A stretch of 64,000 bases of DNA, from the NCBI RefSeq assembly GCF_029633825.1, contig NZ_CP090642.1, forward strand, positions 248,001 to 312,000. Reading direction: 5' to 3'. Each line of letters begins with the position of its first letter. Position 1 is the stretch's first letter. A model generated the notes under the pieces. The model worked only from the letters and a program-made list of their open reading frames with translations, had not been told where the DNA came from and searched no databases. Of this stretch, positions 1 through 64,000 are shown piece after piece. This stretch comes from Burkholderia contaminans. Lineage in GTDB: Bacteria; Pseudomonadota; Gammaproteobacteria; Burkholderiales; Burkholderiaceae. Both the position numbers and the translations under genes were made by a program.

Positions 1-1
1 T

Positions 2-291
2 GACGATTGACGGAAGCATCGCCTCATGGCGTTTCGCATGCCGACCACGGGCCGCGACCGGCCACTCGAGTTCGTCGAACACCGGCGAACGGTCGCGCTG
101 ACCATCGAGTCCCGCTTCCGCATCAACCACGGTGAAGCGCTCGCCGAAGCTGCCGCGCCCTGGCGCGGGCCTCGCACGGTTCCCCCGAGTTTCTCGCCAG
201 AACCCACCTGCGCAGCGGCACGCTCGTGGCCGCCGCAGTGACGCCGATGGCGATTGCGGTGACCGCTTTCGCGTCCCGGCTTGATCGACGC
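2..291 (+). pseudogene. C-terminal remnant of a LysR-family regulator
   Basis: Reading frame 2 gives residues like the effector-binding half of a LysR regulator (HRLMAFRMPTTGRDRPLEF, then ESRFRINHGEALAEAAA). Near 157-165 the similarity moves to another frame (GAGLARFP), and near 181-187 it moves again (EFLARTHLRSGTLV). These blocks are the expected successive parts of the domain, so I read two frameshifts in a decaying gene. The DNA-binding half would lie left of the window. The match is from memory of the family; a protein search would settle it. Confidence 0.55.
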
Positions 292-405
292 GAGACGGCA
301 CAAGCGAATCGCACCGCCCGCTTTCCAGCCTGAATGACCCAAGTCGCACCACTGTCGGATTCAATCCGTTCATCGAGCATCGAGTACTCACTCAAGGAGC
401 ACGTC

Positions 406-963
406 ATGAAAACCCGCACCGTCCTTTCCGCCGTTTCCCGCATCGCGCTGGCGGCAGCCACCGCCGCTGCCGCGTTGCCTGCCGTTGCCGCGACCGGCGA
501 CGATCTCGTGCAGCCGAAAACGCTGATCGTCGACAAGAGCCTCTCGAAGCGGCAGGCCGAGCAACAGATCCGCGCGGCACGCCTTTACGATACCTTCTGG
601 AGCACGGGCGACGAGGCCCAGGCCCGCGAGGCGCTGGCGGCCGATTTCACCGACCGCACCTTGCCCGTCGGTCGGCCGCAGGGCATCGCCGGGCCGTTGG
701 CTGCATCGCAAGGCTTCCATCGCGCCGTGCCGGACGTCCACGCCGACGTCGAACAGATGATCGTCGCCGGCGACCGCGTCGTCACCCATCTGCACTTCAC
801 CGGTCATTTCACCGGCACCTTCAACGGCGTGCAGGGCAACGGGCAGGCGGTCGACTTCATCGCCACGGACATCTATCGCATTCGCGACGGCAAGATCACC
901 GACAACTGGCATCTCGAAGACAACCTGACGTTCCTGCAACAGCTCGGCGTGGTCGCCAAGTAA
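406..963 (+). CDS. exported SnoaL-like (NTF2-fold) protein
   Basis: The 185-residue protein starts with a classical signal peptide: basic MKTRT, an Ala-rich core, and a likely cleavage after AVAA near residue 29. The mature part has the pattern of SnoaL/NTF2-like small folds: a helix with YDTFWSTGD, the LPVGRPQGIAGP turn, and a C-terminal beta stretch (HLHFTGHFTGTFNG, TDIYRIRDGKITDNWHLEDN). Such proteins bind or isomerise small molecules; the substrate cannot be told. The ATG at 406 follows AAGGAG and fits the signal peptide, whereas the frame stays open upstream without one. The LysR gene that follows on the same strand may regulate it, which is inference. Confidence 0.8.
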   Translation: MKTRTVLSAVSRIALAAATAAAALPAVAATGDDLVQPKTLIVDKSLSKRQAEQQIRAARLYDTFWSTGDEAQAREALAADFTDRTLPVGRPQGIAGPLAASQGFHRAVPDVHADVEQMIVAGDRVVTHLHFTGHFTGTFNGVQGNGQAVDFIATDIYRIRDGKITDNWHLEDNLTFLQQLGVVAK

Positions 964-1084
964 GCGGGCGGGGGCCGATCCTGCCGATCGGCCTTTTCCT
1001 CGCCGGTCCGCATCGCGTTACCATGCCCGGTCCTCGCGGCGCATCGCGCGGCACAATCCAACATCCCTTTCGCGCGACGCGACC

Positions 1085-2008
1085 ATGGACAATCTCGGTG
1101 ACATTCGCCTTTTCGTCGAAGCAGCAAGCCTGGGCAGTCTTTCGGCGGCCGGCAGAAAGCTCGGACTGTCCCCCGCAGCGGCGAGCGCCCGGCTCGTCAA
1201 GCTCGAGGGAGAGCTCCACACTCAGCTGTTCGAGCGTTCGACCCGCAAGCTGCGGCTCACGGATGAAGGTCGTCTGTATCTCGTACATTGCCAGCATGCG
1301 CTGCAAACGCTCGAAGATGCGCGTGCCGCGTTGCAGGCCGGGCGCGCATCGGTGAGCGGGGCGTTGCGCGTATCGGCCACTTCCGATTTCGGGCGCACCG
1401 TGCTGCGTCGATGGCTCGACGAATTCAACGAACGCCATCCGAACGTCACGCTGACGCTCGTGCTCTCAGATTCACTGTCACACTTGCTGCAGGACGATAT
1501 CGATCTTGCGATCCGGTTCGGCGTGCCGGCGGACAGCTCGATGGTCGCCAAGCGCATGGCCGACAATCGCCGCGCGCTATGCGCGTCGCCGGACTACATC
1601 GCCGAGCACGGGATGCCGAACCATCCCGACGATTTGCGCGAGCATCGATTCATCGTCCTTTCTTCGGCGGCCGGCGCGGCGAACAACTGGCGTTTCGCGC
1701 GCGACGGGGAGACCGCGTCGTTCACCGCGCCGCTCGACCGTTCCCGTCAGACCAATGATGGTTCCCTTGCCCGCGAATGGGCGATCGAGGGGCGCGGGGT
1801 GGCAATGAAATCGATCTGGGACATCGGCGCCGATCTTCAGGCCGGGCGGCTCAAGCTGCTCCTGCAGGAATGGCGCTGCCCGGACGTGCCGGTGAACGCG
1901 CTGTTTCAACGAACGCTTTATATGGCGCCGCGCGTGCGTACATTGCTCGACTTCCTCGAGCAGCGGTTCTCCGAAGCTTCCGACGCGCTGGCGCCGTTTC
2001 TGCGGTAG
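1085..2008 (+). CDS. LysR-family transcriptional regulator
   Basis: This 307-residue protein is of normal length for a LysR regulator. Residues 1-60 hold the winged helix-turn-helix (DIRLFVEAASLGSLSAAGRKL, SPAAASARLVKLE), followed by the linker helix. Residues about 90-295 form the effector-binding domain (GALRVSATSDFGRTVL, DLAIRFGVP). The pattern resembles the large CrgA/DhcR-like LysR group common in Burkholderia. It lies 121 bp after the SnoaL-like gene on the same strand. Its targets cannot be deduced, because neither neighbour is divergent from it. Confidence 0.9.
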   Translation: MDNLGDIRLFVEAASLGSLSAAGRKLGLSPAAASARLVKLEGELHTQLFERSTRKLRLTDEGRLYLVHCQHALQTLEDARAALQAGRASVSGALRVSATSDFGRTVLRRWLDEFNERHPNVTLTLVLSDSLSHLLQDDIDLAIRFGVPADSSMVAKRMADNRRALCASPDYIAEHGMPNHPDDLREHRFIVLSSAAGAANNWRFARDGETASFTAPLDRSRQTNDGSLAREWAIEGRGVAMKSIWDIGADLQAGRLKLLLQEWRCPDVPVNALFQRTLYMAPRVRTLLDFLEQRFSEASDALAPFLR

Positions 2009-2346
2009 TTTCCCGCGATCGCAGGCTTTCTGCGTTCGTCGAGGTGGCGCGTGAAGACGTTCGATTCGGCCCGCGTTCGCCGATTGAGCACGAAGGCCGT
2101 CGCGATGCGGGTTGGCGCTGTCCTTGCAGGCGCCGAAGGTGGTCGGGATGAAAAATACCCGGCAACGTTTGGCTCGTAGCGGCAAGCACGGCTGCTCGAT
2201 GGATACCGGAACGGGAGTGCGGCGGGCCGCGGGCTGGGATGTCATGACGCGCAGCGCCGACACCACAGCCCGCGACGGGGCTGGATTCGGAAGTCAATCC
2301 AGCCCCGTGCTCCACGTATTGATAATCGTCGAGCGTTTAAGGTCGA
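2009..2346. other. intergenic stretch with a long hairpin
   Basis: No convincing gene lies here; the short frames have no family features or good ribosome sites. It contains the strong inverted repeat listed separately at 2275-2308, and a looser pair of 8-bp arms at 2228-2235 and 2266-2273. Confidence 0.6.
2275..2308. terminator. perfect 13-bp stem-loop, probable terminator
   Basis: ACGGGGCTGGATT (2275-2287) and AATCCAGCCCCGT (2296-2308) pair perfectly across an 8-nt loop. It lies 39 bp beyond the stop of the minus-strand gene ending at 2347 and could terminate it. No T tract follows on either strand, so it is not a textbook intrinsic terminator. Confidence 0.5.
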
Positions 2347-2619
2347 TTAACGAATGGCAAAGCGGGTTGCCGGCGAGCCATTCGAACAATTGTTTCCGTA
2401 GATAAACAGATTCCTGTTTTCCGAATACGCTTGGTAAATAATTGAATAAACTTCCTTCGCGCTGAACGAGTAGATGCCGTCGTTAATGGTCACCAGCAGG
2501 TTGCCGGTGGCGTCGGTTTCGATCTTGTCGATCTTGCCGGCCTTGCAAAGCGCCTGGGCGGACGCGCACGTGGAGGCGAGCATCAGTGCTGAAAACAGCA
2601 CGGTTGCAATCTTCTTCAT
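2347..2619 (-). CDS. small exported protein of unknown function
   Basis: The 90-residue protein has a clear signal peptide (MKKIATVLFSALMLASTCASAQA, cleavage near 22). The mature part of about 68 residues carries two cysteines, one near the N-terminus (LCKAGKID) and one near the C-terminus (NNCSN), that could form a disulfide in the periplasm. The ATG follows AAAGGAAAG. The second half uses more A/T-ending codons than its neighbours, in keeping with the AT-rich DNA upstream. I do not recognise a family. The gene stands alone. Confidence 0.75.
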   Translation of the reverse strand: MKKIATVLFSALMLASTCASAQALCKAGKIDKIETDATGNLLVTINDGIYSFSAKEVYSIIYQAYSENRNLFIYGNNCSNGSPATRFAIR

Positions 2620-3278
2620 GACTTTCCTTTGATATTGAATGATTTATGCGATTTGACGACATCGGTCACGTCCGGGAAGACAGGTATGCCTTTCCGGATT
2701 GCTGATTCACAAATGCGTGGAAATCAACGGTGGCCTGACAAGGTGGAAACTTTCGCGACAAAGCACGAATGAAGCGATTCGTGCTGCGCCTCCGTATCTC
2801 GTTGATCTTTGAATCACGGTGTTGCGGCGCACAACACAGATTATTTAGTTGATTTTGAGTGCGCCAATCGTATTAATTTATCGTTAATAAAATTCGATAA
2901 TTTTTGTTTGAATTTGATTTTATTGAATTATGCGGGATGTTGTTTTGTTTTTGATTGTTTCGATATTTAAATAATCGACGGCGAATATTGATTCGACGGT
3001 TGATGGTGTGGCGGGCGAAGCGCATGGGCGTTCATGTGGGATCGAGCGTTCGGGTGCGTGGTTCGCCTGGCGCGCGGACTGCGCAGCGCATATCCGTCGA
3101 TACTGCAGCCGGCGCCGGCCGAATTGATTCGTGCCGCCCCGGAAAGACGCTACACTGCGCCAGTTCCCGACCACACAGGGAGCATCAGGACACCGGGCCC
3201 GCGTATTGCAAACAGGTGACGATGTAATCGCCCGCCCCCTGACAGATTCGAACAAATCACGAGAGAAAGAGAGGGCCC
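2620..3278. other. gene-poor, strongly AT-rich intergenic region
   Basis: About 660 bp without a credible gene. From about 2840 to 2990 the sequence is dominated by A and T runs, in sharp contrast to the GC-rich surroundings. Such DNA is a typical H-NS target and often marks transferred segments. It could also hold the promoter of the minus-strand exported protein. A possible promoter for the next gene is TACACT at 3151-3156 with a weak TTCGTG 17 bp upstream. Confidence 0.6.
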
Positions 3279-3851
3279 ATGCTGACACGTCTTCGTATCG
3301 GACTCGATCGCGCACGCGACCTGCGCGAAGCGGGACGTCCGTCTCCCATCCAGCCGCGGCCGCTGCCGAGCGAGCTGGTCGACCTGAGCGCGCAGCGCGC
3401 GACATGGCGCGTGGTCGTTCCCGGCCAGGCCGACTGCTACATGGCGGCGATGCCCGCCGAAACGGAGCGCTTCGTCGTGCATCTCGACGCGCAGAAGTTC
3501 TATGGCCGGTGGCTCGGCACGAGCCCGGCGTTTCCGCAACTGAATTCGCAGGACTGCGTGCCGCGCCGCGTCATGCCGCTCGACAGCAAGTACGCGTCGG
3601 CCGCCGCCGCGTTCCGGGCCGGCCGCCTCGAACCGGTGGCGCTGCCGCCGGTCGGTTACTGGCTCGAGGGAAGCGGGTACGAAGTCGCGATGAGCAACGG
3701 CATGACGCGCACCTTCTGGCTGCTCGCCAACCGTGTGCGATCGTTTCCGGTCAGCGTCGACAACGCGACGTGGGCCACGATGCTGAACAACATGGCCGGC
3801 GTCGGCATCGCGCCGATCGCGTTCCGCGAACTGTTTTCCCGGCACGCGTAG
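3279..3851 (+). CDS. conserved-looking protein of unknown function
   Basis: The 190-residue protein follows a purine-rich GAGAGG ribosome site and uses normal GC-rich codons, so it is very likely real. It has no signal peptide or membrane segment. Visible stretches are LVDLSAQRATWRVVVPGQ, FYGRWLGTSPAFPQLNSQDCVPR and YEVAMSNGMTRTFWLLANR, but I cannot assign a family. It precedes the reverse transcriptase by 265 bp on the same strand, with a strong hairpin between them, so co-transcription is uncertain. Confidence 0.7.
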   Translation: MLTRLRIGLDRARDLREAGRPSPIQPRPLPSELVDLSAQRATWRVVVPGQADCYMAAMPAETERFVVHLDAQKFYGRWLGTSPAFPQLNSQDCVPRRVMPLDSKYASAAAAFRAGRLEPVALPPVGYWLEGSGYEVAMSNGMTRTFWLLANRVRSFPVSVDNATWATMLNNMAGVGIAPIAFRELFSRHA

Positions 3852-3863
3852 GTCGTTCGCCGG

Positions 3864-3892
3864 GATCCGGCGCGCCCCGGCGGCGCCGGATC
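3864..3892 (+). terminator. 10-bp stem-loop after the unknown gene
   Basis: GATCCGGCGC (3864-3873) pairs perfectly with GCGCCGGATC (3883-3892) across a 9-nt loop, 12 bp beyond the stop codon. No T tract follows. Position and strength suggest transcript end or 3' protection. Confidence 0.5.
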
Positions 3893-4033
3893 GCCACCCG
3901 GTTTGACACGCCGCGTTCGCGGCCATTAAAGTCGCATCGCGGGCCGGTGGGTCAAGCACACGCCCGGAACAGGCAGCCGATGTTCCAGGACTACGGGGCT
4001 ACCCCGTGGATCAGATTGACACCCCGATGCGTC

Positions 4034-4074
4034 GCAAGGAGCACGGTTGCGCGTTGCGCAACGCGACTCCTCGC
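4034..4074 (+). other. imperfect stem-loop upstream of the reverse transcriptase
   Basis: GTTGCGC (4046-4052) pairs with GCGCAAC (4056-4062) across a 3-nt loop. Outside an internal bulge, AGGAG (4037-4041) pairs with CTCCT (4067-4071), then CG with CG at 4034/4074. It lies 43 bp before the ATG at 4117. It might be part of a non-coding RNA or mask a ribosome site. It does not match a recognisable msr/msd layout. Confidence 0.35.
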
Positions 4075-4116
4075 AGCACCAGTCACGTTGGCTCATCGTC
4101 CCGCCCATCTTTCTCC

Positions 4117-5466
4117 ATGCATTCATCCCTGCGCGATACCACCCGCACGATTGCCGAGGCGATGCTCGCCGGGCCGCCCGAGCGCGGCGGCGTCATCGCG
4201 CGTATGGCGGCCGTGCTCGGCGATGCGCAACCGTGGGTGCACGAATGTGCGGACGCCGCGCTCGCCCGTTTCGGCGCGAACTGGGACGACGTCGACATCG
4301 ACGTGCTTGCGGCGGTGCTGGCCGATGCGGCCGCGTTCGTGCGCGCCTGGTATCGCGATGATCGGCCGAACGTGATCCGCGTCGTGCGGCGTCCGCCCGT
4401 CCAGCGGCCGTTGCCGGCGCCGCTCGCCGGCTGCGACGTGCCGCAATGGGCGACGCCCGGCGATCTTGCCGGCTGGCTCGGCGTGAGCGCGCCGGAGCTC
4501 GACTGGCTGTCCGACCACTGGCGCGTCGACGCGCGCAGCAGCGCCACGCCGTTGCATCACTACACGTACGTGGCGCACGACAAGCGCAGCGGCGGCAGCC
4601 GCCTCGTCGAAATTCCGAAAGGCCGGCTGCGCGAAGCGCAGCGCCGCATCCTGCACGGGCTGCTCGATCGCATCGCGCCGCACGGTGCGGTACACGGCTT
4701 TCGCAAGGGGCACGGGATCGTGTCGTTCGCCGCGCCCCATGCGGATCGCGAGGTCGTCGTCCGTTTCGATCTCGCGGATTTCTTCGTGTCGATACGCGCC
4801 GCCCGCGTGCACGCGCTGTTCGTCACGCTCGGGTATCCGGCCGAAGTCGCGCGCACGCTCACCGGGCTGTGCACCAACCGCGTGCCGTCCGCGCGGCTGC
4901 TCGCGCCGGACCTGCGCGACCGGTTCGACTGGATCGGCCGCCAGCGTTATCGCGAACGACATCTGCCGCAGGGCGCGCCGACGTCGCCGGCGCTGGCGAA
5001 CCTGTGCGCGTTCCGGTTCGACATGCGGCTCGCCGCGCTCGCGCGTTCGCTCGGTGCAACCTACACGCGCTATGCCGACGATCTCGCCTTTTCCGGCGGC
5101 GGCGCGCTGGCGCGCGACGTCGAGCGGCTGCAGGTCCGCGTTGCCGCGATCGCGCTCGAAGAAGGCTTTGCGCTGCAACTGCGCAAAACCCGCGTGATGC
5201 GGCGCGGCGTGCGGCAGCAACTGGCCGGCGTGGTCGTCAACCGTCATCCGAACCTGGCGCGCGATGCGTTCGATCTCCTGAAGGCCATCCTGACCAACTG
5301 CATCCGCCACGGCCCGGCGTCACAGAATCGCGACGCGCATCCGGATTTCCGCGCGCATCTCGCCGGGCGCGTCGCGCATGCGGCCGCGCTGAACGCGGCG
5401 CGCGGCGCGAAGCTGCGCGCGCTGTTCGACCGGATCGCGTGGGACGCCCGCGACGTCGGCCTGTAA
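4117..5466 (+). CDS. retron-like reverse transcriptase
   Basis: Counting from the ATG at 4117 the protein has 449 residues. The frame is open back to a GTG at 4006, and neither start has a good ribosome site. Residues about 1-140 are a non-polymerase N-terminal part. The RT palm follows: motif A FDLADFF (217-223), motif B HLPQGAPTSP (Gln285) and motif C YADDLAFSG (319-327), so the catalytic aspartates are intact. Retron RTs have a NAxxH motif before motif A and VTG after the palm; here the equivalents are FAAPHA and LAG, so it is retron-like but diverged. No partner effector is adjacent. It probably makes cDNA from an unidentified RNA, perhaps in phage defence. Confidence 0.85.
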   Translation: MHSSLRDTTRTIAEAMLAGPPERGGVIARMAAVLGDAQPWVHECADAALARFGANWDDVDIDVLAAVLADAAAFVRAWYRDDRPNVIRVVRRPPVQRPLPAPLAGCDVPQWATPGDLAGWLGVSAPELDWLSDHWRVDARSSATPLHHYTYVAHDKRSGGSRLVEIPKGRLREAQRRILHGLLDRIAPHGAVHGFRKGHGIVSFAAPHADREVVVRFDLADFFVSIRAARVHALFVTLGYPAEVARTLTGLCTNRVPSARLLAPDLRDRFDWIGRQRYRERHLPQGAPTSPALANLCAFRFDMRLAALARSLGATYTRYADDLAFSGGGALARDVERLQVRVAAIALEEGFALQLRKTRVMRRGVRQQLAGVVVNRHPNLARDAFDLLKAILTNCIRHGPASQNRDAHPDFRAHLAGRVAHAAALNAARGAKLRALFDRIAWDARDVGL

Positions 5467-5779
5467 TCGGACGTATCCGCATCGACGCCTTCTGTAATAC
5501 GACGCCGAGCACTGCTATCATTCGCGCCATGCCGCGCCCGTGTCAGGTGCGGCGCTTACTTGCTGCAGCCGTTCGCCGTGCCTACGTACATGGCGGGCTG
5601 CGCGTTGCCGGCCGGTCTTGTCCAATTGATTGACGCGCGACGTCGTTTAGTGCGTATCGCGCAAGCCATGCCGGCTCAGGCAAACGATGCACCGATTTGA
5701 CAGCCCCCATCGGCGGAACTTCGTGGTAGGTTCCGCCATCGGAGCTTTTTGCGAAAACATGCCCAAAGAGGATGAATAC
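5467..5779. other. intergenic region between reverse transcriptase and H-NS gene
   Basis: No gene is supported here. It ends with the hairpin and T run listed at 5712-5750. It should hold the promoter of the H-NS gene and would be one place to look for a retron-type RNA, though no convincing msr/msd fold was seen. Confidence 0.5.
5712..5750 (+). terminator. hairpin with T run ahead of the H-NS gene
   Basis: GGCGGAAC (5712-5719) pairs perfectly with GTTCCGCC (5730-5737) across a 10-nt loop, and a run of five T follows at 5746-5750, only 29 bp before the H-NS start codon. It could terminate transcription from the reverse transcriptase side or act as a leader attenuator of the H-NS gene. Confidence 0.45.
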
Positions 5780-6109
5780 ATGACCCAGGCCCTGCAGGAA
5801 CTCGAAGCACAACTTCGGGACCTGAATATCAAGCTGTCGGATGCGAAGCAGAAGGAGAAGCAGGCCGCGCTCGCGGCATTCAAGGAACAGGTCGAGCTTT
5901 TGGGAATTTCGCAGCAGGAAGTGCTGAGCGCGCTTGGCTACATCGTCCAGCGAAAACGCAAGGCGCCTGCCAAGTACTACGATCCGACGACCGGCCGCTC
6001 ATGGTCGGGCCGCGGCCCGCGCCCGAAATGGCTCGAAGGCAAGGATCTCGCCGCGCTCGCCGTCGACCGCGAGGCCAAGACCTGGTGGCCCGGAGACGAC
6101 CAAGGCTGA
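5780..6109 (+). CDS. H-NS-family nucleoid protein
   Basis: The 109-residue protein has the two-part layout of the beta-proteobacterial H-NS/BpH3 family. Residues 1-60 form a charged coiled-coil oligomerisation helix (LQELEAQLRDLNIKLSDAKQKEKQ). The C-terminal DNA-binding domain contains AKYYDPTTGRSWSGRGPRPKWL, with the RGPRP core that inserts into the AT-rich minor groove. The ATG at 5780 follows GAGGATG at good spacing; an in-frame ATG at 5759 is less well placed. It would bind and silence AT-rich DNA, such as the block 3 kb away. That local link is inference. Confidence 0.9.
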   Translation: MTQALQELEAQLRDLNIKLSDAKQKEKQAALAAFKEQVELLGISQQEVLSALGYIVQRKRKAPAKYYDPTTGRSWSGRGPRPKWLEGKDLAALAVDREAKTWWPGDDQG

Positions 6110-6406
6110 AGCCGGCCGGGCCGCGAGGCCGCCCGGCGCCGGCCGGTCCGCTGGCGCGAACCGGCCGGTAACACTCCGCCAGCATGCTGTCTTTCATCCG
6201 GTGTCCGGCCTGACCGCGACATCACCGGCTTCGCCGCCGACACCGGATCGCTTATATTCCCCTCCCGTACATTGCCAGCGGATTCCCGCTCGACGTCCTG
6301 CAAGCGGATGCCGCCGTGCGCGCACCGCCGCCGCCGGCAGGTCTGCCGGCCCGTCGGGCACCGGCACAGGCCTTAGAATGTCGCCGGACAATCGTGGCAG
6401 GACACC

Positions 6407-7654
6407 ATGGCAGCAAACATGAAATCTTCGTCGCTCGAGGGCCCGTCGGCCCCGCGCGTGGAGCAGGTCGGCGCGTACGCGTGGAAAGCGCTGGCCGGAT
6501 CGGCGATCGGCTATGCGATGGACGGCTTCGACCTGCTGATCCTCGGCTTCATGCTGCCGGCGATCACGTCGGCGCTGCAATTGACGCCCGGGCAGGGCGG
6601 CGCGCTGGTCACGTGGACGCTGATCGGCGCCGTGGCGGGCGGCATCCTGTTCGGTGCATTGAGCGACCGTTACGGGCGGGTGCGCGTGCTGACCTGGACG
6701 ATCCTGCTGTTCGCGATCTTCACCGGGTTGTGCGCGTTCGCGCAGGGCTTCGAGGATCTGCTCGTGTACCGCACCATCGCGGGCATCGGGCTGGGCGGCG
6801 AATTCGGGATCGGCATGGCGCTCGCGGCGGAAGCGTGGCCGGCGAGCAAGCGCGCACGCGTGTCGTGCTACGTCGCGCTCGGCTGGCAGGCCGGTGTGCT
6901 GCTGGCCGCGCTGCTGACGCCGTTCCTGCTGATGCACATCGGCTGGCGCGGGATGTTCCTGGTCGGCGTGCTGCCGGCAGTGCTCGCGTGGGCGATGCGC
7001 AACACGCTGCACGAGCCTGAAGCGTTCGTGCAGCGCGCAGCGCAGCCGAAGGCCAACGCATTCCGCCTGCTCGTCGCGGACGGCCGTACCGCGCGCACGA
7101 GCCTCGGCATCGTGATTCTGTGTTCGGTCCAGAACTTCGGCTACTACGGGATCATGATCTGGCTGCCGACCTTCCTGTCGAAACAGATGGGCTTCTCGCT
7201 GACGAAGTCGGGGCTGTGGACGGCGGCGACGGTCGTCGGGATGATGATCGGCGTCTGGGTGTTCGGGCAACTGGCCGACCGCATCGGGCGCAAGCCGACG
7301 TTCCTGCTGTACCAGCTCGGCGCGGTCGTGACGGTTCTCGCGTATGCGCGGCTGTCGGACCCGACCGCGATGCTGTGGGCCGGTGCGCTGATGGGCATGT
7401 TCGTCAACGGGATGGTCGGCGGCTACGGGACGCTGATGTCGGAAGGCTATCCGACGGCCGCACGCGCCACCGCGCAGAACGTGCTGTGGAACATCGGCCG
7501 CGCGGTCGGCGGCTTCGGCCCGGTCGCGGTCGGCGCGCTGGCCGCGCACTACTCGTTCCAGACGGCCATCGCGCTGCTTGCCGGCCTCTACGTGCTGGAC
7601 ATGGTCGCGACGCTGTTCCTGATTCCCGAGCTCAAGGGCGTAGAACTCGAATGA
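6407..7654 (+). CDS. MFS transporter, aromatic-acid/H+ symporter type
   Basis: The 415-residue protein has twelve predicted membrane helices. The first helix carries AMDGFDLLILGFMLP, a D-x-D/E-like signature of the AAHS subfamily (PcaK/BenK/MhpT). The loop between helices 2 and 3 has GALSDRYGRVRV, and the matching loop in the second half is GQLADRIGRKP. It probably imports an aromatic or similar organic acid by proton symport. Its stop codon overlaps the start of the next gene (ATGA), so the two are translationally coupled. Confidence 0.85.
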   Translation: MAANMKSSSLEGPSAPRVEQVGAYAWKALAGSAIGYAMDGFDLLILGFMLPAITSALQLTPGQGGALVTWTLIGAVAGGILFGALSDRYGRVRVLTWTILLFAIFTGLCAFAQGFEDLLVYRTIAGIGLGGEFGIGMALAAEAWPASKRARVSCYVALGWQAGVLLAALLTPFLLMHIGWRGMFLVGVLPAVLAWAMRNTLHEPEAFVQRAAQPKANAFRLLVADGRTARTSLGIVILCSVQNFGYYGIMIWLPTFLSKQMGFSLTKSGLWTAATVVGMMIGVWVFGQLADRIGRKPTFLLYQLGAVVTVLAYARLSDPTAMLWAGALMGMFVNGMVGGYGTLMSEGYPTAARATAQNVLWNIGRAVGGFGPVAVGALAAHYSFQTAIALLAGLYVLDMVATLFLIPELKGVELE

Positions 7655-8250
7655 GCGCGGCCGTCGCGCACCACCCAACGACCTCACTCATGACCACGAT
7701 GCAACAGAAGAACAAGACGATCGGCGTGATGGGCTCGGGCAAGGAGCCGTGGCTCGCGTTCTCGGAGCCGCTCGGCGCCTGGCTTGCGCAGGCCGGTTTC
7801 AACCTGCTGACGGGCGGCGGGCAGGGCGTGATGCTGGCGGTCGCGCGCGCGTTCGCCGGCGTGCCGGGGCGGGCCGGCCGATCGATCGGCATCCTGCCGA
7901 CGCGGGCCGATCCGCTTGCGGGCTTCGTGCCGCTCGACGGCTATCCGCATCCGTTCGTCGACGTCCCGATCCTCACGCCGCTGCCGCGCCGCGAGCCGGG
8001 CGCCGCGCCGGATACGATCAACCGCAACTACGTGAACGTGCTGAGCAGCGACCTGATCGTCGCGCTGCCGGGCGGGCCCGGCACGGCCGAGGAGATCGCG
8101 CTCGCGCGGCGCTGGCGCAAGCCGCTCATCTGTTTCGGGCCGGACGATGCGTTTCGCGAGCTTGCGGCAGGGGCCACGTGCACGTCGTCGCTCGACGACG
8201 TGATCAGCTTCGTGGAACGTGCGTTTTCGGCGGAGCTGCCGCTGCGATAA
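7651..8250 (+). CDS. LOG/molybdenum-cofactor-carrier-like Rossmann protein
   Basis: The 199-residue protein has an N-terminal nucleotide-binding strand (KTIGVMGSGKE), the GGGQGVMLAVARAF loop and, near residue 140, LPGGPGTAEEIALARRW. The last resembles the PGGxGTxxE motif of the SLOG superfamily (LOG phosphoribohydrolases, YvdD and molybdopterin-carrier-like proteins). It is likely a nucleotide- or cofactor-binding cytoplasmic protein; whether it is an enzyme cannot be told. The ATG at 7651 overlaps the transporter stop; an internal ATG at 7690 is an alternative start. Confidence 0.75.
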   Translation: MSAAVAHHPTTSLMTTMQQKNKTIGVMGSGKEPWLAFSEPLGAWLAQAGFNLLTGGGQGVMLAVARAFAGVPGRAGRSIGILPTRADPLAGFVPLDGYPHPFVDVPILTPLPRREPGAAPDTINRNYVNVLSSDLIVALPGGPGTAEEIALARRWRKPLICFGPDDAFRELAAGATCTSSLDDVISFVERAFSAELPLR

Positions 8251-8376
8251 TTCGCGCGGCCGGTTTGACTACCGTCGTTGCGATGCTGGCACGCGATGTC
8301 ACCGGTTTCGATGCGACGACGTGCCGCCGGCGCGCGCAAGCCGCCGGCGGCACAATTCGTTATCGCGGCGGGCGGT

Positions 8377-9501
8377 TCAGCGGCCCGTCTTCAACTGTGC
8401 CCACAGCCGGTTCTGCAGCCGGCGGATCTCGGGCGGCATCGGCTTGAGCAGCGTCATCTTGCTCAGTACTTCATCGGATGGATACACCGACGAATCGCGC
8501 GCGATCGCGGGCTTCACGTGCTGGCGTGCAGCCTTGTTCGCGGTCGGATAGAACACCGCGTTGGTGATGCCGGCGTTGACCTTCGGATCCTGCACGTAGT
8601 TGATCCACTTCAGCGCGGCGTCCCGATTCGGCGCGTCCTTCGGAATCACCATCATGTCGAACCACAGCAGCCCGCCTTCCTTCGGGTTCGCGAAGCCGAT
8701 CTCGTACGGGCGCTTCGCTTCGGCGGCACGACGGTGCGCGATGCCGACGTCGCCCGAATAGCCGAACGCCACGCACAGGTCGTTGTTCGCGAGATCGTTG
8801 ATGTAGCCCGACGAGTTGAACTGCGTGATGTACGGGCGCACCTTCTTCAGCACCTCGTACGCCGCGCGGTAGTCGGCCGGGTTCGTGCTGTTCGGATCCT
8901 TGCCCATGTACTGCAGCGTGGCCGCGAACACGTCGACGGCCTGGTCGAGGAACGACACGCCGCAGCTCTTCAGCTTCGCCATGTTGGCCGGATCGAACAC
9001 CAGCGCCCAGCTGTCGACCGGCGCCTTGTCGCCGAGCACCTTCTTCACGGCCTGCACGTTGTAGCCGATGCCGTCGGTGCCATACGCCCACGGCACGCCG
9101 TACTGGTTGCCCGGATCGGCATCGGCGACCATCTTCATCAACAGCGGATCGAGGTTCGCCAGGTTCGGCAGCTTCGACTTGTCGAGCGGCTGGTAGACGC
9201 TCGCCTGGATCTGCTTGGCCATGTAGTTCGACGTCGGCACGACGATGTCGTAGCCGGAATTCCCCGACATCAGTTTTGCCTGCAGCGTGTCGTCGCTGTC
9301 GTAGTTGTCGTAGCGGACGTGGAGGCCCGTCTGCTTCTGGAAGGTCGGGATCGTGTCCGGCGCGATGTAGTCGGACCAGTTGTAGATGTTCAGTTCGCCG
9401 GCCGCGCGGGCGGTCGTGCCGGCAGCCGCGGTGGCCGACAGGATGGCGGCGGTTGCAAGGGCGCGGCGAAGCGTGCGGATTCGCATGACGTGGTTTTCCA
9501 T
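8377..9501 (-). CDS. periplasmic polyamine-binding protein (PotF/SpuD-like)
   Basis: The 374-residue protein starts with a signal peptide ending in TTARA. The mature protein begins with LNIYNWSDYIAPDTIPTF, the typical opening of PotD/PotF proteins. GYDIVVPTSNYMAKQI and WAYGTDGIGYN are further family stretches, with Trp and Asp positions used to bind putrescine or spermidine. No permease or ATPase genes are adjacent, so it must work with a transporter encoded elsewhere. The internal ATG at 9486 has a slightly better ribosome site (GGAAAA) than the first one at 9501. Confidence 0.88.
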   Translation of the reverse strand: MENHVMRIRTLRRALATAAILSATAAAGTTARAAGELNIYNWSDYIAPDTIPTFQKQTGLHVRYDNYDSDDTLQAKLMSGNSGYDIVVPTSNYMAKQIQASVYQPLDKSKLPNLANLDPLLMKMVADADPGNQYGVPWAYGTDGIGYNVQAVKKVLGDKAPVDSWALVFDPANMAKLKSCGVSFLDQAVDVFAATLQYMGKDPNSTNPADYRAAYEVLKKVRPYITQFNSSGYINDLANNDLCVAFGYSGDVGIAHRRAAEAKRPYEIGFANPKEGGLLWFDMMVIPKDAPNRDAALKWINYVQDPKVNAGITNAVFYPTANKAARQHVKPAIARDSSVYPSDEVLSKMTLLKPMPPEIRRLQNRLWAQLKTGR

Positions 9502-10624
9502 TTCGGTGCGCGTGTCGATTCCGCGAAGGGCGGGTCGAGGCGCGATGGTTCATCGGATGAAGCAGACGTGCGTGACCGCCGCTCGCGGCGAGCGAGCGTG
9601 GTGCACGTCGATCAGGAGTCCGTTTGATTTCAGGCCGGGTCGTGCGGAAACGAAGCGCGAGCCGATCTCGTCACCGGTCTGGTGACACGGCGAGTGGGTC
9701 GAACGGAATCAGGGAAAGCGGAGGGGCGCTAAGGCAGCAGCGATGCCACGTCGTCGGTATGGATCGCGACGTATGCACGCGCGGCGACCGCGTTATGACG
9801 GCGAACGGAGCGGCGGGACAGGATGGTGTAGATCGACAGCGGCAGGCGAGGGCTTTGGCCGCCGCCACTGTCGTCGGGGGACGCGATCGTAGCGCGCAGG
9901 TTTCGCGCATCGCCTCGTCTCCACCGCACCAGCGGGCCACGGAATCTCACGATTACTCTCGACCGGGTTGTTGAAAGTATTGAACACCTGACGATTCGCC
10001 GGCGGCTGCCGTTTTCAGGTATCGGTCATCGCAATTGCCGCGTGGCGGCATCGGCTGCGCGACGCGAATTGAAAGCTTGGCAGACACCTGAATCGCCGAA
10101 ACATGACGCTTCCATGAATCATCAGGTAAATCGCTGTAAGGATGTCTCAGGATTTTCCCTAGGGATTGGAGGGCCGATGAGCGTGTTCGGCGCGGTGGTG
10201 ATGACGGGAAAATCGCGTCGGCAACGCTGCTTCGGGTGGTCAGCAACCGCACGAAGTGATGAGAATATTCGACGGCTTGCAGTCCGGATCGCTACCGAAT
10301 GATCGTCGGAAAGCCGGTTGAAAGACCTGGATTCGACACGAACGCGTTCGCGACCGAACTCGCGCAGGTCGCGATGTGGGAGCGGCAGAACGCGTAGACC
10401 TGCAAAAAGGATCGCACCTGGGGGCTTAGACCGTACCCGTACCCCGATGACAGGGAGCATCGTCAAAGTGCTCGCGCCGGACGTCGATTTCGCGCCTGGC
10501 GCCGTTGCTTGATGGCATGGCCGTTTGATCCTGAGTGCAGCGTCATGCCGGTTTTCCACGTGATCTGCGACATTCCTGCGGGTTGGGATCACGGCGGCGT
10601 ATCAGCTCTGGCCACCCATCCCGG
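9502..10624. other. 1.1-kb region without a supported gene
   Basis: Frames on both strands lack recognisable domains, ribosome sites and consistent codon use. Around 10299-10400 a short frame reads MIVGKPVERPGFDTNAFATE before stopping, which looks protein-like and may be debris of a lost gene. I could not identify it. The left part should contain the promoter of the binding-protein gene. Confidence 0.5.
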
Positions 10625-11416
10625 CTAATTCCCTGGTGCATCGAGCGCGCTCGTCATCTCCTGCGCGGCGTGTTGCAGCGAAGGCAGAAAGCGTCTCACG
10701 GCGTCCGCCGGATTGATCGCGTGTTCGAGGTAGATCACGTTCAGCGCCGCCATCACTCGATCATGCGCGCTGACCGCGACGGCGAGCGAGCCGATTTTGC
10801 GTTGTTCGGTCCAGTCGCCATGGTTCGATCCGAAACCGTCGGCGCGTGTCCGCCTTACAAGATTGCGAATGAATGCATCGTCCGATGCGAGTCGCTGTTG
10901 TTGTTCACCGCCGGCACCGGTGCGCAGCAGGTCGAGAATATCCTCGCGCTCCGCGTCCTGGCACGACGCGAAGTAGATGCGGCCCGATGCCGTCAGCAGC
11001 ATCGGGAGTCGGCGCCCGACCATCGAACGATGAAATGACAGCGGGCTGAACCGATGAGTCGTCTCGCGAATGATCATCGAATCGCCGTCCGGCGTCGTCA
11101 GGTCCGACGGCCACACGATGCGCTGCAGCAACGTGGCCATGATCGGCGGCGCGACCGTCGCAATGTGTTCGTCGTCGGTGAACCCTTCGCTCAGCGTGCG
11201 CACACGCAGCGTCAGTCGGAACGTGTCATCCGACTCGCTGCGTCGCACGAATCCGCCTTCCACCAGCGTTTCCAGCAACCGCCGCACGGTCGTGCGGTGC
11301 AGCCCCGTGACTTCGCTCAGCTGCTGGCTCGTCGCGCGGCCGTTCTCCAGCGCATTGAGGGCCTGCAGCACCTGCAGGCCACGCGACAATCCTCGGACAT
11401 TTGCGTACTTGCTCAT
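10625..11416 (-). CDS. mhpR: IclR-family regulator of phenylpropionate catabolism
   Basis: The 263-residue protein has the IclR layout: an N-terminal winged helix-turn-helix (GLQVLQALNALE, TSQQLSEVTGLHRTTVRRLLETL, residues about 10-55) and a C-terminal effector-binding domain (DGDSMIIRET, SFHRSMVGRRLPMLLTASGRIYFA). It is divergent from mhpA, as mhpR is in enteric bacteria, where it activates the pathway with phenylpropionoid inducers. The 192-bp gap between them contains a perfect small inverted repeat (11444-11458). The name rests on family plus position. Confidence 0.88.
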   Translation of the reverse strand: MSKYANVRGLSRGLQVLQALNALENGRATSQQLSEVTGLHRTTVRRLLETLVEGGFVRRSESDDTFRLTLRVRTLSEGFTDDEHIATVAPPIMATLLQRIVWPSDLTTPDGDSMIIRETTHRFSPLSFHRSMVGRRLPMLLTASGRIYFASCQDAEREDILDLLRTGAGGEQQQRLASDDAFIRNLVRRTRADGFGSNHGDWTEQRKIGSLAVAVSAHDRVMAALNVIYLEHAINPADAVRRFLPSLQHAAQEMTSALDAPGN

Positions 11417-11443
11417 CGGAAAATGTATTAAAAATCAACGACG

Positions 11444-11458
11444 TGCATTCCTTGCACA
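11444..11458. promoter_or_regulatory. candidate MhpR operator
   Basis: GTGCA-TTCCT-TGCAC is a perfect 5-bp inverted repeat between the divergent mhpR and mhpA genes. It is flanked by looser mirrored arms, AAATCAAC on the left and GTTGAAAT on the right. IclR proteins bind such dyads. Assignment is from position only. Confidence 0.4.
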
Positions 11459-11608
11459 TTTGGTTGAAATTGTTGAGTGCGTATCTGCCGCTCCCTAGAC
11501 TTGCCTCCATCCCGCCGCCACACGACGCGACACGGAACCCGCGACGTGCCCCGGCCGGTATCCATCGGCATACGCAGCGACCACCGAGTCGCGCGAGGAA
11601 GGAGACAC

Positions 11609-13465
11609 ATGAATCCCACACCCAGTCCAGCCGCGCATCGCGACCCGCGCGACCCGCTTTCCACCGACGTCGCAATCATTGGCGCAGGCCCGGTCGGCTT
11701 GATGATCGCCAACATTCTGGGCCTTCAGGGCGTGCGTGTCACGCTGATCGAGAAGCTTGAACAGATCATCGATTACCCGCGCGCAATTGGTCTGGATGAC
11801 GAAGCATTGCGCGTGTTCCAGTCGATCGGCCTGGCCGACGAACTCGTGCCGCACACGACGCCCGATCACTGGATGCGTTTCGTGACGAAGGACGGTCACT
11901 GCTTCGCATCGATCGAGCCGCGCACCGACGAATTCGGCTGGCCGCGCCGCAACGCGTTCATCCAGCCGCTCGCGGATCGCGTGCTCCACGAAGGCCTCGC
12001 GCGTTTCCCGCATGTCCAGGTGCTGTTCGGGCACAGCGTTGCATCGTTCACGCAGGACGCCGACGGCGTCAGCATCGACGTGGACGATGCGGATGGCGAA
12101 CGCCGGACCGTGCGCGCAGCGTACATGGTCGGCGCGGACGGCGGCAACAGCTTCGTGCGCCGCGTGCTGAACGTGCCGTTCGAAGGGCGTACGAAGCCGA
12201 ACCAGTGGATCGTCGTGGACGTGCGCAACGACCCGATCGGCTCGCCGCACGTCTACATGCATTGCGATCATGAACGGCCATACGTGTCGGCGGCGCTGCC
12301 GCACGGTATTCGCCGCTTCGAGTTCATGGTGATGCCGGGCGAGACCGAGGAAGAACTGTCGAAACCCGACAACATGGCTGCGCTGATCCGCAAGGTGGTC
12401 GCGGATCCGGATGCGGTCGACTACATCCGCAAGCGCGTCTATACGCACAATGCGCGTCTCGCGTCGACGTTTCACGTGGGCCGCGTCCTGCTCGCCGGAG
12501 ACGCCGCGCACATCATGCCGGTGTGGCAGGGGCAGGGTTACAACAGCGGAATCCGCGACGCGAACAATCTCGGCTGGAAGCTCGCGATGGTCGCGCGGGG
12601 GCTGGCAGACAGCCGCTTGCTCGAAACCTATACCGTCGAGCGTCGCGCGCATGCGCGTTCGATGATCCATCTTTCCGAAGTGGCGGGCGATATATTCGCG
12701 CCGACGACACGTTTCGGCGCGCGCTTTCGCGACACCTTCGTGCGTGCGCTGAACCTGTTCCCGATGGTGAAGCGCTACTTCGTCGAAATGCGCTTCAAGC
12801 CGATGCCGCGTTACGAGGCGGGCGCGGTACTGCTGCCCGCGCATGCATGCAGGCACGGCTGGTTTGCACGCGTGCTCGAACGATCGGGCAATTCCGCGCC
12901 GGGCCGGCTGCTTGGCCTGATGAGCGAAAAGCGCGATTCCTTGATCGGCCGGCTCGCATACGGTCGCGATCCGTTTGCCGCGTCACCGGTCGGTCGCATG
13001 TTCATCCAGCCGCGCGTGCGGCTGACCGACGGCCGCACCGTGCTGCTCGACGACGCGATCGGCACCGGTTTCGTCCTGCTGGGCTGGGGCGCGGATCCGA
13101 CCTTCGGCATGACGCCGCAGGCGCGTGCGTCGTGGGCACGGCTCGGCGGCCGCTTCGTGGTTGCGAAGCCGGACGCGCAGCTCGCTTACGCCGACGACGT
13201 GCCGTCGGACGTGCTCGCGATCGGTGACGTGACGGGGCGGTTGAAGGACTGGTTCAGCCGTCTGCCGGAGTCGGTCGTGCTGCTGCGTCCCGATCGTTTC
13301 GTCGCGGGTGCATGTGCGCCACAGCAGGTGTCCTCGGCGATTGTCGCGCTCGCGGAAAAGCTCGGCATGACGGCAGGCGCGCGGCACGAGCACGGCGACG
13401 TTGCGCCATCTTCGCAGCGCCCGGTGTTCGATCGCGATGTCCTCACACACGTGGCAGGAGCATGA
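11609..13465 (+). CDS. mhpA: 3-(3-hydroxyphenyl)propionate 2-hydroxylase
   Basis: The 618-residue flavoprotein monooxygenase inserts the second ring hydroxyl next to the first, giving 2,3-dihydroxyphenylpropionate with NAD(P)H and O2. The FAD-binding GxGxxG lies at about 27-32 ([19 protein letters not shown]). The second FAD motif is [20 protein letters not shown] near 295, followed by [13 protein letters not shown]. It is somewhat longer than the E. coli enzyme (about 554 residues), mainly at both ends. The start at 11609 follows AAGGAGA. It is the first gene of the operon and its stop overlaps the next start (ATGA). Confidence 0.93.
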
Positions 13466-14427
13466 GCATGCCGATTCATCTCGAATGTCTGTCCCATACG
13501 CCGCTACACGGTTACGTCGATCCGGCGCCCGACGTGGTTGCCGAAGTCGAGCGCATCGGCCGGGCCGCGCGCGAACGTGTCGAGCGTTTCCGGCCCGACC
13601 TGATCGTCGTTTTCGCCCCCGATCATTTCAACGGATTCTTCTACGACATGATGCCGCCGTTCTGCATCGGCGCACGCGCCGACGCGATCGGTGATTTCAA
13701 GAGCCTGGCCGGCACGCTGCCGGTGCCGGGCGATCTCGCGCACGGGCTGGCGGAAAGCGTGCTGGCCGCCGACGTCGATGTCGCGCTGTCGTACCGGATG
13801 CAGGTCGACCACGGCTGTGCGCAGGCACTCGAAGTGCTCACCGGCGGACTCGATCGCTATCCGGTGATCCCGGTATTCATCAACTCTGTCGCGCCGCCGA
13901 TGGCGACGCTGCGCCGCGCGCGTTTGCTGGGCGATGCGATCGGCCGCCATCTCGCGCGTACCGACCGCCGCGTGCTGGTGGTCGGCTCGGGCGGCATCTC
14001 GCACGAGCCGCCTGTACCGGAACTGATCGGCGCGACCGCCGAAGTGGCGGAGCGGCTGATCGCCGGTCGCCATCCGTCAGCCGAGTCGCGCGCGGCGCGC
14101 CAGGCGCGTACCGTGGCCGCCGCCCGTTCGTTTGCCGCCGGCGACAGTCCGCTGCATCCGCTCAATCCCGAATGGGATCGCGCATTCCTTGCCAGACTCG
14201 CATCCGGCGAACTGACCGCACTGGACGGCATGACCAATGACGCGATCACGCGCGACGGCGGCAAGTCCGCGCACGAGATCCGCACGTGGGTCGCCGCATT
14301 CGCCGCGCTCGCCGCATATGGCCCGTATCACGCGTCGCTCGACTACTACCGCGCGATTCCCGAGTGGATCGCGGGTTTCGCCACCATGCACGCCACGTCG
14401 TCGACCGCCGTCGCGGCGGCGGCGTGA
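13462..14427 (+). CDS. mhpB: 2,3-dihydroxyphenylpropionate 1,2-dioxygenase
   Basis: The 321-residue extradiol dioxygenase belongs to the LigB-type class III family, an iron(II) enzyme that cleaves the ring beside the two hydroxyls. Family stretches include [17 protein letters not shown] at the start, [22 protein letters not shown] (iron-site region), QVDHGCAQ and [11 protein letters not shown]. The ATG at 13462 overlaps the mhpA stop; a second ATG at 13468 is possible. The length is about that of the E. coli enzyme (314). The product passes to MhpC, whose gene is at the far end of the same locus. Confidence 0.93.
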
Positions 14428-14447
14428 CCGAACTCCAGGAGACCTAG

Positions 14448-15251
14448 ATGTCCGATTCGAACCTTGTGACGACACTGGCCGCGCGACTGCGCGAAGCCGA
14501 GGCGTCGCGCAGCACGATCGCGCCGCTGCGCGGCGAAGCCGCCGCGGGCGGCATCCCGCTCGACGCGATGACGCTGGCCTACGCGGTGCAGCAGGCCAAC
14601 GTCGACCGGCGCGTCGCGAACGGCGAGCGCATCGTCGGCCGCAAGATCGGCCTGACGTCGCTCGCGGTGCAGACCCAACTGGGCGTCGACCAGCCCGATT
14701 TCGGTGCGTTGTTCGCGAGCATGGCTTGCGGCGACGGCGCGCCGATTTCGCTCGCGCAACTGATACAGCCCAAGGTCGAAGCGGAGATCGCGCTCGTGCT
14801 CGATCGCGACCTCACGCATGACAGGCACACGTTCGTCGACATCCTGCGCGCAAGCGCTTATGCGCTCGCCGCGATCGAGGTGGTGGACAGCCGCATCCGG
14901 GACTGGGACATCCGCTTCGTCGACACGGTCGCCGACAACGCATCGAGCGCGCGCTTCGTGGTCGGCAGCCGTCCGGTGCCGCTTTCGCAGCTCGATCTGA
15001 CGAGCTGCGCAATGACGCTCGCCCGCAATGGCGAAGTGCTGTCGAAGGGCAGCGGCGCCGCCTGCCTCGGCAATCCACTCAACGCTGCCGTGTGGCTGGC
15101 CGACCGGATGGTGCAACTCGGCACGCCGCTGCGCGCCGGCGACGTGGTGCTGACCGGCGCGCTCGGTCCGATGGTCGCCGTCCGCGAGGCCGGCACCTAT
15201 GTCGCGCAGATCGACGGGCTCGGCAGCGTCCGGGCAACTTTTACGGCTTAA
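14448..15251 (+). CDS. mhpD: 2-hydroxypenta-2,4-dienoate hydratase
   Basis: The 267-residue enzyme adds water to 2-hydroxypentadienoate to give 4-hydroxy-2-oxovalerate. It has the fumarylacetoacetase-like hydratase pattern: [23 protein letters not shown] near 65, metal-binding acidic residues in [15 protein letters not shown] near 110, and the end strands [16 protein letters not shown]. The ATG follows CAGGAGA 21 bp after mhpB. It acts between MhpC and MhpE. Confidence 0.93.
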
Positions 15252-15264
15252 CTCAGGAACTCGC

Positions 15265-16206
15265 ATGGCTTCCGAAAAACTCAAGGCTGCGATCATCGGC
15301 TCCGGCAACATCGGCACGGACCTGATGATCAAGATCCTCCGTCACGGCAGGCATCTGGAAATCGCGGCGATGGTCGGTATCGACGCGAACTCGGACGGTC
15401 TCGCGCGTGCCGCGCGACTGGGTGTCGCGACCACGCACGAAGGCGTCGAAGGGCTCACGCGTCTGCCGGTATTCGACCAGATCGATTTCGTGTTCGACGC
15501 GACGTCCGCAGGCGCGCACGTTCGCAACGCAGCGCTGCTGCGCACGCTCAAGCCGTCGATTCGCATGATCGATCTGACACCCGCCGCGATCGGCCCGTAC
15601 TGCGTGCCGGTCGTCAACCTCGACGCGCACATCGACGCGCCGAACGTGAACATGGTCACGTGCGGCGGCCAGGCGACGATTCCGATCGTCGCGGCTGTGT
15701 CGCGCGTCGCGAGGGTGCACTACGCGGAGATTGTCGCGTCGATCAGCAGCAAGTCCGCGGGCCCCGGTACGCGCGCGAACATCGACGAATTCACCGAAAC
15801 GACGTCGAAGGCGATCGAGGTGGTCGGCGGCGCCGCGAAGGGCAAGGCGATCATCGTGCTGAACCCGGCCGAGCCGCCGCTGATGATGCGCGACACGGTC
15901 TATACGCTGTCCGACCTCGCGTCTCGCGCGGAGATCGAGGCGTCGATCGAGGACACCGTCGCGAAGGTACACGCGTACGTGCCTGGCTATCGGCTCAAGC
16001 AGAAGGTGCAATTCGACGAGATTCCGGCGAGCGCACCGATCCGTATTCCGGGCCTGGGAACATTCAGCGGCCTGAAAACGTCGGTGTTCGTCGAAGTGGA
16101 GGGCGCCGCGCACTACCTGCCTGCCTACGCGGGCAATCTCGACATCATGACTTCCGCCGCGCTCGCGACCGGCGAACGCATGGCGCAGGCGCGCGTGAGC
16201 GCGTAA
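15265..16206 (+). CDS. mhpF: acetaldehyde dehydrogenase (acylating)
   Basis: The 313-residue enzyme oxidises acetaldehyde to acetyl-CoA with NAD+ and CoA. A Rossmann motif opens the protein ([16 protein letters not shown], residues 8-23), and the catalytic cysteine is in [12 protein letters not shown] (about residue 132). It works as a complex with the aldolase MhpE, channelling acetaldehyde between active sites, as known for DmpFG. The ATG at 15265 follows AGGA and lies just after the mhpD stop. Confidence 0.94.
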
Positions 16207-16219
16207 GGAGCAAACGGCG

Positions 16220-17239
16220 ATGAGCAAGAAACTGTATATCTCCGACGTGACGCTGCGCGACGGCAGTCACGCCATTCGACACCAGTATTCGATCGCGAAC
16301 GTGCAGGACATCGCACGTGCGCTGGATCGCGCCAGGGTGGACAGCATCGAGGTCGCGCACGGCGACGGCCTGCAAGGATCGAGCTTCAACTACGGCTTCG
16401 GCGCGCATACCGATCTCGAATGGATCGAGGCGGTAGCGGACGTCGTCGAACACGCGAGGATCGCGACGCTGCTCTTGCCGGGCATCGGCACGATTCACGA
16501 CCTGAAGGCCGCATACGACGCCGGCGCGCGCATCGTGCGTGTCGCGACGCACTGCACCGAGGCGGATATCTCGAAGCAGCACATCGAATATGCGCGCGAA
16601 CTCGGCATGGACACGGTCGGCTTCCTGATGATGAGCCACATGACGACGCCCGAGAATCTGGCCGTCGAGGCGAAGAAGATGGAAAGCTACGGCGCGACCT
16701 GCATCTACGTCGTCGATTCCGGCGGCGCGCTGACGATGTCGGACGTGCGCGATCGGTTCCGTGCGGTGAAGGCGGTGCTGAAGCCCGAAACGGAAACCGG
16801 CATGCACGCGCACCACAACCTGTCGCTCGGCGTCGCGAACTCGATCGTCGCGGTGGAGGAAGGCTGCGACCGGATCGATGCGTCGCTCGCGGGAATGGGC
16901 GCGGGCGCCGGCAATGCGCCGCTCGAAGTGTTCATCGCGGCGGCCGAGCGGATGGGCTGGAACCACGGCACCGATCTCTACACGCTCATGGATGCGGCCG
17001 ACGACATCGTACGGCCGTTGCAGGACCGTCCGGTGCGCGTCGACCGCGAAACGCTCGCGCTCGGCTATGCGGGCGTGTATTCGAGCTTCCTGCGTCACTC
17101 GGAAGCGGCCGCGAAGAAGTACGACATCAGCACCGTGGACATCCTCGTCGAACTGGGCAAGCGCCGGATGGTGGGTGGCCAGGAAGACATGATCGTCGAC
17201 GTCGCGCTCGATCTGAAGAAGCGTGGCGAGGCCGCATAG
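16220..17239 (+). CDS. mhpE: 4-hydroxy-2-oxovalerate aldolase
   Basis: The 339-residue aldolase splits 4-hydroxy-2-oxovalerate into pyruvate and acetaldehyde. It shows the HMGL/DmpG pattern: the catalytic [16 protein letters not shown] near 9-24, a divalent-metal HxH in [11 protein letters not shown], and [17 protein letters not shown], followed by the DmpG-type C-terminal helices that contact the dehydrogenase. The start follows AAGGAG, 13 bp after mhpF, which fits their obligatory partnership. Confidence 0.95.
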
Positions 17240-17328
17240 GAACGCACGGCAGGACCGCACACGTCGCGGTCCGATACATGACAGCCGCCGGCAAGAGCGG
17301 CCTGCCTATCAATCATTGGAGACTTTGA

Positions 17329-18585
17329 ATGAATACGTCACGAACGGAAGGCGATACCGCGCGACATGGACGCACGGGACACGCGACGATCATGTTGTGC
17401 CTCGCGATTGCGTTGCTCGAAGGGCTGGACCTGCAATCGGCGGGGGTGGCCGGCCCGCGCATGGCGAAGGAGTTTTCGCTCGCCGTCGCGCAGATGGGCT
17501 GGGCGTTCAGCGCGGGCGCGCTCGGCCTGCTGCCGGGTGCCGCGCTCGGCGGCCGGCTGGCCGACCGGTTCGGCCGCAAGCGCGTGCTGATGTGGTCGGT
17601 CGCGATGTTCGGCCTGTTCTCGCTCGCGACGACGCAGGTCTGGAGCTTCGAGAGCCTGCTCGTCGCGCGATTGATGACGGGCTGCGGGCTCGGCGCCGCG
17701 ATGCCGAACCTGATCGCGCTGTGCTCGGAGGCGGCGGGCCCGCGGCAGCGCGGCACGGCGGTCGGCGCGATGTACTGCGGGATGCCGTTCGGCGCGGCGA
17801 TCGCCGCGGTGATCGGCATCGCGAGCGCAGGCGATGCGAATTGGCGTCACGTGTTTTACGTCGGCGGAGTCGGGCCGCTCGTCATGGTGCCGCTGCTCGG
17901 GATGTTCCTGCACGAGTCGCGGCAGTTCGTGGCGACCCGTTCGACCGTGGCGGCCCATGTCGCGGGCCTGCCCGGCGTGCGTGACGCGCTGTGGCGACAC
18001 GGCCGCGCGCGTACGACCATCGCGCTGTGGATCAGCTATCTCGGCACGCTCGTCGTGCTGTATTTCCTGATGAACTGGCTGCCGTCGATGGTGCTGTCGC
18101 GGGGGCTGACACGCGTGCAGGCCAACGTCGTGCTGATGATGTTCAACATCGGCGGCGGTATCGGGGCCGTCGCGATCGCGACGCTGATGGACCGCTTCGG
18201 ACGGCGCGGCACGGTGATCGGCATGTATGTCGGCGTCGCTGTCGCGCTGATCACGCTGGCGAGCGCGGGTGGCGCGACGTCGATGGCGATCGGCGGCTTG
18301 CTGTGCGGGTTGTTCCTCGTCGGCGGCCAGTCGGTGCTGTATGCGCTGGCCGGCCATGCGTATCCGACCGAAGTGCGCGGCACGGGCGTGGGTGCGGCCG
18401 TTGCGGTGGGGCGGCTCGGTTCGATTCTCGGGCCGCTGGTGGCAGGGCAGTTGTTCGCGCTCGGTCAGAGCCCGTCGATGCTGGTGTCGGCGAGCATCCC
18501 GCTGATCGTGATCGCCGCGGTGGCGGCGTTGACGGTGGTGGGTGCGTTTGCGCGGCAGCGCACGGGCGAGCCGCAGCGCGCGTAG
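17329..18585 (+). CDS. mhpT: MFS transporter for hydroxyphenylpropionate
   Basis: The 418-residue protein has twelve membrane helices and the aromatic-acid symporter signatures LLEGLDLQSAGVAGPRMAKEF in helix 1 and GGRLADRFGRKRVL between helices 2 and 3. It sits inside the catabolic operon like mhpT in other bacteria, so it probably imports 3-hydroxyphenylpropionate or a cinnamate relative. It follows mhpE by 89 bp. A strong hairpin separates it from mhpC. Confidence 0.88.
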   Translation: MNTSRTEGDTARHGRTGHATIMLCLAIALLEGLDLQSAGVAGPRMAKEFSLAVAQMGWAFSAGALGLLPGAALGGRLADRFGRKRVLMWSVAMFGLFSLATTQVWSFESLLVARLMTGCGLGAAMPNLIALCSEAAGPRQRGTAVGAMYCGMPFGAAIAAVIGIASAGDANWRHVFYVGGVGPLVMVPLLGMFLHESRQFVATRSTVAAHVAGLPGVRDALWRHGRARTTIALWISYLGTLVVLYFLMNWLPSMVLSRGLTRVQANVVLMMFNIGGGIGAVAIATLMDRFGRRGTVIGMYVGVAVALITLASAGGATSMAIGGLLCGLFLVGGQSVLYALAGHAYPTEVRGTGVGAAVAVGRLGSILGPLVAGQLFALGQSPSMLVSASIPLIVIAAVAALTVVGAFARQRTGEPQRA

Positions 18586-18593
18586 CGATTCGG

Positions 18594-18617
18594 GCGGGCC
18601 GCGCGAGCGCGGCCCGC
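18594..18617 (+). terminator. 10-bp hairpin between mhpT and mhpC
   Basis: GCGGGCCGCG (18594-18603) pairs perfectly with CGCGGCCCGC (18608-18617) around a CGAG tetraloop. No T tract follows, so it may be an mRNA-stability or partial-termination element within the operon, not a full stop. Confidence 0.5.
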
Positions 18618-18654
18618 GATCGAGATCATTCATTTTTTCGGAAAGGACATCATC

Positions 18655-19530
18655 ATGACTGCGACGACATCACCGATCACGGAAGCGTCGACGAGCCGGT
18701 TTGCACGCGTGAAGGACGGCGACCTCGAACTGCGGATCCACTATAACGACACGGGCGCCGGACCAACCGGCGAGACGGTCGTGATGCTGCATGGTTCGGG
18801 GCCTGGCGCGAGCGGCTGGGCGAACTTCAACCGCAACGTCGAGCCGCTGGTCGCGGCAGGCTATCGCGTGATCCTGATGGACTGCCCGGGCTGGAGCAAG
18901 AGCGATCCGATCGTCTGTACGTCGTCGCGCTCGGAACTCAACGGCCGCGTGCTGAAGGGGCTGCTCGACGTGCTCGATATCGAGCGCGTACATATTCTCG
19001 GCAACTCGATGGGCGGGCATAGCGCGGTTGCGTTCGCGCTCGGCAACCCGGAGCGTGTCGGCAAGCTGGTACTGATGGGCGGCGGCACGGGCGGGCCGAG
19101 CAACTTCGTGCCGATGCCGACCGAGGGCATCAAGCTGCTGCAGGGCCTGTATCGCGAGCCGACGATCGAGAACCTGAAGCGGATGATGGACGTGTTCGTC
19201 TACGATGCGAGCGCGCTCACCGACGAGCTGATGAAGGCGCGCCTCGACAACATGCTCGCGCGGCGCGATCACCTCGAGAACTTCGTGAAGAGCCTCGCGG
19301 CCAATCCGAAGCAGTTCACCGATTACGGCCCGCGGTTGGGCGAGATCGCGGCGCCGACGCTCGTGATCTGGGGGCGCGACGATCGGTTCGTACCGATGGA
19401 TACCGGCCTGCGGCTGATCGCCGGCATGCAGAACGCGCAACTGCATGTGTTCAACCGGTGCGGGCACTGGGCGCAGTGGGAGCATGCGGATGCATTCAAC
19501 CGGATGGTGGTCGACTTCCTGCGGAATTGA
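18655..19530 (+). CDS. mhpC: 2-hydroxy-6-oxonona-2,4-dienedioate hydrolase
   Basis: The 291-residue alpha/beta hydrolase cleaves the meta-cleavage product to succinate and 2-hydroxypentadienoate. Visible features are the oxyanion loop [15 protein letters not shown], the nucleophile elbow GNSMGGH (Ser near 119), the acid in [10 protein letters not shown] and the histidine in [11 protein letters not shown]. The length matches MhpC/BphD enzymes (about 288). The ATG follows GGAAAGGACA. Unlike E. coli, where mhpC precedes mhpD, it is last in the locus. Confidence 0.93.
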
Positions 19531-19679
19531 GTGCAGCGAGGCAAGCGCCGCCTTCGAAAGACAGTTCGTCGATCCAGGGCGTGCGCGTCGGCCGGCTCGT
19601 CACGCTGGCCTGGATTCGGATCGCATCGATCGCGCCCGGCTGCGTTGGCGGCGGCCTCGCGTCGCGGGCAGGAGCAGGG

Positions 19680-20309
19680 CTACGAGCCGGGGCAGGGCTC
19701 CTGGCGGAACGCCTGCATCTGCCCCGTCATCATCTGCAGCATCTTGTTGGCGGCCACCGAGAGCTTGCGGCCCACGCGCGTGACCATGTGCGCCTCGGCG
19801 TTCTCGAGAATCGGATGCGCGATCTCGATCGCAAACAGTTCCTTGGCCTGCAGTTCGGTCGCCACCGCGAAGGCTGGCATCAGCGCGATGCCGAGCCCCG
19901 ATTTCACGAACTCATTCAGGATAGCAAAGGAATTGGTGGTGACGCTCGGCGTGAGCCATACGCGTTCGGCGTATTCCACGGCCTCCATCATCTGCCGCGT
20001 ACCGTAGGACGGGTGGGTGGCCGCCAGCGGGTAGGCGGCGAGCTGCTGCACCGTCAGCACCTTGTGGCTGCGGCGCGGGAAGCCGGGGCCGACGATCGCC
20101 ATCATCGGCTGCCGCTTCGAGGCGCGCGACACCAGCTTGGGTTCGGCGGGAGGGTTGTAGACCAGGCCGATCTCGCCCTCGTCGTTCGAGATTTTGCGGA
20201 TCACATCGTTGGTGCTGCCCAAGTCGAGGTTGACGCGGATCCCGGGGAACTGCCGGCAGAACTGCGGCATCGGCCCGGCCATTAGATCCGAGACGAAGCC
20301 CTCACCGAG
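19680..20309 (-). pseudogene. truncated LysR regulator (effector domain only)
   Basis: The minus-strand frame encodes about 208 residues of a LysR effector-binding domain (LGEGFVSDLMAG at the broken start, then FCRQFPGIRVNLDLG, IGLVYNPPAEP and FVKSGLGIALMPAF). The helix-turn-helix and linker are absent. Beyond 20309 the sequence becomes a plus-strand peptidase fragment. The LysR gene and a divergent peptidase gene have therefore each lost their N-terminal parts at one junction. It cannot bind DNA as it stands. Confidence 0.8.
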
Positions 20310-20310
20310 T

Positions 20311-20863
20311 ACCGAGTGCGCTGCAGGGAATCGTCACGCGCAACCGCAATCCGATCGACGGCGCGGTGCTGTCGGTCACGCAAGTGCATGCGGGTGAGGC
20401 GATGAACGTGGTGCCGACCGATGCCTGGCTCGGCGGCACGGTGCGGACTTTCTCCGATGCGACGCTCGACCTGATCGAGACGCGCATGCGCGCCGTGGTG
20501 GCCGCGACGGCCGTGGCCTTCGATTGCGAGAGCGAGGTGGATTTCCAGCGCCAGTATCCGGCTACCGTGAACGACGCCGGGCAGACGGCGGTGGCGGTGG
20601 CGGTGATGCGGGAGCTGGTGGGCGACGCGCATGTGAACGCGGCCGTCGATCCGACCATGGCGGCAGAGGATTTCTCGTTCATGCTGCGCGAGAGGCCGGG
20701 TTGTTGTGCATTCCTCGGGAACGGGAGCGGCGATCATCGCCTGCATGGGCATGGCGGCGGGCCTTGCCTGCTGCATAACGCCAGTTACGACTTCAACGAT
20801 GCGTTGCTGCCGGTGGGAGCGAGTTATTTCGTGAGGTTGGTGGAGCGGGTTTTGGCGCGGTAA
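20311..20863 (+). pseudogene. C-terminal fragment of an M20-family amidohydrolase
   Basis: The frame reads ALQGIVTRNRNPIDGAVLSV, then HAGEAMNVVPTDAWLGGTVR, AAEDFSFMLRERPG and HNASYDFNDALLPVGASYFV. These are the dimerisation-domain and final metal-ligand stretches of hippurate hydrolase/aminoacylase-type M20 peptidases. About half of a normal 390-residue protein is present and the N-terminal metal site is lost. The break coincides with the broken end of the divergent LysR gene, at a short ACCGAG-T-ACCGAG repeat. Confidence 0.78.
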
Positions 20864-20955
20864 GGCGCGGGTGCCGACTGTTCGGGGCCGATCGTGATGA
20901 ACGGGCATGGTGGCGCGCCGTCATGAATGACGGCTTGCGGGCGGGATTTTACGCT

Positions 20956-21855
20956 TTAATCGGATTTATCCAACAGGCATTCAAGAAATCGTTTCGTCTC
21001 CGGATAATCCGACAAATCTCGATCATTCGCGACGCACACGTAAAGTTGTCGTTCCGCCCACTCGTCGAGCAGTCTTATCGCCTTCAGATTGTAAAGATTC
21101 AGATATGGGGAGGCGTTTGGTTCCGGAATTACGCCAATTCCTATTCCTTCCTGGATGAGGCGGCATCTTGCCTCGTAATTTCCAACTTCGATTTTGACAT
21201 CGAGCGGACGTGACAAGCCTCGTCCGGCAAGCGATGAGAATGCGTCATAGGTGTGCCGAGGAAAATACCCGACGAACGGGTAGGAATTGGCAGCTTCCAG
21301 GAACAGCTCATCAAAAACCGCGAGCGCGTGATCTCGGCGTGTAACCAGGACAATGCGGTCCCGCCGGAATGGATAGGACGTCACGCCGGGCGCCGGCGAC
21401 AATGCGTGATAAATCCCGACATCCGCTTCATTTTCCGCGACCAGCCGCGGAATGTCGTAGCTGTAGCGCTCTTGCAGATCGATACGAGCGGCAGGAGACT
21501 CCGCAAGATATCTCCGTGTTATCGCAGGTATATACGCGATGATTGATGACGGATTCGCGGCTAATCTGACTTTTGGATTTCCTGCCTTTCCAAATTCAGC
21601 CACAACGTCTTGCGCTATTTCGACGCGGCGCAAGATCGCTTTCGCATGATGATACAGCGACAAACCCGCCGGCGTGCCCTGAACGCCGCGCGCATGGCGG
21701 ATCAGGAGATCCACGCCGAGCCGGCTCTCGAGGTCGGCGATTCGCTTGCTGGCTCCTGACGTTACGAGGGCATTATCTTCTGCTGCCTTGGTCAAGCTCT
21801 TCGACTCGATAGCCGAAACAAAGATGCGAAGACTCTGAAGATCAAGTTTCATCAT
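20956..21855 (-). CDS. LysR-family regulator with atypical base composition
   Basis: The 299-residue protein has a complete LysR layout: residues 1-60 carry the helix-turn-helix (LQSLRIFVSAIESKSLTKAAE, GASKRIADLESRLGVDLL) and the rest the effector domain (VRLAANPSSIIAYIPAITRRYL, EADVGIYHALSP). Codons end in A or T far more often than in the neighbours, and the surrounding 1.2 kb is visibly less GC-rich, so it may have been acquired. It points away from the aldolase operon to its right. Start choice is between adjacent ATGs at 21855 and 21852. Confidence 0.85.
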   Translation of the reverse strand: MMKLDLQSLRIFVSAIESKSLTKAAEDNALVTSGASKRIADLESRLGVDLLIRHARGVQGTPAGLSLYHHAKAILRRVEIAQDVVAEFGKAGNPKVRLAANPSSIIAYIPAITRRYLAESPAARIDLQERYSYDIPRLVAENEADVGIYHALSPAPGVTSYPFRRDRIVLVTRRDHALAVFDELFLEAANSYPFVGYFPRHTYDAFSSLAGRGLSRPLDVKIEVGNYEARCRLIQEGIGIGVIPEPNASPYLNLYNLKAIRLLDEWAERQLYVCVANDRDLSDYPETKRFLECLLDKSD

Positions 21856-22093
21856 GTTCGGTCGCGAGCCTGTTGATCGGAAGCCATTTGTCGGAGGCGG
21901 TAGGGCCTCTTTCATCGCTGTTGAATCGTTCACTTCCTGACCCGGCACTATAACAATCCGGGACAGGGTTGATGAGACGGCGACGAAGTGAGTCGCCTGC
22001 AACTTCCTTGAGCATGGTTTGAACAGCTGGACGCCGGCCAATAGGGAAGATACGTCTTCTGTCGCTCACCTGTACGAACCGTTCGCTTGCCAT
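21842..22093 (-). CDS. possible small protein upstream of the LysR gene
   Basis: An 83-residue frame starts at an ATG preceded by a good AAGGGG site and ends 14 bp inside the LysR start, as in translational coupling. The sequence (ASERFVQVSDRRRIFPIGRR and SLRRRLINPVPD) is basic and matches nothing I know. It shares the lower GC of the LysR gene. It could equally be untranslated leader. Confidence 0.3.
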   Translation of the reverse strand: MASERFVQVSDRRRIFPIGRRPAVQTMLKEVAGDSLRRRLINPVPDCYSAGSGSERFNSDERGPTASDKWLPINRLATEHDET

Positions 22094-22184
22094 GGTCGCC
22101 CCTTCGGACCAGTGCTCGGCGATTGCAACGGGGGTGAGATCCCCAAAAATTCGCAATGGCAACTTCGCGGACGAGGGAAAAGCT

Positions 22185-22448
<264 letters not shown>

Positions 22449-22508
22449 ATGGACGCCGTTTCGATGCGTCGCGACCGAAGCCCGGCCTTGCGTCGGGCTT
22501 CGTTGTTT

Positions 22509-23297
22509 TCATCGTCGATAGGAAGGGTCGATGCGATCCAGCTTGCGCAGTAGCGCGGGCCATTCCATCACACCATAAGGGCGGCGTGTCTGCGGCTGAT
22601 AGTTCATGTACGTCTCTTCGAGCACGTCGTGCGGAACTGCGTTCAGTTCGGTATTGCACGCCATGGCCGCGAGCTGCGTCCTGCACGACAACTCCAGCCG
22701 ATGCATGGCGTTGAACGCTTCGGGAATGGTCTTGCCGACGGTGAGCAGGCCGTGATTGCGCAGAATGAGCGCGTTGTTCTCGCCGAGATCGCGCACCAGC
22801 GATTCGCGCTCCGAGACATCCAGCACCACGCCGCAGTAATCGTGGTAGCCGATCTTGTAGAAGCGCATGGAAGTCTGCGTGAGCGGCAGCAGCCCGCACT
22901 TGAGCGCCGATATGGCCATGCCCGGCCAGCTGTGCGTATGAATCACGCATTCGAGTTCGGGGTTCGCTTCGTGGATGGCGCCGTGGATCACGTAGCCCGC
23001 GCGATTGATGCCGTAGTCCATGCCGACGAACACGGGCTTGCTGAGAATATTTCCATCGATGTCGATCTTGATCAGGCTCGATGCCGTGACTTCCTCGTAC
23101 AGCATGCCGTAAGCGTTGATGAGATACGCGCCTTCCTCGCCCGGCACGCGCGCCGAGATGTGGTTCGCGGCCATGTCCGACATGCCGTATAGCTCGGTCA
23201 GCCGGTAGCAGGCGGCCAGATCGACGCGCGTTTTCCATTCGGCTTCGGAGCATTGCTCGCGCATCGATGGAATGGAGAATTCGGGGAGCGTGGTCAT
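22509..23297 (-). CDS. class II aldolase/adducin-family protein
   Basis: The 262-residue protein has the fold of fuculose-phosphate-type zinc aldolases. Zinc ligands lie in CVIHTHSWPGMAISA (HxH near 120) and RNHGLLTVGKTIPEAF (near 180). GMSDMAANHISARVPG near the start is typical of the subfamily that includes epimerases and decarboxylases. The ATG follows GAGGAA. It is the last gene of a minus-strand set with an MFS transporter and a 2-hydroxyacid dehydrogenase, suggesting catabolism of a hydroxy or sugar acid. Confidence 0.85.
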   Translation of the reverse strand: MTTLPEFSIPSMREQCSEAEWKTRVDLAACYRLTELYGMSDMAANHISARVPGEEGAYLINAYGMLYEEVTASSLIKIDIDGNILSKPVFVGMDYGINRAGYVIHGAIHEANPELECVIHTHSWPGMAISALKCGLLPLTQTSMRFYKIGYHDYCGVVLDVSERESLVRDLGENNALILRNHGLLTVGKTIPEAFNAMHRLELSCRTQLAAMACNTELNAVPHDVLEETYMNYQPQTRRPYGVMEWPALLRKLDRIDPSYRR

Positions 23298-23345
23298 TCG
23301 AGATTCCTCGTCGAAGTTGATCGGAAAGAGCAGGCCGTGCGTCGC

Positions 23346-24653
23346 CTACGACTGCATTTGCATGTCGCTGCGGCGCAGGCTCAAGGTGGCGATCAGCGTG
23401 CAGCCGATGCATGCCGACGCATACAGGTAGAAACCGCTTTCATGGCCGATGCTCTTGAACCAGAGTCCGACGTAACCGGCCGTGCCGCCGAATATGGCCG
23501 TCGCGATGGCATACGGCACGCCCACGCCCAGCGCCCGCAACCGCGCGGGAAACAACTCGGCTTTCATGACGGAGCACACGGACGTGTAGCCGGACACGAT
23601 CATCAGTGCGAGCGTGAGCAGCAGGAACGCGGTTGTTGCGCTGTGTGTGCGCGCAAGCGCCGTGAGCAGCGGCCAGGTGGCGAACGTGCCGCCAATTCCG
23701 AACCACAGCAGCAGTGCGCGTCGCCCGATACGATCCGACAGCGCGCCGAAGAACGGCTGCATGACCATGAACAGCGTCAGCGTGGACAGCGAAAGCCACG
23801 CGCTCGTCTGCGGGCTCAGTCCGACCGTATTGACGAGATAGTTGTGCATATAAACCGTGTAGGTGAAGAATGCGAGCGTGCCGCCCGTGGTGAGCCCGAA
23901 CACGAGCAAAACGGGCCGCCAGTGCTCGCGCAGCGCCAACAGCGACACGCCGCGCTTGTCCTTCTCGCCGAGCGCGCGGAAGTCCGGGGTTTCATCGATA
24001 TTGCGGCGCACCCACCACGCCACCAGCGCGAGCGCCGCGCCGGTGATGAACGGCACGCGCCAGCCCCAGTCAATCAGTTCCGCACGCGGAATCAGCGCCT
24101 GCAATACGACCTGCACGAGCGTGGCGAGCAACTGGCCGAGAATCAGCGTGACGTAGTGGAAGCTGCTGTAGAAGCCGCGATGGCCGGGCTTCGCGATCTC
24201 GCTCAGGTACACCGAACTCGCGCCGTACTCGCCGCCGAGGGAAAAGCCCTGCACGAGCCGCGCGAGCAGCAGGACGAGCGGTGCGGCCATGCCGATCTGC
24301 GGATAGGTCGGACACAGGCCGATGGCGAGCGAGCCCGCGCACATCAGGATGACGGACAACGTGAGTGCGGAGCGGCGTCCGCGCCGGTCGGCATACAGGC
24401 CGATCAGCCAGCTTCCGACTGGCCGCAGCAGAAAGCCGATGGCGAAGATCGCCGCCGTCGAAAGCAACTGAATGGTGCGGTTCTCGCGGGGAAAAAACGA
24501 GGCGGCGAAGAAGATGGAGAAAGTCGTATAAACGTGAAAGTCGTACCATTCGATCAGATTGCCGATGGAACCGCCCGCAATCGATCGCAGCGCGCCGCGG
24601 CGACGTAGCGGACGCGTTGCGGCATCGACGTCGGCGGGTATCGTTTCGTGCAT
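23346..24653 (-). CDS. MFS metabolite/H+ symporter (MHS family)
   Basis: The 435-residue protein opens its membrane part with GGSIGNLIEWYDFHVYTTFS, the signature of KgtP/ShiA-type metabolite/H+ symporters. LYADRRGRRSALT follows between helices 2 and 3, and LVQGFSLGGEYGASSVYLSE in helix 4. It should import an organic acid by proton symport. The ATG at 24653 with AAGGAGA is preferred over the open frame upstream, which lacks membrane character. It lies between the dehydrogenase and aldolase genes. Confidence 0.88.
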   Translation of the reverse strand: MHETIPADVDAATRPLRRRGALRSIAGGSIGNLIEWYDFHVYTTFSIFFAASFFPRENRTIQLLSTAAIFAIGFLLRPVGSWLIGLYADRRGRRSALTLSVILMCAGSLAIGLCPTYPQIGMAAPLVLLLARLVQGFSLGGEYGASSVYLSEIAKPGHRGFYSSFHYVTLILGQLLATLVQVVLQALIPRAELIDWGWRVPFITGAALALVAWWVRRNIDETPDFRALGEKDKRGVSLLALREHWRPVLLVFGLTTGGTLAFFTYTVYMHNYLVNTVGLSPQTSAWLSLSTLTLFMVMQPFFGALSDRIGRRALLLWFGIGGTFATWPLLTALARTHSATTAFLLLTLALMIVSGYTSVCSVMKAELFPARLRALGVGVPYAIATAIFGGTAGYVGLWFKSIGHESGFYLYASACIGCTLIATLSLRRSDMQMQS

Positions 24654-24742
24654 GGTCGTCTCCTTGTATTGTGGGAATGGCGTATGCGTCGGATCCACGC
24701 CGGTGTCGCGTGCCAGCGGCGCGCCATCGTTCGGTCGCTGTT

Positions 24743-25723
24743 TCAGCGCGCGAGGTTGAGCAGCGGTTCGCCTCGATGCCAGCGCGCGAGGTTGTCGAGC
24801 CAGATGCGGCCGACGGCTGCGTACTGACTGTCTGACTGTCCCGCCATATGCGGAGTGAGAATCACGTTCGGCATATCCCACAAGGGCGATGCCGCACTCA
24901 GGGGTTCGTGCTCGAACACGTCGAGGTAGGCGCCCGCCAGCGCACCGCTACGCAGCGCGGCGATCAGATCCGCTTCGACCACGACCTCGCCGCGCGCGAC
25001 GTTGACCAGATGCGCCTGCTTCGGCAGACGCGCGAGACGGCTTGCGTCGATCAGCTTCGTCGTCTGCGGCGTGAGCGGGCAGGCGAGCACAAGCCAGTCG
25101 GTGCGCGGCAGCACGTCATCGAGCATCGAGAAATCGATGAAGGTTTCGCCCTGTGCCTCGCGGCGTACGACGATGACGGCCATTTCCAGCGCATCCAGCA
25201 AGCGGGCGAGCCTTTGACCGATTGCACCGTAGCCCACGATCACCGCGGTCTGAGCGGCGAGATCGCGCGGCGCGGCGTCGAGCAGCAAGGGGCGCCATGC
25301 GTGTTCGCGCTGCGCTTCGTGCAGCAGCGGCAGGCGGCGTGCCAGCGCCATCAGACCGGCCAGCGCCGTATGCGCGACCGTGCGAGCGTTTGCGCCGGAA
25401 GACGACGTCACCTGCACGCCGCGTTGCCGCATCTCGATGAAGATCGGACGATCGACGCCCGCGGAATGAGCATGCACCCAGCGCAGGTTCGGTGCGGCGC
25501 GCAGCGCGTCGTAGAAGTGGCGGGTTTCCGGCGTCAAGTCGTGCTTGGTCGAGCGGCCCGTCACGTCGCGGCTCACGAATGCGATATGCGCTTCGGCGCT
25601 CGATGCGTCGCCAGGCGACAGCAGGCGGAACGGCGTTGCGCCAAGCGTTCGCGCGATCTCGCCGTCGAAGTGGCGCGCGGCCACATCGGAGAGAAGAATA
25701 TTCAGGGCCAGCATCGTCTCCAT
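24743..25723 (-). CDS. D-2-hydroxyacid dehydrogenase
   Basis: The 326-residue NAD(P)-dependent enzyme belongs to the GhrA-like part of the family. Its NAD-binding motif is VIVGYGAIGQRLARLLDALE near 165. Catalytic residues are the arginine in LVNVARGEVVVEADL, the acid in YLDVFEHEPL and the histidine in ILTPHMAGQSDS. It reduces 2-oxoacids or oxidises hydroxyacids; the substrate is not predictable. The first of three co-directional genes. ATG at 25723 chosen; a GTG at 25729 and an ATG at 25714 are alternatives. Confidence 0.88.
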   Translation of the reverse strand: METMLALNILLSDVAARHFDGEIARTLGATPFRLLSPGDASSAEAHIAFVSRDVTGRSTKHDLTPETRHFYDALRAAPNLRWVHAHSAGVDRPIFIEMRQRGVQVTSSSGANARTVAHTALAGLMALARRLPLLHEAQREHAWRPLLLDAAPRDLAAQTAVIVGYGAIGQRLARLLDALEMAVIVVRREAQGETFIDFSMLDDVLPRTDWLVLACPLTPQTTKLIDASRLARLPKQAHLVNVARGEVVVEADLIAALRSGALAGAYLDVFEHEPLSAASPLWDMPNVILTPHMAGQSDSQYAAVGRIWLDNLARWHRGEPLLNLAR

Positions 25724-25729
25724 TACCAC

Positions 25730-26280
25730 TATCTCGTTTGCCTATGCTGTGCGCCCGGATATCTGGAATAAGAAAAGCCCGTGCGCCATGAGGTCATTGT
25801 GATCAAGTGACAAGGCACGCGTTGAGCGTTTTGGTGTACGCACCGTTTCCAAAATGTGAAGGGTCGGGCATCTGCATGTGCCCCTGGTTTGTGAAACCGT
25901 CCCATTTGGAAATCGAGAATTCCGGCGTGACGTTTTCATCAAGACCAGGAGGGATGCCGTGAAGACGAGCAGGTTCACCTTCCGCGGTGGCGTCGGGAAT
26001 GAAGTGGTTATCCAGGGATCGCGCATGGAACGGTCGATGGATGGCAGTGCGACGACAAGTTCGATGACGCTCGAGCACGTCTTGACGAGGGCTGGCCAAT
26101 CGGGGCCGCTCGTACCTGACGGGCCGGTGCGAGCGATGTCGTGCGTGGCTGTCGGCAGACATTGAGGAGCCGCATGCCAACGCGAGAGCGTGATATGCTC
26201 CGCGCGAAACACATGTTCCGGAATTATCCGCTCGGCAACGGGCCGCGTTTGCGGCACGGCCGTTCGCCCGCGATTGATTG
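25730..26280. other. intergenic region with possible coding debris
   Basis: No complete gene is supported. The minus-strand frame from about 26030 to 25803 is listed separately as a possible remnant. The right part must hold the promoter of the FecR-like gene; TATGCT at 26193-26198 could be its -10 element. Confidence 0.5.
25803..26030 (-). pseudogene. possible C-terminal fragment of an unknown protein
   Basis: The frame ends at a TGA and reads naturally: SLDNHFIPDATAEGEPARL, then PEFSISKWDGFTNQGHMQMP and SHFGNGAYTKTLNACLVT. Composition is that of a globular protein, not of random GC-rich frames. No start codon or ribosome site is apparent and no family is recognised. It may be the end of a gene whose front part is lost. 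Confidence 0.35.
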
Positions 26281-27234
26281 ATGCTCATGAACGGTAACTC
26301 CACGCTCGATCCGGTGGCGCAAGAGGCGATTGACTGGGAAGTGAGGCTGCGCTCCGGCGAGATTTCGCAGGAGGAGCGCGACGCATTCGCGGCATGGCGG
26401 CGCGCGGATCCGGCCCACGAAGAAGCGTGGGCGCGGCTGCAGCAGCGGCTCGGCAGGCTGGGGCCGTTGCAGGGCACGTCGAGTGAGGCGGTGCGGCGGG
26501 CGCTCGACGAGCCGTCGCGTCACCGCAGACGATTGCTGAAAGCCGGCGCTGGCCTGGGGGGCATCGTGCTTGCGGGGATCGCCACGCGCCAGCTCGTTTC
26601 GACGTTTTCGCTCGACGCGGACTACCACAATGGCGATGTGGTCCCACAAAGAGTCCAGTTCGACGGCAACGTTTCGGTCACGGCCGGCGCGGCCACGCGG
26701 GTGTATACCCGTGCACGTGAGCAAGCCGACCTCTATCTTGCCGCCGGTCAGGTTGCAACCGATCCGAATCGCGCGGGCCATCAGTCTGTCGTCGTGACTA
26801 CCCGCGACGGCACGGTCCGCACCGAGCGGGCGCGCGTGAGCGTGGACGTCCTGCGGCTGCATACCGTCGTGGCCGTGCAAGGCGGCGACGCAGTCCTTGC
26901 CGTGCCTCACGGGCGCCGCTTGCGGGTACCCGATGGATCGGCGTGGTCCCTGTCGGGCGGACAGATCGCACGCATGCCCGAAACGTCGGTCGACATCTTC
27001 TCGTGGACACGCGGCACGCTGGTCGTGCTCGACCGCGCGGTGCCGGACGTGATCGAAACGCTGGGCCGTTACTTCGGCGGCTATATCCGTTTTCCGGAGG
27101 CCGCGCTGTCGCGCCGCGTGAGCGGCGTCTTTCCGCTCGACGACGCGCCGGCCGCGCTCCGGCAACTGGCCGAAAGCCTCGGGTTTTCCCTGAATCTGTA
27201 CGGCAAGATGCTCGCCGTCGCCACACCTGCCTGA
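26281..27234 (+). CDS. FecR-family anti-sigma/sigma-regulator
   Basis: The 317-residue protein has the three parts of FecR. A cytoplasmic N-terminal domain (EAIDWEVRLRSGEISQEERDAF, AWRRADPAHEEAWARL) binds the sigma factor. A membrane helix lies near 85-105 (GAGLGGIVLAGIATRQL). The periplasmic FecR domain (VSVTAGAATRVYTRAREQADLYL) and C-terminal STN-binding region (DVIETLGRYFGGYIRFPEAA) follow. It should pass a signal from the receptor's STN domain to a FecI-type sigma. Unusually no sigma gene is adjacent; the nearest is at 39252-39800, the other end of the cluster. Alternative ATG at 26287. Confidence 0.88.
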   Translation: MLMNGNSTLDPVAQEAIDWEVRLRSGEISQEERDAFAAWRRADPAHEEAWARLQQRLGRLGPLQGTSSEAVRRALDEPSRHRRRLLKAGAGLGGIVLAGIATRQLVSTFSLDADYHNGDVVPQRVQFDGNVSVTAGAATRVYTRAREQADLYLAAGQVATDPNRAGHQSVVVTTRDGTVRTERARVSVDVLRLHTVVAVQGGDAVLAVPHGRRLRVPDGSAWSLSGGQIARMPETSVDIFSWTRGTLVVLDRAVPDVIETLGRYFGGYIRFPEAALSRRVSGVFPLDDAPAALRQLAESLGFSLNLYGKMLAVATPA

Positions 27235-27371
27235 AACCGCAGGCAGCCCCTCCAGTCCCCCCTCCAGATTTTTTTCGACTTGCGGTGTCACTTTTCGCCG
27301 CTCGTTGCACAAGGTAATCAAGAGCGCATCAAATCGCTCGACATCAACCCGTGCACTCGAGTGGAGGAAGT

Positions 27372-27836
27372 GTGTTCGACGCTATCGACAAGGCCATATT
27401 GTCCGTGCTGCAGCAGGACAGCACGCTCTCGGTGGCCGAGATCGCCGACCGCGTGAATCTTTCGACCACGCCATGCTGGCGACGCATTCAGAAGCTCGAG
27501 CAGGACGGGGTGATAGCGCGTCGCGTGGCGCTTCTGGATGCGAAGAAGCTCAACGTGGGCGTGACCGTTCTGGTGGAGATCAAGACTGCGGAACATACCG
27601 CCGCGTGGTTGCAGCGTTTCTGCGACGTCGTGGCGACGATCCCCGAAGTGGTGGAAGTCCATCGCATGAGCGGGCACATCGACTACATGCTCAAGGTGGT
27701 GGTGCCGCATATCGACGCGTACGACAGCGTATACAGGCGTCTGATCGGCGCGGTCGACATCTTCGACGTCAGTTCCAGCTTCGCGATGGAGACCATTAAA
27801 CAGACCACCGTATTACCGCTCGATTACATGCTGTGA
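27372..27836 (+). CDS. Lrp/AsnC-family regulator
   Basis: The 154-residue protein is of standard Lrp length. The N-terminal helix-turn-helix is DKAILSVLQQDSTLSVAEIADR then NLSTTPCWRRIQKLEQDGVI, and the C-terminal ligand-binding RAM domain includes VVEVHRMSGHIDYMLKVVVP. GTG at 27372 is chosen because GGAGGA immediately precedes it; an in-frame GTG lies at 27351. Lrp proteins sense amino acids, which fits a peptide-processing cluster. It lies between the FecR gene and the receptor. Confidence 0.88.
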   Translation: MFDAIDKAILSVLQQDSTLSVAEIADRVNLSTTPCWRRIQKLEQDGVIARRVALLDAKKLNVGVTVLVEIKTAEHTAAWLQRFCDVVATIPEVVEVHRMSGHIDYMLKVVVPHIDAYDSVYRRLIGAVDIFDVSSSFAMETIKQTTVLPLDYML

Positions 27837-27940
27837 CCGCACGGGCCGGGCAGTGTATCGACAGGAACGGAGAAGGACGGAATTTCACCGGCGCGGCGGA
27901 AACCGCGGAATGGAATTCCAAAACGGGCGGCGCAAGCGAA

Positions 27941-27985
27941 TTGTTTCAAAAAAACATTCCAGGCCCGGACGATAGACTTGTTTCA
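27941..27985 (+). promoter_or_regulatory. promoter-like element upstream of the TonB-dependent receptor
   Basis: TTGTTTCA (27941-27948) with an A run, then CGATAGACT ending at 27978, followed by a second TTGTTTCA at 27978-27985. The same blocks with the same 30-bp offset occur before tldE (35683-35720). I infer an ECF-sigma promoter served by the FecI-like sigma at 39252-39800. The spacing is too long for a sigma-70 promoter using TTGTTT as its -35. Confidence 0.55.
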
Positions 27986-28131
27986 TCGATGACGCGTTCG
28001 GGCAAGAGGCTGACCGAAGCCCGATTGAAAGCATGACGGTACTTTGCGACACGATGATGACGCGGTCACGCGTAGGAATACTGATAGAACGGACGAAGAG
28101 CCAATACATTCGACAAGGGAGCGGTTCAAAC

Positions 28132-30519
28132 GTGAAGCTCAATATCGGAACTCGCCGGGCCATCTCGAGCCAGGCATCAGGGGTTGCCATCGCGGTCGCC
28201 GTTGCACAGGTTTTCATGGCGGCGTCGGCGCATGCACAACAGGCCGCACAGCAGTCATGGCATCTCGCAAGCGGTCCGCTGGACCGCACGCTGGTCGAAA
28301 TCGCCCAGGCGGCCAACGTGAGGTTGAGCTACGACGCGGGCCTCGTGCAATCGTTGAAATCGTCGCCCGTCGAGGGCAGCTATACCGCCGAGGCCGCGAT
28401 TCGACAAGCGCTCCGGGGCACCGGTCTCGATCTCGTCGCGACGGGCAGCGGTGGCCTGACCATCCAGAAGGCGGTTGCGAAGCCGGTTGCGGCAGCGCCC
28501 GTCGCGGCGTCGGCGGCGGCAGCCTCCGTGGGGCCTGTCGATACCACGCTTCCGCTCATCAGCGTGGCGGCCAGCCGGGACTCCGGCGGCACCGGCTTCG
28601 TCGCGGAATCGTCGTCCACCTATGCGCGCTCGGACGTGCCGCTGAGCGAGACGCCGAAATCGGTCAGCGTCATCAACGCGGCGGTGATCCAGAGTCAGGC
28701 CGCTCAGTCGCTCTCCGATGTGCTGAGGAATGCGTCCGGTGTCGTCACGCGGCCGGGGCCGCTTGGTGTGCCGCAGTACATGATTCGCGGGTTTGCAGCG
28801 GAAAATCTGACTTCGGACGGGCTTGCGACTGTCGGGTCCGCGCCCAACGTCACGCCGACGATAGCGATCTCGAGCGTGGAAGTGATCAAGGGGCCGTCGG
28901 CGATCGTGAACGGCAACAGCCCGCCGGGAGGCGTGATCAATATCGTCAAGAAGACGCCGCAGGCTGACCCGTTTCACGAAATCAAACTGGGTTATGGCAC
29001 GTACGGTGACACGCAGATCGCGCTGGACACCACGGGCGCGATTACCGACGACAAGAAGCTCCGGTATCGCTTCATCATCTCGGGGGAGCGGGTCGGCCAG
29101 AATGCCATGGGGTATGACGGCCAGAGAAATTTCTACTTTGCGCCGACCGTGCAATGGAAGGATTCGACCACGGACCTGACGGTCGGCTATGAGCGCACGG
29201 TCGATCGCCAGCCGGTTCCGCAGTTCACGGTCGGCTATGCCGCGGGCGACATCTACCGAAACTATATCGACCGTCCGCTCGGCTCACCGTCCGACCACTT
29301 CGGCGCGCAAACCGACAGTATTTTCTTTCACCTCGAACAAAAGCTCGGCAAGGCGCTGACCTTCGTGAGCAAGGGTTCCTATACGCGTACCCAGCAAACG
29401 CAGCAGGCTTGGGCGACGGCGACGACGCTCTCGCCGACCAACGGTGCGGCGTTCTTCAACTTCGATTCTATTTCGGATTACTACAGCTGGAGCTTCCAGA
29501 ATTACCTGCGAGCCAAGTTCGATATCGGCGGTGTGAAAAACACCGTGATAGCAGGGTGGGATTTCAATCATTACAACCGGTATCAGGTCGATACCACGAC
29601 CTCGAAATTCATTTCCGTTCCGAACGTTTTCGGCCCCCCTTCGTTGCCCTCGTCCGATACGGGTAACCTTGCGCCGACATCCGCCAGTCGGTACACGGAA
29701 ACGGGTTTGTATCTTCAGGATCAGTTTTCCTACAGGAATTTCCATGCGCTCGCTTCGGTGAGGCGGGACACTTATCTGACGGGTACGATCGGCGGAACGG
29801 CGTCGCCGGGAAACCATCAGAACGCCTATAGCCCAAGTCTCGGCCTGCTCTATGAACTGACCTCCGAGGTTTCGGCTTATGCCAGCTACAACCGTGGCTT
29901 CCGGCCTGGCTCGGCGCCTCAGTTCGGTGGCGGCATCCTGCCTCCGCAGATCAGCCAGCAAGTCGAAGTGGGCATGAAGTTCAATCTGCTCGACGACAAG
30001 CTGGCCATCACGACCTCGGCTTACCGCACCTCGTTCAGCAATTACAACGTCGCCGATCCGCGTCATCGCGGCTTCTATCTTCCTGCCGGCGGCGCCGTCA
30101 GCCGCGGATTCGAAGCGGAGATCAACGGCCAGCCGCTGCCCGGCGTCAACGTGGTCGGTACCTACACGTACAACGACTTCGTGCAGCCCGCCGGCACCAA
30201 GCTTGCGGTGAACCTACCCAAGAACAGCGCCAGCCTGTGGGCGACTTACAACTTCCAGACCGAAGCACTCCAGGGCTTCGGGGTCGGCACAGGGCTGTTC
30301 TTTGCAAGCGGGCAGTACGTCGAATCGGGCTCGGCCTACCGCATCCCGAGCCAGGTGGAGACGGACCTCGGCGTGTTCTATCGGAAGAAGGGGTACGGCC
30401 TGAATCTTTCGATCAAGAACGTGTTCAATCGCAAGCTCTACTACAGCAGCACGACGTCCAGCCTGATCCCGATGGGTCCGGAGCGGACGGTCATGCTGAC
30501 CGGAACCTATGACTTCTGA
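28132..30519 (+). CDS. TonB-dependent receptor with STN signalling domain
   Basis: From the GTG at 28132 (after AAGGGAG) the protein has 795 residues. A signal peptide ends at ASAHAQ, followed by an STN domain (LASGPLDRTLVEIAQAANVR to GLTIQKA, about 42-122) that contacts FecR. An Ala-rich linker and a TonB box-like TLPLISVAA precede the plug (ETPKSVSVINAAVI, YMIRGFAAENLTSDGL). The 22-strand barrel ends in GTYDF with the required terminal aromatic. It resembles ferric-siderophore receptors such as FoxA/FpvA. The frame opens further upstream to an ATG at 28033. The TonB gene overlaps its end. Confidence 0.92.
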   Translation: MKLNIGTRRAISSQASGVAIAVAVAQVFMAASAHAQQAAQQSWHLASGPLDRTLVEIAQAANVRLSYDAGLVQSLKSSPVEGSYTAEAAIRQALRGTGLDLVATGSGGLTIQKAVAKPVAAAPVAASAAAASVGPVDTTLPLISVAASRDSGGTGFVAESSSTYARSDVPLSETPKSVSVINAAVIQSQAAQSLSDVLRNASGVVTRPGPLGVPQYMIRGFAAENLTSDGLATVGSAPNVTPTIAISSVEVIKGPSAIVNGNSPPGGVINIVKKTPQADPFHEIKLGYGTYGDTQIALDTTGAITDDKKLRYRFIISGERVGQNAMGYDGQRNFYFAPTVQWKDSTTDLTVGYERTVDRQPVPQFTVGYAAGDIYRNYIDRPLGSPSDHFGAQTDSIFFHLEQKLGKALTFVSKGSYTRTQQTQQAWATATTLSPTNGAAFFNFDSISDYYSWSFQNYLRAKFDIGGVKNTVIAGWDFNHYNRYQVDTTTSKFISVPNVFGPPSLPSSDTGNLAPTSASRYTETGLYLQDQFSYRNFHALASVRRDTYLTGTIGGTASPGNHQNAYSPSLGLLYELTSEVSAYASYNRGFRPGSAPQFGGGILPPQISQQVEVGMKFNLLDDKLAITTSAYRTSFSNYNVADPRHRGFYLPAGGAVSRGFEAEINGQPLPGVNVVGTYTYNDFVQPAGTKLAVNLPKNSASLWATYNFQTEALQGFGVGTGLFFASGQYVESGSAYRIPSQVETDLGVFYRKKGYGLNLSIKNVFNRKLYYSSTTSSLIPMGPERTVMLTGTYDF

Positions 30520-31297
30520 TTCCTTGCCCGCCCGCCCCTGGGACGACATCGCCGTGCGCGAGAACACGTCCCAGGCGCCTTATGCACGCACACGCCGCCT
30601 CGCGTGTGCCGCAGGGGTGCTGCTCGCGCATGCGCTGGGACTGTACGTTGCAGTCCACCAGAGTGCGGTGACGCTCAGGCTCGAGGCCGGGCGTCCCGCG
30701 GGCGGCACGGTGCAGGTGCAACTGGTTGCCGCGCCGGCACCGCGGCCTGCGCCAACCCCGCCGGCGCCGCCCAAGCCGCGCACCGAGCCGCCGAAACCCG
30801 TGGCGCCGGCAAAGCCGGAAAAGGCGCACGTGCTGGCGTCGCGGGCGCCGAGCCCGCGCACGGTGGAAGCAGCGCCGCAGGAGGCGCCGAAACCCGCCGA
30901 AACGCGGCCGGTCACGCCGGTGCCCGCGCCGCATCCCGCACCTGAAGCGGCGCCGGCCCAACCTGTCGCACAACCCGCGCCGGGGCCAAACGTGCTGGAC
31001 GCGCCGAAGCAAATCAGCGCGGGCGAGTTGAAGCAGTTGGGATGCCAGATGCCGCGACCCGACTATCCGGCGAAAGCGCGGCGGCTGCAACAGGAGGGCA
31101 CCGTGGTCGTGCATCTGAGCATCGGCACCGACGGCGCGGTGACGTCCGCGCGCGTGGCGCAGAGCAGCGGCTCGCCGCTGCTCGACGCGGCCGCCGTCGC
31201 GGCGATCCGTGCCGGGCGCTGTCATCCGTACGAGACGGCGGGCATCGCGCGCTCGGTAGAAGCTACCCAACCCATCGCATTCAACCTGAACGACTGA
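30509..31297 (+). CDS. tonB: TonB energy transducer
   Basis: The 262-residue protein has a single N-terminal membrane anchor (LACAAGVLLAHALGLYVAVH, about 31-50). A long Pro/Ala/Lys/Glu-rich periplasm-spanning stretch (APTPPAPPKPRTEPPKP) follows, then the C-terminal TonB domain (RPDYPAKARRLQQEGTVVVH, SSGSPLLDAAAVAAIRAGRC). It carries proton-motive energy from ExbB-ExbD to the receptor. The start lies 11 bp inside the receptor gene, so translation is coupled. The pair looks dedicated to this cluster. Confidence 0.93.
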   Translation: MTSDSLPARPWDDIAVRENTSQAPYARTRRLACAAGVLLAHALGLYVAVHQSAVTLRLEAGRPAGGTVQVQLVAAPAPRPAPTPPAPPKPRTEPPKPVAPAKPEKAHVLASRAPSPRTVEAAPQEAPKPAETRPVTPVPAPHPAPEAAPAQPVAQPAPGPNVLDAPKQISAGELKQLGCQMPRPDYPAKARRLQQEGTVVVHLSIGTDGAVTSARVAQSSGSPLLDAAAVAAIRAGRCHPYETAGIARSVEATQPIAFNLND

Positions 31298-31320
31298 ACC
31301 CGCACCAATCGGAGCAACAC

Positions 31321-32061
31321 ATGGAACAGTATGGCATCGCCAACGTCTGGCAACAGGGTGACTTCGTCACCCGCTTCATCTTCGTTTTCCTGATCGGGAT
31401 GTCGGTCGTCTCATGGTTCGTGATACTAACGAAAGGATTTGCCAATCGGCGCCTCGAATCGCTCGGCAAGCGCGCGCAAACGCGTTTCTGGTCCAGCTCG
31501 TCGATCAGCGAGGGCATCGAGGCGCTGGGCGAGGGCGGCGACAATCCCTATCGTGCACTGGTGCTTGCCGGGCGCGAAGCGAATGAGCAGCACTCGGGCA
31601 ATGAACCGTCGATGCAGGGCAGTCTGAGCGCGAGCGAATGGGTGGCGCGCGGGTTGCGCAATGCATTCGACGACGAAGTCGCGCGGTTGCAAAACGGCCT
31701 GGCCGTGCTTGGCTCGATCGGCAGCACGGCGCCGTTCGTGGGGCTGTTCGGTACCGTCTGGGGCATCTATCACGCGCTCATGGCGATCGGCATGTCGGGG
31801 CAAGCCAGTCTCGATCACGTTGCTGGCCCGGTGGGCGAGTCGCTCGTCATGACGGCGATCGGGCTGTTCGTCGCCATTCCGGCGGTGCTCGGCTTCAACT
31901 ACGTAAACCGCGGCAACAAGCGCGTGAGCCATCGGCTGAACCGCTTTGCGCACGAGCTGCACGTGTATTTCGTCACCGGCGCGAAGGCCCGTGCCGACGC
32001 CAACCGGCCGGCCAGCGCATCGGTCGCGAGCAAGCGCGCCACGCCCAACCTGGCCGCCTGA
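31321..32061 (+). CDS. exbB: ExbB/TolQ-family proton channel subunit
   Basis: The 246-residue protein has three membrane helices: residues about 14-36 (FVTRFIFVFLIGMSVVSWFV), about 135-160 (LAVLGSIGSTAPFVGLFGTV, the conserved MotA/TolQ/ExbB segment) and about 175-195 (ESLVMTAIGLFVAIPAVLGF). With ExbD it forms the proton-driven motor for TonB. The ATG follows CGGAGC, 23 bp after tonB. Confidence 0.93.
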   Translation: MEQYGIANVWQQGDFVTRFIFVFLIGMSVVSWFVILTKGFANRRLESLGKRAQTRFWSSSSISEGIEALGEGGDNPYRALVLAGREANEQHSGNEPSMQGSLSASEWVARGLRNAFDDEVARLQNGLAVLGSIGSTAPFVGLFGTVWGIYHALMAIGMSGQASLDHVAGPVGESLVMTAIGLFVAIPAVLGFNYVNRGNKRVSHRLNRFAHELHVYFVTGAKARADANRPASASVASKRATPNLAA

Positions 32062-32072
32062 AGGAGCCCGCC

Positions 32073-32495
32073 ATGTCAATGATTACCGAGGGCAGCGGCG
32101 ACGAAGGCGTCATGAACGACATCAACATGACGCCGCTGATCGACGTCATGCTCGTGTTGCTGATCATCTTCATCGTGACGTTGCCCGTCATCAACAAGGC
32201 GGTGAAGGTCGATCTTCCGCAGGCGGCGGCGCAGCCGGCCGTGTCGAAGACGCAGGACATCGATCTGTCGATCACGGCGGACAAGACGGTGCTGTGGAAC
32301 AAGCAGCCGGTCGATGCGGAGGCGTTGAAGGCGCGCGTGGCCGAGGCCGCGGCGAAGGGCGAGCCGCCGGCGGTCAACATCAACGCGGATCAGCACGTCG
32401 AGTACGGCAAGGTCGCGACCATTCTCGCGGCGCTCCAGGGCGGCGGCCTCAACAAGATCAACTTCGTGATGCAACCGCCCGAGGCGCACCAATGA
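32073..32495 (+). CDS. exbD: ExbD/TolR-family proton channel subunit
   Basis: The 140-residue protein has one N-terminal membrane helix (MNDINMTPLIDVMLVLLIIF) containing the essential Asp near residue 25 that carries the proton, and a periplasmic C-terminal domain (DIDLSITADKTVLWNKQPVD, VNINADQHVEYGKVATILAAL). The start follows AAGGAG. Its stop overlaps the start of the ABC transporter gene (ATGA), so the transporter is part of the same transcript. Confidence 0.93.
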   Translation: MSMITEGSGDEGVMNDINMTPLIDVMLVLLIIFIVTLPVINKAVKVDLPQAAAQPAVSKTQDIDLSITADKTVLWNKQPVDAEALKARVAEAAAKGEPPAVNINADQHVEYGKVATILAALQGGGLNKINFVMQPPEAHQ

Positions 32496-34294
32496 CGGTG
32501 AATCGCGCTTTCCCGATTGATCGCGCGGAAGACGCGGAAGCACGCCGCCGTTTTCCACCGGTGTGGCGTCTCCTGCTGCCGTACTGGCGTACGCGCGAAG
32601 GCGTGTTCTCGCTGATATTGCTGATGCTCGTGATCGGGTCGAGTTGGGCCACGACGTACGTGATGCTATGGAACAACAACTGGACCGGCACGTTCTACGA
32701 TGCGATCGGCGCGTCCCGATTCAAGGTGCTGCCGGAGCTGCTCGTACGTTTCCTGCTCGTGGCGATGGCCGGCGCGGTCGTGCAGATTACCGGGGTGGTG
32801 CTGCATCAGATCGTGCAGATTCGCTGGCGCCGGTGGCTCACGACATGGCTCGCCGAAAAATGGCTCGCACGCAACAACTATTACCGGATCGAACGCGACC
32901 GGGAACTCGAGAACGTCGATCAGCGTATCGCGGAGGACGTGAAACTGTTCGTCAACGACACGCTGCTGCTGGGGCTCGGGTTTCTTTCGGTGCCGGTCAG
33001 CGTCGTGTCGTTCAGCATCGTGCTGTGGCGCATGGGTGGCCCGTTGCAGGTCGATGTCGGCGGATCGTCGTACGTATTGCACGGTTATCTGGTGTTCGCC
33101 GCATTTGCCTACACCGGTGTCATTTTCGCGGCGACGCATTATCTGGGCCGCAGGCTGATTACGCTGACGGCCAGGCAGCATCGTCTCGAAGGCGATTTTC
33201 GCGTGCTCATGGTCGGCGTGCGTGAATTCGCGGAACAGATCGCGTTCTTTCGGGGGCAAACGGCCGAGCATGGGCGTCTGCAGGCATCGTTTCGGTTCGT
33301 GGTATCGAATCTCTACGCGACGCTGTGGGTGAATACGCGCGTCTCGTTCTTTAACAATATCGTCGGTCAGCTGAGTTCGGCCATTCCGATCATTCCGACC
33401 TTGCTGATGCTGCCGCAGCTGATGTCGGGCGGGCTGACGCTCGGCGGGCTGATGAAATCGAACAGCGCATTTAATTCCGTCACGGGGTCGCTGGCATTTT
33501 TTTGGCAAGCCTATACGGGATTTACGTCGTGGCGCGCGGAAGCCAACCGTTTGCGCGAATTCCTGCACGTGAGCGAGCATGAGCCGCGGCAGGACATCGC
33601 GCTTCACGAAAGCCGCACAGGAGCGGTCGCCGCGAGCGGGCTCGTCTTGCGCGACGCGTCCGGCGACACGCTGTCGCGCGTGCCCGACTTCGTGCTCCCG
33701 GCCGGCCGGAGGTGCCTCGTGCGCGGTCGCTCGGGATGCGGGAAAAGCACGTTGCTGCGGGCGCTGGCCGGCCTATGGCCCTACGGCGAAGGCACGATCC
33801 TGCGGCCGGCGGCCGGCACGTTCTTCTTGCCGCAACGCAGCTATATCCCGCCGGGCTCGCTGAAGGCGGCCGTGACCTATCCGCGCGACGCGTCGGCGTA
33901 CCCGGACAGCGAGTGCGAGGAACTGCTGCGCGCGTGCGGATTGTCGGCCTATGCCTCCCAGCTCCATGTCGAGGATCGCTGGAGCACACGGCTGTCCGGC
34001 GGCGAGCAACAGCGCGTGGCATTTGCGCGCGTGCTGCTCGCCAGACCTTCCACGGTGTTCCTTGACGAATGCACGTCTGCGCTCGATAGCCAAAGCGAGA
34101 AGGAACTTTACGGTCTTTTGATCGAGCGTTTGCCTCAGGCCACGGTCGTCAGCGTCGCGCATCGCAAGGAACTGCTGGCGTTTCACGACACGACGCTCGA
34201 TTTCCCCGCACCGGAAGCACGACGGGATGCGGCCGACGAAGCAGAGGGCGCACACACCAGCAGCGGAGCATACGCGGGAACGCAGCTGTGCTGA
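32492..34294 (+). CDS. fused ABC transporter of the SbmA/YddA (BacA-related) type
   Basis: The 600-residue half-transporter has an N-terminal ABC_membrane_2 domain (about 25-335; YWRTREGVFSLILLMLVIGS, NNWTGTFYDAIGA, ENVDQRIAEDVKLFVNDTL). The C-terminal ATPase has Walker A GRSGCGKST (412-420), signature LSGGEQQR and Walker B VFLDECTSALD (522 on). The membrane domain is related to SbmA/BacA, which import microcins and other peptides, and to the ATP-driven YddA and mycobacterial Rv1819c/BacA. Coupled to exbD, it probably moves the receptor's ligand across the inner membrane. Export cannot be excluded. Confidence 0.9.
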   Translation: MTVNRAFPIDRAEDAEARRRFPPVWRLLLPYWRTREGVFSLILLMLVIGSSWATTYVMLWNNNWTGTFYDAIGASRFKVLPELLVRFLLVAMAGAVVQITGVVLHQIVQIRWRRWLTTWLAEKWLARNNYYRIERDRELENVDQRIAEDVKLFVNDTLLLGLGFLSVPVSVVSFSIVLWRMGGPLQVDVGGSSYVLHGYLVFAAFAYTGVIFAATHYLGRRLITLTARQHRLEGDFRVLMVGVREFAEQIAFFRGQTAEHGRLQASFRFVVSNLYATLWVNTRVSFFNNIVGQLSSAIPIIPTLLMLPQLMSGGLTLGGLMKSNSAFNSVTGSLAFFWQAYTGFTSWRAEANRLREFLHVSEHEPRQDIALHESRTGAVAASGLVLRDASGDTLSRVPDFVLPAGRRCLVRGRSGCGKSTLLRALAGLWPYGEGTILRPAAGTFFLPQRSYIPPGSLKAAVTYPRDASAYPDSECEELLRACGLSAYASQLHVEDRWSTRLSGGEQQRVAFARVLLARPSTVFLDECTSALDSQSEKELYGLLIERLPQATVVSVAHRKELLAFHDTTLDFPAPEARRDAADEAEGAHTSSGAYAGTQLC

Positions 34295-34313
34295 GCGCCA
34301 CGATCCCAACCGA

Positions 34314-34340
34314 CGCCGTGCATTTGAACAATGCACGGCG
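34314..34340 (+). promoter_or_regulatory. perfect 11-bp hairpin between transporter and thioredoxin genes
   Basis: CGCCGTGCATT (34314-34324) pairs with AATGCACGGCG (34330-34340) across TGAAC. It lies 19 bp after the transporter stop and 32 bp before the thioredoxin start. No T tract follows. It may cap the upstream mRNA or tune downstream expression. Confidence 0.5.
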
Positions 34341-34372
34341 CGCCAACACGTGAAACAGGACAAGGTCGATCC

Positions 34373-35593
34373 ATGAGCAATCTGAAATCAGTGACGCTGG
34401 AAACAATCGAAGCCGACGTGATCAACAACCCGCTGCCCGTGCTGATTGACTTCTGGGCGCCGTGGTGCGGTCCGTGCAAGGCACTCGCGCCGACGTTGTC
34501 GAAATTGAGCGAGCAGTTTGAAGGCAACGTGGCGTTCGTGAAGATCGACGTGGACGAGAATGCCGGCGTGCGCGAACGATTCGGTGTCCGCGGTATTCCG
34601 ACGCTGATCCTGCTGCGCGGCGGCAAGGAGCTCGGCCGCGTGGTCGGTAATCGCTCCGCCACGCAACTGGCCGGCTTCATCGACAATCACCTCGGCTCCG
34701 TCACGCCGTTGCCGGCGGCGATCGCCGTTGCGCCGAACGCGTTCGGCGGCGACGCCCAGCTCAAGGCGGAGCGCCTTGCCGCATTGCGCACGTGGCTGGA
34801 CCGCAAGCGGGCCGCGCCGTCGGAAGCGATGTGGGATGGTGAAATCGGCAGCGCCATTCAGTTCGTCTGCAATACCGCGGACGTGGACGATTGCGCAAGG
34901 ATGCTGGGCATTCCGGCGAACGTGCTGGCCGTGGTGGAATCACTGTCGAGCTATCGCAGCACGCATCTGAACGGCGCGGAGTTCATCGCGCACTGGCTGG
35001 ATGCCGTTCCGGTGGGTGCGAATCTCGCGCGGCTGCCGCAAATGCTGCTCACGGATCTGCTGTCCGGCGGCGAGATGACCGAGTTGATCCGCGGCGACGC
35101 CACGTTGCTATTGATTCGAGATCGGCTTGCCGCGCAGCATGACCCCGCTCGGGCGGAAGGGCCGCTCGATTCGGAGCTGGCCGCGATCAAGCAGGCGCTC
35201 GCGAAGGCCGATGCCACCCCGGCTGGCGCTGCGCACGCGTTGGCGACACGGCTTCTCGTGTTGGTCGCTCAACCGCTCGGCGATGCCGCAATCGTCACCG
35301 ATTTCATGTTCGGCCTTGCGGGCGCGCATTGGGAGTTGTTGCGCGCGGCCTGCAACTGGACGCGCGATGACGACCGACGCTTCATGCAGCTCGCGGAAGA
35401 AACGTCGAATCGCGCGGTGGAGCGCGGCGAAGAGGCTTCGCAAGGCGACAAGACTCTCGAGCGAATTGGGTTGGTGGATGCCGAACTCATTGCGCGGTTT
35501 CGATCGCACTACGGCAATGGCACGCAGGCCCTGAAAAAGGTCGGCGCGAGCATCGGCGATCGTTTGATCGGGCTGACGAAGCGCTGCGCGTGA
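34373..35593 (+). CDS. thioredoxin fused to a long uncharacterised C-terminal region
   Basis: The 406-residue protein begins with a full thioredoxin domain (about 1-110): active site WCGPCK at 31-36, the cis-proline stretch VRGIPTLILLRGG, and no signal peptide, so it is cytoplasmic. The remaining 290 or so residues are helical and unlike CnoX-type tetratricopeptide extensions as far as I can judge (ERLAALRTWLDRKRAAPSEA, ALATRLLVLVAQPLGDAAIV). I do not recognise them. In context it may reduce a disulfide or thiol-bound ligand brought in by the transporter. ATG at 34373 chosen because the thioredoxin fold starts there. Confidence 0.85.
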   Translation: MSNLKSVTLETIEADVINNPLPVLIDFWAPWCGPCKALAPTLSKLSEQFEGNVAFVKIDVDENAGVRERFGVRGIPTLILLRGGKELGRVVGNRSATQLAGFIDNHLGSVTPLPAAIAVAPNAFGGDAQLKAERLAALRTWLDRKRAAPSEAMWDGEIGSAIQFVCNTADVDDCARMLGIPANVLAVVESLSSYRSTHLNGAEFIAHWLDAVPVGANLARLPQMLLTDLLSGGEMTELIRGDATLLLIRDRLAAQHDPARAEGPLDSELAAIKQALAKADATPAGAAHALATRLLVLVAQPLGDAAIVTDFMFGLAGAHWELLRAACNWTRDDDRRFMQLAEETSNRAVERGEEASQGDKTLERIGLVDAELIARFRSHYGNGTQALKKVGASIGDRLIGLTKRCA

Positions 35594-35682
35594 ATCATCG
35601 TCGAAAAGGCGCGCGTCGAACGTAAATTCCGGATGCGCTGGCGCGCGCGCAAAACGATTCCACGATTCCGCGATACGGCGAT

Positions 35683-35720
35683 TTGTTTCATAAAAAAATT
35701 TCGATCGCCCTCGATACACT
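35683..35720 (+). promoter_or_regulatory. promoter-like element upstream of tldE-like gene
   Basis: TTGTTTCA (35683-35690), an A run, and CGATACACT ending at 35720, followed by GTTTTCA. Block sequence and 30-bp offset match the element at 27941-27978 before the receptor gene. It lies 96 bp before the tldE-like start codon in a 223-bp gap. Confidence 0.55.
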
Positions 35721-35816
35721 GTTTTCAATGTGCTTCCGCTCGAAGCGACGCGAAAACGTCCCGACGGAAAGTCGGATTCACGGGCACACGGCAGTTCAAC
35801 ACTCGGAGTGATTTCC

Positions 35817-37175
35817 ATGCATGACGGCGGTACGCAGTGGCGCAACGTGAAATCCAGCCTGGAGGCAGCGGCCGAATGTGCGCTCGATCTTGCCCGACGC
35901 GCAGGGGCCGACGGCGTCCGTGTGGAGATCGATCATGTCGAATCACGGACAGCCACCGTGCGCAACCGGGTGCCGGCCGAACGAAGCCTTCGACTGTCTT
36001 CGGCTGTCTCGCTCGTGGTCTATCGCAATGGCCGGCGCGGTGCGACGACCTCGTCCGATTTGTCCGCCGACGGTCTCGCCGGCGCGGTCGCGGCGGCCAT
36101 CGACATCGCGTCGGTCACGGACGCCGATGCCGCCGCCGGCCTGGCTCGGGCGGACTTGCTCGCGACGGACTTCATCGATCTGGACTTGTATCATCCGCTC
36201 GATCTGTCGCTCGATGACATGCTCGAAGACGCCCGTTGCGCGGAAGAGGCCGCGTTCTCCACGAGCCCGGCCATCGTGACGACCAACGGTGCCAGCGTCG
36301 GGACTTCCGCGGGGTTGTCGCTGCTTGCGACCAGCGAGGGGTTTGGGCACAGCGTGCCGTGGTCCACGCATTTTTTGTCGTGCATGCCTGTCGCGGCAGG
36401 CACCAGCGAGAAGCAGATGGGATTCTGGAGCGACGGCGCGCGCGCCTATGCCGACCTGGACGCACCCGCACGGATCGGCACGCAAGCCGCGACGCGCGCG
36501 CTCGCGCTGCTGGGCAGCACGCAGGTCGAAACGCAGCGTTGCTCCGTGTTGTTCGAGCCGTTGGCCGCAATGTCGCTACTCGGCGAGTTCGTCAACGCGG
36601 CATCCGGCGATGCGCTTTATCGGACGGGCTCATACCTGAGCCACCGTCTCGGTACTCGCATCTTTGCCGATCACATTCAGGTGTACGAAGATCCGTTCGT
36701 CCCGAAAGGCATGGCGAGTCGCTGCTTCGACTCGGACGGTGTTGCCGTGTCCCGGCGATCGGTCGTCGAGGCAGGTGTGTTGCGCGGCTATTTTCTGGGC
36801 TTGTATGCCGCCCGGCGCCTCGGCATGGCACCGACCGGCAACGGCCGGGGCCCGCACAACCTCGAAGTGCGTAGCGCGAAAACCGCCAACTCGGACGGGA
36901 TCGACACGATGCTGGAAAGGCTTGGTCGAGGCTTGTTCGTCACCGAGATGGCGGGCGGCGGCGTGAATCGGCTGACCGGCGATTTCTCGCGTGCCGCTAA
37001 AGGGTTCTGGGTGGAGAACGGCCAGATCAGTTTTCCGGTCACCGGCATCACGATCGCGTCGAATCTGGATGCGATGTTTTCCGGCCTGCTCGCCGTGGGG
37101 GCCGACACCGCGACCAGAGGAAGCTTCCGCACGGGCTCGTGGCTGATCGATGAAATGCGAATCGGCGGGAGCTGA
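35817..37175 (+). CDS. TldE/PmbA-like metalloprotease subunit
   Basis: The 452-residue protein has the PmbA/TldE layout: an N-terminal domain (LARRAGADGVRVEIDHVESR, RLSSAVSLVVYRNGRRGATT), a middle domain and the C-terminal part (ALYRTGSYLSHRLGTRIFAD, GMASRCFDSDGV, TEMAGGGVNRLTGDFSRAAK). As in TldE, no HExxxH is present; the partner supplies the zinc site. In E. coli, TldD-TldE degrades unfolded peptides and removes the leader of microcin B17. It follows its own promoter-like element and precedes tldD by 51 bp. Confidence 0.88.
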   Translation: MHDGGTQWRNVKSSLEAAAECALDLARRAGADGVRVEIDHVESRTATVRNRVPAERSLRLSSAVSLVVYRNGRRGATTSSDLSADGLAGAVAAAIDIASVTDADAAAGLARADLLATDFIDLDLYHPLDLSLDDMLEDARCAEEAAFSTSPAIVTTNGASVGTSAGLSLLATSEGFGHSVPWSTHFLSCMPVAAGTSEKQMGFWSDGARAYADLDAPARIGTQAATRALALLGSTQVETQRCSVLFEPLAAMSLLGEFVNAASGDALYRTGSYLSHRLGTRIFADHIQVYEDPFVPKGMASRCFDSDGVAVSRRSVVEAGVLRGYFLGLYAARRLGMAPTGNGRGPHNLEVRSAKTANSDGIDTMLERLGRGLFVTEMAGGGVNRLTGDFSRAAKGFWVENGQISFPVTGITIASNLDAMFSGLLAVGADTATRGSFRTGSWLIDEMRIGGS

Positions 37176-37226
37176 CGCGCTCGGTGCGCGCGACCATCCT
37201 TTTCCGTCACACACCGGTACGACACT

Positions 37227-38714
37227 ATGCTGGACACGAACCAAACCCTGACCGACACCCGCGGCCCCTCGCTCCACGACATGCGTCGCGCGGCGTATGC
37301 GGGGCTGCTGGACAAACACGGCATCGACGAAACGCACTTGTTCGCCGCGCTGAACAGCGCGCTCGGGCAGTCCGGCGACTTCGCCGACATCTATCTGAAG
37401 GAGTCGATCGCGGAATCGTGGTCGCTCGAAGGCGGCGCCGTGCGGGGCGGCGCCTGGCAGTGCGATTCGGGATTCGGCATGCGCGTGCTGAACGGCGAGG
37501 AGACGACGTTCGCGAGTTCGCAACGGATCGGGGCGGACGCGTTGCGCACGATCGCGCGGCAGATTCGTTCGGGATCGGACGAGCTCTCCCACGCAGCGCC
37601 CCGCGGCGAACCGGCCGGTCTCGCGGCGGCGCGATCGATCTATGTCCCGCGAGCCCCGCTCGGCGCGATCGGCGCGGAGCGGAAACTCGCGCTGCTCAAG
37701 CGCGTGGACGAACTGGCGCGTTCGAAGGATCCGCGCGTGGTCGAGGTCAACGCGATGCTCGCCGCGACGCACGAGACGGTGTGGGTCGCGCGTTGCGACG
37801 GGCTCAGCGTCGGCGACGTGCGGCCCATGCTGCGGTTGGCGATCAACGTTCGGGTCAAATCGGGCGACCGGATCGAAAGCGCGAGCGGGGGAATCGGCGG
37901 TCGCTACGGGATCGCTTCGTGGTCGGATGACGACATCCGCACGCTGGTGTGCGACCGCGTCGACGCCGCGCTGACGAAACTGGATGCACGGGCCGCCCCG
38001 GCGGGAAAAATGACCGTCGTCGTCGGGCCCGGCTGGAACGGCGTGCTGTTGCACGAAGCCGTGGGCCATGGTCTCGAGGCCGACGGCATCCGCCGCAGGA
38101 CCTCGGTGTTCGCCGGCCGCATCGGCGAGCGCGTGGCGGCGCGTAACGTCACCATCGTCGACGACGGCACGCTCGAAGGCCGCCGGGGTTCGCTCAATTT
38201 CGACGACGAGGGCTGTCCGACGCAACGCACGGTGTTGATCGAGGACGGCGTGTTGCGCGGCTGCATGCAGGACGCGCTCAGCGCGCGCCTGATGAACATG
38301 AAGCCGACGGGCAATGGCCGGCGCGAGGGCTATGCGGTGTTGCCGATGCCCCGCATGACCAATACGTTCATGCTCAACGGCGATTGCGAACACGAGGAGA
38401 TCATTGAGTCGGTGAAGCGCGGGATATATGTGGCGGGGCTCGAGGGCGGGCAGGTCGACATCACGAGCGGGCAGTTCGTGTTCGAGGCATCAGAAGCATT
38501 TCTGATCGAAAACGGCAGGCTCTGCGCACCGGTGAAAGGCGCGACGATCACCGGCAACGGGCTCGAAACGATCCAGAAAATCGGCATGGTCGGCAACAAC
38601 CTCGAACTCGACACGGGCCGTGCCGTGTGCGGCAAGGCCGGCCAGTCGGTGCCGGTGAGCGTGGGGCAGCCTACCGTTCGCGTGGACGACATGACGGTGG
38701 GCGGAACGGCGTGA
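37227..38714 (+). CDS. TldD-like zinc metallopeptidase
   Basis: The 495-residue protein carries the zinc motif HEAVGH at 276-281 inside GVLLHEAVGHGLEADGIRRR. TldD landmarks follow: NVTIVDDGTLEGRRGSLNFD, MNMKPTGNGRREGYA and ETIQKIGMVGNN. The N-terminal part begins FADIYLKESIAESWSLEGG. It should form a heterodimer with the preceding TldE-like protein. Burkholderia normally has housekeeping tldD and pmbA elsewhere; here the adjacent pair looks like a dedicated copy. The start has no strong ribosome site. Confidence 0.9.
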   Translation: MLDTNQTLTDTRGPSLHDMRRAAYAGLLDKHGIDETHLFAALNSALGQSGDFADIYLKESIAESWSLEGGAVRGGAWQCDSGFGMRVLNGEETTFASSQRIGADALRTIARQIRSGSDELSHAAPRGEPAGLAAARSIYVPRAPLGAIGAERKLALLKRVDELARSKDPRVVEVNAMLAATHETVWVARCDGLSVGDVRPMLRLAINVRVKSGDRIESASGGIGGRYGIASWSDDDIRTLVCDRVDAALTKLDARAAPAGKMTVVVGPGWNGVLLHEAVGHGLEADGIRRRTSVFAGRIGERVAARNVTIVDDGTLEGRRGSLNFDDEGCPTQRTVLIEDGVLRGCMQDALSARLMNMKPTGNGRREGYAVLPMPRMTNTFMLNGDCEHEEIIESVKRGIYVAGLEGGQVDITSGQFVFEASEAFLIENGRLCAPVKGATITGNGLETIQKIGMVGNNLELDTGRAVCGKAGQSVPVSVGQPTVRVDDMTVGGTA

Positions 38715-38745
38715 TGAACGCGTGCGGACAGGTGGTGAGCCGAAG

Positions 38746-39174
38746 ATGAGAGGCTGGGCGCAGCGTCTCGACCAGTCGAGAGTCCGGTCGCGGGCGGACA
38801 AGACGGAACTCCTGCCTTTACCGAAGGCCATTCGCGATGCACTCTCACTGGAGTATCACCTTCAGCTCGAAGCGCTGCGCGCCGGCGCCGGCTCGCTGAC
38901 TGCGCTGCGCATCCTGTTGCGCGTGGCGATGGCCGCCGCGATGCTGCGCGAGCTCGGCTACGGCGGACGACGCCTGCATACAGCCGACGAGTACGAGCGC
39001 ATCGCCGGCAACGCATATGAATCGGGAGAGGAAGGCCGCTACGGATTCGATCCCGCCGCTTTTCTCACCTTTGCGGCGCTCGTGACGGATCATGATTTAC
39101 AACTCGAGATAGCGCCCGTCCGAGTGATCGACATCGTCGCACGGCAACTGGAGCGCCCCAGCGCAGCCCAGTGA
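38746..39174 (+). CDS. small protein of unknown function in the TldDE operon
   Basis: The 142-residue protein begins RGWAQRLDQSRVRSRADKTE and continues with helical LQLEALRAGAGSLTALRILL. It has no signal peptide or membrane helix. I have an uncertain memory of similar small proteins near FecI/FecR pairs in Burkholderiales, some loosely labelled as Fis-like regulators, but no DNA-binding motif is clear. It starts 31 bp after tldD and is the last plus-strand gene of the cluster. An in-frame GTG at 38722 is another start. Confidence 0.7.
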   Translation: MRGWAQRLDQSRVRSRADKTELLPLPKAIRDALSLEYHLQLEALRAGAGSLTALRILLRVAMAAAMLRELGYGGRRLHTADEYERIAGNAYESGEEGRYGFDPAAFLTFAALVTDHDLQLEIAPVRVIDIVARQLERPSAAQ

Positions 39175-39251
39175 AAGAGACGTATTCGCGACAACGATCG
39201 GCATCGGAGGATGCCGGCCGGCAGCCGAGCACCGGCGCTGGTGCAGCCGGT

Positions 39252-39800
39252 TCACGTCATCAGATAGCACTGCGTCAAAGCCTGCGCGATATATTTCCGC
39301 ACCATGCTCGCCGACACGCCGAGCCGCTCGGCGATTTCGGCGTGCGTGAGGCCGTCGATCTGACTCATGACGAAGGCGCTTTTTGCGTTAGGTGACAGGC
39401 CGTTCAACGCCTGATCCACGAGCAGGAGTGCCTGCGTGACTTCCGCGAGGCTTTCTGCCGACGGCGCGACTGCTTCTTCCCGATGGGCGAGCGATTCAAG
39501 GTACGAGCGTTCCAGGTCGCGGCGCCGCCACATTTCGTAGGTGAGGCGCTGTGCGATGACCGTCAGAAAGGCCCGCGCATCGCGCACGGCTGTCACGTCC
39601 TGCACATCCGCAAGTTCGGCGAACGACGACGATGCGAGATCTTCCGCGTCGGCCGGCGAGCCGACACGTCTTTGCAGTTTCGACTTCAGCCACGCATAGC
39701 TCGTGCGAAATTCACTCGTCAACCACGCCGCGCGCGAGCGCGTGCGTTCGTCGACATCGCATCCTGTGGGGGCGCCACTGATCGGTGAACTGTAATTCAT
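39252..39800 (-). CDS. FecI-type ECF RNA polymerase sigma factor
   Basis: The 182-residue protein has the two ECF sigma domains. Region 2 is LKSKLQRRVGSPADAEDLAS with DARAFLTVIAQRLTYEMWRR. Region 4 is ALNGLSPNAKSAFVMSQIDG then LTHAEIAERLGVSASMVRKYI, the recognition helix. Its length and sequence place it with iron-starvation sigmas. It points toward the cluster from the right end, and its FecR-like partner lies 12 kb away at the left end. It probably recognises the paired promoter elements at 27941 and 35683. The ATG follows AGGA. Confidence 0.9.
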   Translation of the reverse strand: MNYSSPISGAPTGCDVDERTRSRAAWLTSEFRTSYAWLKSKLQRRVGSPADAEDLASSSFAELADVQDVTAVRDARAFLTVIAQRLTYEMWRRRDLERSYLESLAHREEAVAPSAESLAEVTQALLLVDQALNGLSPNAKSAFVMSQIDGLTHAEIAERLGVSASMVRKYIAQALTQCYLMT

Positions 39801-40350
<550 letters not shown>

Positions 40351-40457
40351 ACTTGCCCACCGCATACTGCCCGGCGCAGTCCTGCGGTGTTCGAAGTAGA
40401 ACGGGCGCGCGACCCTGCACGTCGTCCGACGCCCGCTACTTCGACGCTTGCTGACCC

Positions 40458-41438
40458 TCAACCACCCGACGGCCCCGGCCGGCTGAAGCGCTGCTCGACC
40501 ACCTCGGTTCCCCAATGCGTGCCCGCGGATTCGCTGGTCAACGCAAAGCCGAACGACTCGTACAGATGGCGTGCCGAGTCCAGCCCCTTGAACGTCCACA
40601 GGTAAGTCTCGCGAAACCGCTGTGCGTCGACGAAGCGCATGGCTTCCGTCATGAGCCGGCGCCCGATGCCCGACCCGCGCAGCGCATCGTTCACGATGAA
40701 CCAGCGCAGGTGCGCGACGCCGGTTGCCGGGTCGCCGTCGATCGCGAGCGACGCGAGGGTCCGCCCGTCCTCCTGGCATAGCCAAAGCGCCTTGCCGTCG
40801 GCCGGCAGCGCCCCCACGAACTCGGCCAGCTCGGTCGCCACCCGCTTTTCGAAAAACGCGCCGAAGCCCCAGTGTTCCGAATAAAAGCGCGCGTGAAGGC
40901 TCGCGATATCGCCGATGCAGCCCGGTTGGTAACCTTCGCGGATCGCCGGCGCATCGAGTGTCGCGACGGGCGCTTTCGCGGCGTTGTCCTGCGCGAGCGC
41001 ATCGGCATACAGCGCGAGCGAGCGCAGCAGTGCCTGCTGGTCGGCAGGCACCATGCGGCGCAGCGCATTCGATACCTGGTCCGTCGCGAACGTGTCGATT
41101 CTCTTCTGGAGCTTTTTTCCGTCGGCGGTCAGGTACAGCTCGATCGCGCGCGCATCGTCGCTCGACACGCGCCGCTCGACGATACCGGCGGCCTCGAGCC
41201 GCGCAAGTTGCCGGCTCGTGTTCGATTTGTCCAGCCGCAGGATGTTGCCCAGATCGCGGGCGTTGATGCCGGGCGCCATCCCGATCTCGAGGATCGCGTG
41301 GACCGCCGAAGGCGCCCAGTCGCTGTCGGCCAGCGTCGCGCGCATGAAGCCGAGCTCGCGAACCAGTTTGCGGGAGAAGTCGCGCAGCTCGAGGATCGTG
41401 GCTTCGCGGGGCTTGGCGGGAGCGTCGATGAGGTCCAT
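40458..41438 (-). CDS. MarR-type regulator fused to a GNAT acetyltransferase
   Basis: The 326-residue protein has two domains. Residues about 15-145 are MarR-like (LVRELGFMRATLADSDWAPS, INARDLGNILRLDKSNTSRQL, VERRVSSDDARAIELYLTAD). Residues about 165-310 are a GNAT acetyltransferase (RWFIVNDALRGSGIGRRLMT, the acetyl-CoA loop with RGSGIGRR). Such fusions are common in proteobacteria and may acetylate the regulated metabolite or toxin. A perfect 17-bp palindrome at 41476-41492 just upstream is its likely autoregulatory operator. Confidence 0.88.
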   Translation of the reverse strand: MDLIDAPAKPREATILELRDFSRKLVRELGFMRATLADSDWAPSAVHAILEIGMAPGINARDLGNILRLDKSNTSRQLARLEAAGIVERRVSSDDARAIELYLTADGKKLQKRIDTFATDQVSNALRRMVPADQQALLRSLALYADALAQDNAAKAPVATLDAPAIREGYQPGCIGDIASLHARFYSEHWGFGAFFEKRVATELAEFVGALPADGKALWLCQEDGRTLASLAIDGDPATGVAHLRWFIVNDALRGSGIGRRLMTEAMRFVDAQRFRETYLWTFKGLDSARHLYESFGFALTSESAGTHWGTEVVEQRFSRPGPSGG

Positions 41439-41475
41439 GGCGGGTCCGGAAAGGTTGCGGATCGCAATCAATAAT

Positions 41476-41492
41476 AGTTGCGAGTCGCAACT
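41476..41492. promoter_or_regulatory. perfect 17-bp palindrome, likely MarR operator
   Basis: AGTTGCGA-G-TCGCAACT is fully symmetric around 41484. It lies 38 bp before the MarR-GNAT start codon. MarR dimers bind such 16-20 bp palindromes. The gene to its right starts 217 bp away on the opposite strand and could share control. Confidence 0.65.
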
Positions 41493-41708
41493 TGATCAAG
41501 GTGGATTTTCATGGGGACGGGTTGCCCCGCGGGAGGTGCTTCCAGAGGCCGCTGCGGGAGCGAACCGGGCGGCGATGAGCGGTATCGGCGACGATGGCGG
41601 AATGCCGCGAACCGGACGCATACTGGATGCATCCGGCCGGCCGGCCTGCCATGCGAGCACGGGCGTCGGCCGGTCATCGATCCGCGGCGGCGGACAACGG
41701 AGCTCACC

Positions 41709-42083
41709 ATGAACCATCTGAAGCCGATGACGATTGCGCTGCTTGCCGGATGCGGCATCAGCGCCGGCGCGGTCCACGCTGCCGGCAGCATGGATGCGCC
41801 GCCGTGCAGCGCGGCGCATGCGGCGGACCAGGGCGGGATCGCCGCGATGCCGGGCACGTCGGTCCGCAGTTTTTCGACTGCAGGTTGTTCGGGCGCGGTG
41901 CTGCAGGGTGAACGGGCCACAGCGACGGTCAACGGCGACCGGGTCGAGCTGCGGGACGGCACCGTCTACGTGAACGGCCATTCATACGGCGCCGTCACGC
42001 CTGCGCAGACGGTCGAATACGAAGCCGCGCACGACCGGCGCACGCTGAAGGTCGACGGAGTCGTCCGCACGCCGGTACGCTGA
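41709..42083 (+). CDS. small exported protein of unknown function
   Basis: The 124-residue protein has a signal peptide (MNHLKPMTIALLAGCGISAG, cleavage near AVHA). A short mature part carries two cysteines (APPCSAAH, STAGCSG) and a beta-rich end (GERATATVNGDRVELRDGTV). The ATG follows CGGAGC. I do not recognise a family. Divergent from the MarR-GNAT gene, it may lie under the same palindromic operator. Confidence 0.7.
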   Translation: MNHLKPMTIALLAGCGISAGAVHAAGSMDAPPCSAAHAADQGGIAAMPGTSVRSFSTAGCSGAVLQGERATATVNGDRVELRDGTVYVNGHSYGAVTPAQTVEYEAAHDRRTLKVDGVVRTPVR

Positions 42084-42135
42084 TCGGCAGTTCAGGCCCG
42101 GGCCCGTGCTCGGGTGCGCGGCAACCGCATCGCGT

Positions 42136-44571
42136 TCATTCGACCAGCGTCAGCTGGCCGTCGCTGAGCCGCACCTCGCGCCCGATCCACGCCGCATCGA
42201 CGCGCGGCAGCACGGCCGACGGCTTGCGCAGCTCGCGCAGCAGCGTCGCGCCGTGCGACAGCCGGCCGCCCATGCGCGCGATCACGGCGCGCGCGGCCTG
42301 GTACTGCGCGTGCCGGCCCGGGTCGAGCGTGTCTTCCAGCAGGATGTCGTGGCCGAGCACGCCTTGCGTGTGGCCCGGATAGATCATGAAGCCGGCTGCC
42401 TCGTCGGTGCCTTCGCCGCCGTCCTGCCAGAAGCTGCCGTTGCGTTCGCGGCGATCGGGATGGGGCGCGAACCACGTGTCGCGATCGGCGGCCGGCATCG
42501 CATGATGCAGGCGGAAGAACACGCGCATCAGGTTGTCGCGATACCACTCGCGCACCTGCAGATACCAGCCGCGCATGCCGGGCGCGCCGAGCGCGTGGAG
42601 CACGCGGACCGGCAGCGGCCAGGCGGGAAACGCCTGCAGCGGCAGGTGGGTGGGCGCGGGCCGTGCGGTGCCCGGATCGGTTTCCCACGGCAGCCGGTGC
42701 GGGCTGTCGTCGAGCTGGCCGTATGCGGTCGGCGGACGGCCCCACAGTGCGCCGCCGCTGCTGGCCAGCGACGACGCGATGCACAGGTTGCCCTGCACGA
42801 CGAACACGTAGAAGCGCGTGAACCAGTCGGCCAGTTGCTGGCCGTCGGCGCGTCGCTCGACGAGCGTCGCGAGTTCCTGGTCGAAGCGCTGCAAGCCGCG
42901 CTCGAGCGTCGGCAGGTGCCCGCGCGCGACACGCAGCATGCGCCAGAACACCGGCAGCGAACGCAGCAGCCGCAGCGGGCGCCAGCGCAGCGGCGGTGTC
43001 GCGCCGCCGATCTCGCCGCTGTAGTTGCCGGCCGACACGCCCCAGTCGGCGAGGCGGGCGAGGAACAGGTCGTTGTTGATGTACGACGCGCCGCCATAGA
43101 CTGCGGTGAATGGTTCGTTGTCCTGCAGTACGCGTGCATCCCAGCGCGCCATGATCGCCGGGATGCTGCCGGACGCGCGTCGTTGCGCATACTCGACCAG
43201 CCGGCTCGGCTGCGGCGGCAGGATCTCGGCGATGTTCGCGGCGGTCAGGTGCCGGTGCCAGCCGTAGCTGCTGATCGGACGGTACTGCAGCAGCCACAGC
43301 TGCTTGCCGTCCCACGCCCATTCGACGTCGCCCGGCACGTAATGGAACGCGCGCAGCACGCGCTGCAGGAAGGCCCACAGCTGCGTCGCGCTCAAGCCGT
43401 GCGCGGTCGGGAACGTGCCGCGCTGCCAGGGTTCGCCGAGCCGCGACAGGATCGCGCGTTGCGGGCTGGCTTGCCCGTCGGCGAGCGTTTCGAGGTGGCC
43501 TTCCACCCATTCGACTTCGACTGCCAGATGCCGCACGAACGCGATGCCGGACAGCACGGGCGTGATGAAGCGCTGCACGACCGCTTCCTCGAGGCCGCCA
43601 TCGAGCAGCTCGGCCACGCGCGCGGCCGCCTGCGCTGCCGATACGCGCAGGAACGTCGTATGCAGGCCGGCGTTGGCTGCATCGGCCTGGTCTTCGCCGT
43701 GGCTCGACGAGCGGATCGCCCACTCGGCGTCGGGCTGGCTCGCGAGAAAACCGGGCAGGCGCGGATCGTCGGCGCGGGTCAGCGACAGCGCGGGCGGCAC
43801 GGGCAGGCCGGCCATCGTGGCCAGCGCGAGGCGCCCGCCCTTGGTATGCGCGACGAAGCCGGCGTCGCCCGCTTCGAGCCAGTGCACGAACGCCGCCGGC
43901 GCATCGATCCACGGATAGTGTCCCCAGCCGGCCTGCAGCGTGACGGTGAGGTCGGCGCGCGCGAGGATGGCCGACCACGCGGCGGCCTGGCGCACGCCCA
44001 GCACGTTGTCCTGGTCGCCCCACACGAGTTCGATGCGATCGCTGACCCACTCGAGCAGCGGCAGCGCGGTATCGGCGCGCACGAGATCCCAGTGCGGCAG
44101 GAACGCACGGCAGCGCGCGTAGCCGGCGCCCATGCGGCGGTACTGGGCCCGCGTCCAGGTCAGGTTCGAGAACTTGCGGGCAAACAGCGTCGGGTAGTGC
44201 GCGAGCAGCCAGTGGATCGTCTTGCGCAGCGGTTTCGGCGCCATCAGTTTCGGCAGGCGCCGTTCCCACAGGAACGCACCGACAGGCGCGAGCAGCACGC
44301 TGCGGCTGAAGTGGCCGGGGCGTCGCTGCAATGCGTGCAGCACCAGCAGCGCATTCACGCCGACCGCCATGATCGCGTGGCCCGCCTCGGTCAGGTCCAG
44401 CAGCGCTTGCGCATACGCGGCGAGATCCTCGCAGGGCGGCGCCGGGTTGTCGCCGAAGCCCGGCAGTTCCAGCGGCACGGGCCGGTAATGCCGGAAGTGG
44501 GGCAGTGCATCGTCCCACCAGTCGGCCGCGCTGCCGTTGCCGGCGAGGAGGTACAGGATCGGTTTGCTCAT
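42136..44571 (-). CDS. alpha/beta-hydrolase-like plus PEP-synthase-like fusion protein
   Basis: The 811-residue protein combines two folds. Residues 1-240 resemble an alpha/beta hydrolase (YLLAGNGSAADWWDDALPHF, acid in LVWGDQDNVLG, histidine in GWGHYPWIDAP), but the nucleophile elbow reads GVNAL (71-75), with Asn where Ser is expected. From about 265 on it resembles the ATP-grasp domain of PEP synthase/rifampin phosphotransferase (AEWAIRSSSHGEDQADAANA, VEWAWDGKQLWLLQYRPISS). The C-terminal end is the phosphohistidine swivelling domain (ARMGGRLSHGATLLRELRKP), with the His in SHG. It may phosphorylate a small molecule held by the inactive hydrolase domain; that is inference. Confidence 0.82.
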   Translation of the reverse strand: MSKPILYLLAGNGSAADWWDDALPHFRHYRPVPLELPGFGDNPAPPCEDLAAYAQALLDLTEAGHAIMAVGVNALLVLHALQRRPGHFSRSVLLAPVGAFLWERRLPKLMAPKPLRKTIHWLLAHYPTLFARKFSNLTWTRAQYRRMGAGYARCRAFLPHWDLVRADTALPLLEWVSDRIELVWGDQDNVLGVRQAAAWSAILARADLTVTLQAGWGHYPWIDAPAAFVHWLEAGDAGFVAHTKGGRLALATMAGLPVPPALSLTRADDPRLPGFLASQPDAEWAIRSSSHGEDQADAANAGLHTTFLRVSAAQAAARVAELLDGGLEEAVVQRFITPVLSGIAFVRHLAVEVEWVEGHLETLADGQASPQRAILSRLGEPWQRGTFPTAHGLSATQLWAFLQRVLRAFHYVPGDVEWAWDGKQLWLLQYRPISSYGWHRHLTAANIAEILPPQPSRLVEYAQRRASGSIPAIMARWDARVLQDNEPFTAVYGGASYINNDLFLARLADWGVSAGNYSGEIGGATPPLRWRPLRLLRSLPVFWRMLRVARGHLPTLERGLQRFDQELATLVERRADGQQLADWFTRFYVFVVQGNLCIASSLASSGGALWGRPPTAYGQLDDSPHRLPWETDPGTARPAPTHLPLQAFPAWPLPVRVLHALGAPGMRGWYLQVREWYRDNLMRVFFRLHHAMPAADRDTWFAPHPDRRERNGSFWQDGGEGTDEAAGFMIYPGHTQGVLGHDILLEDTLDPGRHAQYQAARAVIARMGGRLSHGATLLRELRKPSAVLPRVDAAWIGREVRLSDGQLTLVE

Positions 44572-44911
44572 GGTGGCGTCGTCGGCGGGCGATCGTCGTG
44601 GCGGCACACGCCCGGTCGGGTCGGCGCCGCCGGTGGATGCCGCGGGTCTTGTTCGTGTTGTCGTGTTCGCGTTGCGCCGGTGCGAGTGGAATGGAAGGGC
44701 GGCCCGCTCGGCTTGATGCTTGATTTGATTGTTGCGGGCATTCTACGCGAGAAGACTCGGATGACTGCAGCCATGTCGAGCGCGACGCCGTTCAGGCGCC
44801 GGCCATGAACGGCGTGTGCGCGAAGTGTCGATGTCGGCGATGAAACCGGCTTGCCGACGTGCGTCGGGAAGGCTTCTGCTGCAGGTCTGCCGAGCGGGCG
44901 TCGATTGCGCG

Positions 44912-46006
44912 TTACGCGTCGGCATCTTGATCGGCGCGCGGCGTCCTGCCGGTCCAGCGTCGATACGCATGACGGAAACTGCGCGGCTCGCTGTAGCCGA
45001 GCCGTTCCGCGATGGCGGCGACCGTCAGCTCGGGATCGTCGAGCATCCGCACCGCTTCGTCGCGGCGCACGTCGTCGAGCAGCGACTGAAACGTGAGGCC
45101 ATCCTTGTCGAGCCGCCGGCGCAGCGTGCGCTCGGTCAGGTGCAGTGCATCCGCGAGCGACGTCATCGACTTGAAGCGCGCGAGATCGCGCGCCATCAGC
45201 TCCTTCGCGCGATCGGCGAAGCGCGTGCCGACCGACGCGGCCCACTGCCGTTCGAGCGCCTCGCACTGGCCGTGCAGCGCATTGAAGCTGACTTCGTTCG
45301 CGAGCAGCGGCCTCTCCGTGCCGTTCACCGACGTGAACACGAGCCGGTTGTCGGCTGCATTGAACGTGACCTTGCAGCCGAAGTGGCGCGTGTAGTCGGC
45401 CGCGTTGCGCGGCGTGCGGCGCGCGAGCTGCACCTGCTCGGGCCAGACGGGCTTGCCGACGAGATCGGACACGATCAGCCGCAGGCTCGACAGGCACATG
45501 TCGACCTGGAACCCCTCGAGATCGGGCTCGCCGTTGTAGCGGCTGATCGTCACGCTCATGCCGTCCGCATGCGCATCGATACGTACATCGAAATACAGCC
45601 CCATGAACAGCGGAAACTGGCCCATGCACCGGAACGCCTGCATCACCGAGCCGCTGATCAGCATTGCATAGCCGGCGAGGCCGAGCGTCGACACGTGCAG
45701 CCGCGCACCGATCGACAGCCCGATCGACGGCACGCCGCTGCGCTGCAGCAGGTTGTGGAAGCAGCGCTGCTCCTGGCCGCGATTCACGTGCAGGTTCGGC
45801 GACGCGACTTCTTCCGCGCCGAGCCCCGTGCCTTCGAGCAGCGCGGCGCCGTCGATATGCCGCACGCGGCACTCGTCCAGCGCGACCGCGATCGCGTGGA
45901 CGGTGGCGGGAATGTCCTCCTGGCGCCCGGCCGGGCGCGCGAGGCCGAGCGACGAACGCAGGCTGCGTTCGGCCCGGCTCTGGTCGGGATGGGAGCGGCT
46001 GTTCAT
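44912..46006 (-). CDS. AraC-family regulator (OruR/ArgR-like)
   Basis: The 364-residue protein has an N-terminal ligand-binding domain of the arabinose-binding-like group (GLGAEEVASPNLHVNRGQEQ, LSIGARLHVSTLGLAGYAML). The C-terminal double helix-turn-helix is SLADALHLTERTLRRRLDKD and VAAIAERLGYSEPRSFRHAY, RRWTGRTP. It is divergent from the permease-aminotransferase-dehydrogenase genes, which it probably activates in response to their amine substrate. ATG at 46006 chosen; the upstream open frame is not protein-like. Confidence 0.87.
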   Translation of the reverse strand: MNSRSHPDQSRAERSLRSSLGLARPAGRQEDIPATVHAIAVALDECRVRHIDGAALLEGTGLGAEEVASPNLHVNRGQEQRCFHNLLQRSGVPSIGLSIGARLHVSTLGLAGYAMLISGSVMQAFRCMGQFPLFMGLYFDVRIDAHADGMSVTISRYNGEPDLEGFQVDMCLSSLRLIVSDLVGKPVWPEQVQLARRTPRNAADYTRHFGCKVTFNAADNRLVFTSVNGTERPLLANEVSFNALHGQCEALERQWAASVGTRFADRAKELMARDLARFKSMTSLADALHLTERTLRRRLDKDGLTFQSLLDDVRRDEAVRMLDDPELTVAAIAERLGYSEPRSFRHAYRRWTGRTPRADQDADA

Positions 46007-46256
46007 GGTGCTGAAGGGGCGACGGGTCGCGTAGAACATAGCCGGAATGTCCGCAAAACGCCAGTGCCGCACAGCAGCATGCATGGCTCGTCGGCGCGAC
46101 ACGCGGCGATGTGTCCGGAAATATCCCCCGATTACGTCCGCTTTTCTCATTCGTGGCCGATTTTTTGGCGCACCACACTTTCTCCCAGTCGTGCGCCGCC
46201 GGCCATGCCGGGCGAACGAGTGTTGAAGCCGTGAACGCCACCCACGTGAGGACAGC

Positions 46257-47648
46257 ATGGACAACGACAGCCCAGGTCGATACGCACCAGCCGCCGCGAC
46301 GCATGACTTCGGCGCGCACGCGATGCGAGGCGACGCGGACGAACGCCGCAAGCCGCACCTGCTCGGGCTCGCGACGCTGGTGATCTTCGGCCTCGCGTAC
46401 ATGCTGCCGATGACGGTGTTCACGACCTACGGGATCGTCACGAGCGAGACGAACGGGCATCTGACGGCCGCGTACGCGGTCACGCTGGTCGCGATGCTGT
46501 TCACGGCGCGCAGCTACGGCCACATGGCGCGGCTGATGCCGAGCGCCGGGTCGGCCTATACGTTCGCGAGCCGCAACTTCGGCACGTCGGCCGGCTTCAT
46601 GGTCGGCTGGGCGTTGCTGATGGACTACCTGTTCATCCCGATGATCAGCTACCTCGCGATCGGCATCTACATGAAGCAGATTTTCCCCGGCGTGCCGGCC
46701 AGCGTGTGGATCGTCGGCAGCATCGTGCTGATCACCGGGCTGAACATCGTCGGCATCCGGCTCGTCAATCGCGTGAACCTGATCCTGATCGCGAGCCAGC
46801 TCGTGTTCATCGCGATCTTCTTCATCGCATCCGCGCGAGTCGCATCGGGAGAAGGGCTGTCGATGGCCGTCGCGCTGCCGTCGTCGGGCGATGCGCGTGC
46901 GATCTTCGCCGGCTCCGCGATCCTGTGCCTGTCGTTCCTCGGTTTCGATGCGGTCACCACGCTGTCGGAGGAAACGCGCGAGCCGAAGCGCACGGTGCCG
47001 CGCGCGATCCTGCTCTGCACGCTGGCGAGCGGCGTGCTGTTCATGCTGGTCGCCTACGTCGGGCAAGTGGTGTTTCCCGACTGGCACGCATTCAAGGATC
47101 TCGATTCGGCCAGCCTCGAACTGATGCGGCGCATCGGCGGCGGGACGCTGTCGGCGTTCTTCGTCGCGGTGTACGTGGCCGGCTGCTTCGCGAGCGCGAT
47201 GGCGGGCCAGGCAAGCGTGACGCGCGTGCTGTTCGCGATGGGCCGCGACCGGGTGCTGCCCGAACGCGTATTCGGCCATCTGCATGCACGGCTGCGCACG
47301 CCGGTGCGCGCGACGCTCGCGGTCGGCATCGTGTCGCTGTCGGCACTGTTCATCACGCTCGACCTCGCGTCGACGATGATCAGCTTCGGTGCGCTCGTCG
47401 CGTTCGCGGTCGTGAACCTGTGCGTGATGCGCAGCTATCTGTGCCGCCCCGAGCATCGCCGCTTCGCGGGCTGGATCACGTTCGGCGTGATGCCGGCGAT
47501 CGGCTTCGCGATGAACGTGTGGCTCTGGTCGGGCCTGTCGCGCCAGACGTTCTACGTCGGTATCGGCTGGCTCGTGCTCGGACTCTGCCAGCTCGTGTGG
47601 CTGACGCGCGGCTTCACGCGCCCGGCGCCGACGCTGTCGATGAATTGA
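46257..47648 (+). CDS. APC-family amino acid/polyamine permease
   Basis: The 463-residue protein has twelve predicted membrane helices of the APC superfamily (FGLAYMLPMTVFTTYGIVTS, RLMPSAGSAYTFASRNFGTS, SFLGFDAVTTLSEETREPKR, the last a hallmark of PuuP-like permeases). The ATG follows TGAGGA. The genes that follow encode a class III aminotransferase and an aldehyde dehydrogenase, so the substrate is probably a primary amine such as putrescine or an omega-amino acid. Confidence 0.88.
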   Translation: MDNDSPGRYAPAAATHDFGAHAMRGDADERRKPHLLGLATLVIFGLAYMLPMTVFTTYGIVTSETNGHLTAAYAVTLVAMLFTARSYGHMARLMPSAGSAYTFASRNFGTSAGFMVGWALLMDYLFIPMISYLAIGIYMKQIFPGVPASVWIVGSIVLITGLNIVGIRLVNRVNLILIASQLVFIAIFFIASARVASGEGLSMAVALPSSGDARAIFAGSAILCLSFLGFDAVTTLSEETREPKRTVPRAILLCTLASGVLFMLVAYVGQVVFPDWHAFKDLDSASLELMRRIGGGTLSAFFVAVYVAGCFASAMAGQASVTRVLFAMGRDRVLPERVFGHLHARLRTPVRATLAVGIVSLSALFITLDLASTMISFGALVAFAVVNLCVMRSYLCRPEHRRFAGWITFGVMPAIGFAMNVWLWSGLSRQTFYVGIGWLVLGLCQLVWLTRGFTRPAPTLSMN

Positions 47649-47652
47649 ATGA

Positions 47653-47677
47653 CCGGTGGCCGACCGCCGGCCACCGG
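47653..47677 (+). terminator. 10-bp hairpin between permease and aminotransferase genes
   Basis: CCGGTGGCCG (47653-47662) pairs perfectly with CGGCCACCGG (47668-47677) across 5 nt, just before the strong AAGGAGGA ribosome site of the next gene. It is more likely an intra-operon stability or attenuation element than a full terminator. Confidence 0.45.
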
Positions 47678-47705
47678 CTCTGAAACCCTGAAGGAGGAAT
47701 CATCC

Positions 47706-49103
47706 ATGAACGCTGTTGACGTCAATCTCGATGCGGACCTGCAGGCTATCGGCAAACGCCACCTGCTGATGCATTTCACGCATGCCGATGCGTATCGCGA
47801 CAACGCGCTCACCGTGTTCGACCGCGGCGAAGGCTGCTGGCTCGTCGATCGCAACGGCAAGCGCTACTTCGACGGGCTGGCGGGGTTGTACTGCGTGCAG
47901 GTCGGCTACAGCCACGGCGCGGAAATCGGCGACGCGATCCGCGAGCAGATGGTGCGGTTGCCGTTCGCGACCAACTGGGGTGTGGGTCACGAGCCGGCGA
48001 TCAAGCTTGCGCACAAGCTCGCCGCGCTCGCGCCGGAGGGGCTGAACCGCGTGTTCTTCACGTCGAGCGGCTCGGAGTCGAACGAATCGGCGATCAAGCT
48101 GGTGCGCCAGTATCACCAGTCGCGCGGCGAGCCGCAGCGGCGCAAGTTCATCGCGCGGCGGGTCGCGTATCACGGCACGTCGTTCGGCGCGCTCGCGCTG
48201 AACGGGATGACGAACTTCCGCAAGCATTTCGAGCCGCTGATGTCGGGCGTGCGGCACGTGGGCAACACGAAGCGCTACGGCCGCCCGATGGGCGAGACGG
48301 AAGCGGAGTTCACGCGCCACCTGCTCGACGAGATCGAATCGCTGATCGTGCAGGAGGGGCCGGATACCGTCGCCGCGATCGTCGTCGAGCCGCTGCAGAA
48401 TGCGGGCGGCAGCCTGACGCCGCCGGCCGGTTACGCGGCCGGGTTGCGCGACATCTGCGACCGGCACGGCGTGCTGCTGGTGGCCGATGAAGTGATCTGC
48501 GGGTTCGGCCGGCTCGGCGAATATTTCGGCTCCGCGCGTTACGGGCTGAAGCCGGACATCATCACGTTCGCGAAAGGCATCGCATCGGGCTACGTGCCGC
48601 TCGGCGGCGTGATCGCGAGCGACGCGGTGGTCGACACGGTGCTCGACGGCCCGCAGCAGATGTTCCTGCACGGCGCGACCTACGGCGGCCACCCGGTCGC
48701 GTGCACGGCCGCGCTTGCGAACCTCGCGATCATGGAGCGCGAAGGCGTGCTGGAGAACGTCCGCAGCAATGAGGCCGTGTTCCGCCAGACGCTCGACGGC
48801 CTGCTCGAACTGCCGTGCGTCGGCGACGTGCGCGGCGACGGCTACCACTACTCGCTCGAACTCGTGACCGACAAGGCCGCGCGCCGCTGGGTGGCCGGCA
48901 TCAGCGCGCAGGCATTCGTGTCGACGCTGCTCGCACCCGCGATCTTCGACGCAGGGCTGCTGTGCCGCGCGGGCGTCGATCACGAAGGCACGCCGATCGT
49001 GCAGTTCTCGCCGCCGCTCGTGATGTCGCGCGACGAGATCGTGTGGTTCGTCGCGAAGATTCGCGACATCCTCGTCGACACCTATGCGCGGGCGACGCGC
49101 TGA
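47706..49103 (+). CDS. class III PLP aminotransferase (putrescine/omega-amine type)
   Basis: The 465-residue enzyme transfers an amino group from an omega-amine to pyruvate or oxoglutarate. Family features are GLAGLYCVQVGYSHG, the phosphate-binding FFTSSGSESNESAIKL, LLVADEVICGFGRLGEYFGS (Asp for the PLP ring) and the PLP lysine in IITFAKGIASGYVPLGG. It resembles SpuC-type putrescine-pyruvate aminotransferases. A very strong AAGGAGGA precedes the start. The aldehyde product would go to the dehydrogenase encoded next. Confidence 0.9.
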   Translation: MNAVDVNLDADLQAIGKRHLLMHFTHADAYRDNALTVFDRGEGCWLVDRNGKRYFDGLAGLYCVQVGYSHGAEIGDAIREQMVRLPFATNWGVGHEPAIKLAHKLAALAPEGLNRVFFTSSGSESNESAIKLVRQYHQSRGEPQRRKFIARRVAYHGTSFGALALNGMTNFRKHFEPLMSGVRHVGNTKRYGRPMGETEAEFTRHLLDEIESLIVQEGPDTVAAIVVEPLQNAGGSLTPPAGYAAGLRDICDRHGVLLVADEVICGFGRLGEYFGSARYGLKPDIITFAKGIASGYVPLGGVIASDAVVDTVLDGPQQMFLHGATYGGHPVACTAALANLAIMEREGVLENVRSNEAVFRQTLDGLLELPCVGDVRGDGYHYSLELVTDKAARRWVAGISAQAFVSTLLAPAIFDAGLLCRAGVDHEGTPIVQFSPPLVMSRDEIVWFVAKIRDILVDTYARATR

Positions 49104-49133
49104 GCGCGGCGTCCTTCATTCCAGGAGCATTCG

Positions 49134-50558
49134 ATGAGAACGTCACGACAGTCCTATATCGACGGCCAGTGGCTCGACCCGGCCGATGCGAAGCCGATCG
49201 ACGTGATCGACCCGAGCACGGCGCGGCCGTATGCGCAGCTCATGATCGGCGGCGCGGCCGACGTCGATCGCGCGGTCGGCGCGGCGAAGCAGGCCTTCGA
49301 CACGTATTCGCGCTGGCCGGTGGACGAGCGCGTCGCGCTGCTGCGGCGCGTGCTCGACATTTACCAGCGCCGCTATGAGGAGGTCGCGCAGACGATCAGC
49401 CAGGAGATGGGCGCGCCGATTGCATTTGCGCGCGCGGCGCAGGCTGCGGTCGGCACCGCGCACCTCGAGCAGACGATCCGCGCGTTGCAGTCGTTCCGCT
49501 TCAGCACGCAGACCGATTCGCTGCTGGTGTCGCACGAGCCGATCGGCGTATGCGCGCTGATCACGCCGTGGAACTGGCCGATCAACCAGATCGTGTGCAA
49601 GGTCGCGCCGGCGCTCGCGGCTGGCTGCACGATGGTGCTCAAGCCGAGCGAGATCGCGCCGTTCAGCGCGATCCTGTTCGCGGAGATCCTGCACGAGGCC
49701 GGCGTGCCGCCCGGCGTGTTCAATCTCGTGCATGGTTACGGGCATGACGTGGGCGACGCGCTGTCGCGGCATCCGGATGTCGACATGGTGTCGTTTACCG
49801 GGTCGACGCGCGCGGGCGTCGAAGTCGCGAAGGCGGCCGCCGACACCGTGAAGCGCGTGCACCAGGAGCTCGGCAGCAAGAGCCCGAACCTGATCCTGCC
49901 CGACGCCGATATCGAGGATGCGGTCACGCGCGGCGCGCGCAGCTGTTTCAGCAACAGTGGCCAGTCATGCAATGCGCCGACGCGCATGCTCGTGCACGCC
50001 GACCATCTTGCGCGGGCCGAGCAAGCGGCGCGGCGGGAGGCGGAGCGCACGGTCGTCGGCGATCCGCGTTCGACGGAAACCGGCATCGGGCCGGTGGTCA
50101 GCCGCACGCAGTTCGACCGCATCCAGCACTTCATCCGGCTCGGGGTCGAAGAGGGTGCGACGCTCGTCGCCGGCGGGCCGGGGCGGCCGGACGGGCTCGG
50201 TGACGGGTTCTACGTGCGGCCGACGGTTTTCTCGAACGTCACGCCGGCGATGACGATCGCGCGCGAGGAGATCTTCGGGCCGGTGCTGTCGATCATGACC
50301 TACCGGACCGAAGAAGAAGCCGTCGCGCTCGCGAACGATTCCGTCTACGGGCTCGCGGCCTACGTGCAGTCGAAGGATATCGAGCGTGCGCGCAGGGTGG
50401 CGACGCGGTTGCGGGTGGGCAACGTCCACATCAACTACCCGGCATGGAACCCGGCCGCGCCGTTCGGCGGCTACAAGCGCTCGGGCAACGGCCGCGAGTA
50501 TGCGGAGTTCGGCTTGGTCGAGTATCTGGAGACGAAGGGGACGACGGGGTACGCTTGA
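49134..50558 (+). CDS. NAD(P)-dependent aldehyde dehydrogenase
   Basis: The 474-residue protein has all ALDH marks: ALITPWNWPINQIVCKVAPA, nucleotide-binding FTGSTRAG, the general base Glu in HQELGSKSPN and the catalytic Cys in NSGQSCNAPTR. EEIFGPVLSIM and PFGGYKRSGNGREYAEFGL complete the set. It should oxidise the aldehyde made by the preceding aminotransferase. The start follows CAGGAGC, 30 bp after that gene. Confidence 0.92.
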   Translation: MRTSRQSYIDGQWLDPADAKPIDVIDPSTARPYAQLMIGGAADVDRAVGAAKQAFDTYSRWPVDERVALLRRVLDIYQRRYEEVAQTISQEMGAPIAFARAAQAAVGTAHLEQTIRALQSFRFSTQTDSLLVSHEPIGVCALITPWNWPINQIVCKVAPALAAGCTMVLKPSEIAPFSAILFAEILHEAGVPPGVFNLVHGYGHDVGDALSRHPDVDMVSFTGSTRAGVEVAKAAADTVKRVHQELGSKSPNLILPDADIEDAVTRGARSCFSNSGQSCNAPTRMLVHADHLARAEQAARREAERTVVGDPRSTETGIGPVVSRTQFDRIQHFIRLGVEEGATLVAGGPGRPDGLGDGFYVRPTVFSNVTPAMTIAREEIFGPVLSIMTYRTEEEAVALANDSVYGLAAYVQSKDIERARRVATRLRVGNVHINYPAWNPAAPFGGYKRSGNGREYAEFGLVEYLETKGTTGYA

Positions 50559-50736
50559 GCGTACGTACGATGCTGCGCCCGCACGGGCGAGTCGCGACGC
50601 GCATGCGCCGTTACCTGCGCCGCTCGCGGCGGCTGGCCGCCACGGCCACGCACAGTGTCGGCAGTTGCGGCGTGGCGGATACTTCCCGTGCGCTGCGAAG
50701 CACGCGGCGTCGAGCCGACGCCGCGCTCGCCGGCAA

Positions 50737-51591
50737 TCAATCCTCGTCGGGATCCGTTGCGCCCGCATCGGATCCCGCAACGGGCGCGGCGGCCCGCCGG
50801 CGGATCTCGGAATCGAGGATCAACCGCCCGCGCAGCTTGCCCTTCATCCGCTTCACATGCTTGGGCGCCTCGGTCATGTGCTCGACCATCAGCGCCCGGA
50901 CGCGCTCGGTGTCGCGCTCGCGCGCGGCCTGCAGGATCGCCTTGTGGATCGACACGTTCGCTTCGCCGAAGCGCTTGTGCTCCACGAGCGGCGTATCGTT
51001 CCGGAACTCGATCAGTTGCCGGATCATCTCGTTGATCAGCTCGCAGCTGAAGCGCAGGAACGGGTTCGGGTTCGCGGCCGCGAGGATGTCGTGGAATGTC
51101 GTGTCCTCCTGGCGCTGGCGCAGCATGTGCCCGCGGTCGTGCACGCCCGATGCGCCGTCGCAGCACGCGATGTTCGCCTCCAGCGCCGCGAAGTCGCGCT
51201 CGCTCAGATGCGGCACGGCACCGGCCGCCAGCTCGGGTTCGAGCAGCTTGCGCACGGTGTAGATGTCGTCGATCGTCACGTCCTTGAAGAACAGGTAGTT
51301 CTGCAGGAGCTGCAGCGTGCGGTCGAGCGGCACCTCGACGACCATCCCGCCGCCCGACGGCCCCGTCGTGACCTTGATCAGCCCCTGCACCTCGAGCGAC
51401 TTCAGCGCCTCGCGGATCGTACTCTTGCTCACAGCATAGAGCTGCTGCAGCTCGGCTTCGCGCGGCAGGCGATCGCCCGGCTTCAGGTCCTTCTCGGTGA
51501 TCAGCCGCTTGATCTCCTCGGCGACGAGATCGGCCCGCTTCGGCTGCTTGATTTCGACCGCGAGGCCCGCCCTGGCTCGGTCCATGACCAT
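50737..51591 (-). CDS. GntR-family (FadR subfamily) regulator
   Basis: The 284-residue protein has an N-terminal winged helix (VAEEIKRLITEKDLKPGDRL, KSTIREALKSLEVQGLIKV, SGGGMVV) and the all-helical FCD ligand domain (IDDIYTVRKLLEPELAAGAV, DTTFHDILAAANPNPFLRFS). FCD domains often bind a carboxylate through a metal. It is divergent from the ABC transporter operon, with a perfect 20-bp palindrome between them, and probably represses it until the substrate appears. The ATG follows AAGGAG. Confidence 0.9.
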   Translation of the reverse strand: MVMDRARAGLAVEIKQPKRADLVAEEIKRLITEKDLKPGDRLPREAELQQLYAVSKSTIREALKSLEVQGLIKVTTGPSGGGMVVEVPLDRTLQLLQNYLFFKDVTIDDIYTVRKLLEPELAAGAVPHLSERDFAALEANIACCDGASGVHDRGHMLRQRQEDTTFHDILAAANPNPFLRFSCELINEMIRQLIEFRNDTPLVEHKRFGEANVSIHKAILQAARERDTERVRALMVEHMTEAPKHVKRMKGKLRGRLILDSEIRRRAAAPVAGSDAGATDPDED

Positions 51592-51709
51592 CTTTACGAC
51601 TCCTTTGTCTGACTGCGCGCCGCGTCATCGTCGACGATCCGTGCCGGCGCGGGTACGGAATTTTGCCTGATTGACACCAATTTTGATCAACTCTAGCATC
51701 AGGTTCATT

Positions 51710-51729
51710 CTATTTATCATGATAAATAG
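51710..51729. promoter_or_regulatory. perfect 20-bp palindrome, likely GntR operator
   Basis: CTATTTATCA followed by TGATAAATAG is exactly symmetric and lies between the divergent GntR gene and the ABC transporter operon. The AT-rich core stands out from the GC-rich flanks. A smaller palindrome, TTGATCAA, lies about 20 bp to the left. Confidence 0.7.
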
Positions 51730-51819
51730 GATCAACCGGCGGCGCGCATCCAGCAGGGCGTGGGCACGGTTTGGCAGTCGGTCGCATCGCGTGTGTCCCC
51801 CTTTATCAGGAGCGTCAAC

Positions 51820-53028
51820 TTGAATCGCCGAGAACTGTTGAAACTGGCCGCGCTGTCGGCCGTGCCGGGCACGCTCGGCAGCATGTCGTCCCGAGCCGCG
51901 TTCGCGCAGGGTTCATCCATTCAGCTGGCGTGCCCGGTGCCGATGTCGGGGCCGTTCGCCGCCAACGGCAAGTACGCCGATCTCGGCATGCAGCTCGTCG
52001 TCCAGCAATACGGCAAGGTGCTCGGCGCGCCGCTCGCCTACACGGCGCTCGACACCGAGGGCAAGCCCGCGACCGCCGTGCGGCGCGTGCAGGAGATCGC
52101 ACAGCAGAAGGGGGTGCGTTTCTTCGCGGGCGGCATCCTGTCGTCCGAATCGCTGGCGATGGGCAAGGAAGTCCAGAAGGCGGGCGGCGTGTTCATCACG
52201 ACGGCCGGCGCGGACGAGATCACCGGCAAGGATTGCAATGCCGCGACGTTCCGCTGGTCGGTGCCGACCTTCGGCGCGATCGAGCAGACGGTGCGCCCGT
52301 TGACCCAGATGCTGCCGAAGGCGAAGCGCTGGTACACGATCACGCCGCAATACGTGTTCGGCGACGGCCTGTTGTCGGCCGCGAAGGCGATCTTCAAGGA
52401 AAAGGGCATCGAGCATGTCGGCAACAGCTACCACTCGCTCGCCGAGAAGGAGTTCAGCGGCTACCTGACGAACGCGGCGGCCGCGCAGCCGGACGTGCTG
52501 CTGATCCTGAACTTCGGCTCGCAGTCGTCGGACACGCTGCGCCAGGCCGTCAGCTTCGGGATGAAGCGCAACTGCACGATCCTGCTCGCCTGGGCGTCGG
52601 GCCTCGAGCAGTTCGAGGCGCTCGGGCCCGACATCTGCGACGGCGTGTATTTCGGCGCGCAGTACTGGCACGCCATTGATTCGCCGCTGAACCGCGACCT
52701 CGTTAAGCGCGCGAACGCCACGTTCAAGGCGAACCCGAACTACAGCCTCGCGGGTTCGTACATCTGCTCGAAGATCCTGGTCGACGCGATGGTGAAGGCC
52801 GGCAGCGCCGATCCGAAGAAGGTGGTCGCGGCGATGGAGGGCATGAAGTACGACGGCCTCACCGGCCCGGAGGAAATCCGCAAGGGCGACCATCAGGTGC
52901 TGAAGAACTACTACCTGCTGAAGGGCAAGCCGAAGAGCCGGATGAAGAACGCGGACGACTACGCCGACATCGTCAGCTCGGGCCAGTCGTTCCTGCCGGT
53001 CGACAAGACGAGCTGCAAGCTCGCGTGA
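51820..53028 (+). CDS. branched-chain-type ABC substrate-binding protein
   Basis: From the TTG at 51820 (AGGAG 7 bp upstream) the protein has 402 residues. It starts NRRELLKLAALSAVPG, a twin-arginine-like signal, and is cleaved near RAAFAQ. The mature part is a LivJ/AmiC-type periplasmic binding protein (LACPVPMSGPFAANGKYADL, ATAVRRVQEIAQQKGVRFFA, WYTITPQYVFGDGLLSAAKA). No earlier codon gives a signal peptide. It feeds the LivHMGF-like transporter encoded downstream. The substrate is probably an amide or ureido compound, judging by the hydrolases in the operon. Confidence 0.88.
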   Translation: MNRRELLKLAALSAVPGTLGSMSSRAAFAQGSSIQLACPVPMSGPFAANGKYADLGMQLVVQQYGKVLGAPLAYTALDTEGKPATAVRRVQEIAQQKGVRFFAGGILSSESLAMGKEVQKAGGVFITTAGADEITGKDCNAATFRWSVPTFGAIEQTVRPLTQMLPKAKRWYTITPQYVFGDGLLSAAKAIFKEKGIEHVGNSYHSLAEKEFSGYLTNAAAAQPDVLLILNFGSQSSDTLRQAVSFGMKRNCTILLAWASGLEQFEALGPDICDGVYFGAQYWHAIDSPLNRDLVKRANATFKANPNYSLAGSYICSKILVDAMVKAGSADPKKVVAAMEGMKYDGLTGPEEIRKGDHQVLKNYYLLKGKPKSRMKNADDYADIVSSGQSFLPVDKTSCKLA

Positions 53029-53039
53029 CGCAGTGCACG

Positions 53040-53067
53040 CGTCCGCGGCCGTCGCGCGCCGCGGACG
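53040..53067 (+). terminator. 9-bp hairpin between binding protein and permease genes
   Basis: CGTCCGCGG (53040-53048) pairs with CCGCGGACG (53059-53067) across 10 nt. Such hairpins after a binding-protein gene commonly keep its mRNA level above that of the permease genes; that role is inferred. Confidence 0.45.
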
Positions 53068-53097
53068 TCCGTTACCTTCCTTTCTGACACGGAAGCC

Positions 53098-53958
53098 ATG
53101 AACGTCTATCTGCTGCAGATCGTCAACGGCATCGGCGTGGGCATGCTGTATTTCCTGCTCGCCGTCGGCCTGTCGATCGTGTTCGGCCTGCTGCGCTTCG
53201 TGAACTTCGCTCACGGCGCGTTCTACCTGCTCGGTGCGTATCTCTGCTACCAGGCGCTGCAATGGTCGGCGAATTTCTGGGTCGCGCTCGCGGTCGTGCC
53301 GCTCGTCGTCGGCGCGTTCGCGTGGAGCGTCGAAAAGCTCGTGCTGCGTCATGTGTACGCGCAGCAGCACGAATTCCACATCCTCGCGACGGTCGGGCTC
53401 GCGCTCGTGCTGCAGGAGTGCGCGATCCTCGCGTGGGGCCCGCTCGGCGACAACGTGCCGCCGCCCGATGCGCTGAACGGCGTCGTGATCTGGGGCGGCT
53501 TCGTCTACCCGAAATACCGGCTGTTCGTGATCGCGTTCACGGCCGTGCTCGCCGCGCTGCTGTGGTGGGTGCTCGAAGGCACGCGGCTCGGCAGCACGGT
53601 GCGCGCGGGCAGCGAATCGTCCGAGATGGTGTCGCTGCTCGGCATCAACGTGACGCGCGTGTTCAGCCTCGTGTTCGCGCTCGGCGCGGCGACGGCCGCG
53701 CTCGCGGGCGTGCTCGCCGCACCGATCCGTGGCGTCGACCCGTTCATGGGCATCGAGGCGCTCGGCGTCGCGTTCGTCGTGGTCGTCGTCGGCGGGATGG
53801 GGAATTTTCTCGGGGCGCTGGTCGGCGGGCTGCTGGTCGGCATCGTGCAGAGCCTGATGAGCACGCTGTGGCCGGAAGGTGCGCGGCTGATGATCTATGT
53901 CGCGATGGCGGCCGTGCTGCTGTTGCGTCCGAACGGGTTGCTGGGGAGGGCCGCATGA
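53098..53958 (+). CDS. branched-chain-type ABC permease (LivH-like)
   Basis: The 286-residue membrane protein has about eight helices and the LivH marks LSIVFGLLRFVNFAHGAFYL near the start and AFVVVVVGGMGNFLGALVGG in the EAA-like loop. It pairs with the LivM-like protein to form the channel. Its stop overlaps the next start (ATGA). Confidence 0.92.
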   Translation: MNVYLLQIVNGIGVGMLYFLLAVGLSIVFGLLRFVNFAHGAFYLLGAYLCYQALQWSANFWVALAVVPLVVGAFAWSVEKLVLRHVYAQQHEFHILATVGLALVLQECAILAWGPLGDNVPPPDALNGVVIWGGFVYPKYRLFVIAFTAVLAALLWWVLEGTRLGSTVRAGSESSEMVSLLGINVTRVFSLVFALGAATAALAGVLAAPIRGVDPFMGIEALGVAFVVVVVGGMGNFLGALVGGLLVGIVQSLMSTLWPEGARLMIYVAMAAVLLLRPNGLLGRAA

Positions 53959-54998
53959 TCGAATCGTCGAAACCGCTGTCGCCCGGGACGGCGGCCGCGT
54001 CACGCCCGCAGCCGTGGCGCGGCGCATTGCAGCGGCCGGAAGGCTGGCTCGCGGTGGCCGTCGTGTGCGCGCTGCCGGTTGCGCTGAGCTCGGGCTCGCT
54101 CGCGACCGAGGTGCTGGTGTTCGCGCTCGCCGCGCTCGGCTGCAACCTGCTGCTCGGCTACACGGGGCTGCTGTCGTTCGGGCAGGGCATCTTCTTCGGG
54201 CTCGGCAGCTATGCGGCGGGGCTGGTGCTGACGCACGGCTTCGCATCGGTGACTGCCGCGCTGGTTGCGGCCACCGTGCTCGGTGCCGTGGCGGCCGCGC
54301 TCGTCGGCTGGTTCTCGATCCGGCAGCGCGGCACTTACTTCGTGATGCTGACGCTCGCGTTCGGGCAACTGTTCTACTTTCTCGCCTACACGACGCCGAA
54401 CGTCACGGGCGGCGACAACGGGCTGCTCGACATCCCGCGCCCCGCGCTGTCCTTGTTCGGGCATCCGCTCGTTTCACTCGATTCGCCGTGGCGCTACTAC
54501 GGCTTCGTCGCGGTGCTGTTCGTCGCGGTGTTCTGGCTGCTGTTGCGCGTATCGCGCTCCGTGTTCGGCCGCACGCTGCTCGCGATCCGCGACAACGAGG
54601 CGCGCGCGGCGGCGGCCGGCTACGACGTGAAGCGCTTCAAGCTCGCGGCATTCGTGCTGTCGGGTGCGGTCACGGGGTTCGCCGGTGCGCTGCATGCCTT
54701 GATGACGGGCATCGCGCCGCTGTCGAACATCGACTATCACACGAGCGAGATGATCCTCGTGATGACGGTGATCGGCGGCACGGGCAACCTGTTCGCGTCG
54801 GTGCTCGGCGCGGCATTCTACGTGCTGTTCGCGGACTGGCTGTCGACGTTGTGGCCGCGCTGGCTGCTGCTGCTCGGCCTCGTGCTGATCGCGGTCAGCC
54901 TGTTCATGCAGCGCGGGTTGTGGGGATTGGGGGAACGCGTCGTGGCGTCGCTGCGGCGCGGCGGACGGACGGCGACGACGACCGGGGAGCGGCAATGA
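53955..54998 (+). CDS. branched-chain-type ABC permease (LivM-like)
   Basis: The 347-residue protein has about ten membrane helices and the LivM marks NLLLGYTGLLSFGQGIFFGL and FGRTLLAIRDNEARAAAAGY, which contacts the ATPase, followed by MTVIGGTGNLFASVLGAAFY. It starts within the livH-like stop and ends overlapping the ATPase gene, so the set is tightly coupled. Confidence 0.92.
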   Translation: MIESSKPLSPGTAAASRPQPWRGALQRPEGWLAVAVVCALPVALSSGSLATEVLVFALAALGCNLLLGYTGLLSFGQGIFFGLGSYAAGLVLTHGFASVTAALVAATVLGAVAAALVGWFSIRQRGTYFVMLTLAFGQLFYFLAYTTPNVTGGDNGLLDIPRPALSLFGHPLVSLDSPWRYYGFVAVLFVAVFWLLLRVSRSVFGRTLLAIRDNEARAAAAGYDVKRFKLAAFVLSGAVTGFAGALHALMTGIAPLSNIDYHTSEMILVMTVIGGTGNLFASVLGAAFYVLFADWLSTLWPRWLLLLGLVLIAVSLFMQRGLWGLGERVVASLRRGGRTATTTGERQ

Positions 54999-55762
54999 GC
55001 GAAGCGATTCTCGAGGCGCGCGGCATCGTCAAGCGCTACGGCAAGTTCACGGCGCTGGGCGGCGTCGATCTGAGGATCATGCCGCGCACCGTGCATTCGG
55101 TGATCGGGCCGAACGGCGCCGGCAAGACGACGCTGTTCCATACGTTGACGGGCACGCTGCCGATCACGTCGGGTTCGATCCTGTTCGACGGTCACGACGT
55201 GTCGCGCGAACCCGATCACAAGCGCGTGCGGCGTGGCATTGCGCGCTCGTTCCAGGTGACGAGCCTGTTTCCGAACCTGAGCGTGCGCGAGAACCTGCGC
55301 GTCGCCGCGCAGGGCGTCGAATCGCGGCGCGCGCTGAATCCGTGGGCGCCTCCGCGCGGAGCGCTTGCGCACGACGGCATCGTCGACGACGTGCTCGAGC
55401 GGCTCGGCCTGCAGCGCTTCGCCGATACGGCGGCCGGCGTGCTGTCGCACGGCCAGCAGCGCCGGCTCGAGGTCGGGATGGCGCTGGCGGCGCGACCGCG
55501 CGCGATCTTTCTCGACGAGCCGACGTCGGGCATGGGGATCGACGATCTCGACGACATGAAGGCACTGATCCGCGGCCTGCGCGACGACTACACCGTCGTG
55601 CTGATCGAACACAACATGGGCATCGTGATGGATATCTCGGACACGATCACGGTGATGCAGCAGGGCCGTGTGCTGGTCGAAGGCAAGCCGGACGCGATTC
55701 GCGGCGACGAGCGCGTGCGCAGCGCGTATCTCGGCAACATGATCACGGGAGGCCGCGCATGA
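54995..55762 (+). CDS. branched-chain-type ABC ATPase (LivG-like)
   Basis: The 255-residue ATPase has Walker A GPNGAGKTT near 39-47, the LivG-type [20 protein letters not shown], a signature reading LSHGQQRRLEVGMAL (SHGQQ in place of SGGQQ, usual for LivG) and Walker B AIFLDEPTSGM. It powers import together with LivF. Start and stop overlap its neighbours. Confidence 0.93.
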   Translation: MSEAILEARGIVKRYGKFTALGGVDLRIMPRTVHSVIGPNGAGKTTLFHTLTGTLPITSGSILFDGHDVSREPDHKRVRRGIARSFQVTSLFPNLSVRENLRVAAQGVESRRALNPWAPPRGALAHDGIVDDVLERLGLQRFADTAAGVLSHGQQRRLEVGMALAARPRAIFLDEPTSGMGIDDLDDMKALIRGLRDDYTVVLIEHNMGIVMDISDTITVMQQGRVLVEGKPDAIRGDERVRSAYLGNMITGGRA

Positions 55763-56460
55763 TGCTCGACGTGAAGGAAGTTCACGCCTGCTACGGCAAG
55801 AGCCACATCCTGCAGGGCATTTCGCTGAACGTGAACGAAGGCGAGACGGTGACGCTGCTCGGCCGCAACGGCGCGGGCAAGTCGACGACGCTCAAGACGA
55901 TCGCGGGCGTCGTCGCGCCGACCGGCGGCGCGGTGACGTTCGCGGGACGGCCGGTGTCCGGGCAGCCCGCGCACCGGATCGCCGCGCGCGGCCTGTGCTT
56001 CGTGCCGGAGCATCGCGGCATTTTCCGGCTGCTGTCGGTCGAGGAGAACCTGCGGCTCGGTGCGCGCCGCGATTCACCGTGGCAGCTCGACGACATCTAC
56101 CGGATCTTCCCGCGCCTGAAGGAGCGCCGCCGCAACGGCGGCGCGCAGTTGTCGGGCGGCGAGCAGCAGATGCTCGCGATCGGCCGCGCGCTGATGAACC
56201 ACCCGCGGCTGCTGATGCTCGACGAGCCGGTGGAAGGGCTCGCGCCGGTGATCGTCGAGGAGATCGTCGAGCAGCTGAAGCAGATCAAGGCGGCCGGCGT
56301 CGCGATCCTGCTCGTCGAACAGAACCTCGAAGTGTGCACGCAGCTCGCGGATCGCCACTTCGTGATCGAGCAGGGCGTGATCGTCTACGAGGGCAGCAAC
56401 GCGGCGTTCGCGGCCGATCACGAGGTGAAGGACCGTTACCTGGGTGTCGGCGTCGCGTAA
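55759..56460 (+). CDS. branched-chain-type ABC ATPase (LivF-like)
   Basis: The 233-residue ATPase has Walker A GRNGAGKSTTLKTIAG near 37-52, LCFVPEHRGIFRLLSVEENL, signature LSGGEQQMLAIGRAL and Walker B LLMLDEPVEGLAP. It forms the heterodimeric motor with the LivG-like subunit. The gene order binding protein-H-M-G-F is complete. Confidence 0.93.
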   Translation: MMLDVKEVHACYGKSHILQGISLNVNEGETVTLLGRNGAGKSTTLKTIAGVVAPTGGAVTFAGRPVSGQPAHRIAARGLCFVPEHRGIFRLLSVEENLRLGARRDSPWQLDDIYRIFPRLKERRRNGGAQLSGGEQQMLAIGRALMNHPRLLMLDEPVEGLAPVIVEEIVEQLKQIKAAGVAILLVEQNLEVCTQLADRHFVIEQGVIVYEGSNAAFAADHEVKDRYLGVGVA

Positions 56461-56494
56461 GCGCCGCGCCCTTTCAATGCGAGGAATTCCATCG

Positions 56495-57784
56495 ATGCAA
56501 GTTCAGGATTCGACACCGGGCGTCGCGGCGTCCGGCTTGCGCGTCGACGGCGCGCGGCTGTGGGACAGCCTGATGCGTCTCGCGCGGATCGGCGCGACCG
56601 ACAAAGGGGGCGTGTGCCGCCTCGCGCTCACCGAACTCGATCGCGAGGCGCGCGACCTGTTCGTCGCATGGGCGAGGGAAATCGGCTGTACGGTGCGTGT
56701 CGACGCGATCGGCAATATCTTTGCGCGGCGCGCGGGCGAACGGGACGACCTGCCGCCCGTGGCGACGGGCAGCCATATCGATACGCAGCCGACTGGCGGC
56801 AAGTTCGACGGCAACTACGGCGTGCTGGCCGGCCTCGAGGTGCTGCGTACGCTCGACGACGCCGGGGTGCGCACGCTGGCGCCGCTCGAGGTCGCGGTGT
56901 GGACTAACGAGGAAGGGTCTCGCTTCGTTCCGGTGATGATGGGTTCCGGCGTGTTCGCGGGCGCGTTCACACTCGACCATGCGCTCGCGCAACGCGACCG
57001 CGACGGCGTGTCGGTGCGCGATGCGCTGGCCGCGATCGGCTATGCGGGCGATGCGAACGACGGGCGCGGCGCGCATCCGGTCGGCGCGTATTTCGAAGCG
57101 CATATCGAGCAGGGCCCGGTGCTGGAGGCGCACGACACGACGATCGGCGTGGTCGAGGGTGCGCTCGGGCAGCGCTGGTATGACGTGACCGTGCACGGCA
57201 TGGAGGCGCACGCCGGCCCGACGCCGATGGCGCTGCGGCGTGACGCGCTGCTCGTCGCGTCCGATCTCGTGCGCAAGGTGAACGACATCGCGTGCGCGCA
57301 TCCGCCGCATGGACGCGGCACGGTCGGCTGGGTCGACGTGCACCCGAATTCGCGCAACGTGATTCCCGGCCGCGTGACGCTGACCGTCGACCTGCGCGCG
57401 GCCGACGACGCGACGCTGGCGGAGATGGATGCAGAATTGCGCTCGACATGTGCGAACCTGGGGGCGGCAGCCGGGATGCAGATCGACATCGCTGCAGTTG
57501 TGTGCTTCCCGCCGCAGCCGTTCGATCCGGCGCTGGTCGAGCAGGTGCGGGCCGGCGCGGGCGCACTCGGACTGTCGTCGATGAACGTGATCAGCGGCGC
57601 AGGCCATGACGCCGTGTATCTCGCGCGCGTGGCGCCGACCGCGATGATCTTCGTGCCGTGCAAGGACGGAATCAGCCACAACGAGATCGAAGACGCCGAT
57701 CCGGCCCACCTGGAAGCCGGCTGCAACGTGTTGTTGCATGCGATGCTGGGCGCCGCCGGGATCGCGGAGGGCTCGGCACGATGA
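56495..57784 (+). CDS. M20-family amidase (N-carbamoyl-amino acid hydrolase type)
   Basis: The 429-residue zinc enzyme belongs to the hydantoinase/carbamoylase branch of M20. Metal ligands lie in ATGSHIDTQPTGGKFDGNYG, NEEGSRFVPVMMGSGVFAG and EAHIEQGPVLE. The C-terminal end is ISGAGHDAVYLARVAPTAMI then DGISHNEIEDADP. It would remove a carbamoyl or similar group from the imported compound, releasing an amino acid, CO2 and ammonia; ureidoglycolate- and allantoate-type substrates are alternatives. Its stop overlaps the next start. Confidence 0.88.
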   Translation: MQVQDSTPGVAASGLRVDGARLWDSLMRLARIGATDKGGVCRLALTELDREARDLFVAWAREIGCTVRVDAIGNIFARRAGERDDLPPVATGSHIDTQPTGGKFDGNYGVLAGLEVLRTLDDAGVRTLAPLEVAVWTNEEGSRFVPVMMGSGVFAGAFTLDHALAQRDRDGVSVRDALAAIGYAGDANDGRGAHPVGAYFEAHIEQGPVLEAHDTTIGVVEGALGQRWYDVTVHGMEAHAGPTPMALRRDALLVASDLVRKVNDIACAHPPHGRGTVGWVDVHPNSRNVIPGRVTLTVDLRAADDATLAEMDAELRSTCANLGAAAGMQIDIAAVVCFPPQPFDPALVEQVRAGAGALGLSSMNVISGAGHDAVYLARVAPTAMIFVPCKDGISHNEIEDADPAHLEAGCNVLLHAMLGAAGIAEGSAR

Positions 57785-59286
57785 AAATCCTGATCGCCCG
57801 GATGAACCACGAGACCAATACGTTCTCGCCCGTGCCGACGCCGCTTGCCGCGTTCGGCCGCAACGGCCCGGACTGGGGCGACGACGCGTATCGCGCGAAT
57901 CGCGGGATGCGTACCGCGATGGCCGCGTTCCTCGACGCCGCCGAGCGCGAAGGCGCCGACATCGTGACGCCCGTATCCGCGGCCGCGAATCCAAGCGGGC
58001 CGGTCGCGGCCGACGCGTATGCGGCGATCTGCGACGCGATCGTCGCGGCCGCGCCCGGCTGCGACGCGGTGATGCTCGACCTGCACGGCGCGATGGTCGC
58101 CGAGCAGAGCGCGGACGGCGAGGGTGACCTGCTCGAGCGCGTGCGCGCGGCGTTGCCCGGCGCGCCGATCGCGGTCGCGCTCGACCTGCACGGGAACGTC
58201 ACGCAGAAGATGGTCGATCACGCGGACGTGATCGTCAGCTTCAAGACTTACCCGCACGTCGATATGTACGAGACCGGTGAGCATGCGGCGCGCGTGCTGC
58301 TCGACCGGCTGCACGGCCGCACGCGGCCCGTGCTCGCGTGGCGGCAGCCGCCGCTGATGACGTCGACGCTGCGCAGCGCGAGCGCGGAAGGCGCGATGCG
58401 GCGCGCGGTGGAGGCCGCGCGTGCGGCCGAGGCCGACGGGATGCTCGCGGTATCGGTGCTGCCCGGCTTCTCGCTCGCGGACATTCCCGCACCGTGCATC
58501 AGCGTGGTGGTCGTGGCCGATGGCGACCGGGCCGCGGCCGACGCGGTGGCCGAGCGTATTGCACGGCAGATCTGGGACGCGCGCGACGACTTCGTGTATC
58601 GCAGCGCGCCGCTCGCCGAATCGGTGGCGCAGGCCGCGGCGCTCGCGCGCGACGCGGATCGCCCGGTGCTGATGCTCGATCACGGCGACAACTGCATGTC
58701 GGGCGGCCCGTGCGACACGATGGACCTGCTCGAAGCCGCGCTCGCGCACGGGCTGGACGGCATCGTCAGCGGGCCGTTGTGCGACCCGGAAGCCGTCGCG
58801 GCCCTGATCGACGCGGGTGTCGGCGCGACCGTCACGGTATCGGTCGGCAACCGCCTGCCGTCACACGGCGGCGTGCGGCGCGCACCGTTTCGCGCGACCG
58901 GCATCGTGCGCGCGCTCACCGACGGCGAATACGTGATCACGGGGCCCACTTACACGGGCCAGCGTGCGTACATGGGCCGCACGGCCGTGCTCGACATCGG
59001 CGCGGCCGTGCTGGTCATCACCGAGCGTACGCAGGAGCCGTGGGATCTCGGCGTATTCGAGAGCGTCGGTGTCGATCCGCGCCGCGCGCGCTTCCTGCTG
59101 CTGAAGTCGCGGATGTATTGCCGGCCGGTGTTCGTGCCGATCGCGGCCGCGCTGGTCGAGTGCGACAGCCGCGGCGTGACGGGTTCGGACTACGGGTTGT
59201 TCCATTACGAGCGTCTTGCGCGGCCCGTGTATCCGCTCGACGATGTCGGCGAGTGGTCGTCGTCCGGCACACGACGGATGGATTGA
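57781..59286 (+). CDS. M81-family metallopeptidase (MlrC-like)
   Basis: The 501-residue protein matches the MlrC family. The N-terminal half has ARMNHETNTFSPVPT, AVMLDLHGAMVAEQSADGEG and ALDLHGNVTQKMVDHADV (metal-ligand region). The C-terminal domain begins DRPVLMLDHGDNCMSGGPCD and ends with FLLLKSRMYCRPVFVPIA. MlrC cleaves the linear tetrapeptide of microcystin; homologues next to amide transporters probably hydrolyse other small peptides or amides. It is coupled by ATGA overlap to the carbamoylase gene and ends the operon. Confidence 0.88.
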   Translation: MKILIARMNHETNTFSPVPTPLAAFGRNGPDWGDDAYRANRGMRTAMAAFLDAAEREGADIVTPVSAAANPSGPVAADAYAAICDAIVAAAPGCDAVMLDLHGAMVAEQSADGEGDLLERVRAALPGAPIAVALDLHGNVTQKMVDHADVIVSFKTYPHVDMYETGEHAARVLLDRLHGRTRPVLAWRQPPLMTSTLRSASAEGAMRRAVEAARAAEADGMLAVSVLPGFSLADIPAPCISVVVVADGDRAAADAVAERIARQIWDARDDFVYRSAPLAESVAQAAALARDADRPVLMLDHGDNCMSGGPCDTMDLLEAALAHGLDGIVSGPLCDPEAVAALIDAGVGATVTVSVGNRLPSHGGVRRAPFRATGIVRALTDGEYVITGPTYTGQRAYMGRTAVLDIGAAVLVITERTQEPWDLGVFESVGVDPRRARFLLLKSRMYCRPVFVPIAAALVECDSRGVTGSDYGLFHYERLARPVYPLDDVGEWSSSGTRRMD

Positions 59287-59414
59287 CGGAAACGAACCGG
59301 GCGCGAGACGCCGGATATGCCGGCTTTCGGGCATCATGCGATGGCGCCGACCCGTCGAGCAGCAGGGTCGATGCCATCCCTTGTGTCCGCAACCGATCCG
59401 GAGAATCGACCGAC

Positions 59415-60602
59415 ATGCATTCGAATCCTTTTCGCCCGCGCAGTGCGCGCCTGCTCGCCGCGCTGACCCTCGCCACGACGGCCGTTGCCGCCCACGCCGC
59501 CGACTGGATCGTGTCCGGCAACGACGGCAAGTACCAGCGCGTCGAGGGCCGCGACACCTATCTGGCTTCGCCGCCCGCCGATACGCTGACGCTGCTCGAT
59601 GCCAGCACGTTCCCGCCGAAGGTCGCGCTGCAGGTCGACGTCGAGAACGGCATCCAGGGGCCGCCGCAGGCCGTCGCGATCACGCCCGACGCGAAGCTCG
59701 CGCTCGTCGGCGCGCCGACGCGCTACGACACGGCCGCGAAGCAGCTCGTGTTCGACACGTTCCTGCAGGTCGTGAATCTCGATGCCGCGCCGCCGTCGAT
59801 CACGCGCATCGAGCTCGGCACGCATGCGCAAGGGATCGCGATCGACCGCGCGGGCAAGCTCGCGCTGGTCGCGAACGTCGACGGCAGCGTGTCGATCCTG
59901 CGCATCGACGGCACGAACGTGACGCTCGACGGCAGCCTGAAGATCGGCAAGAAGCGGCTGGCCGGGATCAGCTTCACCCATGACGGCAAGCATGCGCTCG
60001 TGTCGCTGCGCGACGAGCAGGGCATCGCGGTGCTGAACGTCGACGACGGCAAGGTGACCGACAGCGGGTCGCGCCTGAGCACCGGCGTCGCGCCTTACAC
60101 GATCGACGTGTCGAGCGACAACCGCTGGGCCGTCGTCAGCAACGTCGGGCTCGCGGGGCTGCCGGGCTATACGGGCACGCTCGCGGGCGACGCCGATACC
60201 GTTGCGCTGATCGACGTGTCGCGCGTGCCGTTCCGCACGGTCCAGTACCTGACGGTGCCGTCGCTGCCGGAAGGCGTCGCGATCTCGCCGAACGGCAAGT
60301 GGATCGCCGTGCAGGCGATGGACGGCTCGAACCTGACGGCCGACAACCCGGGCCGCCACAAGATCGGCAAGGTGCTGCTGTTCGAAATCCGCAACGGGCA
60401 GGCCGTGAAGGTGAGCGAGCTGCCCGGCGGCGAAGCCGCGCAAGGCATCGTGTTCACCGCCGACAGCCGGCACGTGATCGTGCAGTTCAACGTCGAACGG
60501 CAACTGGCGCTCTATTCGGTCGAAGGCGGCAAGCTGCACGATACGGGCAAGCGGATCGCGCTGACGGGTGGGCCGTCGTCGTTGCGCACTTTGCCGCGCT
60601 GA
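59415..60602 (+). CDS. exported beta-propeller (YncE-like) protein
   Basis: The 395-residue protein has a signal peptide ending AVAAHAADW. The mature part is built from repeated propeller blades: AVAITPDAKLALVGAP, GIAIDRAGKLALVANVDGSV, GISFTHDGKHALVSLRDEQG, YTIDVSSDNRWAVVSNVGLA, GVAISPNGKWIAVQAMDGSN and GIVFTADSRHVIVQFN. That gives about seven blades, as in YncE. It probably acts as a periplasmic binding or scaffold protein; no catalytic site is visible. It lies 128 bp beyond the M81 gene. Confidence 0.83.
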   Translation: MHSNPFRPRSARLLAALTLATTAVAAHAADWIVSGNDGKYQRVEGRDTYLASPPADTLTLLDASTFPPKVALQVDVENGIQGPPQAVAITPDAKLALVGAPTRYDTAAKQLVFDTFLQVVNLDAAPPSITRIELGTHAQGIAIDRAGKLALVANVDGSVSILRIDGTNVTLDGSLKIGKKRLAGISFTHDGKHALVSLRDEQGIAVLNVDDGKVTDSGSRLSTGVAPYTIDVSSDNRWAVVSNVGLAGLPGYTGTLAGDADTVALIDVSRVPFRTVQYLTVPSLPEGVAISPNGKWIAVQAMDGSNLTADNPGRHKIGKVLLFEIRNGQAVKVSELPGGEAAQGIVFTADSRHVIVQFNVERQLALYSVEGGKLHDTGKRIALTGGPSSLRTLPR

Positions 60603-60642
60603 TACGCACGGCATTGCCCCGTTCAGTTTCGTAGGTTCATGC

Positions 60643-60665
60643 GGCGCCCGGGTTCGCCGGGCGCC
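60643..60665 (+). terminator. 9-bp hairpin after the beta-propeller gene
   Basis: GGCGCCCGG (60643-60651) pairs perfectly with CCGGGCGCC (60657-60665) around GTTCG, 41 bp beyond the stop codon. No T run follows; a probable transcript end. Confidence 0.5.
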
Positions 60666-60745
60666 TGTCAAAGCACACCCTTCGTGCGCCGCCGTTGCAA
60701 CGCAACAATGGCGGGAATGTGTACCCAAAGCCACTTAACGCCGAA

Positions 60746-60761
60746 TTGTTTAGTTAAACAA
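60746..60761. promoter_or_regulatory. AT-rich inverted repeat upstream of GH92 gene
   Basis: TTGTTTA-GT-TAAACAA has 7-bp mirrored arms, about 290 bp before the GH92 start. It resembles operators of small-molecule repressors but no regulator gene is adjacent. Confidence 0.4.
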
Positions 60762-61051
60762 ACTGAAAATTCGGGAAACTTCCTGTAGTGAATAAACAGT
60801 CGTTGCGGCACTGTAAGCGCTCGGGAAGCTGGTGACGTTCCAGGAGACAGGGTAAAGGAGGCGAAGGTTGCGGCGGCAACGATCGTCGCCGGGTAGTCGC
60901 ATGTGAAGGTCAGCGTGACGTCGCTAGGGGGGACCAGCCGAAGTCACGCCGCGCGGCATCGATGTGCCGCGCAGGGCCGCAAGCCGGGCGGCGTGCCGGA
61001 TGATCGTCGGCGCCGGACCAATCGTTTTAATTAACGGTACTAAACGAAGAA

Positions 61052-63754
61052 ATGAAAAATCCACGACTCTTGCTCGTCGCCGCACTGACTTGCGCGGCAC
61101 TGGCCGCGTGCGGCGGCGACGACATGAACGGTGTCCAGACGGGCAGCAACGGCGCAGGAGAGACGCCGTCGACCGTGCCGCCGACCTCGGGGCCGTCGCA
61201 ACCGTCACAACCTTCGCAGCCGGATCAGCCGGGTCAGCCGGCTCCGCCGAAGCGCACCGACATGGCGTTGACGCAGTTCGTCAATCCGTTGATCGGCACG
61301 CAGGTCAATGCGGATTCCGGCTACGCGGGCAACGTGAGCCCCGGTGCGATGGTGCCGTTCGGGATGGTGAATTTCGGGCCGAACACGCCGCGCTACGACT
61401 TCAACGGCTCGGGCGGCTACCTGTCGTCGGGCGGGTCGGGCGGCACGATCGACTTCTTCAGCGTGACGCACCTGAGCGGCGTCGGGTGCCCGGGGCAGGG
61501 CGCGGTCGCGATGCTGCCGACCGATGCGGCGACGGCCGTGGCATCGGGCGGCCGGCCGATCGGCGTCGGGTACCGCTACGCGGATGAAACGGCCGAACCC
61601 GGGTACTACAAGGTGCGTCTCGCGAACGGCATCGTGACGGAGCTGAGCGCGACCGCGCGCTCCGGCATCGCGCGTTTCACGTACACGAACAAGGACAAGG
61701 GCTTTTTCTCGATCGACGCGAAGCTGAACGGCAACAGCGATTCGGGCAGCACGAAGGTCACCGCGAACAACGTCGCGCTGGCGCTCGCGAGCGACGGCAA
61801 GTCGATGAGCGGGCAAGCCGTGGCGCCGGCGTTCTGCACGCCATACGGCACGGTATGGAATGCGCCCGTGTATTTCTACGCGACCTTCGACAAGCCGCTG
61901 CGCAAGCAGGCGGGCACCTCGGCGGTGAATACTGCCAGCAACGGCGCGGCGACGCTGCAGTTCGACCTGACCGACGCGGACCGGACCGTCACCGTGAAAG
62001 TCGGGGTGTCGTCCGTCAGCGTCCGGAATGCGCAGGCGAACCTGAAAGCCGAGGGCGAGACGCTCGCATTCGACGATGCACGCAAGAACGCGTCCGGTCT
62101 GTGGAACGACCGGCTCAACACGATCCAGATCGACCAGGCCGCGACACCCGCCGCGCTGAATGCGACGCAGAAGGCGAACCTGACGAAGTTCTATACCGCG
62201 CTCTATCGCGTGTTCGGCACGCCGACGCTCTACAGCGACACGAACGGAGAATTCCGCAGCATGCGCCAGCCCAGGAACGCGGACGGCAGCTATCCGAAGT
62301 CGGTCGACCAGACCGGCACGATTCCGCCGCGCGCGACGGCCAGGGTTGGCGATTACGCGTTCCGGCGCGCCGACGGATCGCAGGGCGGTGCGGGCAACCA
62401 CTACACGGGTTTCTCGCTGTGGGATACGTATCGGTCGCAGGCGCAGTTGCTGGCGCTGCTGGCGCCGAAGGAATCGAGCGACATGATGCAGTCGCTCGTC
62501 GTCGACGGGTTGCAGTGCGGCGCATTCCCGCACTGGGTCGACGGCAGCGACGACTCGACGCCGATGGCGGGCGACAACGCACTGAACGTGATTGCCGGCG
62601 CGTACAAGTTCGGCGCGACCGATTTCGACCTGGTATCGGCCGCCCGCCTGACGAAGCAGTCGGCGTTCGATCCGTCGAGCGCGTGCAACGACCGCACGAG
62701 CGCAGCGGGCCTCGCCAATTTCCTGACGGCCCACTACCTGTCGCAGAGCGACGACGGTCACTCGTCGTCGGCGACCATCGAGCGCGTGCTGAGCGACCGT
62801 TCCGCGGCCGCGTTCCTGCAGGCGCTGCCCGCCAGCGTGCTGACCGCGCCGTCGGTCGGCGTGACGACCGACGGCATCGGCACGCTGTACACGCGAGCCG
62901 GCTGGTGGCGCAACATCTTCGACTACACGAACAAGGTGATCGCCGCGCGCAACGCGCCGCCGGCCGGCTCGGCGCCCGGCACGCTGGGCACGCTCGTGCA
63001 GGGTTCGTTCCACGAATCGACGGAGCCGAACTACTTCTGGACCTTCGCGCAGGACTGGAGCGCGCTGATCGATGCGATCGGCGGCAAGCAGGCAGCCGTC
63101 ACGCGGCTGAACACCCTGTTCGCGATCACGACGCCGTTCTCGACCGTGCCGTCCTCCGGCAGCCTGAACGGCGGCGAATCGTCGAACAACCTGTACATCG
63201 GCAACGAACCGTCGTTCCAGTCGCCGTGGGGATACAACTGGGCCGGGCAGCCGAGTGGCGCACAGTACGTTCTCCCGATCATCATGTCGAAGTCGTTCAC
63301 GACCGCCCGCGACGGGCTGCCGGGCAACGACGACATGGGCGCGACGTCGAGCTGGTACGTGTGGGCGTCGCTCGGGATGTTCCCTGTCATTCCGTCGGAA
63401 GCGGGACTGGCGCTGTCCACGCCGCAGTTCAGCGGGATCACCGTCTGGTTCGGCAACGGCAAGACGCTGCGGCTCGAAAGCGACAAGCAGGTCGCGATGG
63501 ACAGTGCGGGGCGCCCGTCGTTTGCATATATCCAGTCGCTGAAGGTCAACGGCGCGGATTACGCGGGGTCATGGTTGCCGCTGGGCAAGATCGCCAACGG
63601 CGGCACGATGAGCTACGCGCTGTCCGCGACGCCGACGCAGTGGGCGGCGGCCGACAACCTGACACCGCCGTCCGGGCCGAACGCGGACTACACGCAGATG
63701 ACGGCCGGCGGAGCGTCAGCCGCGACACGCATGCGCCAGGCCGGCGCGCGATGA
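61052..63754 (+). CDS. GH92-family alpha-1,2-mannosidase-like lipoprotein
   Basis: The 900-residue protein has a lipoprotein signal (LLLVAALTCAALAAC, lipid-bearing Cys near 20). A flexible Pro/Ser/Gln linker at about 38-66 (SQPSQPSQPDQPGQPAPPK) tethers the enzyme to the membrane. The catalytic part begins VNPLIGTQVNADSGYAGNVS. GH92 marks are FSVTHLSGVGCPG, FSLWDTYRSQAQLLAL, QGSFHESTEPNYFWTFAQD and the acid-containing LPGNDDMGATSSWYVWASLG. GH92 enzymes are calcium-dependent exo-mannosidases that trim N-glycan or yeast mannan. It stands alone, without sugar uptake genes. Confidence 0.9.
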   Translation: MKNPRLLLVAALTCAALAACGGDDMNGVQTGSNGAGETPSTVPPTSGPSQPSQPSQPDQPGQPAPPKRTDMALTQFVNPLIGTQVNADSGYAGNVSPGAMVPFGMVNFGPNTPRYDFNGSGGYLSSGGSGGTIDFFSVTHLSGVGCPGQGAVAMLPTDAATAVASGGRPIGVGYRYADETAEPGYYKVRLANGIVTELSATARSGIARFTYTNKDKGFFSIDAKLNGNSDSGSTKVTANNVALALASDGKSMSGQAVAPAFCTPYGTVWNAPVYFYATFDKPLRKQAGTSAVNTASNGAATLQFDLTDADRTVTVKVGVSSVSVRNAQANLKAEGETLAFDDARKNASGLWNDRLNTIQIDQAATPAALNATQKANLTKFYTALYRVFGTPTLYSDTNGEFRSMRQPRNADGSYPKSVDQTGTIPPRATARVGDYAFRRADGSQGGAGNHYTGFSLWDTYRSQAQLLALLAPKESSDMMQSLVVDGLQCGAFPHWVDGSDDSTPMAGDNALNVIAGAYKFGATDFDLVSAARLTKQSAFDPSSACNDRTSAAGLANFLTAHYLSQSDDGHSSSATIERVLSDRSAAAFLQALPASVLTAPSVGVTTDGIGTLYTRAGWWRNIFDYTNKVIAARNAPPAGSAPGTLGTLVQGSFHESTEPNYFWTFAQDWSALIDAIGGKQAAVTRLNTLFAITTPFSTVPSSGSLNGGESSNNLYIGNEPSFQSPWGYNWAGQPSGAQYVLPIIMSKSFTTARDGLPGNDDMGATSSWYVWASLGMFPVIPSEAGLALSTPQFSGITVWFGNGKTLRLESDKQVAMDSAGRPSFAYIQSLKVNGADYAGSWLPLGKIANGGTMSYALSATPTQWAAADNLTPPSGPNADYTQMTAGGASAATRMRQAGAR

Positions 63755-63898
63755 ACGCCAGCGGGCACGCGCAACGGCCACCGTGCGTGCGCGTCGAGAC
63801 GATGCCATCCGGGAGAACGACAACATGCAATCGAAATCGCGCCGGAAATGCCTGTCTTACAGCGCAGCACTCGCCGGTACGAGCTGGCTCGCCGGCTG

Positions 63899-64000
63899 CT
63901 ACTGCTTGAGGAATTTGTCGAGCCAGCGCGGTGTCGCCGCGCGATCGAAGACGACGTGCAGCGACGGACCGAATGCGCCATATTCGAGCCCGTGTCGTTG
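63899..64000 (-). CDS. C-terminal end of an unidentified protein (partial)
   Basis: The minus-strand frame ends at TAG (63899-63901) and reads GLEYGAFGPSLHVVFDRA then TPRWLDKFLKQ up to the window edge. Composition and codon use fit a real gene continuing beyond 64000. It converges on the GH92 gene with 144 bp between stops. Too little is visible to name it. Confidence 0.5.
   Translation of the reverse strand, partial: QRHGLEYGAFGPSLHVVFDRAATPRWLDKFLKQ

Follow-up and report, generated by a model that had tools for sequence, protein, structure and literature searches.

Lasso-peptide isopeptidase loci combine a TonB-dependent receptor and FecI-FecR with a peptidase that opens the imported knotted peptide (NCBIfam NF033523); in E. 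coli, SbmA, TldDE and FhuA are encoded by unlinked genes serving other ends, and in rhizobia BclA/BacA imports plant cysteine-rich peptides. To our knowledge, neither TldDE nor thioredoxin is a part of lasso isopeptidase loci. Passages of PMC6793856 describe Fus of Pectobacterium and YddB-PqqL of E. coli as protease-associated import systems (PAIS), in which FusC and PqqL, the proteases studied, belong to the M16 family and act in the periplasm, next to a FusA-like receptor; they also speak of "other proteases" close to FusA homologues but give no particulars, and the main text of that paper contains TldD and thioredoxin 0 times each.

The gene block analyzed here, from Burkholderia contaminans (GCF_029633825.1, contig NZ_CP090642.1, positions 248,001-312,000), is akin to both Fus/PAIS and the lasso isopeptidase loci, and distinct from them by receptor type, a putatively cytoplasmic peptidase and a thioredoxin with a candidate adaptor domain; no published description of this gene set was found in the literature searched. 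All feature positions are those of the window, i.e., the whole 64,000-nt stretch of DNA that was analyzed (from a 9.4-Mb genome). Every gene named in a preliminary description is present at 26281-39800 with a Pfam match, and two further genes had been overlooked, one for an AsnC/Lrp regulator and the other (orfX) for a 142-aa product:

26281..27234, plus strand: FecR anti-sigma regulator, 317 aa (PF16220, 54.8 bits; PF04773, 25.7 bits, cut-off 24)
27372..27836, plus strand: AsnC/Lrp-family regulator, 154 aa (PF13412, PF01037 and PF13404 above cut-off)
27938..27979, plus strand: cis element GAATTGTTTCAAAAAAACATTCC (27938-27960) with TAGACTT box (27973-27979), 5' of the receptor
28033..30519, plus strand: TonB-dependent receptor with STN signalling domain (PF07715, PF00593, PF07660, TIGR01783)
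30509..31297, plus strand: TonB, 262 aa (PF03544, 76 bits)
31321..32061, plus strand: ExbB/TolQ-like proton channel, 246 aa (PF01618, 106.7 bits)
32073..32495, plus strand: ExbD/TolR-like protein, 140 aa (PF02472, 108 bits)
32492..34294, plus strand: SbmA/BclA/YddA-type ABC permease-ATPase, 600 aa (PF06472, PF05992, PF00005)
34373..35593, plus strand: thioredoxin (WCGPC) fusion, 406 aa (PF00085, 100.7 bits, residues 6-104)
35680..35723, plus strand: cis element again, GATTTGTTTCATAAAAAAATTTC (35680-35702), followed by TACACTG box, 5' of tldE
35817..37175, plus strand: TldE/PmbA, 452 aa (PF19289, PF19290, PF01523)
37227..38714, plus strand: TldD metallopeptidase, 495 aa (NF008006, 528.5 bits, cut-off 513)
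38746..39174, plus strand: orfX, 142 aa, conserved with the cluster
39252..39800, minus strand: FecI-type ECF sigma factor, 182 aa (PF08281, PF04545, PF04542)

With Fus/PAIS, as parts of PMC6793856 present them, this block shares a receptor and a protease in one locus, a presumed succession of polypeptide import and proteolysis, and a sporadic distribution that includes plant-associated bacteria. It differs in that its peptidase (TldDE, or S9 or M16 in relatives) looks cytoplasmic, its receptor is FoxA/FhuA-like, and thioredoxin and the putative adaptor domain are its constant parts. A FusA/YddB-type receptor is not named among the 34 PDB sequences that match the receptor (some of these names being generic), and the block contains no M16 family that could represent a periplasmic FusC/PqqL. 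The lasso isopeptidase loci are similar in their FecI-FecR, receptor and peptidase, the more so as one variant of the cluster (L100) has an S9-fold peptidase; however, this S9 protein reaches 63 bits against the NF033523 cut-off of 400, and neither an Atxe2-type isopeptidase in the block nor a lasso B2 protein in the genome was detected. The microcin B17/J25 functions of E. coli (SbmA, TldDE, FhuA) involve the same families for both uptake steps and for proteolysis (PMC5810440 for TldD/E), whereas here the genes lie together as a single module whose halves have a promoter element in common. Rhizobial BclA/BacA resembles the module in SbmA-superfamily transport, plant-associated hosts and, presumably, disulfide-rich peptides, but passages of PMC12003926 on these transporters mention no receptor, thioredoxin or peptidase as co-encoded.

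We consider it reasonably likely that the locus is a dedicated peptide-uptake-and-digestion module in which disulfide reduction precedes cutting, and this import reading, already proposed in the preliminary description, remains the one that fits best as far as sequence can tell. The receptor would bind an extracellular peptide and signal via STN, FecR and FecI; the dedicated TonB-ExbB-ExbD would power its entry into the periplasm, from where the SbmA/BclA-type ABC protein would carry it, still intact, to the cytoplasm. There, thioredoxin would reduce its disulfide bond(s), the fused helical domain may serve as adaptor, keeping hold of the substrate or passing it on, and the unfolded chain would be threaded into and cut by the TldD/TldE protease, the amino-acid products probably being sensed by the AsnC/Lrp regulator. 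The transport step is predicted from the ABC protein, which combines an SbmA_BacA membrane domain (PF05992, 67.4 bits, cut-off 24; PF06472, 159.2 bits) with a BclA-type ATPase (PF00005, 64.6 bits), as in the SbmA/BacA/BclA superfamily, and whose best PDB sequence match is 6tqe (266.5 bits), which we take to be Rv1819c. The signalling parts of a FecI-FecR-FecA system are likewise present, with the FecR and sigma families above cut-off; the STN domain of the receptor has an E-value of 3.8e-6 at 27.0 bits, slightly below its 28.4 cut-off, and a hit to FecA chain 2d1u (28.5 bits) covers residues 77-154 as well.

Conservation of the gene set was assessed in 45 contexts, i.e., loci carrying the thioredoxin fusion or its C-terminal domain. 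The receptor, TonB-ExbBD, ABC protein, thioredoxin, TldE and TldD are all found in 28 of them (25 genomes, some near-identical), a recurrence that makes the set more than a chance assembly. That these 28 contexts, every one with both FecI and FecR, keep the set whole in at least six gene arrangements, despite the reshuffled order and flanks that differ within the genus, speaks for import and digestion. Many bacteria carry the set, most of them plant-linked, so that the conservation beyond this strain on which the earlier proposal had staked itself is wide, though patchy; the C-terminal domain is also found on 55 plasmid records. Several observations count against this reading, including the absence of the domain from 368/369 genomes of a class-wide sample (the one positive being the window's own), the lack of TldDE in G014c, G391b (a 77-aa TldE remnant only) and L243, a B. 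glumae plasmid copy whose 25.4 kb of visible sequence is also devoid of FecI and FecR, and six contexts (G353, G388, G293, G1339, G050, G570) with the thioredoxin or the domain but no system. Within the stretch seen, L100 is without TonB-ExbBD and G624 without FecIR. FecI is convergent to the operon here and adjoins FecR in most relatives, and orfX, which matches no Pfam or NCBIfam family, is present in 16/45 contexts.

The two halves of the block appear to be tied by regulation. The same 23-bp element precedes the receptor and tldE, at a similar distance from the TAGACTT/TACACTG box, and has no third occurrence at ≤1 mismatch anywhere in the 9.4-Mb genome; upstream of the receptor it is kept in 13 aligned copies. 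Its presence before both halves supports the import-and-digest reading and, judged by sequence, argues against an unlinked expression of receptor and tldDE. A candidate for binding the element is the AsnC/Lrp regulator, present in 15/45 contexts and 80-99% identical across the eight closest relatives compared.

Beyond residue ~105, the thioredoxin fusion matches no Pfam or NCBIfam family and consists of a ~290-aa all-helical domain (~34715-35590). In a structure model (pLDDT 90.2 for the fusion and 93.4 for the helical domain by itself) this domain resembles no PDB entry that Foldseek would report at E ≤ 0.001, and because its fold is thus unrecognized the adaptor role is a guess. The CnoX/YbbN chaperedoxin is a thioredoxin with C-terminal TPR repeats; no TPR family was matched in the window's fusion. 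CxxC is kept in 46/50 ORFs labelled thioredoxin. The C-terminal domain occurs as a separate protein in L100 (hhalign 96.9%), G132 and G1287, and is joined to an S9 peptidase in G624 (27 proteins have such a fusion); its attachment to thioredoxin in one case and to a peptidase in the other ties the steps of the module together.

The peptidase is the exchangeable part. TldD of the cluster, aligned to E. coli TldD 5nj5 (466 bits), keeps HEAVGH and the equivalent of the third ligand Cys454, and its partner TldE lacks HExxxH; the TldE Pfam families reach cut-off (PF01523 exactly), whereas the NCBIfam PmbA model NF008268 gives 343 bits, below its 438 cut-off. By the features described in parts of PMC5810440, the pair is predicted to be active as a heterodimer on unfolded peptides, and the narrow pore through which unfolded chains enter E. 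coli TldD/E, reported there, provides a rationale for the thioredoxin. The zinc-site His/Glu/His is present in 29/29 aligned cluster TldD ORFs and the Cys in 28/29, the remaining ORF being cut by a contig end (a broken 350-aa copy in G052, below the score limit, was left out of the 29); this retention, with that of CxxC, further favours import and digestion. Since the genome also holds an unlinked second TldD and TldE (and another PmbA/TldD-family protein, C1:3077874), the cluster pair is an extra one. In three contexts the TldDE position is taken by an S9 peptidase (L100, G624) or an M16 (G1287), and constancy of the receptor, ABC protein, thioredoxin and C-terminal domain across these swaps is again what import and digestion would lead one to expect; at the limits used, a single TldD and a single TldE were detected in G624 and likewise in G1287, always off the cluster's contig. 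Cluster TldDs do not form one clade (p-AU 2.9e-5), so the slot has probably been refilled repeatedly, and the apparently recurrent recruitment of TldD and TldE, together with the M24 and M1 aminopeptidases added in the G132 cluster, supports the same reading. No strongly hydrophobic N-terminal stretch was detected in TldE, TldD, two S9, one M16, one M24 and one M1 protein by simple hydropathy of the first 60 residues (maximum 1.30), for which reason digestion should be cytoplasmic, past the ABC step.

The receptor itself is compatible with scavenging of a peptidic metallophore, i.e., import of a foreign metal-loaded peptide siderophore, brought to the cytoplasm by the ABC protein, from which the peptidase would release the metal, with thioredoxin as an accessory. 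It scores 288 bits against TIGR01783 (TonB-siderophore, cut-off 223.5), so it falls into the siderophore-receptor subfamily and a metal-chelate ligand is possible; the 34 PDB matches (E ≤ 1e-5) are headed by siderophore/metallophore receptors (FoxA/CntO and FhuA, along with pyochelin and pyoverdine receptors), and control through FecI-FecR is a typical trait of iron uptake. Yet FhuA/FoxA-type receptors transport peptides too, such as microcin J25 and thiocillin; a scan of seven upstream regions yielded no Fur-like box that convinces (best 11/19; 9/19 before the receptor), and no protein of the block matched a family of siderophore-type ABC importers, esterases or ferric reductases. With a constant thioredoxin and an AsnC regulator that it would not predict, we regard metallophore scavenging as unlikely, and the metallophore or microcin named earlier as ligand as a guess.

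An immunity device that imports and destroys an antimicrobial peptide of a plant or competitor would employ the chemistry of the import-and-digest reading, selected for resistance and not food. The patchy distribution and plasmid records, the cytoplasmic look of the peptidases and the report of SbmA/BacA and BclA as antimicrobial peptide transporters in parts of PMC12003926 agree with this, but bringing in a toxin by a dedicated receptor with FecI/FecR feedback would be an odd defence and the AsnC regulator suggests that amino acids are put to use, which leaves detoxification quite improbable. Production of an own ribosomal peptide, matured by TldDE and exported by the ABC protein as in microcin B17, recalls the maturation of that microcin by TldD/E in E. 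coli (parts of PMC5810440), and export could indeed be performed by ABC proteins of this fold, a point against import. However, the whole genome is without YcaO (the cyclodehydratase of a microcin B17-type cluster) and lasso B2 families, in line with the initial preference for import; no RiPP families occur among 20 flanking and in-block ORFs scanned; the Trx-TldE gap, a possible precursor site, is 223 bp here vs. ~43 bp in G013a; and unrelated peptidases replace TldDE. Production is very improbable.

If true, import and digestion would extend the small group of known TonB-receptor polypeptide importers by a second branch, one that reaches the cytoplasm and pairs reduction with proteolysis, and would place an extra TldDE pair and a thioredoxin-linked domain of unrecognized fold in a physiological setting. 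It predicts a single promoter element for both halves, a disulfide-bearing substrate and interchangeable peptidases. Were the ligands plant cysteine-rich peptides, plant-associated bacteria would consume or neutralize them; were they microbial peptides, the module would mark an uptake route into such cells. A broader version, rather doubtful at present, sees a general machine by which plant-associated bacteria reduce and digest folded, disulfide-bonded peptides (e.g., plant defence peptides), feeding on or disarming them; receptor, transporter, thioredoxin and adaptor would take these peptides in and unfold them in the cytoplasm, with the cutting enzyme as a slot refilled several times from own or foreign peptidases. 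Among minor observations, the true start of the receptor may be internal to the ORF (e.g., a GTG near 28132), the M16 of G1287 is closer to 4nnz (142 bits) than to 6b03 (69 bits; presumably FusC) or PqqL (62 bits), and the cluster TldD of G332a is almost identical to the other TldD copy in the same genome, which could reflect gene conversion and is a further point against the import-and-digest reading.

The block at 26281-39800 is a real finding, and each gene that the preliminary description named for it is present there; that list overlooked an AsnC/Lrp regulator and a small gene, orfX, which recurs in 16 of the 45 neighbourhoods (contexts) holding the thioredoxin fusion or its C-terminal helical domain.

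Features of the block
26281-39800, plus strand, in order: FecR; AsnC/Lrp regulator; STN-type TonB-dependent receptor; TonB; ExbB; ExbD; SbmA/BclA-type ABC permease-ATPase; thioredoxin fusion; TldE; TldD; orfX
27938-27979: conserved element with TAGACTT box, upstream of the receptor gene
35680-35702: second element copy, upstream of tldE
38746-39174: orfX, a 142-aa protein of no known family, 3' of tldD
After orfX, minus strand: FecI

The host genome (9.44 Mb, 7 contigs) encodes an additional TldD and TldE (52 and 46% identical to the respective cluster proteins), both unlinked on contig C1, as well as a third PmbA/TldD-family protein, also on C1. Among the flanking genes scanned, one side comprises sugar-transporter-type MFS, 2-hydroxyacid dehydrogenase, class II aldolase and LysR genes, and the opposite side a MarR-GNAT protein, an amino-acid permease and an aminotransferase.

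Annotation of the 45 contexts, window included, with profiles built from the window proteins (a 62-residue fragment, G014:C3:258458, being left out) revealed conservation beyond the strain: receptor, TonB, ExbB, ExbD, ABC protein, thioredoxin with domain, TldE and TldD occur together in 28 contexts from 25 genomes, near-identical ones counted (e.g., G031, G033, G037a), and FecI and FecR accompany them in all 28. Complete but imperfect are G052a, a stretch of tandem copies, partly broken, and G053, with a TldD truncated at a contig end. The 17 incomplete contexts include three with another peptidase (L100, G624, G1287), four on short contigs or ending at contig ends (G024, G113, G338a, G338b), four partial or decayed (G014b, G014c, G037b, G391b) and six with the thioredoxin or domain but without the system (G353, G388, G293, G1339, G050, G570), the neighbouring receptor in G570 being barely similar to that of the window.

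Gene orders (Trx, thioredoxin)
ABC-Trx-TldE-TldD: window type
Trx-TldD-ABC-TldE: G332a, G052b, G079
ABC-Trx-TldD-TldE: G332b, G365
Trx-Trx-ABC-TldE-TldD: G053
TldE-TldD-Trx, receptor and ABC divergent: G621, G726, G1362
Receptor-ABC-Trx-TldE-TldD, divergent from FecIR-TonB-ExbBD: G578, G1240, G1215, G1268, G1242

The linkage outlasts such reshuffling, which speaks for selection on the gene set as a whole. For rough comparison, 80 named loci, mostly of ordinary thioredoxins, were examined: 79 had no TldD, TldE, ExbD, receptor or FecR nearby (E <= 1e-8).

The closest named relatives of the fusion (88-90% identical) belong to Burkholderia sp., B. vietnamiensis and B. cenocepacia. Full-length relatives above 350 bits occur in 8 of 65 genus genomes, host included (all 65 also match via ordinary thioredoxins); more distant relatives are present in G053, G024 and G052, and G050 has one that is split. 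The domain profile was matched in 21/398 family genomes (8/25 genera), 6/398 genomes of the phylum sample, 1/369 of the class sample (the window's own) and 10/246 genomes (8/154 genera) of a second family, probably Enterobacteriaceae, since the closest named relatives of its G1362 protein are from Pectobacterium (97% identical). It is also present on 55 records of a plasmid collection (53 Burkholderia, 2 Paraburkholderia). Named carriers (Burkholderia glumae, gladioli, plantarii, vietnamiensis and cenocepacia; Robbsia, Paraburkholderia, Trinickia; Pectobacterium, Brenneria, Biostraticola; Paracidovorax, Xanthomonas) are mostly of plant- or soil-linked genera, in a biased sampling. The domain (34715-35590) is the fastest-changing part, at 35-46% identity across seven relatives (G013a, G013b, G014a, G031, G137, G106, G391a), for which ExbB is 75-86% and the receptor 56-83% identical.

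The position held by TldDE in the window is occupied by other peptidases elsewhere. Locus L100 (Pseudomonas sp. S31) combines FecI, FecR, receptor, an SbmA-type ABC protein, a free 108-aa thioredoxin and a member of the S9 prolyl-oligopeptidase family, with no TldDE or TonB-ExbBD within its 20 kb; a separate protein of 314 aa there matches the domain (hhalign probability 96.9%, E 1.5e-10). G624 has receptor, ABC protein, thioredoxin and a 935-aa protein with the domain at residues 2-276 and an S9 peptidase as the remainder, followed by a PLP-dependent enzyme and TonB-ExbB-ExbD-ExbD; FecIR was not found in the stretch examined. Such domain-S9 fusions number 27 proteins, with carriers including Paracidovorax avenae, Acidovorax sacchari, Xanthomonas sacchari, X. 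rydalmerensis and X. indica. G1287 carries receptor, thioredoxin, domain protein, two ABC proteins, ExbB, ExbD, TonB, an M16 peptidase and FecIR. At the limits used, a single TldD and a single TldE were found in each of G624 and G1287, on non-cluster contigs. The G132 cluster contains M24 and M1 aminopeptidases besides TldE and TldD. Judged by simple hydropathy rather than by a signal-peptide predictor, these S9, M16, M24 and M1 peptidases and the window TldD and TldE have no strongly hydrophobic N-terminal stretch. S9 oligopeptidases and M16 clam-shell enzymes are restricted to short or flexible chains, which would explain their standing in for TldDE.

TldD and TldE trees were built from 29 cluster and 14 unlinked, and 30 cluster and 13 unlinked, proteins, respectively, leaving out unlinked copies of several genomes, including most of those of the second family. 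A single clade of cluster TldDs was rejected (p-AU 2.9e-5; 108.9 log-likelihood units worse), and at least four label changes are required by well-supported branches; for TldE the minimum is three. Window TldD and TldE each fall within a diverged clade of 13 cluster members, and the cluster TldD of G332a is nearly the same as the unlinked copy in that genome. Even allowing for the long branches and for possible gene conversion, the peptidase slot was apparently filled anew on several occasions. The zinc-site His-Glu-His is retained in 29/29 aligned TldD ORFs (a broken 350-aa copy in G052 not counted) and the Cys in 28, the exception being truncated by a contig end. ORFs carrying the thioredoxin label show CxxC in 46 of 50 cases; those lacking it are domain only (G391b, G338a, G1287) or have an incomplete thioredoxin part (G293). 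An extra adjacent TldE-TldD pair lies outside the cluster in G079 (C12:485484-488306), distinct from the C1/C3 copies.

Upstream of the receptor, GAATTnTTTnnnAAAAnnnTTyC followed by TAGACTT is kept in 13 aligned copies. At up to one mismatch the pattern occurs at two places in the whole 9.44-Mb genome, before the receptor and tldE; the reversed pattern gave no matches genome-wide, nor did shuffled window sequences at up to two mismatches. G025 and G013b have it before both genes (the tldE copy of G013b with two substitutions), and G391a has exact copies before receptor and TonB. The receptor and tldDE halves appear co-regulated because the same element precedes both, which argues against their unlinked expression, raised in the preliminary description as contrary to its proposal. 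Exact elements are present in 13 of 15 contexts with an AsnC gene (exceptions G391b, G132) and at a B. glumae plasmid locus; contexts lacking AsnC have none, and weak matches at two substitutions were seen in decayed copies G014b and G037b and in G1362 and G1242. This distribution suggests AsnC or the cluster FecI as the factor that binds it. The element roughly forms a dyad, as is common for AsnC/Lrp sites. In G106 (L178-L179) it lies ~1.26 kb before the receptor ORF, compared with <=0.25 kb in other copies, and the extra DNA between AsnC and receptor may be an insertion sequence.

The proposed import, reduction and proteolysis of a peptide is supported in outline. What the sequence shows is the parts, their linkage and the conservation of their active sites. 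The best PDB sequence matches of the receptor are FoxA/CntO and FhuA, a kind of receptor that can also import peptides (e.g., thiocillin, microcin J25); that of the ABC protein is 6tqe (266.5 bits), which we take to be Rv1819c; that protein imports peptides as well as other hydrophilic molecules. Because E. coli TldD/E takes in unfolded chains via a narrow pore, with trimming from the N terminus (PMC5810440), a thioredoxin breaking disulfides ahead of digestion would make sense. Transport direction, substrate, reduction and an adaptor role are what we infer. Amino-acid use is hinted at by the AsnC regulator, by the PLP enzyme next to the G624 cluster and by a GntR-aminotransferase protein in G132. 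YcaO and lasso B2 families are absent from the whole host genome, which makes it unlikely that the cell takes up an azole or lasso peptide of its own making; as a ligand class, plant cysteine-rich peptides are attractive though unproven. The closest published concept is the protease-associated import system (PMC6793856), in which a receptor is paired with a protease that acts on imported proteins. The window module has neither a receptor of that type nor a periplasmic M16 protease, and neither "TldD" nor "thioredoxin" occurs in the main text of that paper. Among the matches listed in open-licence literature, titles and abstract beginnings give no account of the gene set. Overall, the system represents import-plus-proteolysis in a new and modular variant.

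On L243, a conjugative B. glumae plasmid and one of the 55 plasmid records, a module copy at 3231-11446 runs from AsnC through thioredoxin, with dimethylsulfone monooxygenase genes coming next; tldE, tldD, fecI and fecR are absent from the 25.4 kb examined, so it is either decayed or dependent on chromosomal TldDE. In G052 (L062-L064) and G053 (L060), thioredoxin, TldD or receptor genes occur more than once, with some of the copies broken, which suggests local duplication and turnover of the module. Thioredoxin-domain genes without import genes in G353 (L188), G388 (L192-L193) and G293 (L196) lie near a recurring ORF set (e.g., ones containing NGYVIIPAA or SQGIYEHIPTEDVVGYLLRE), possibly forming a separate mobile unit.
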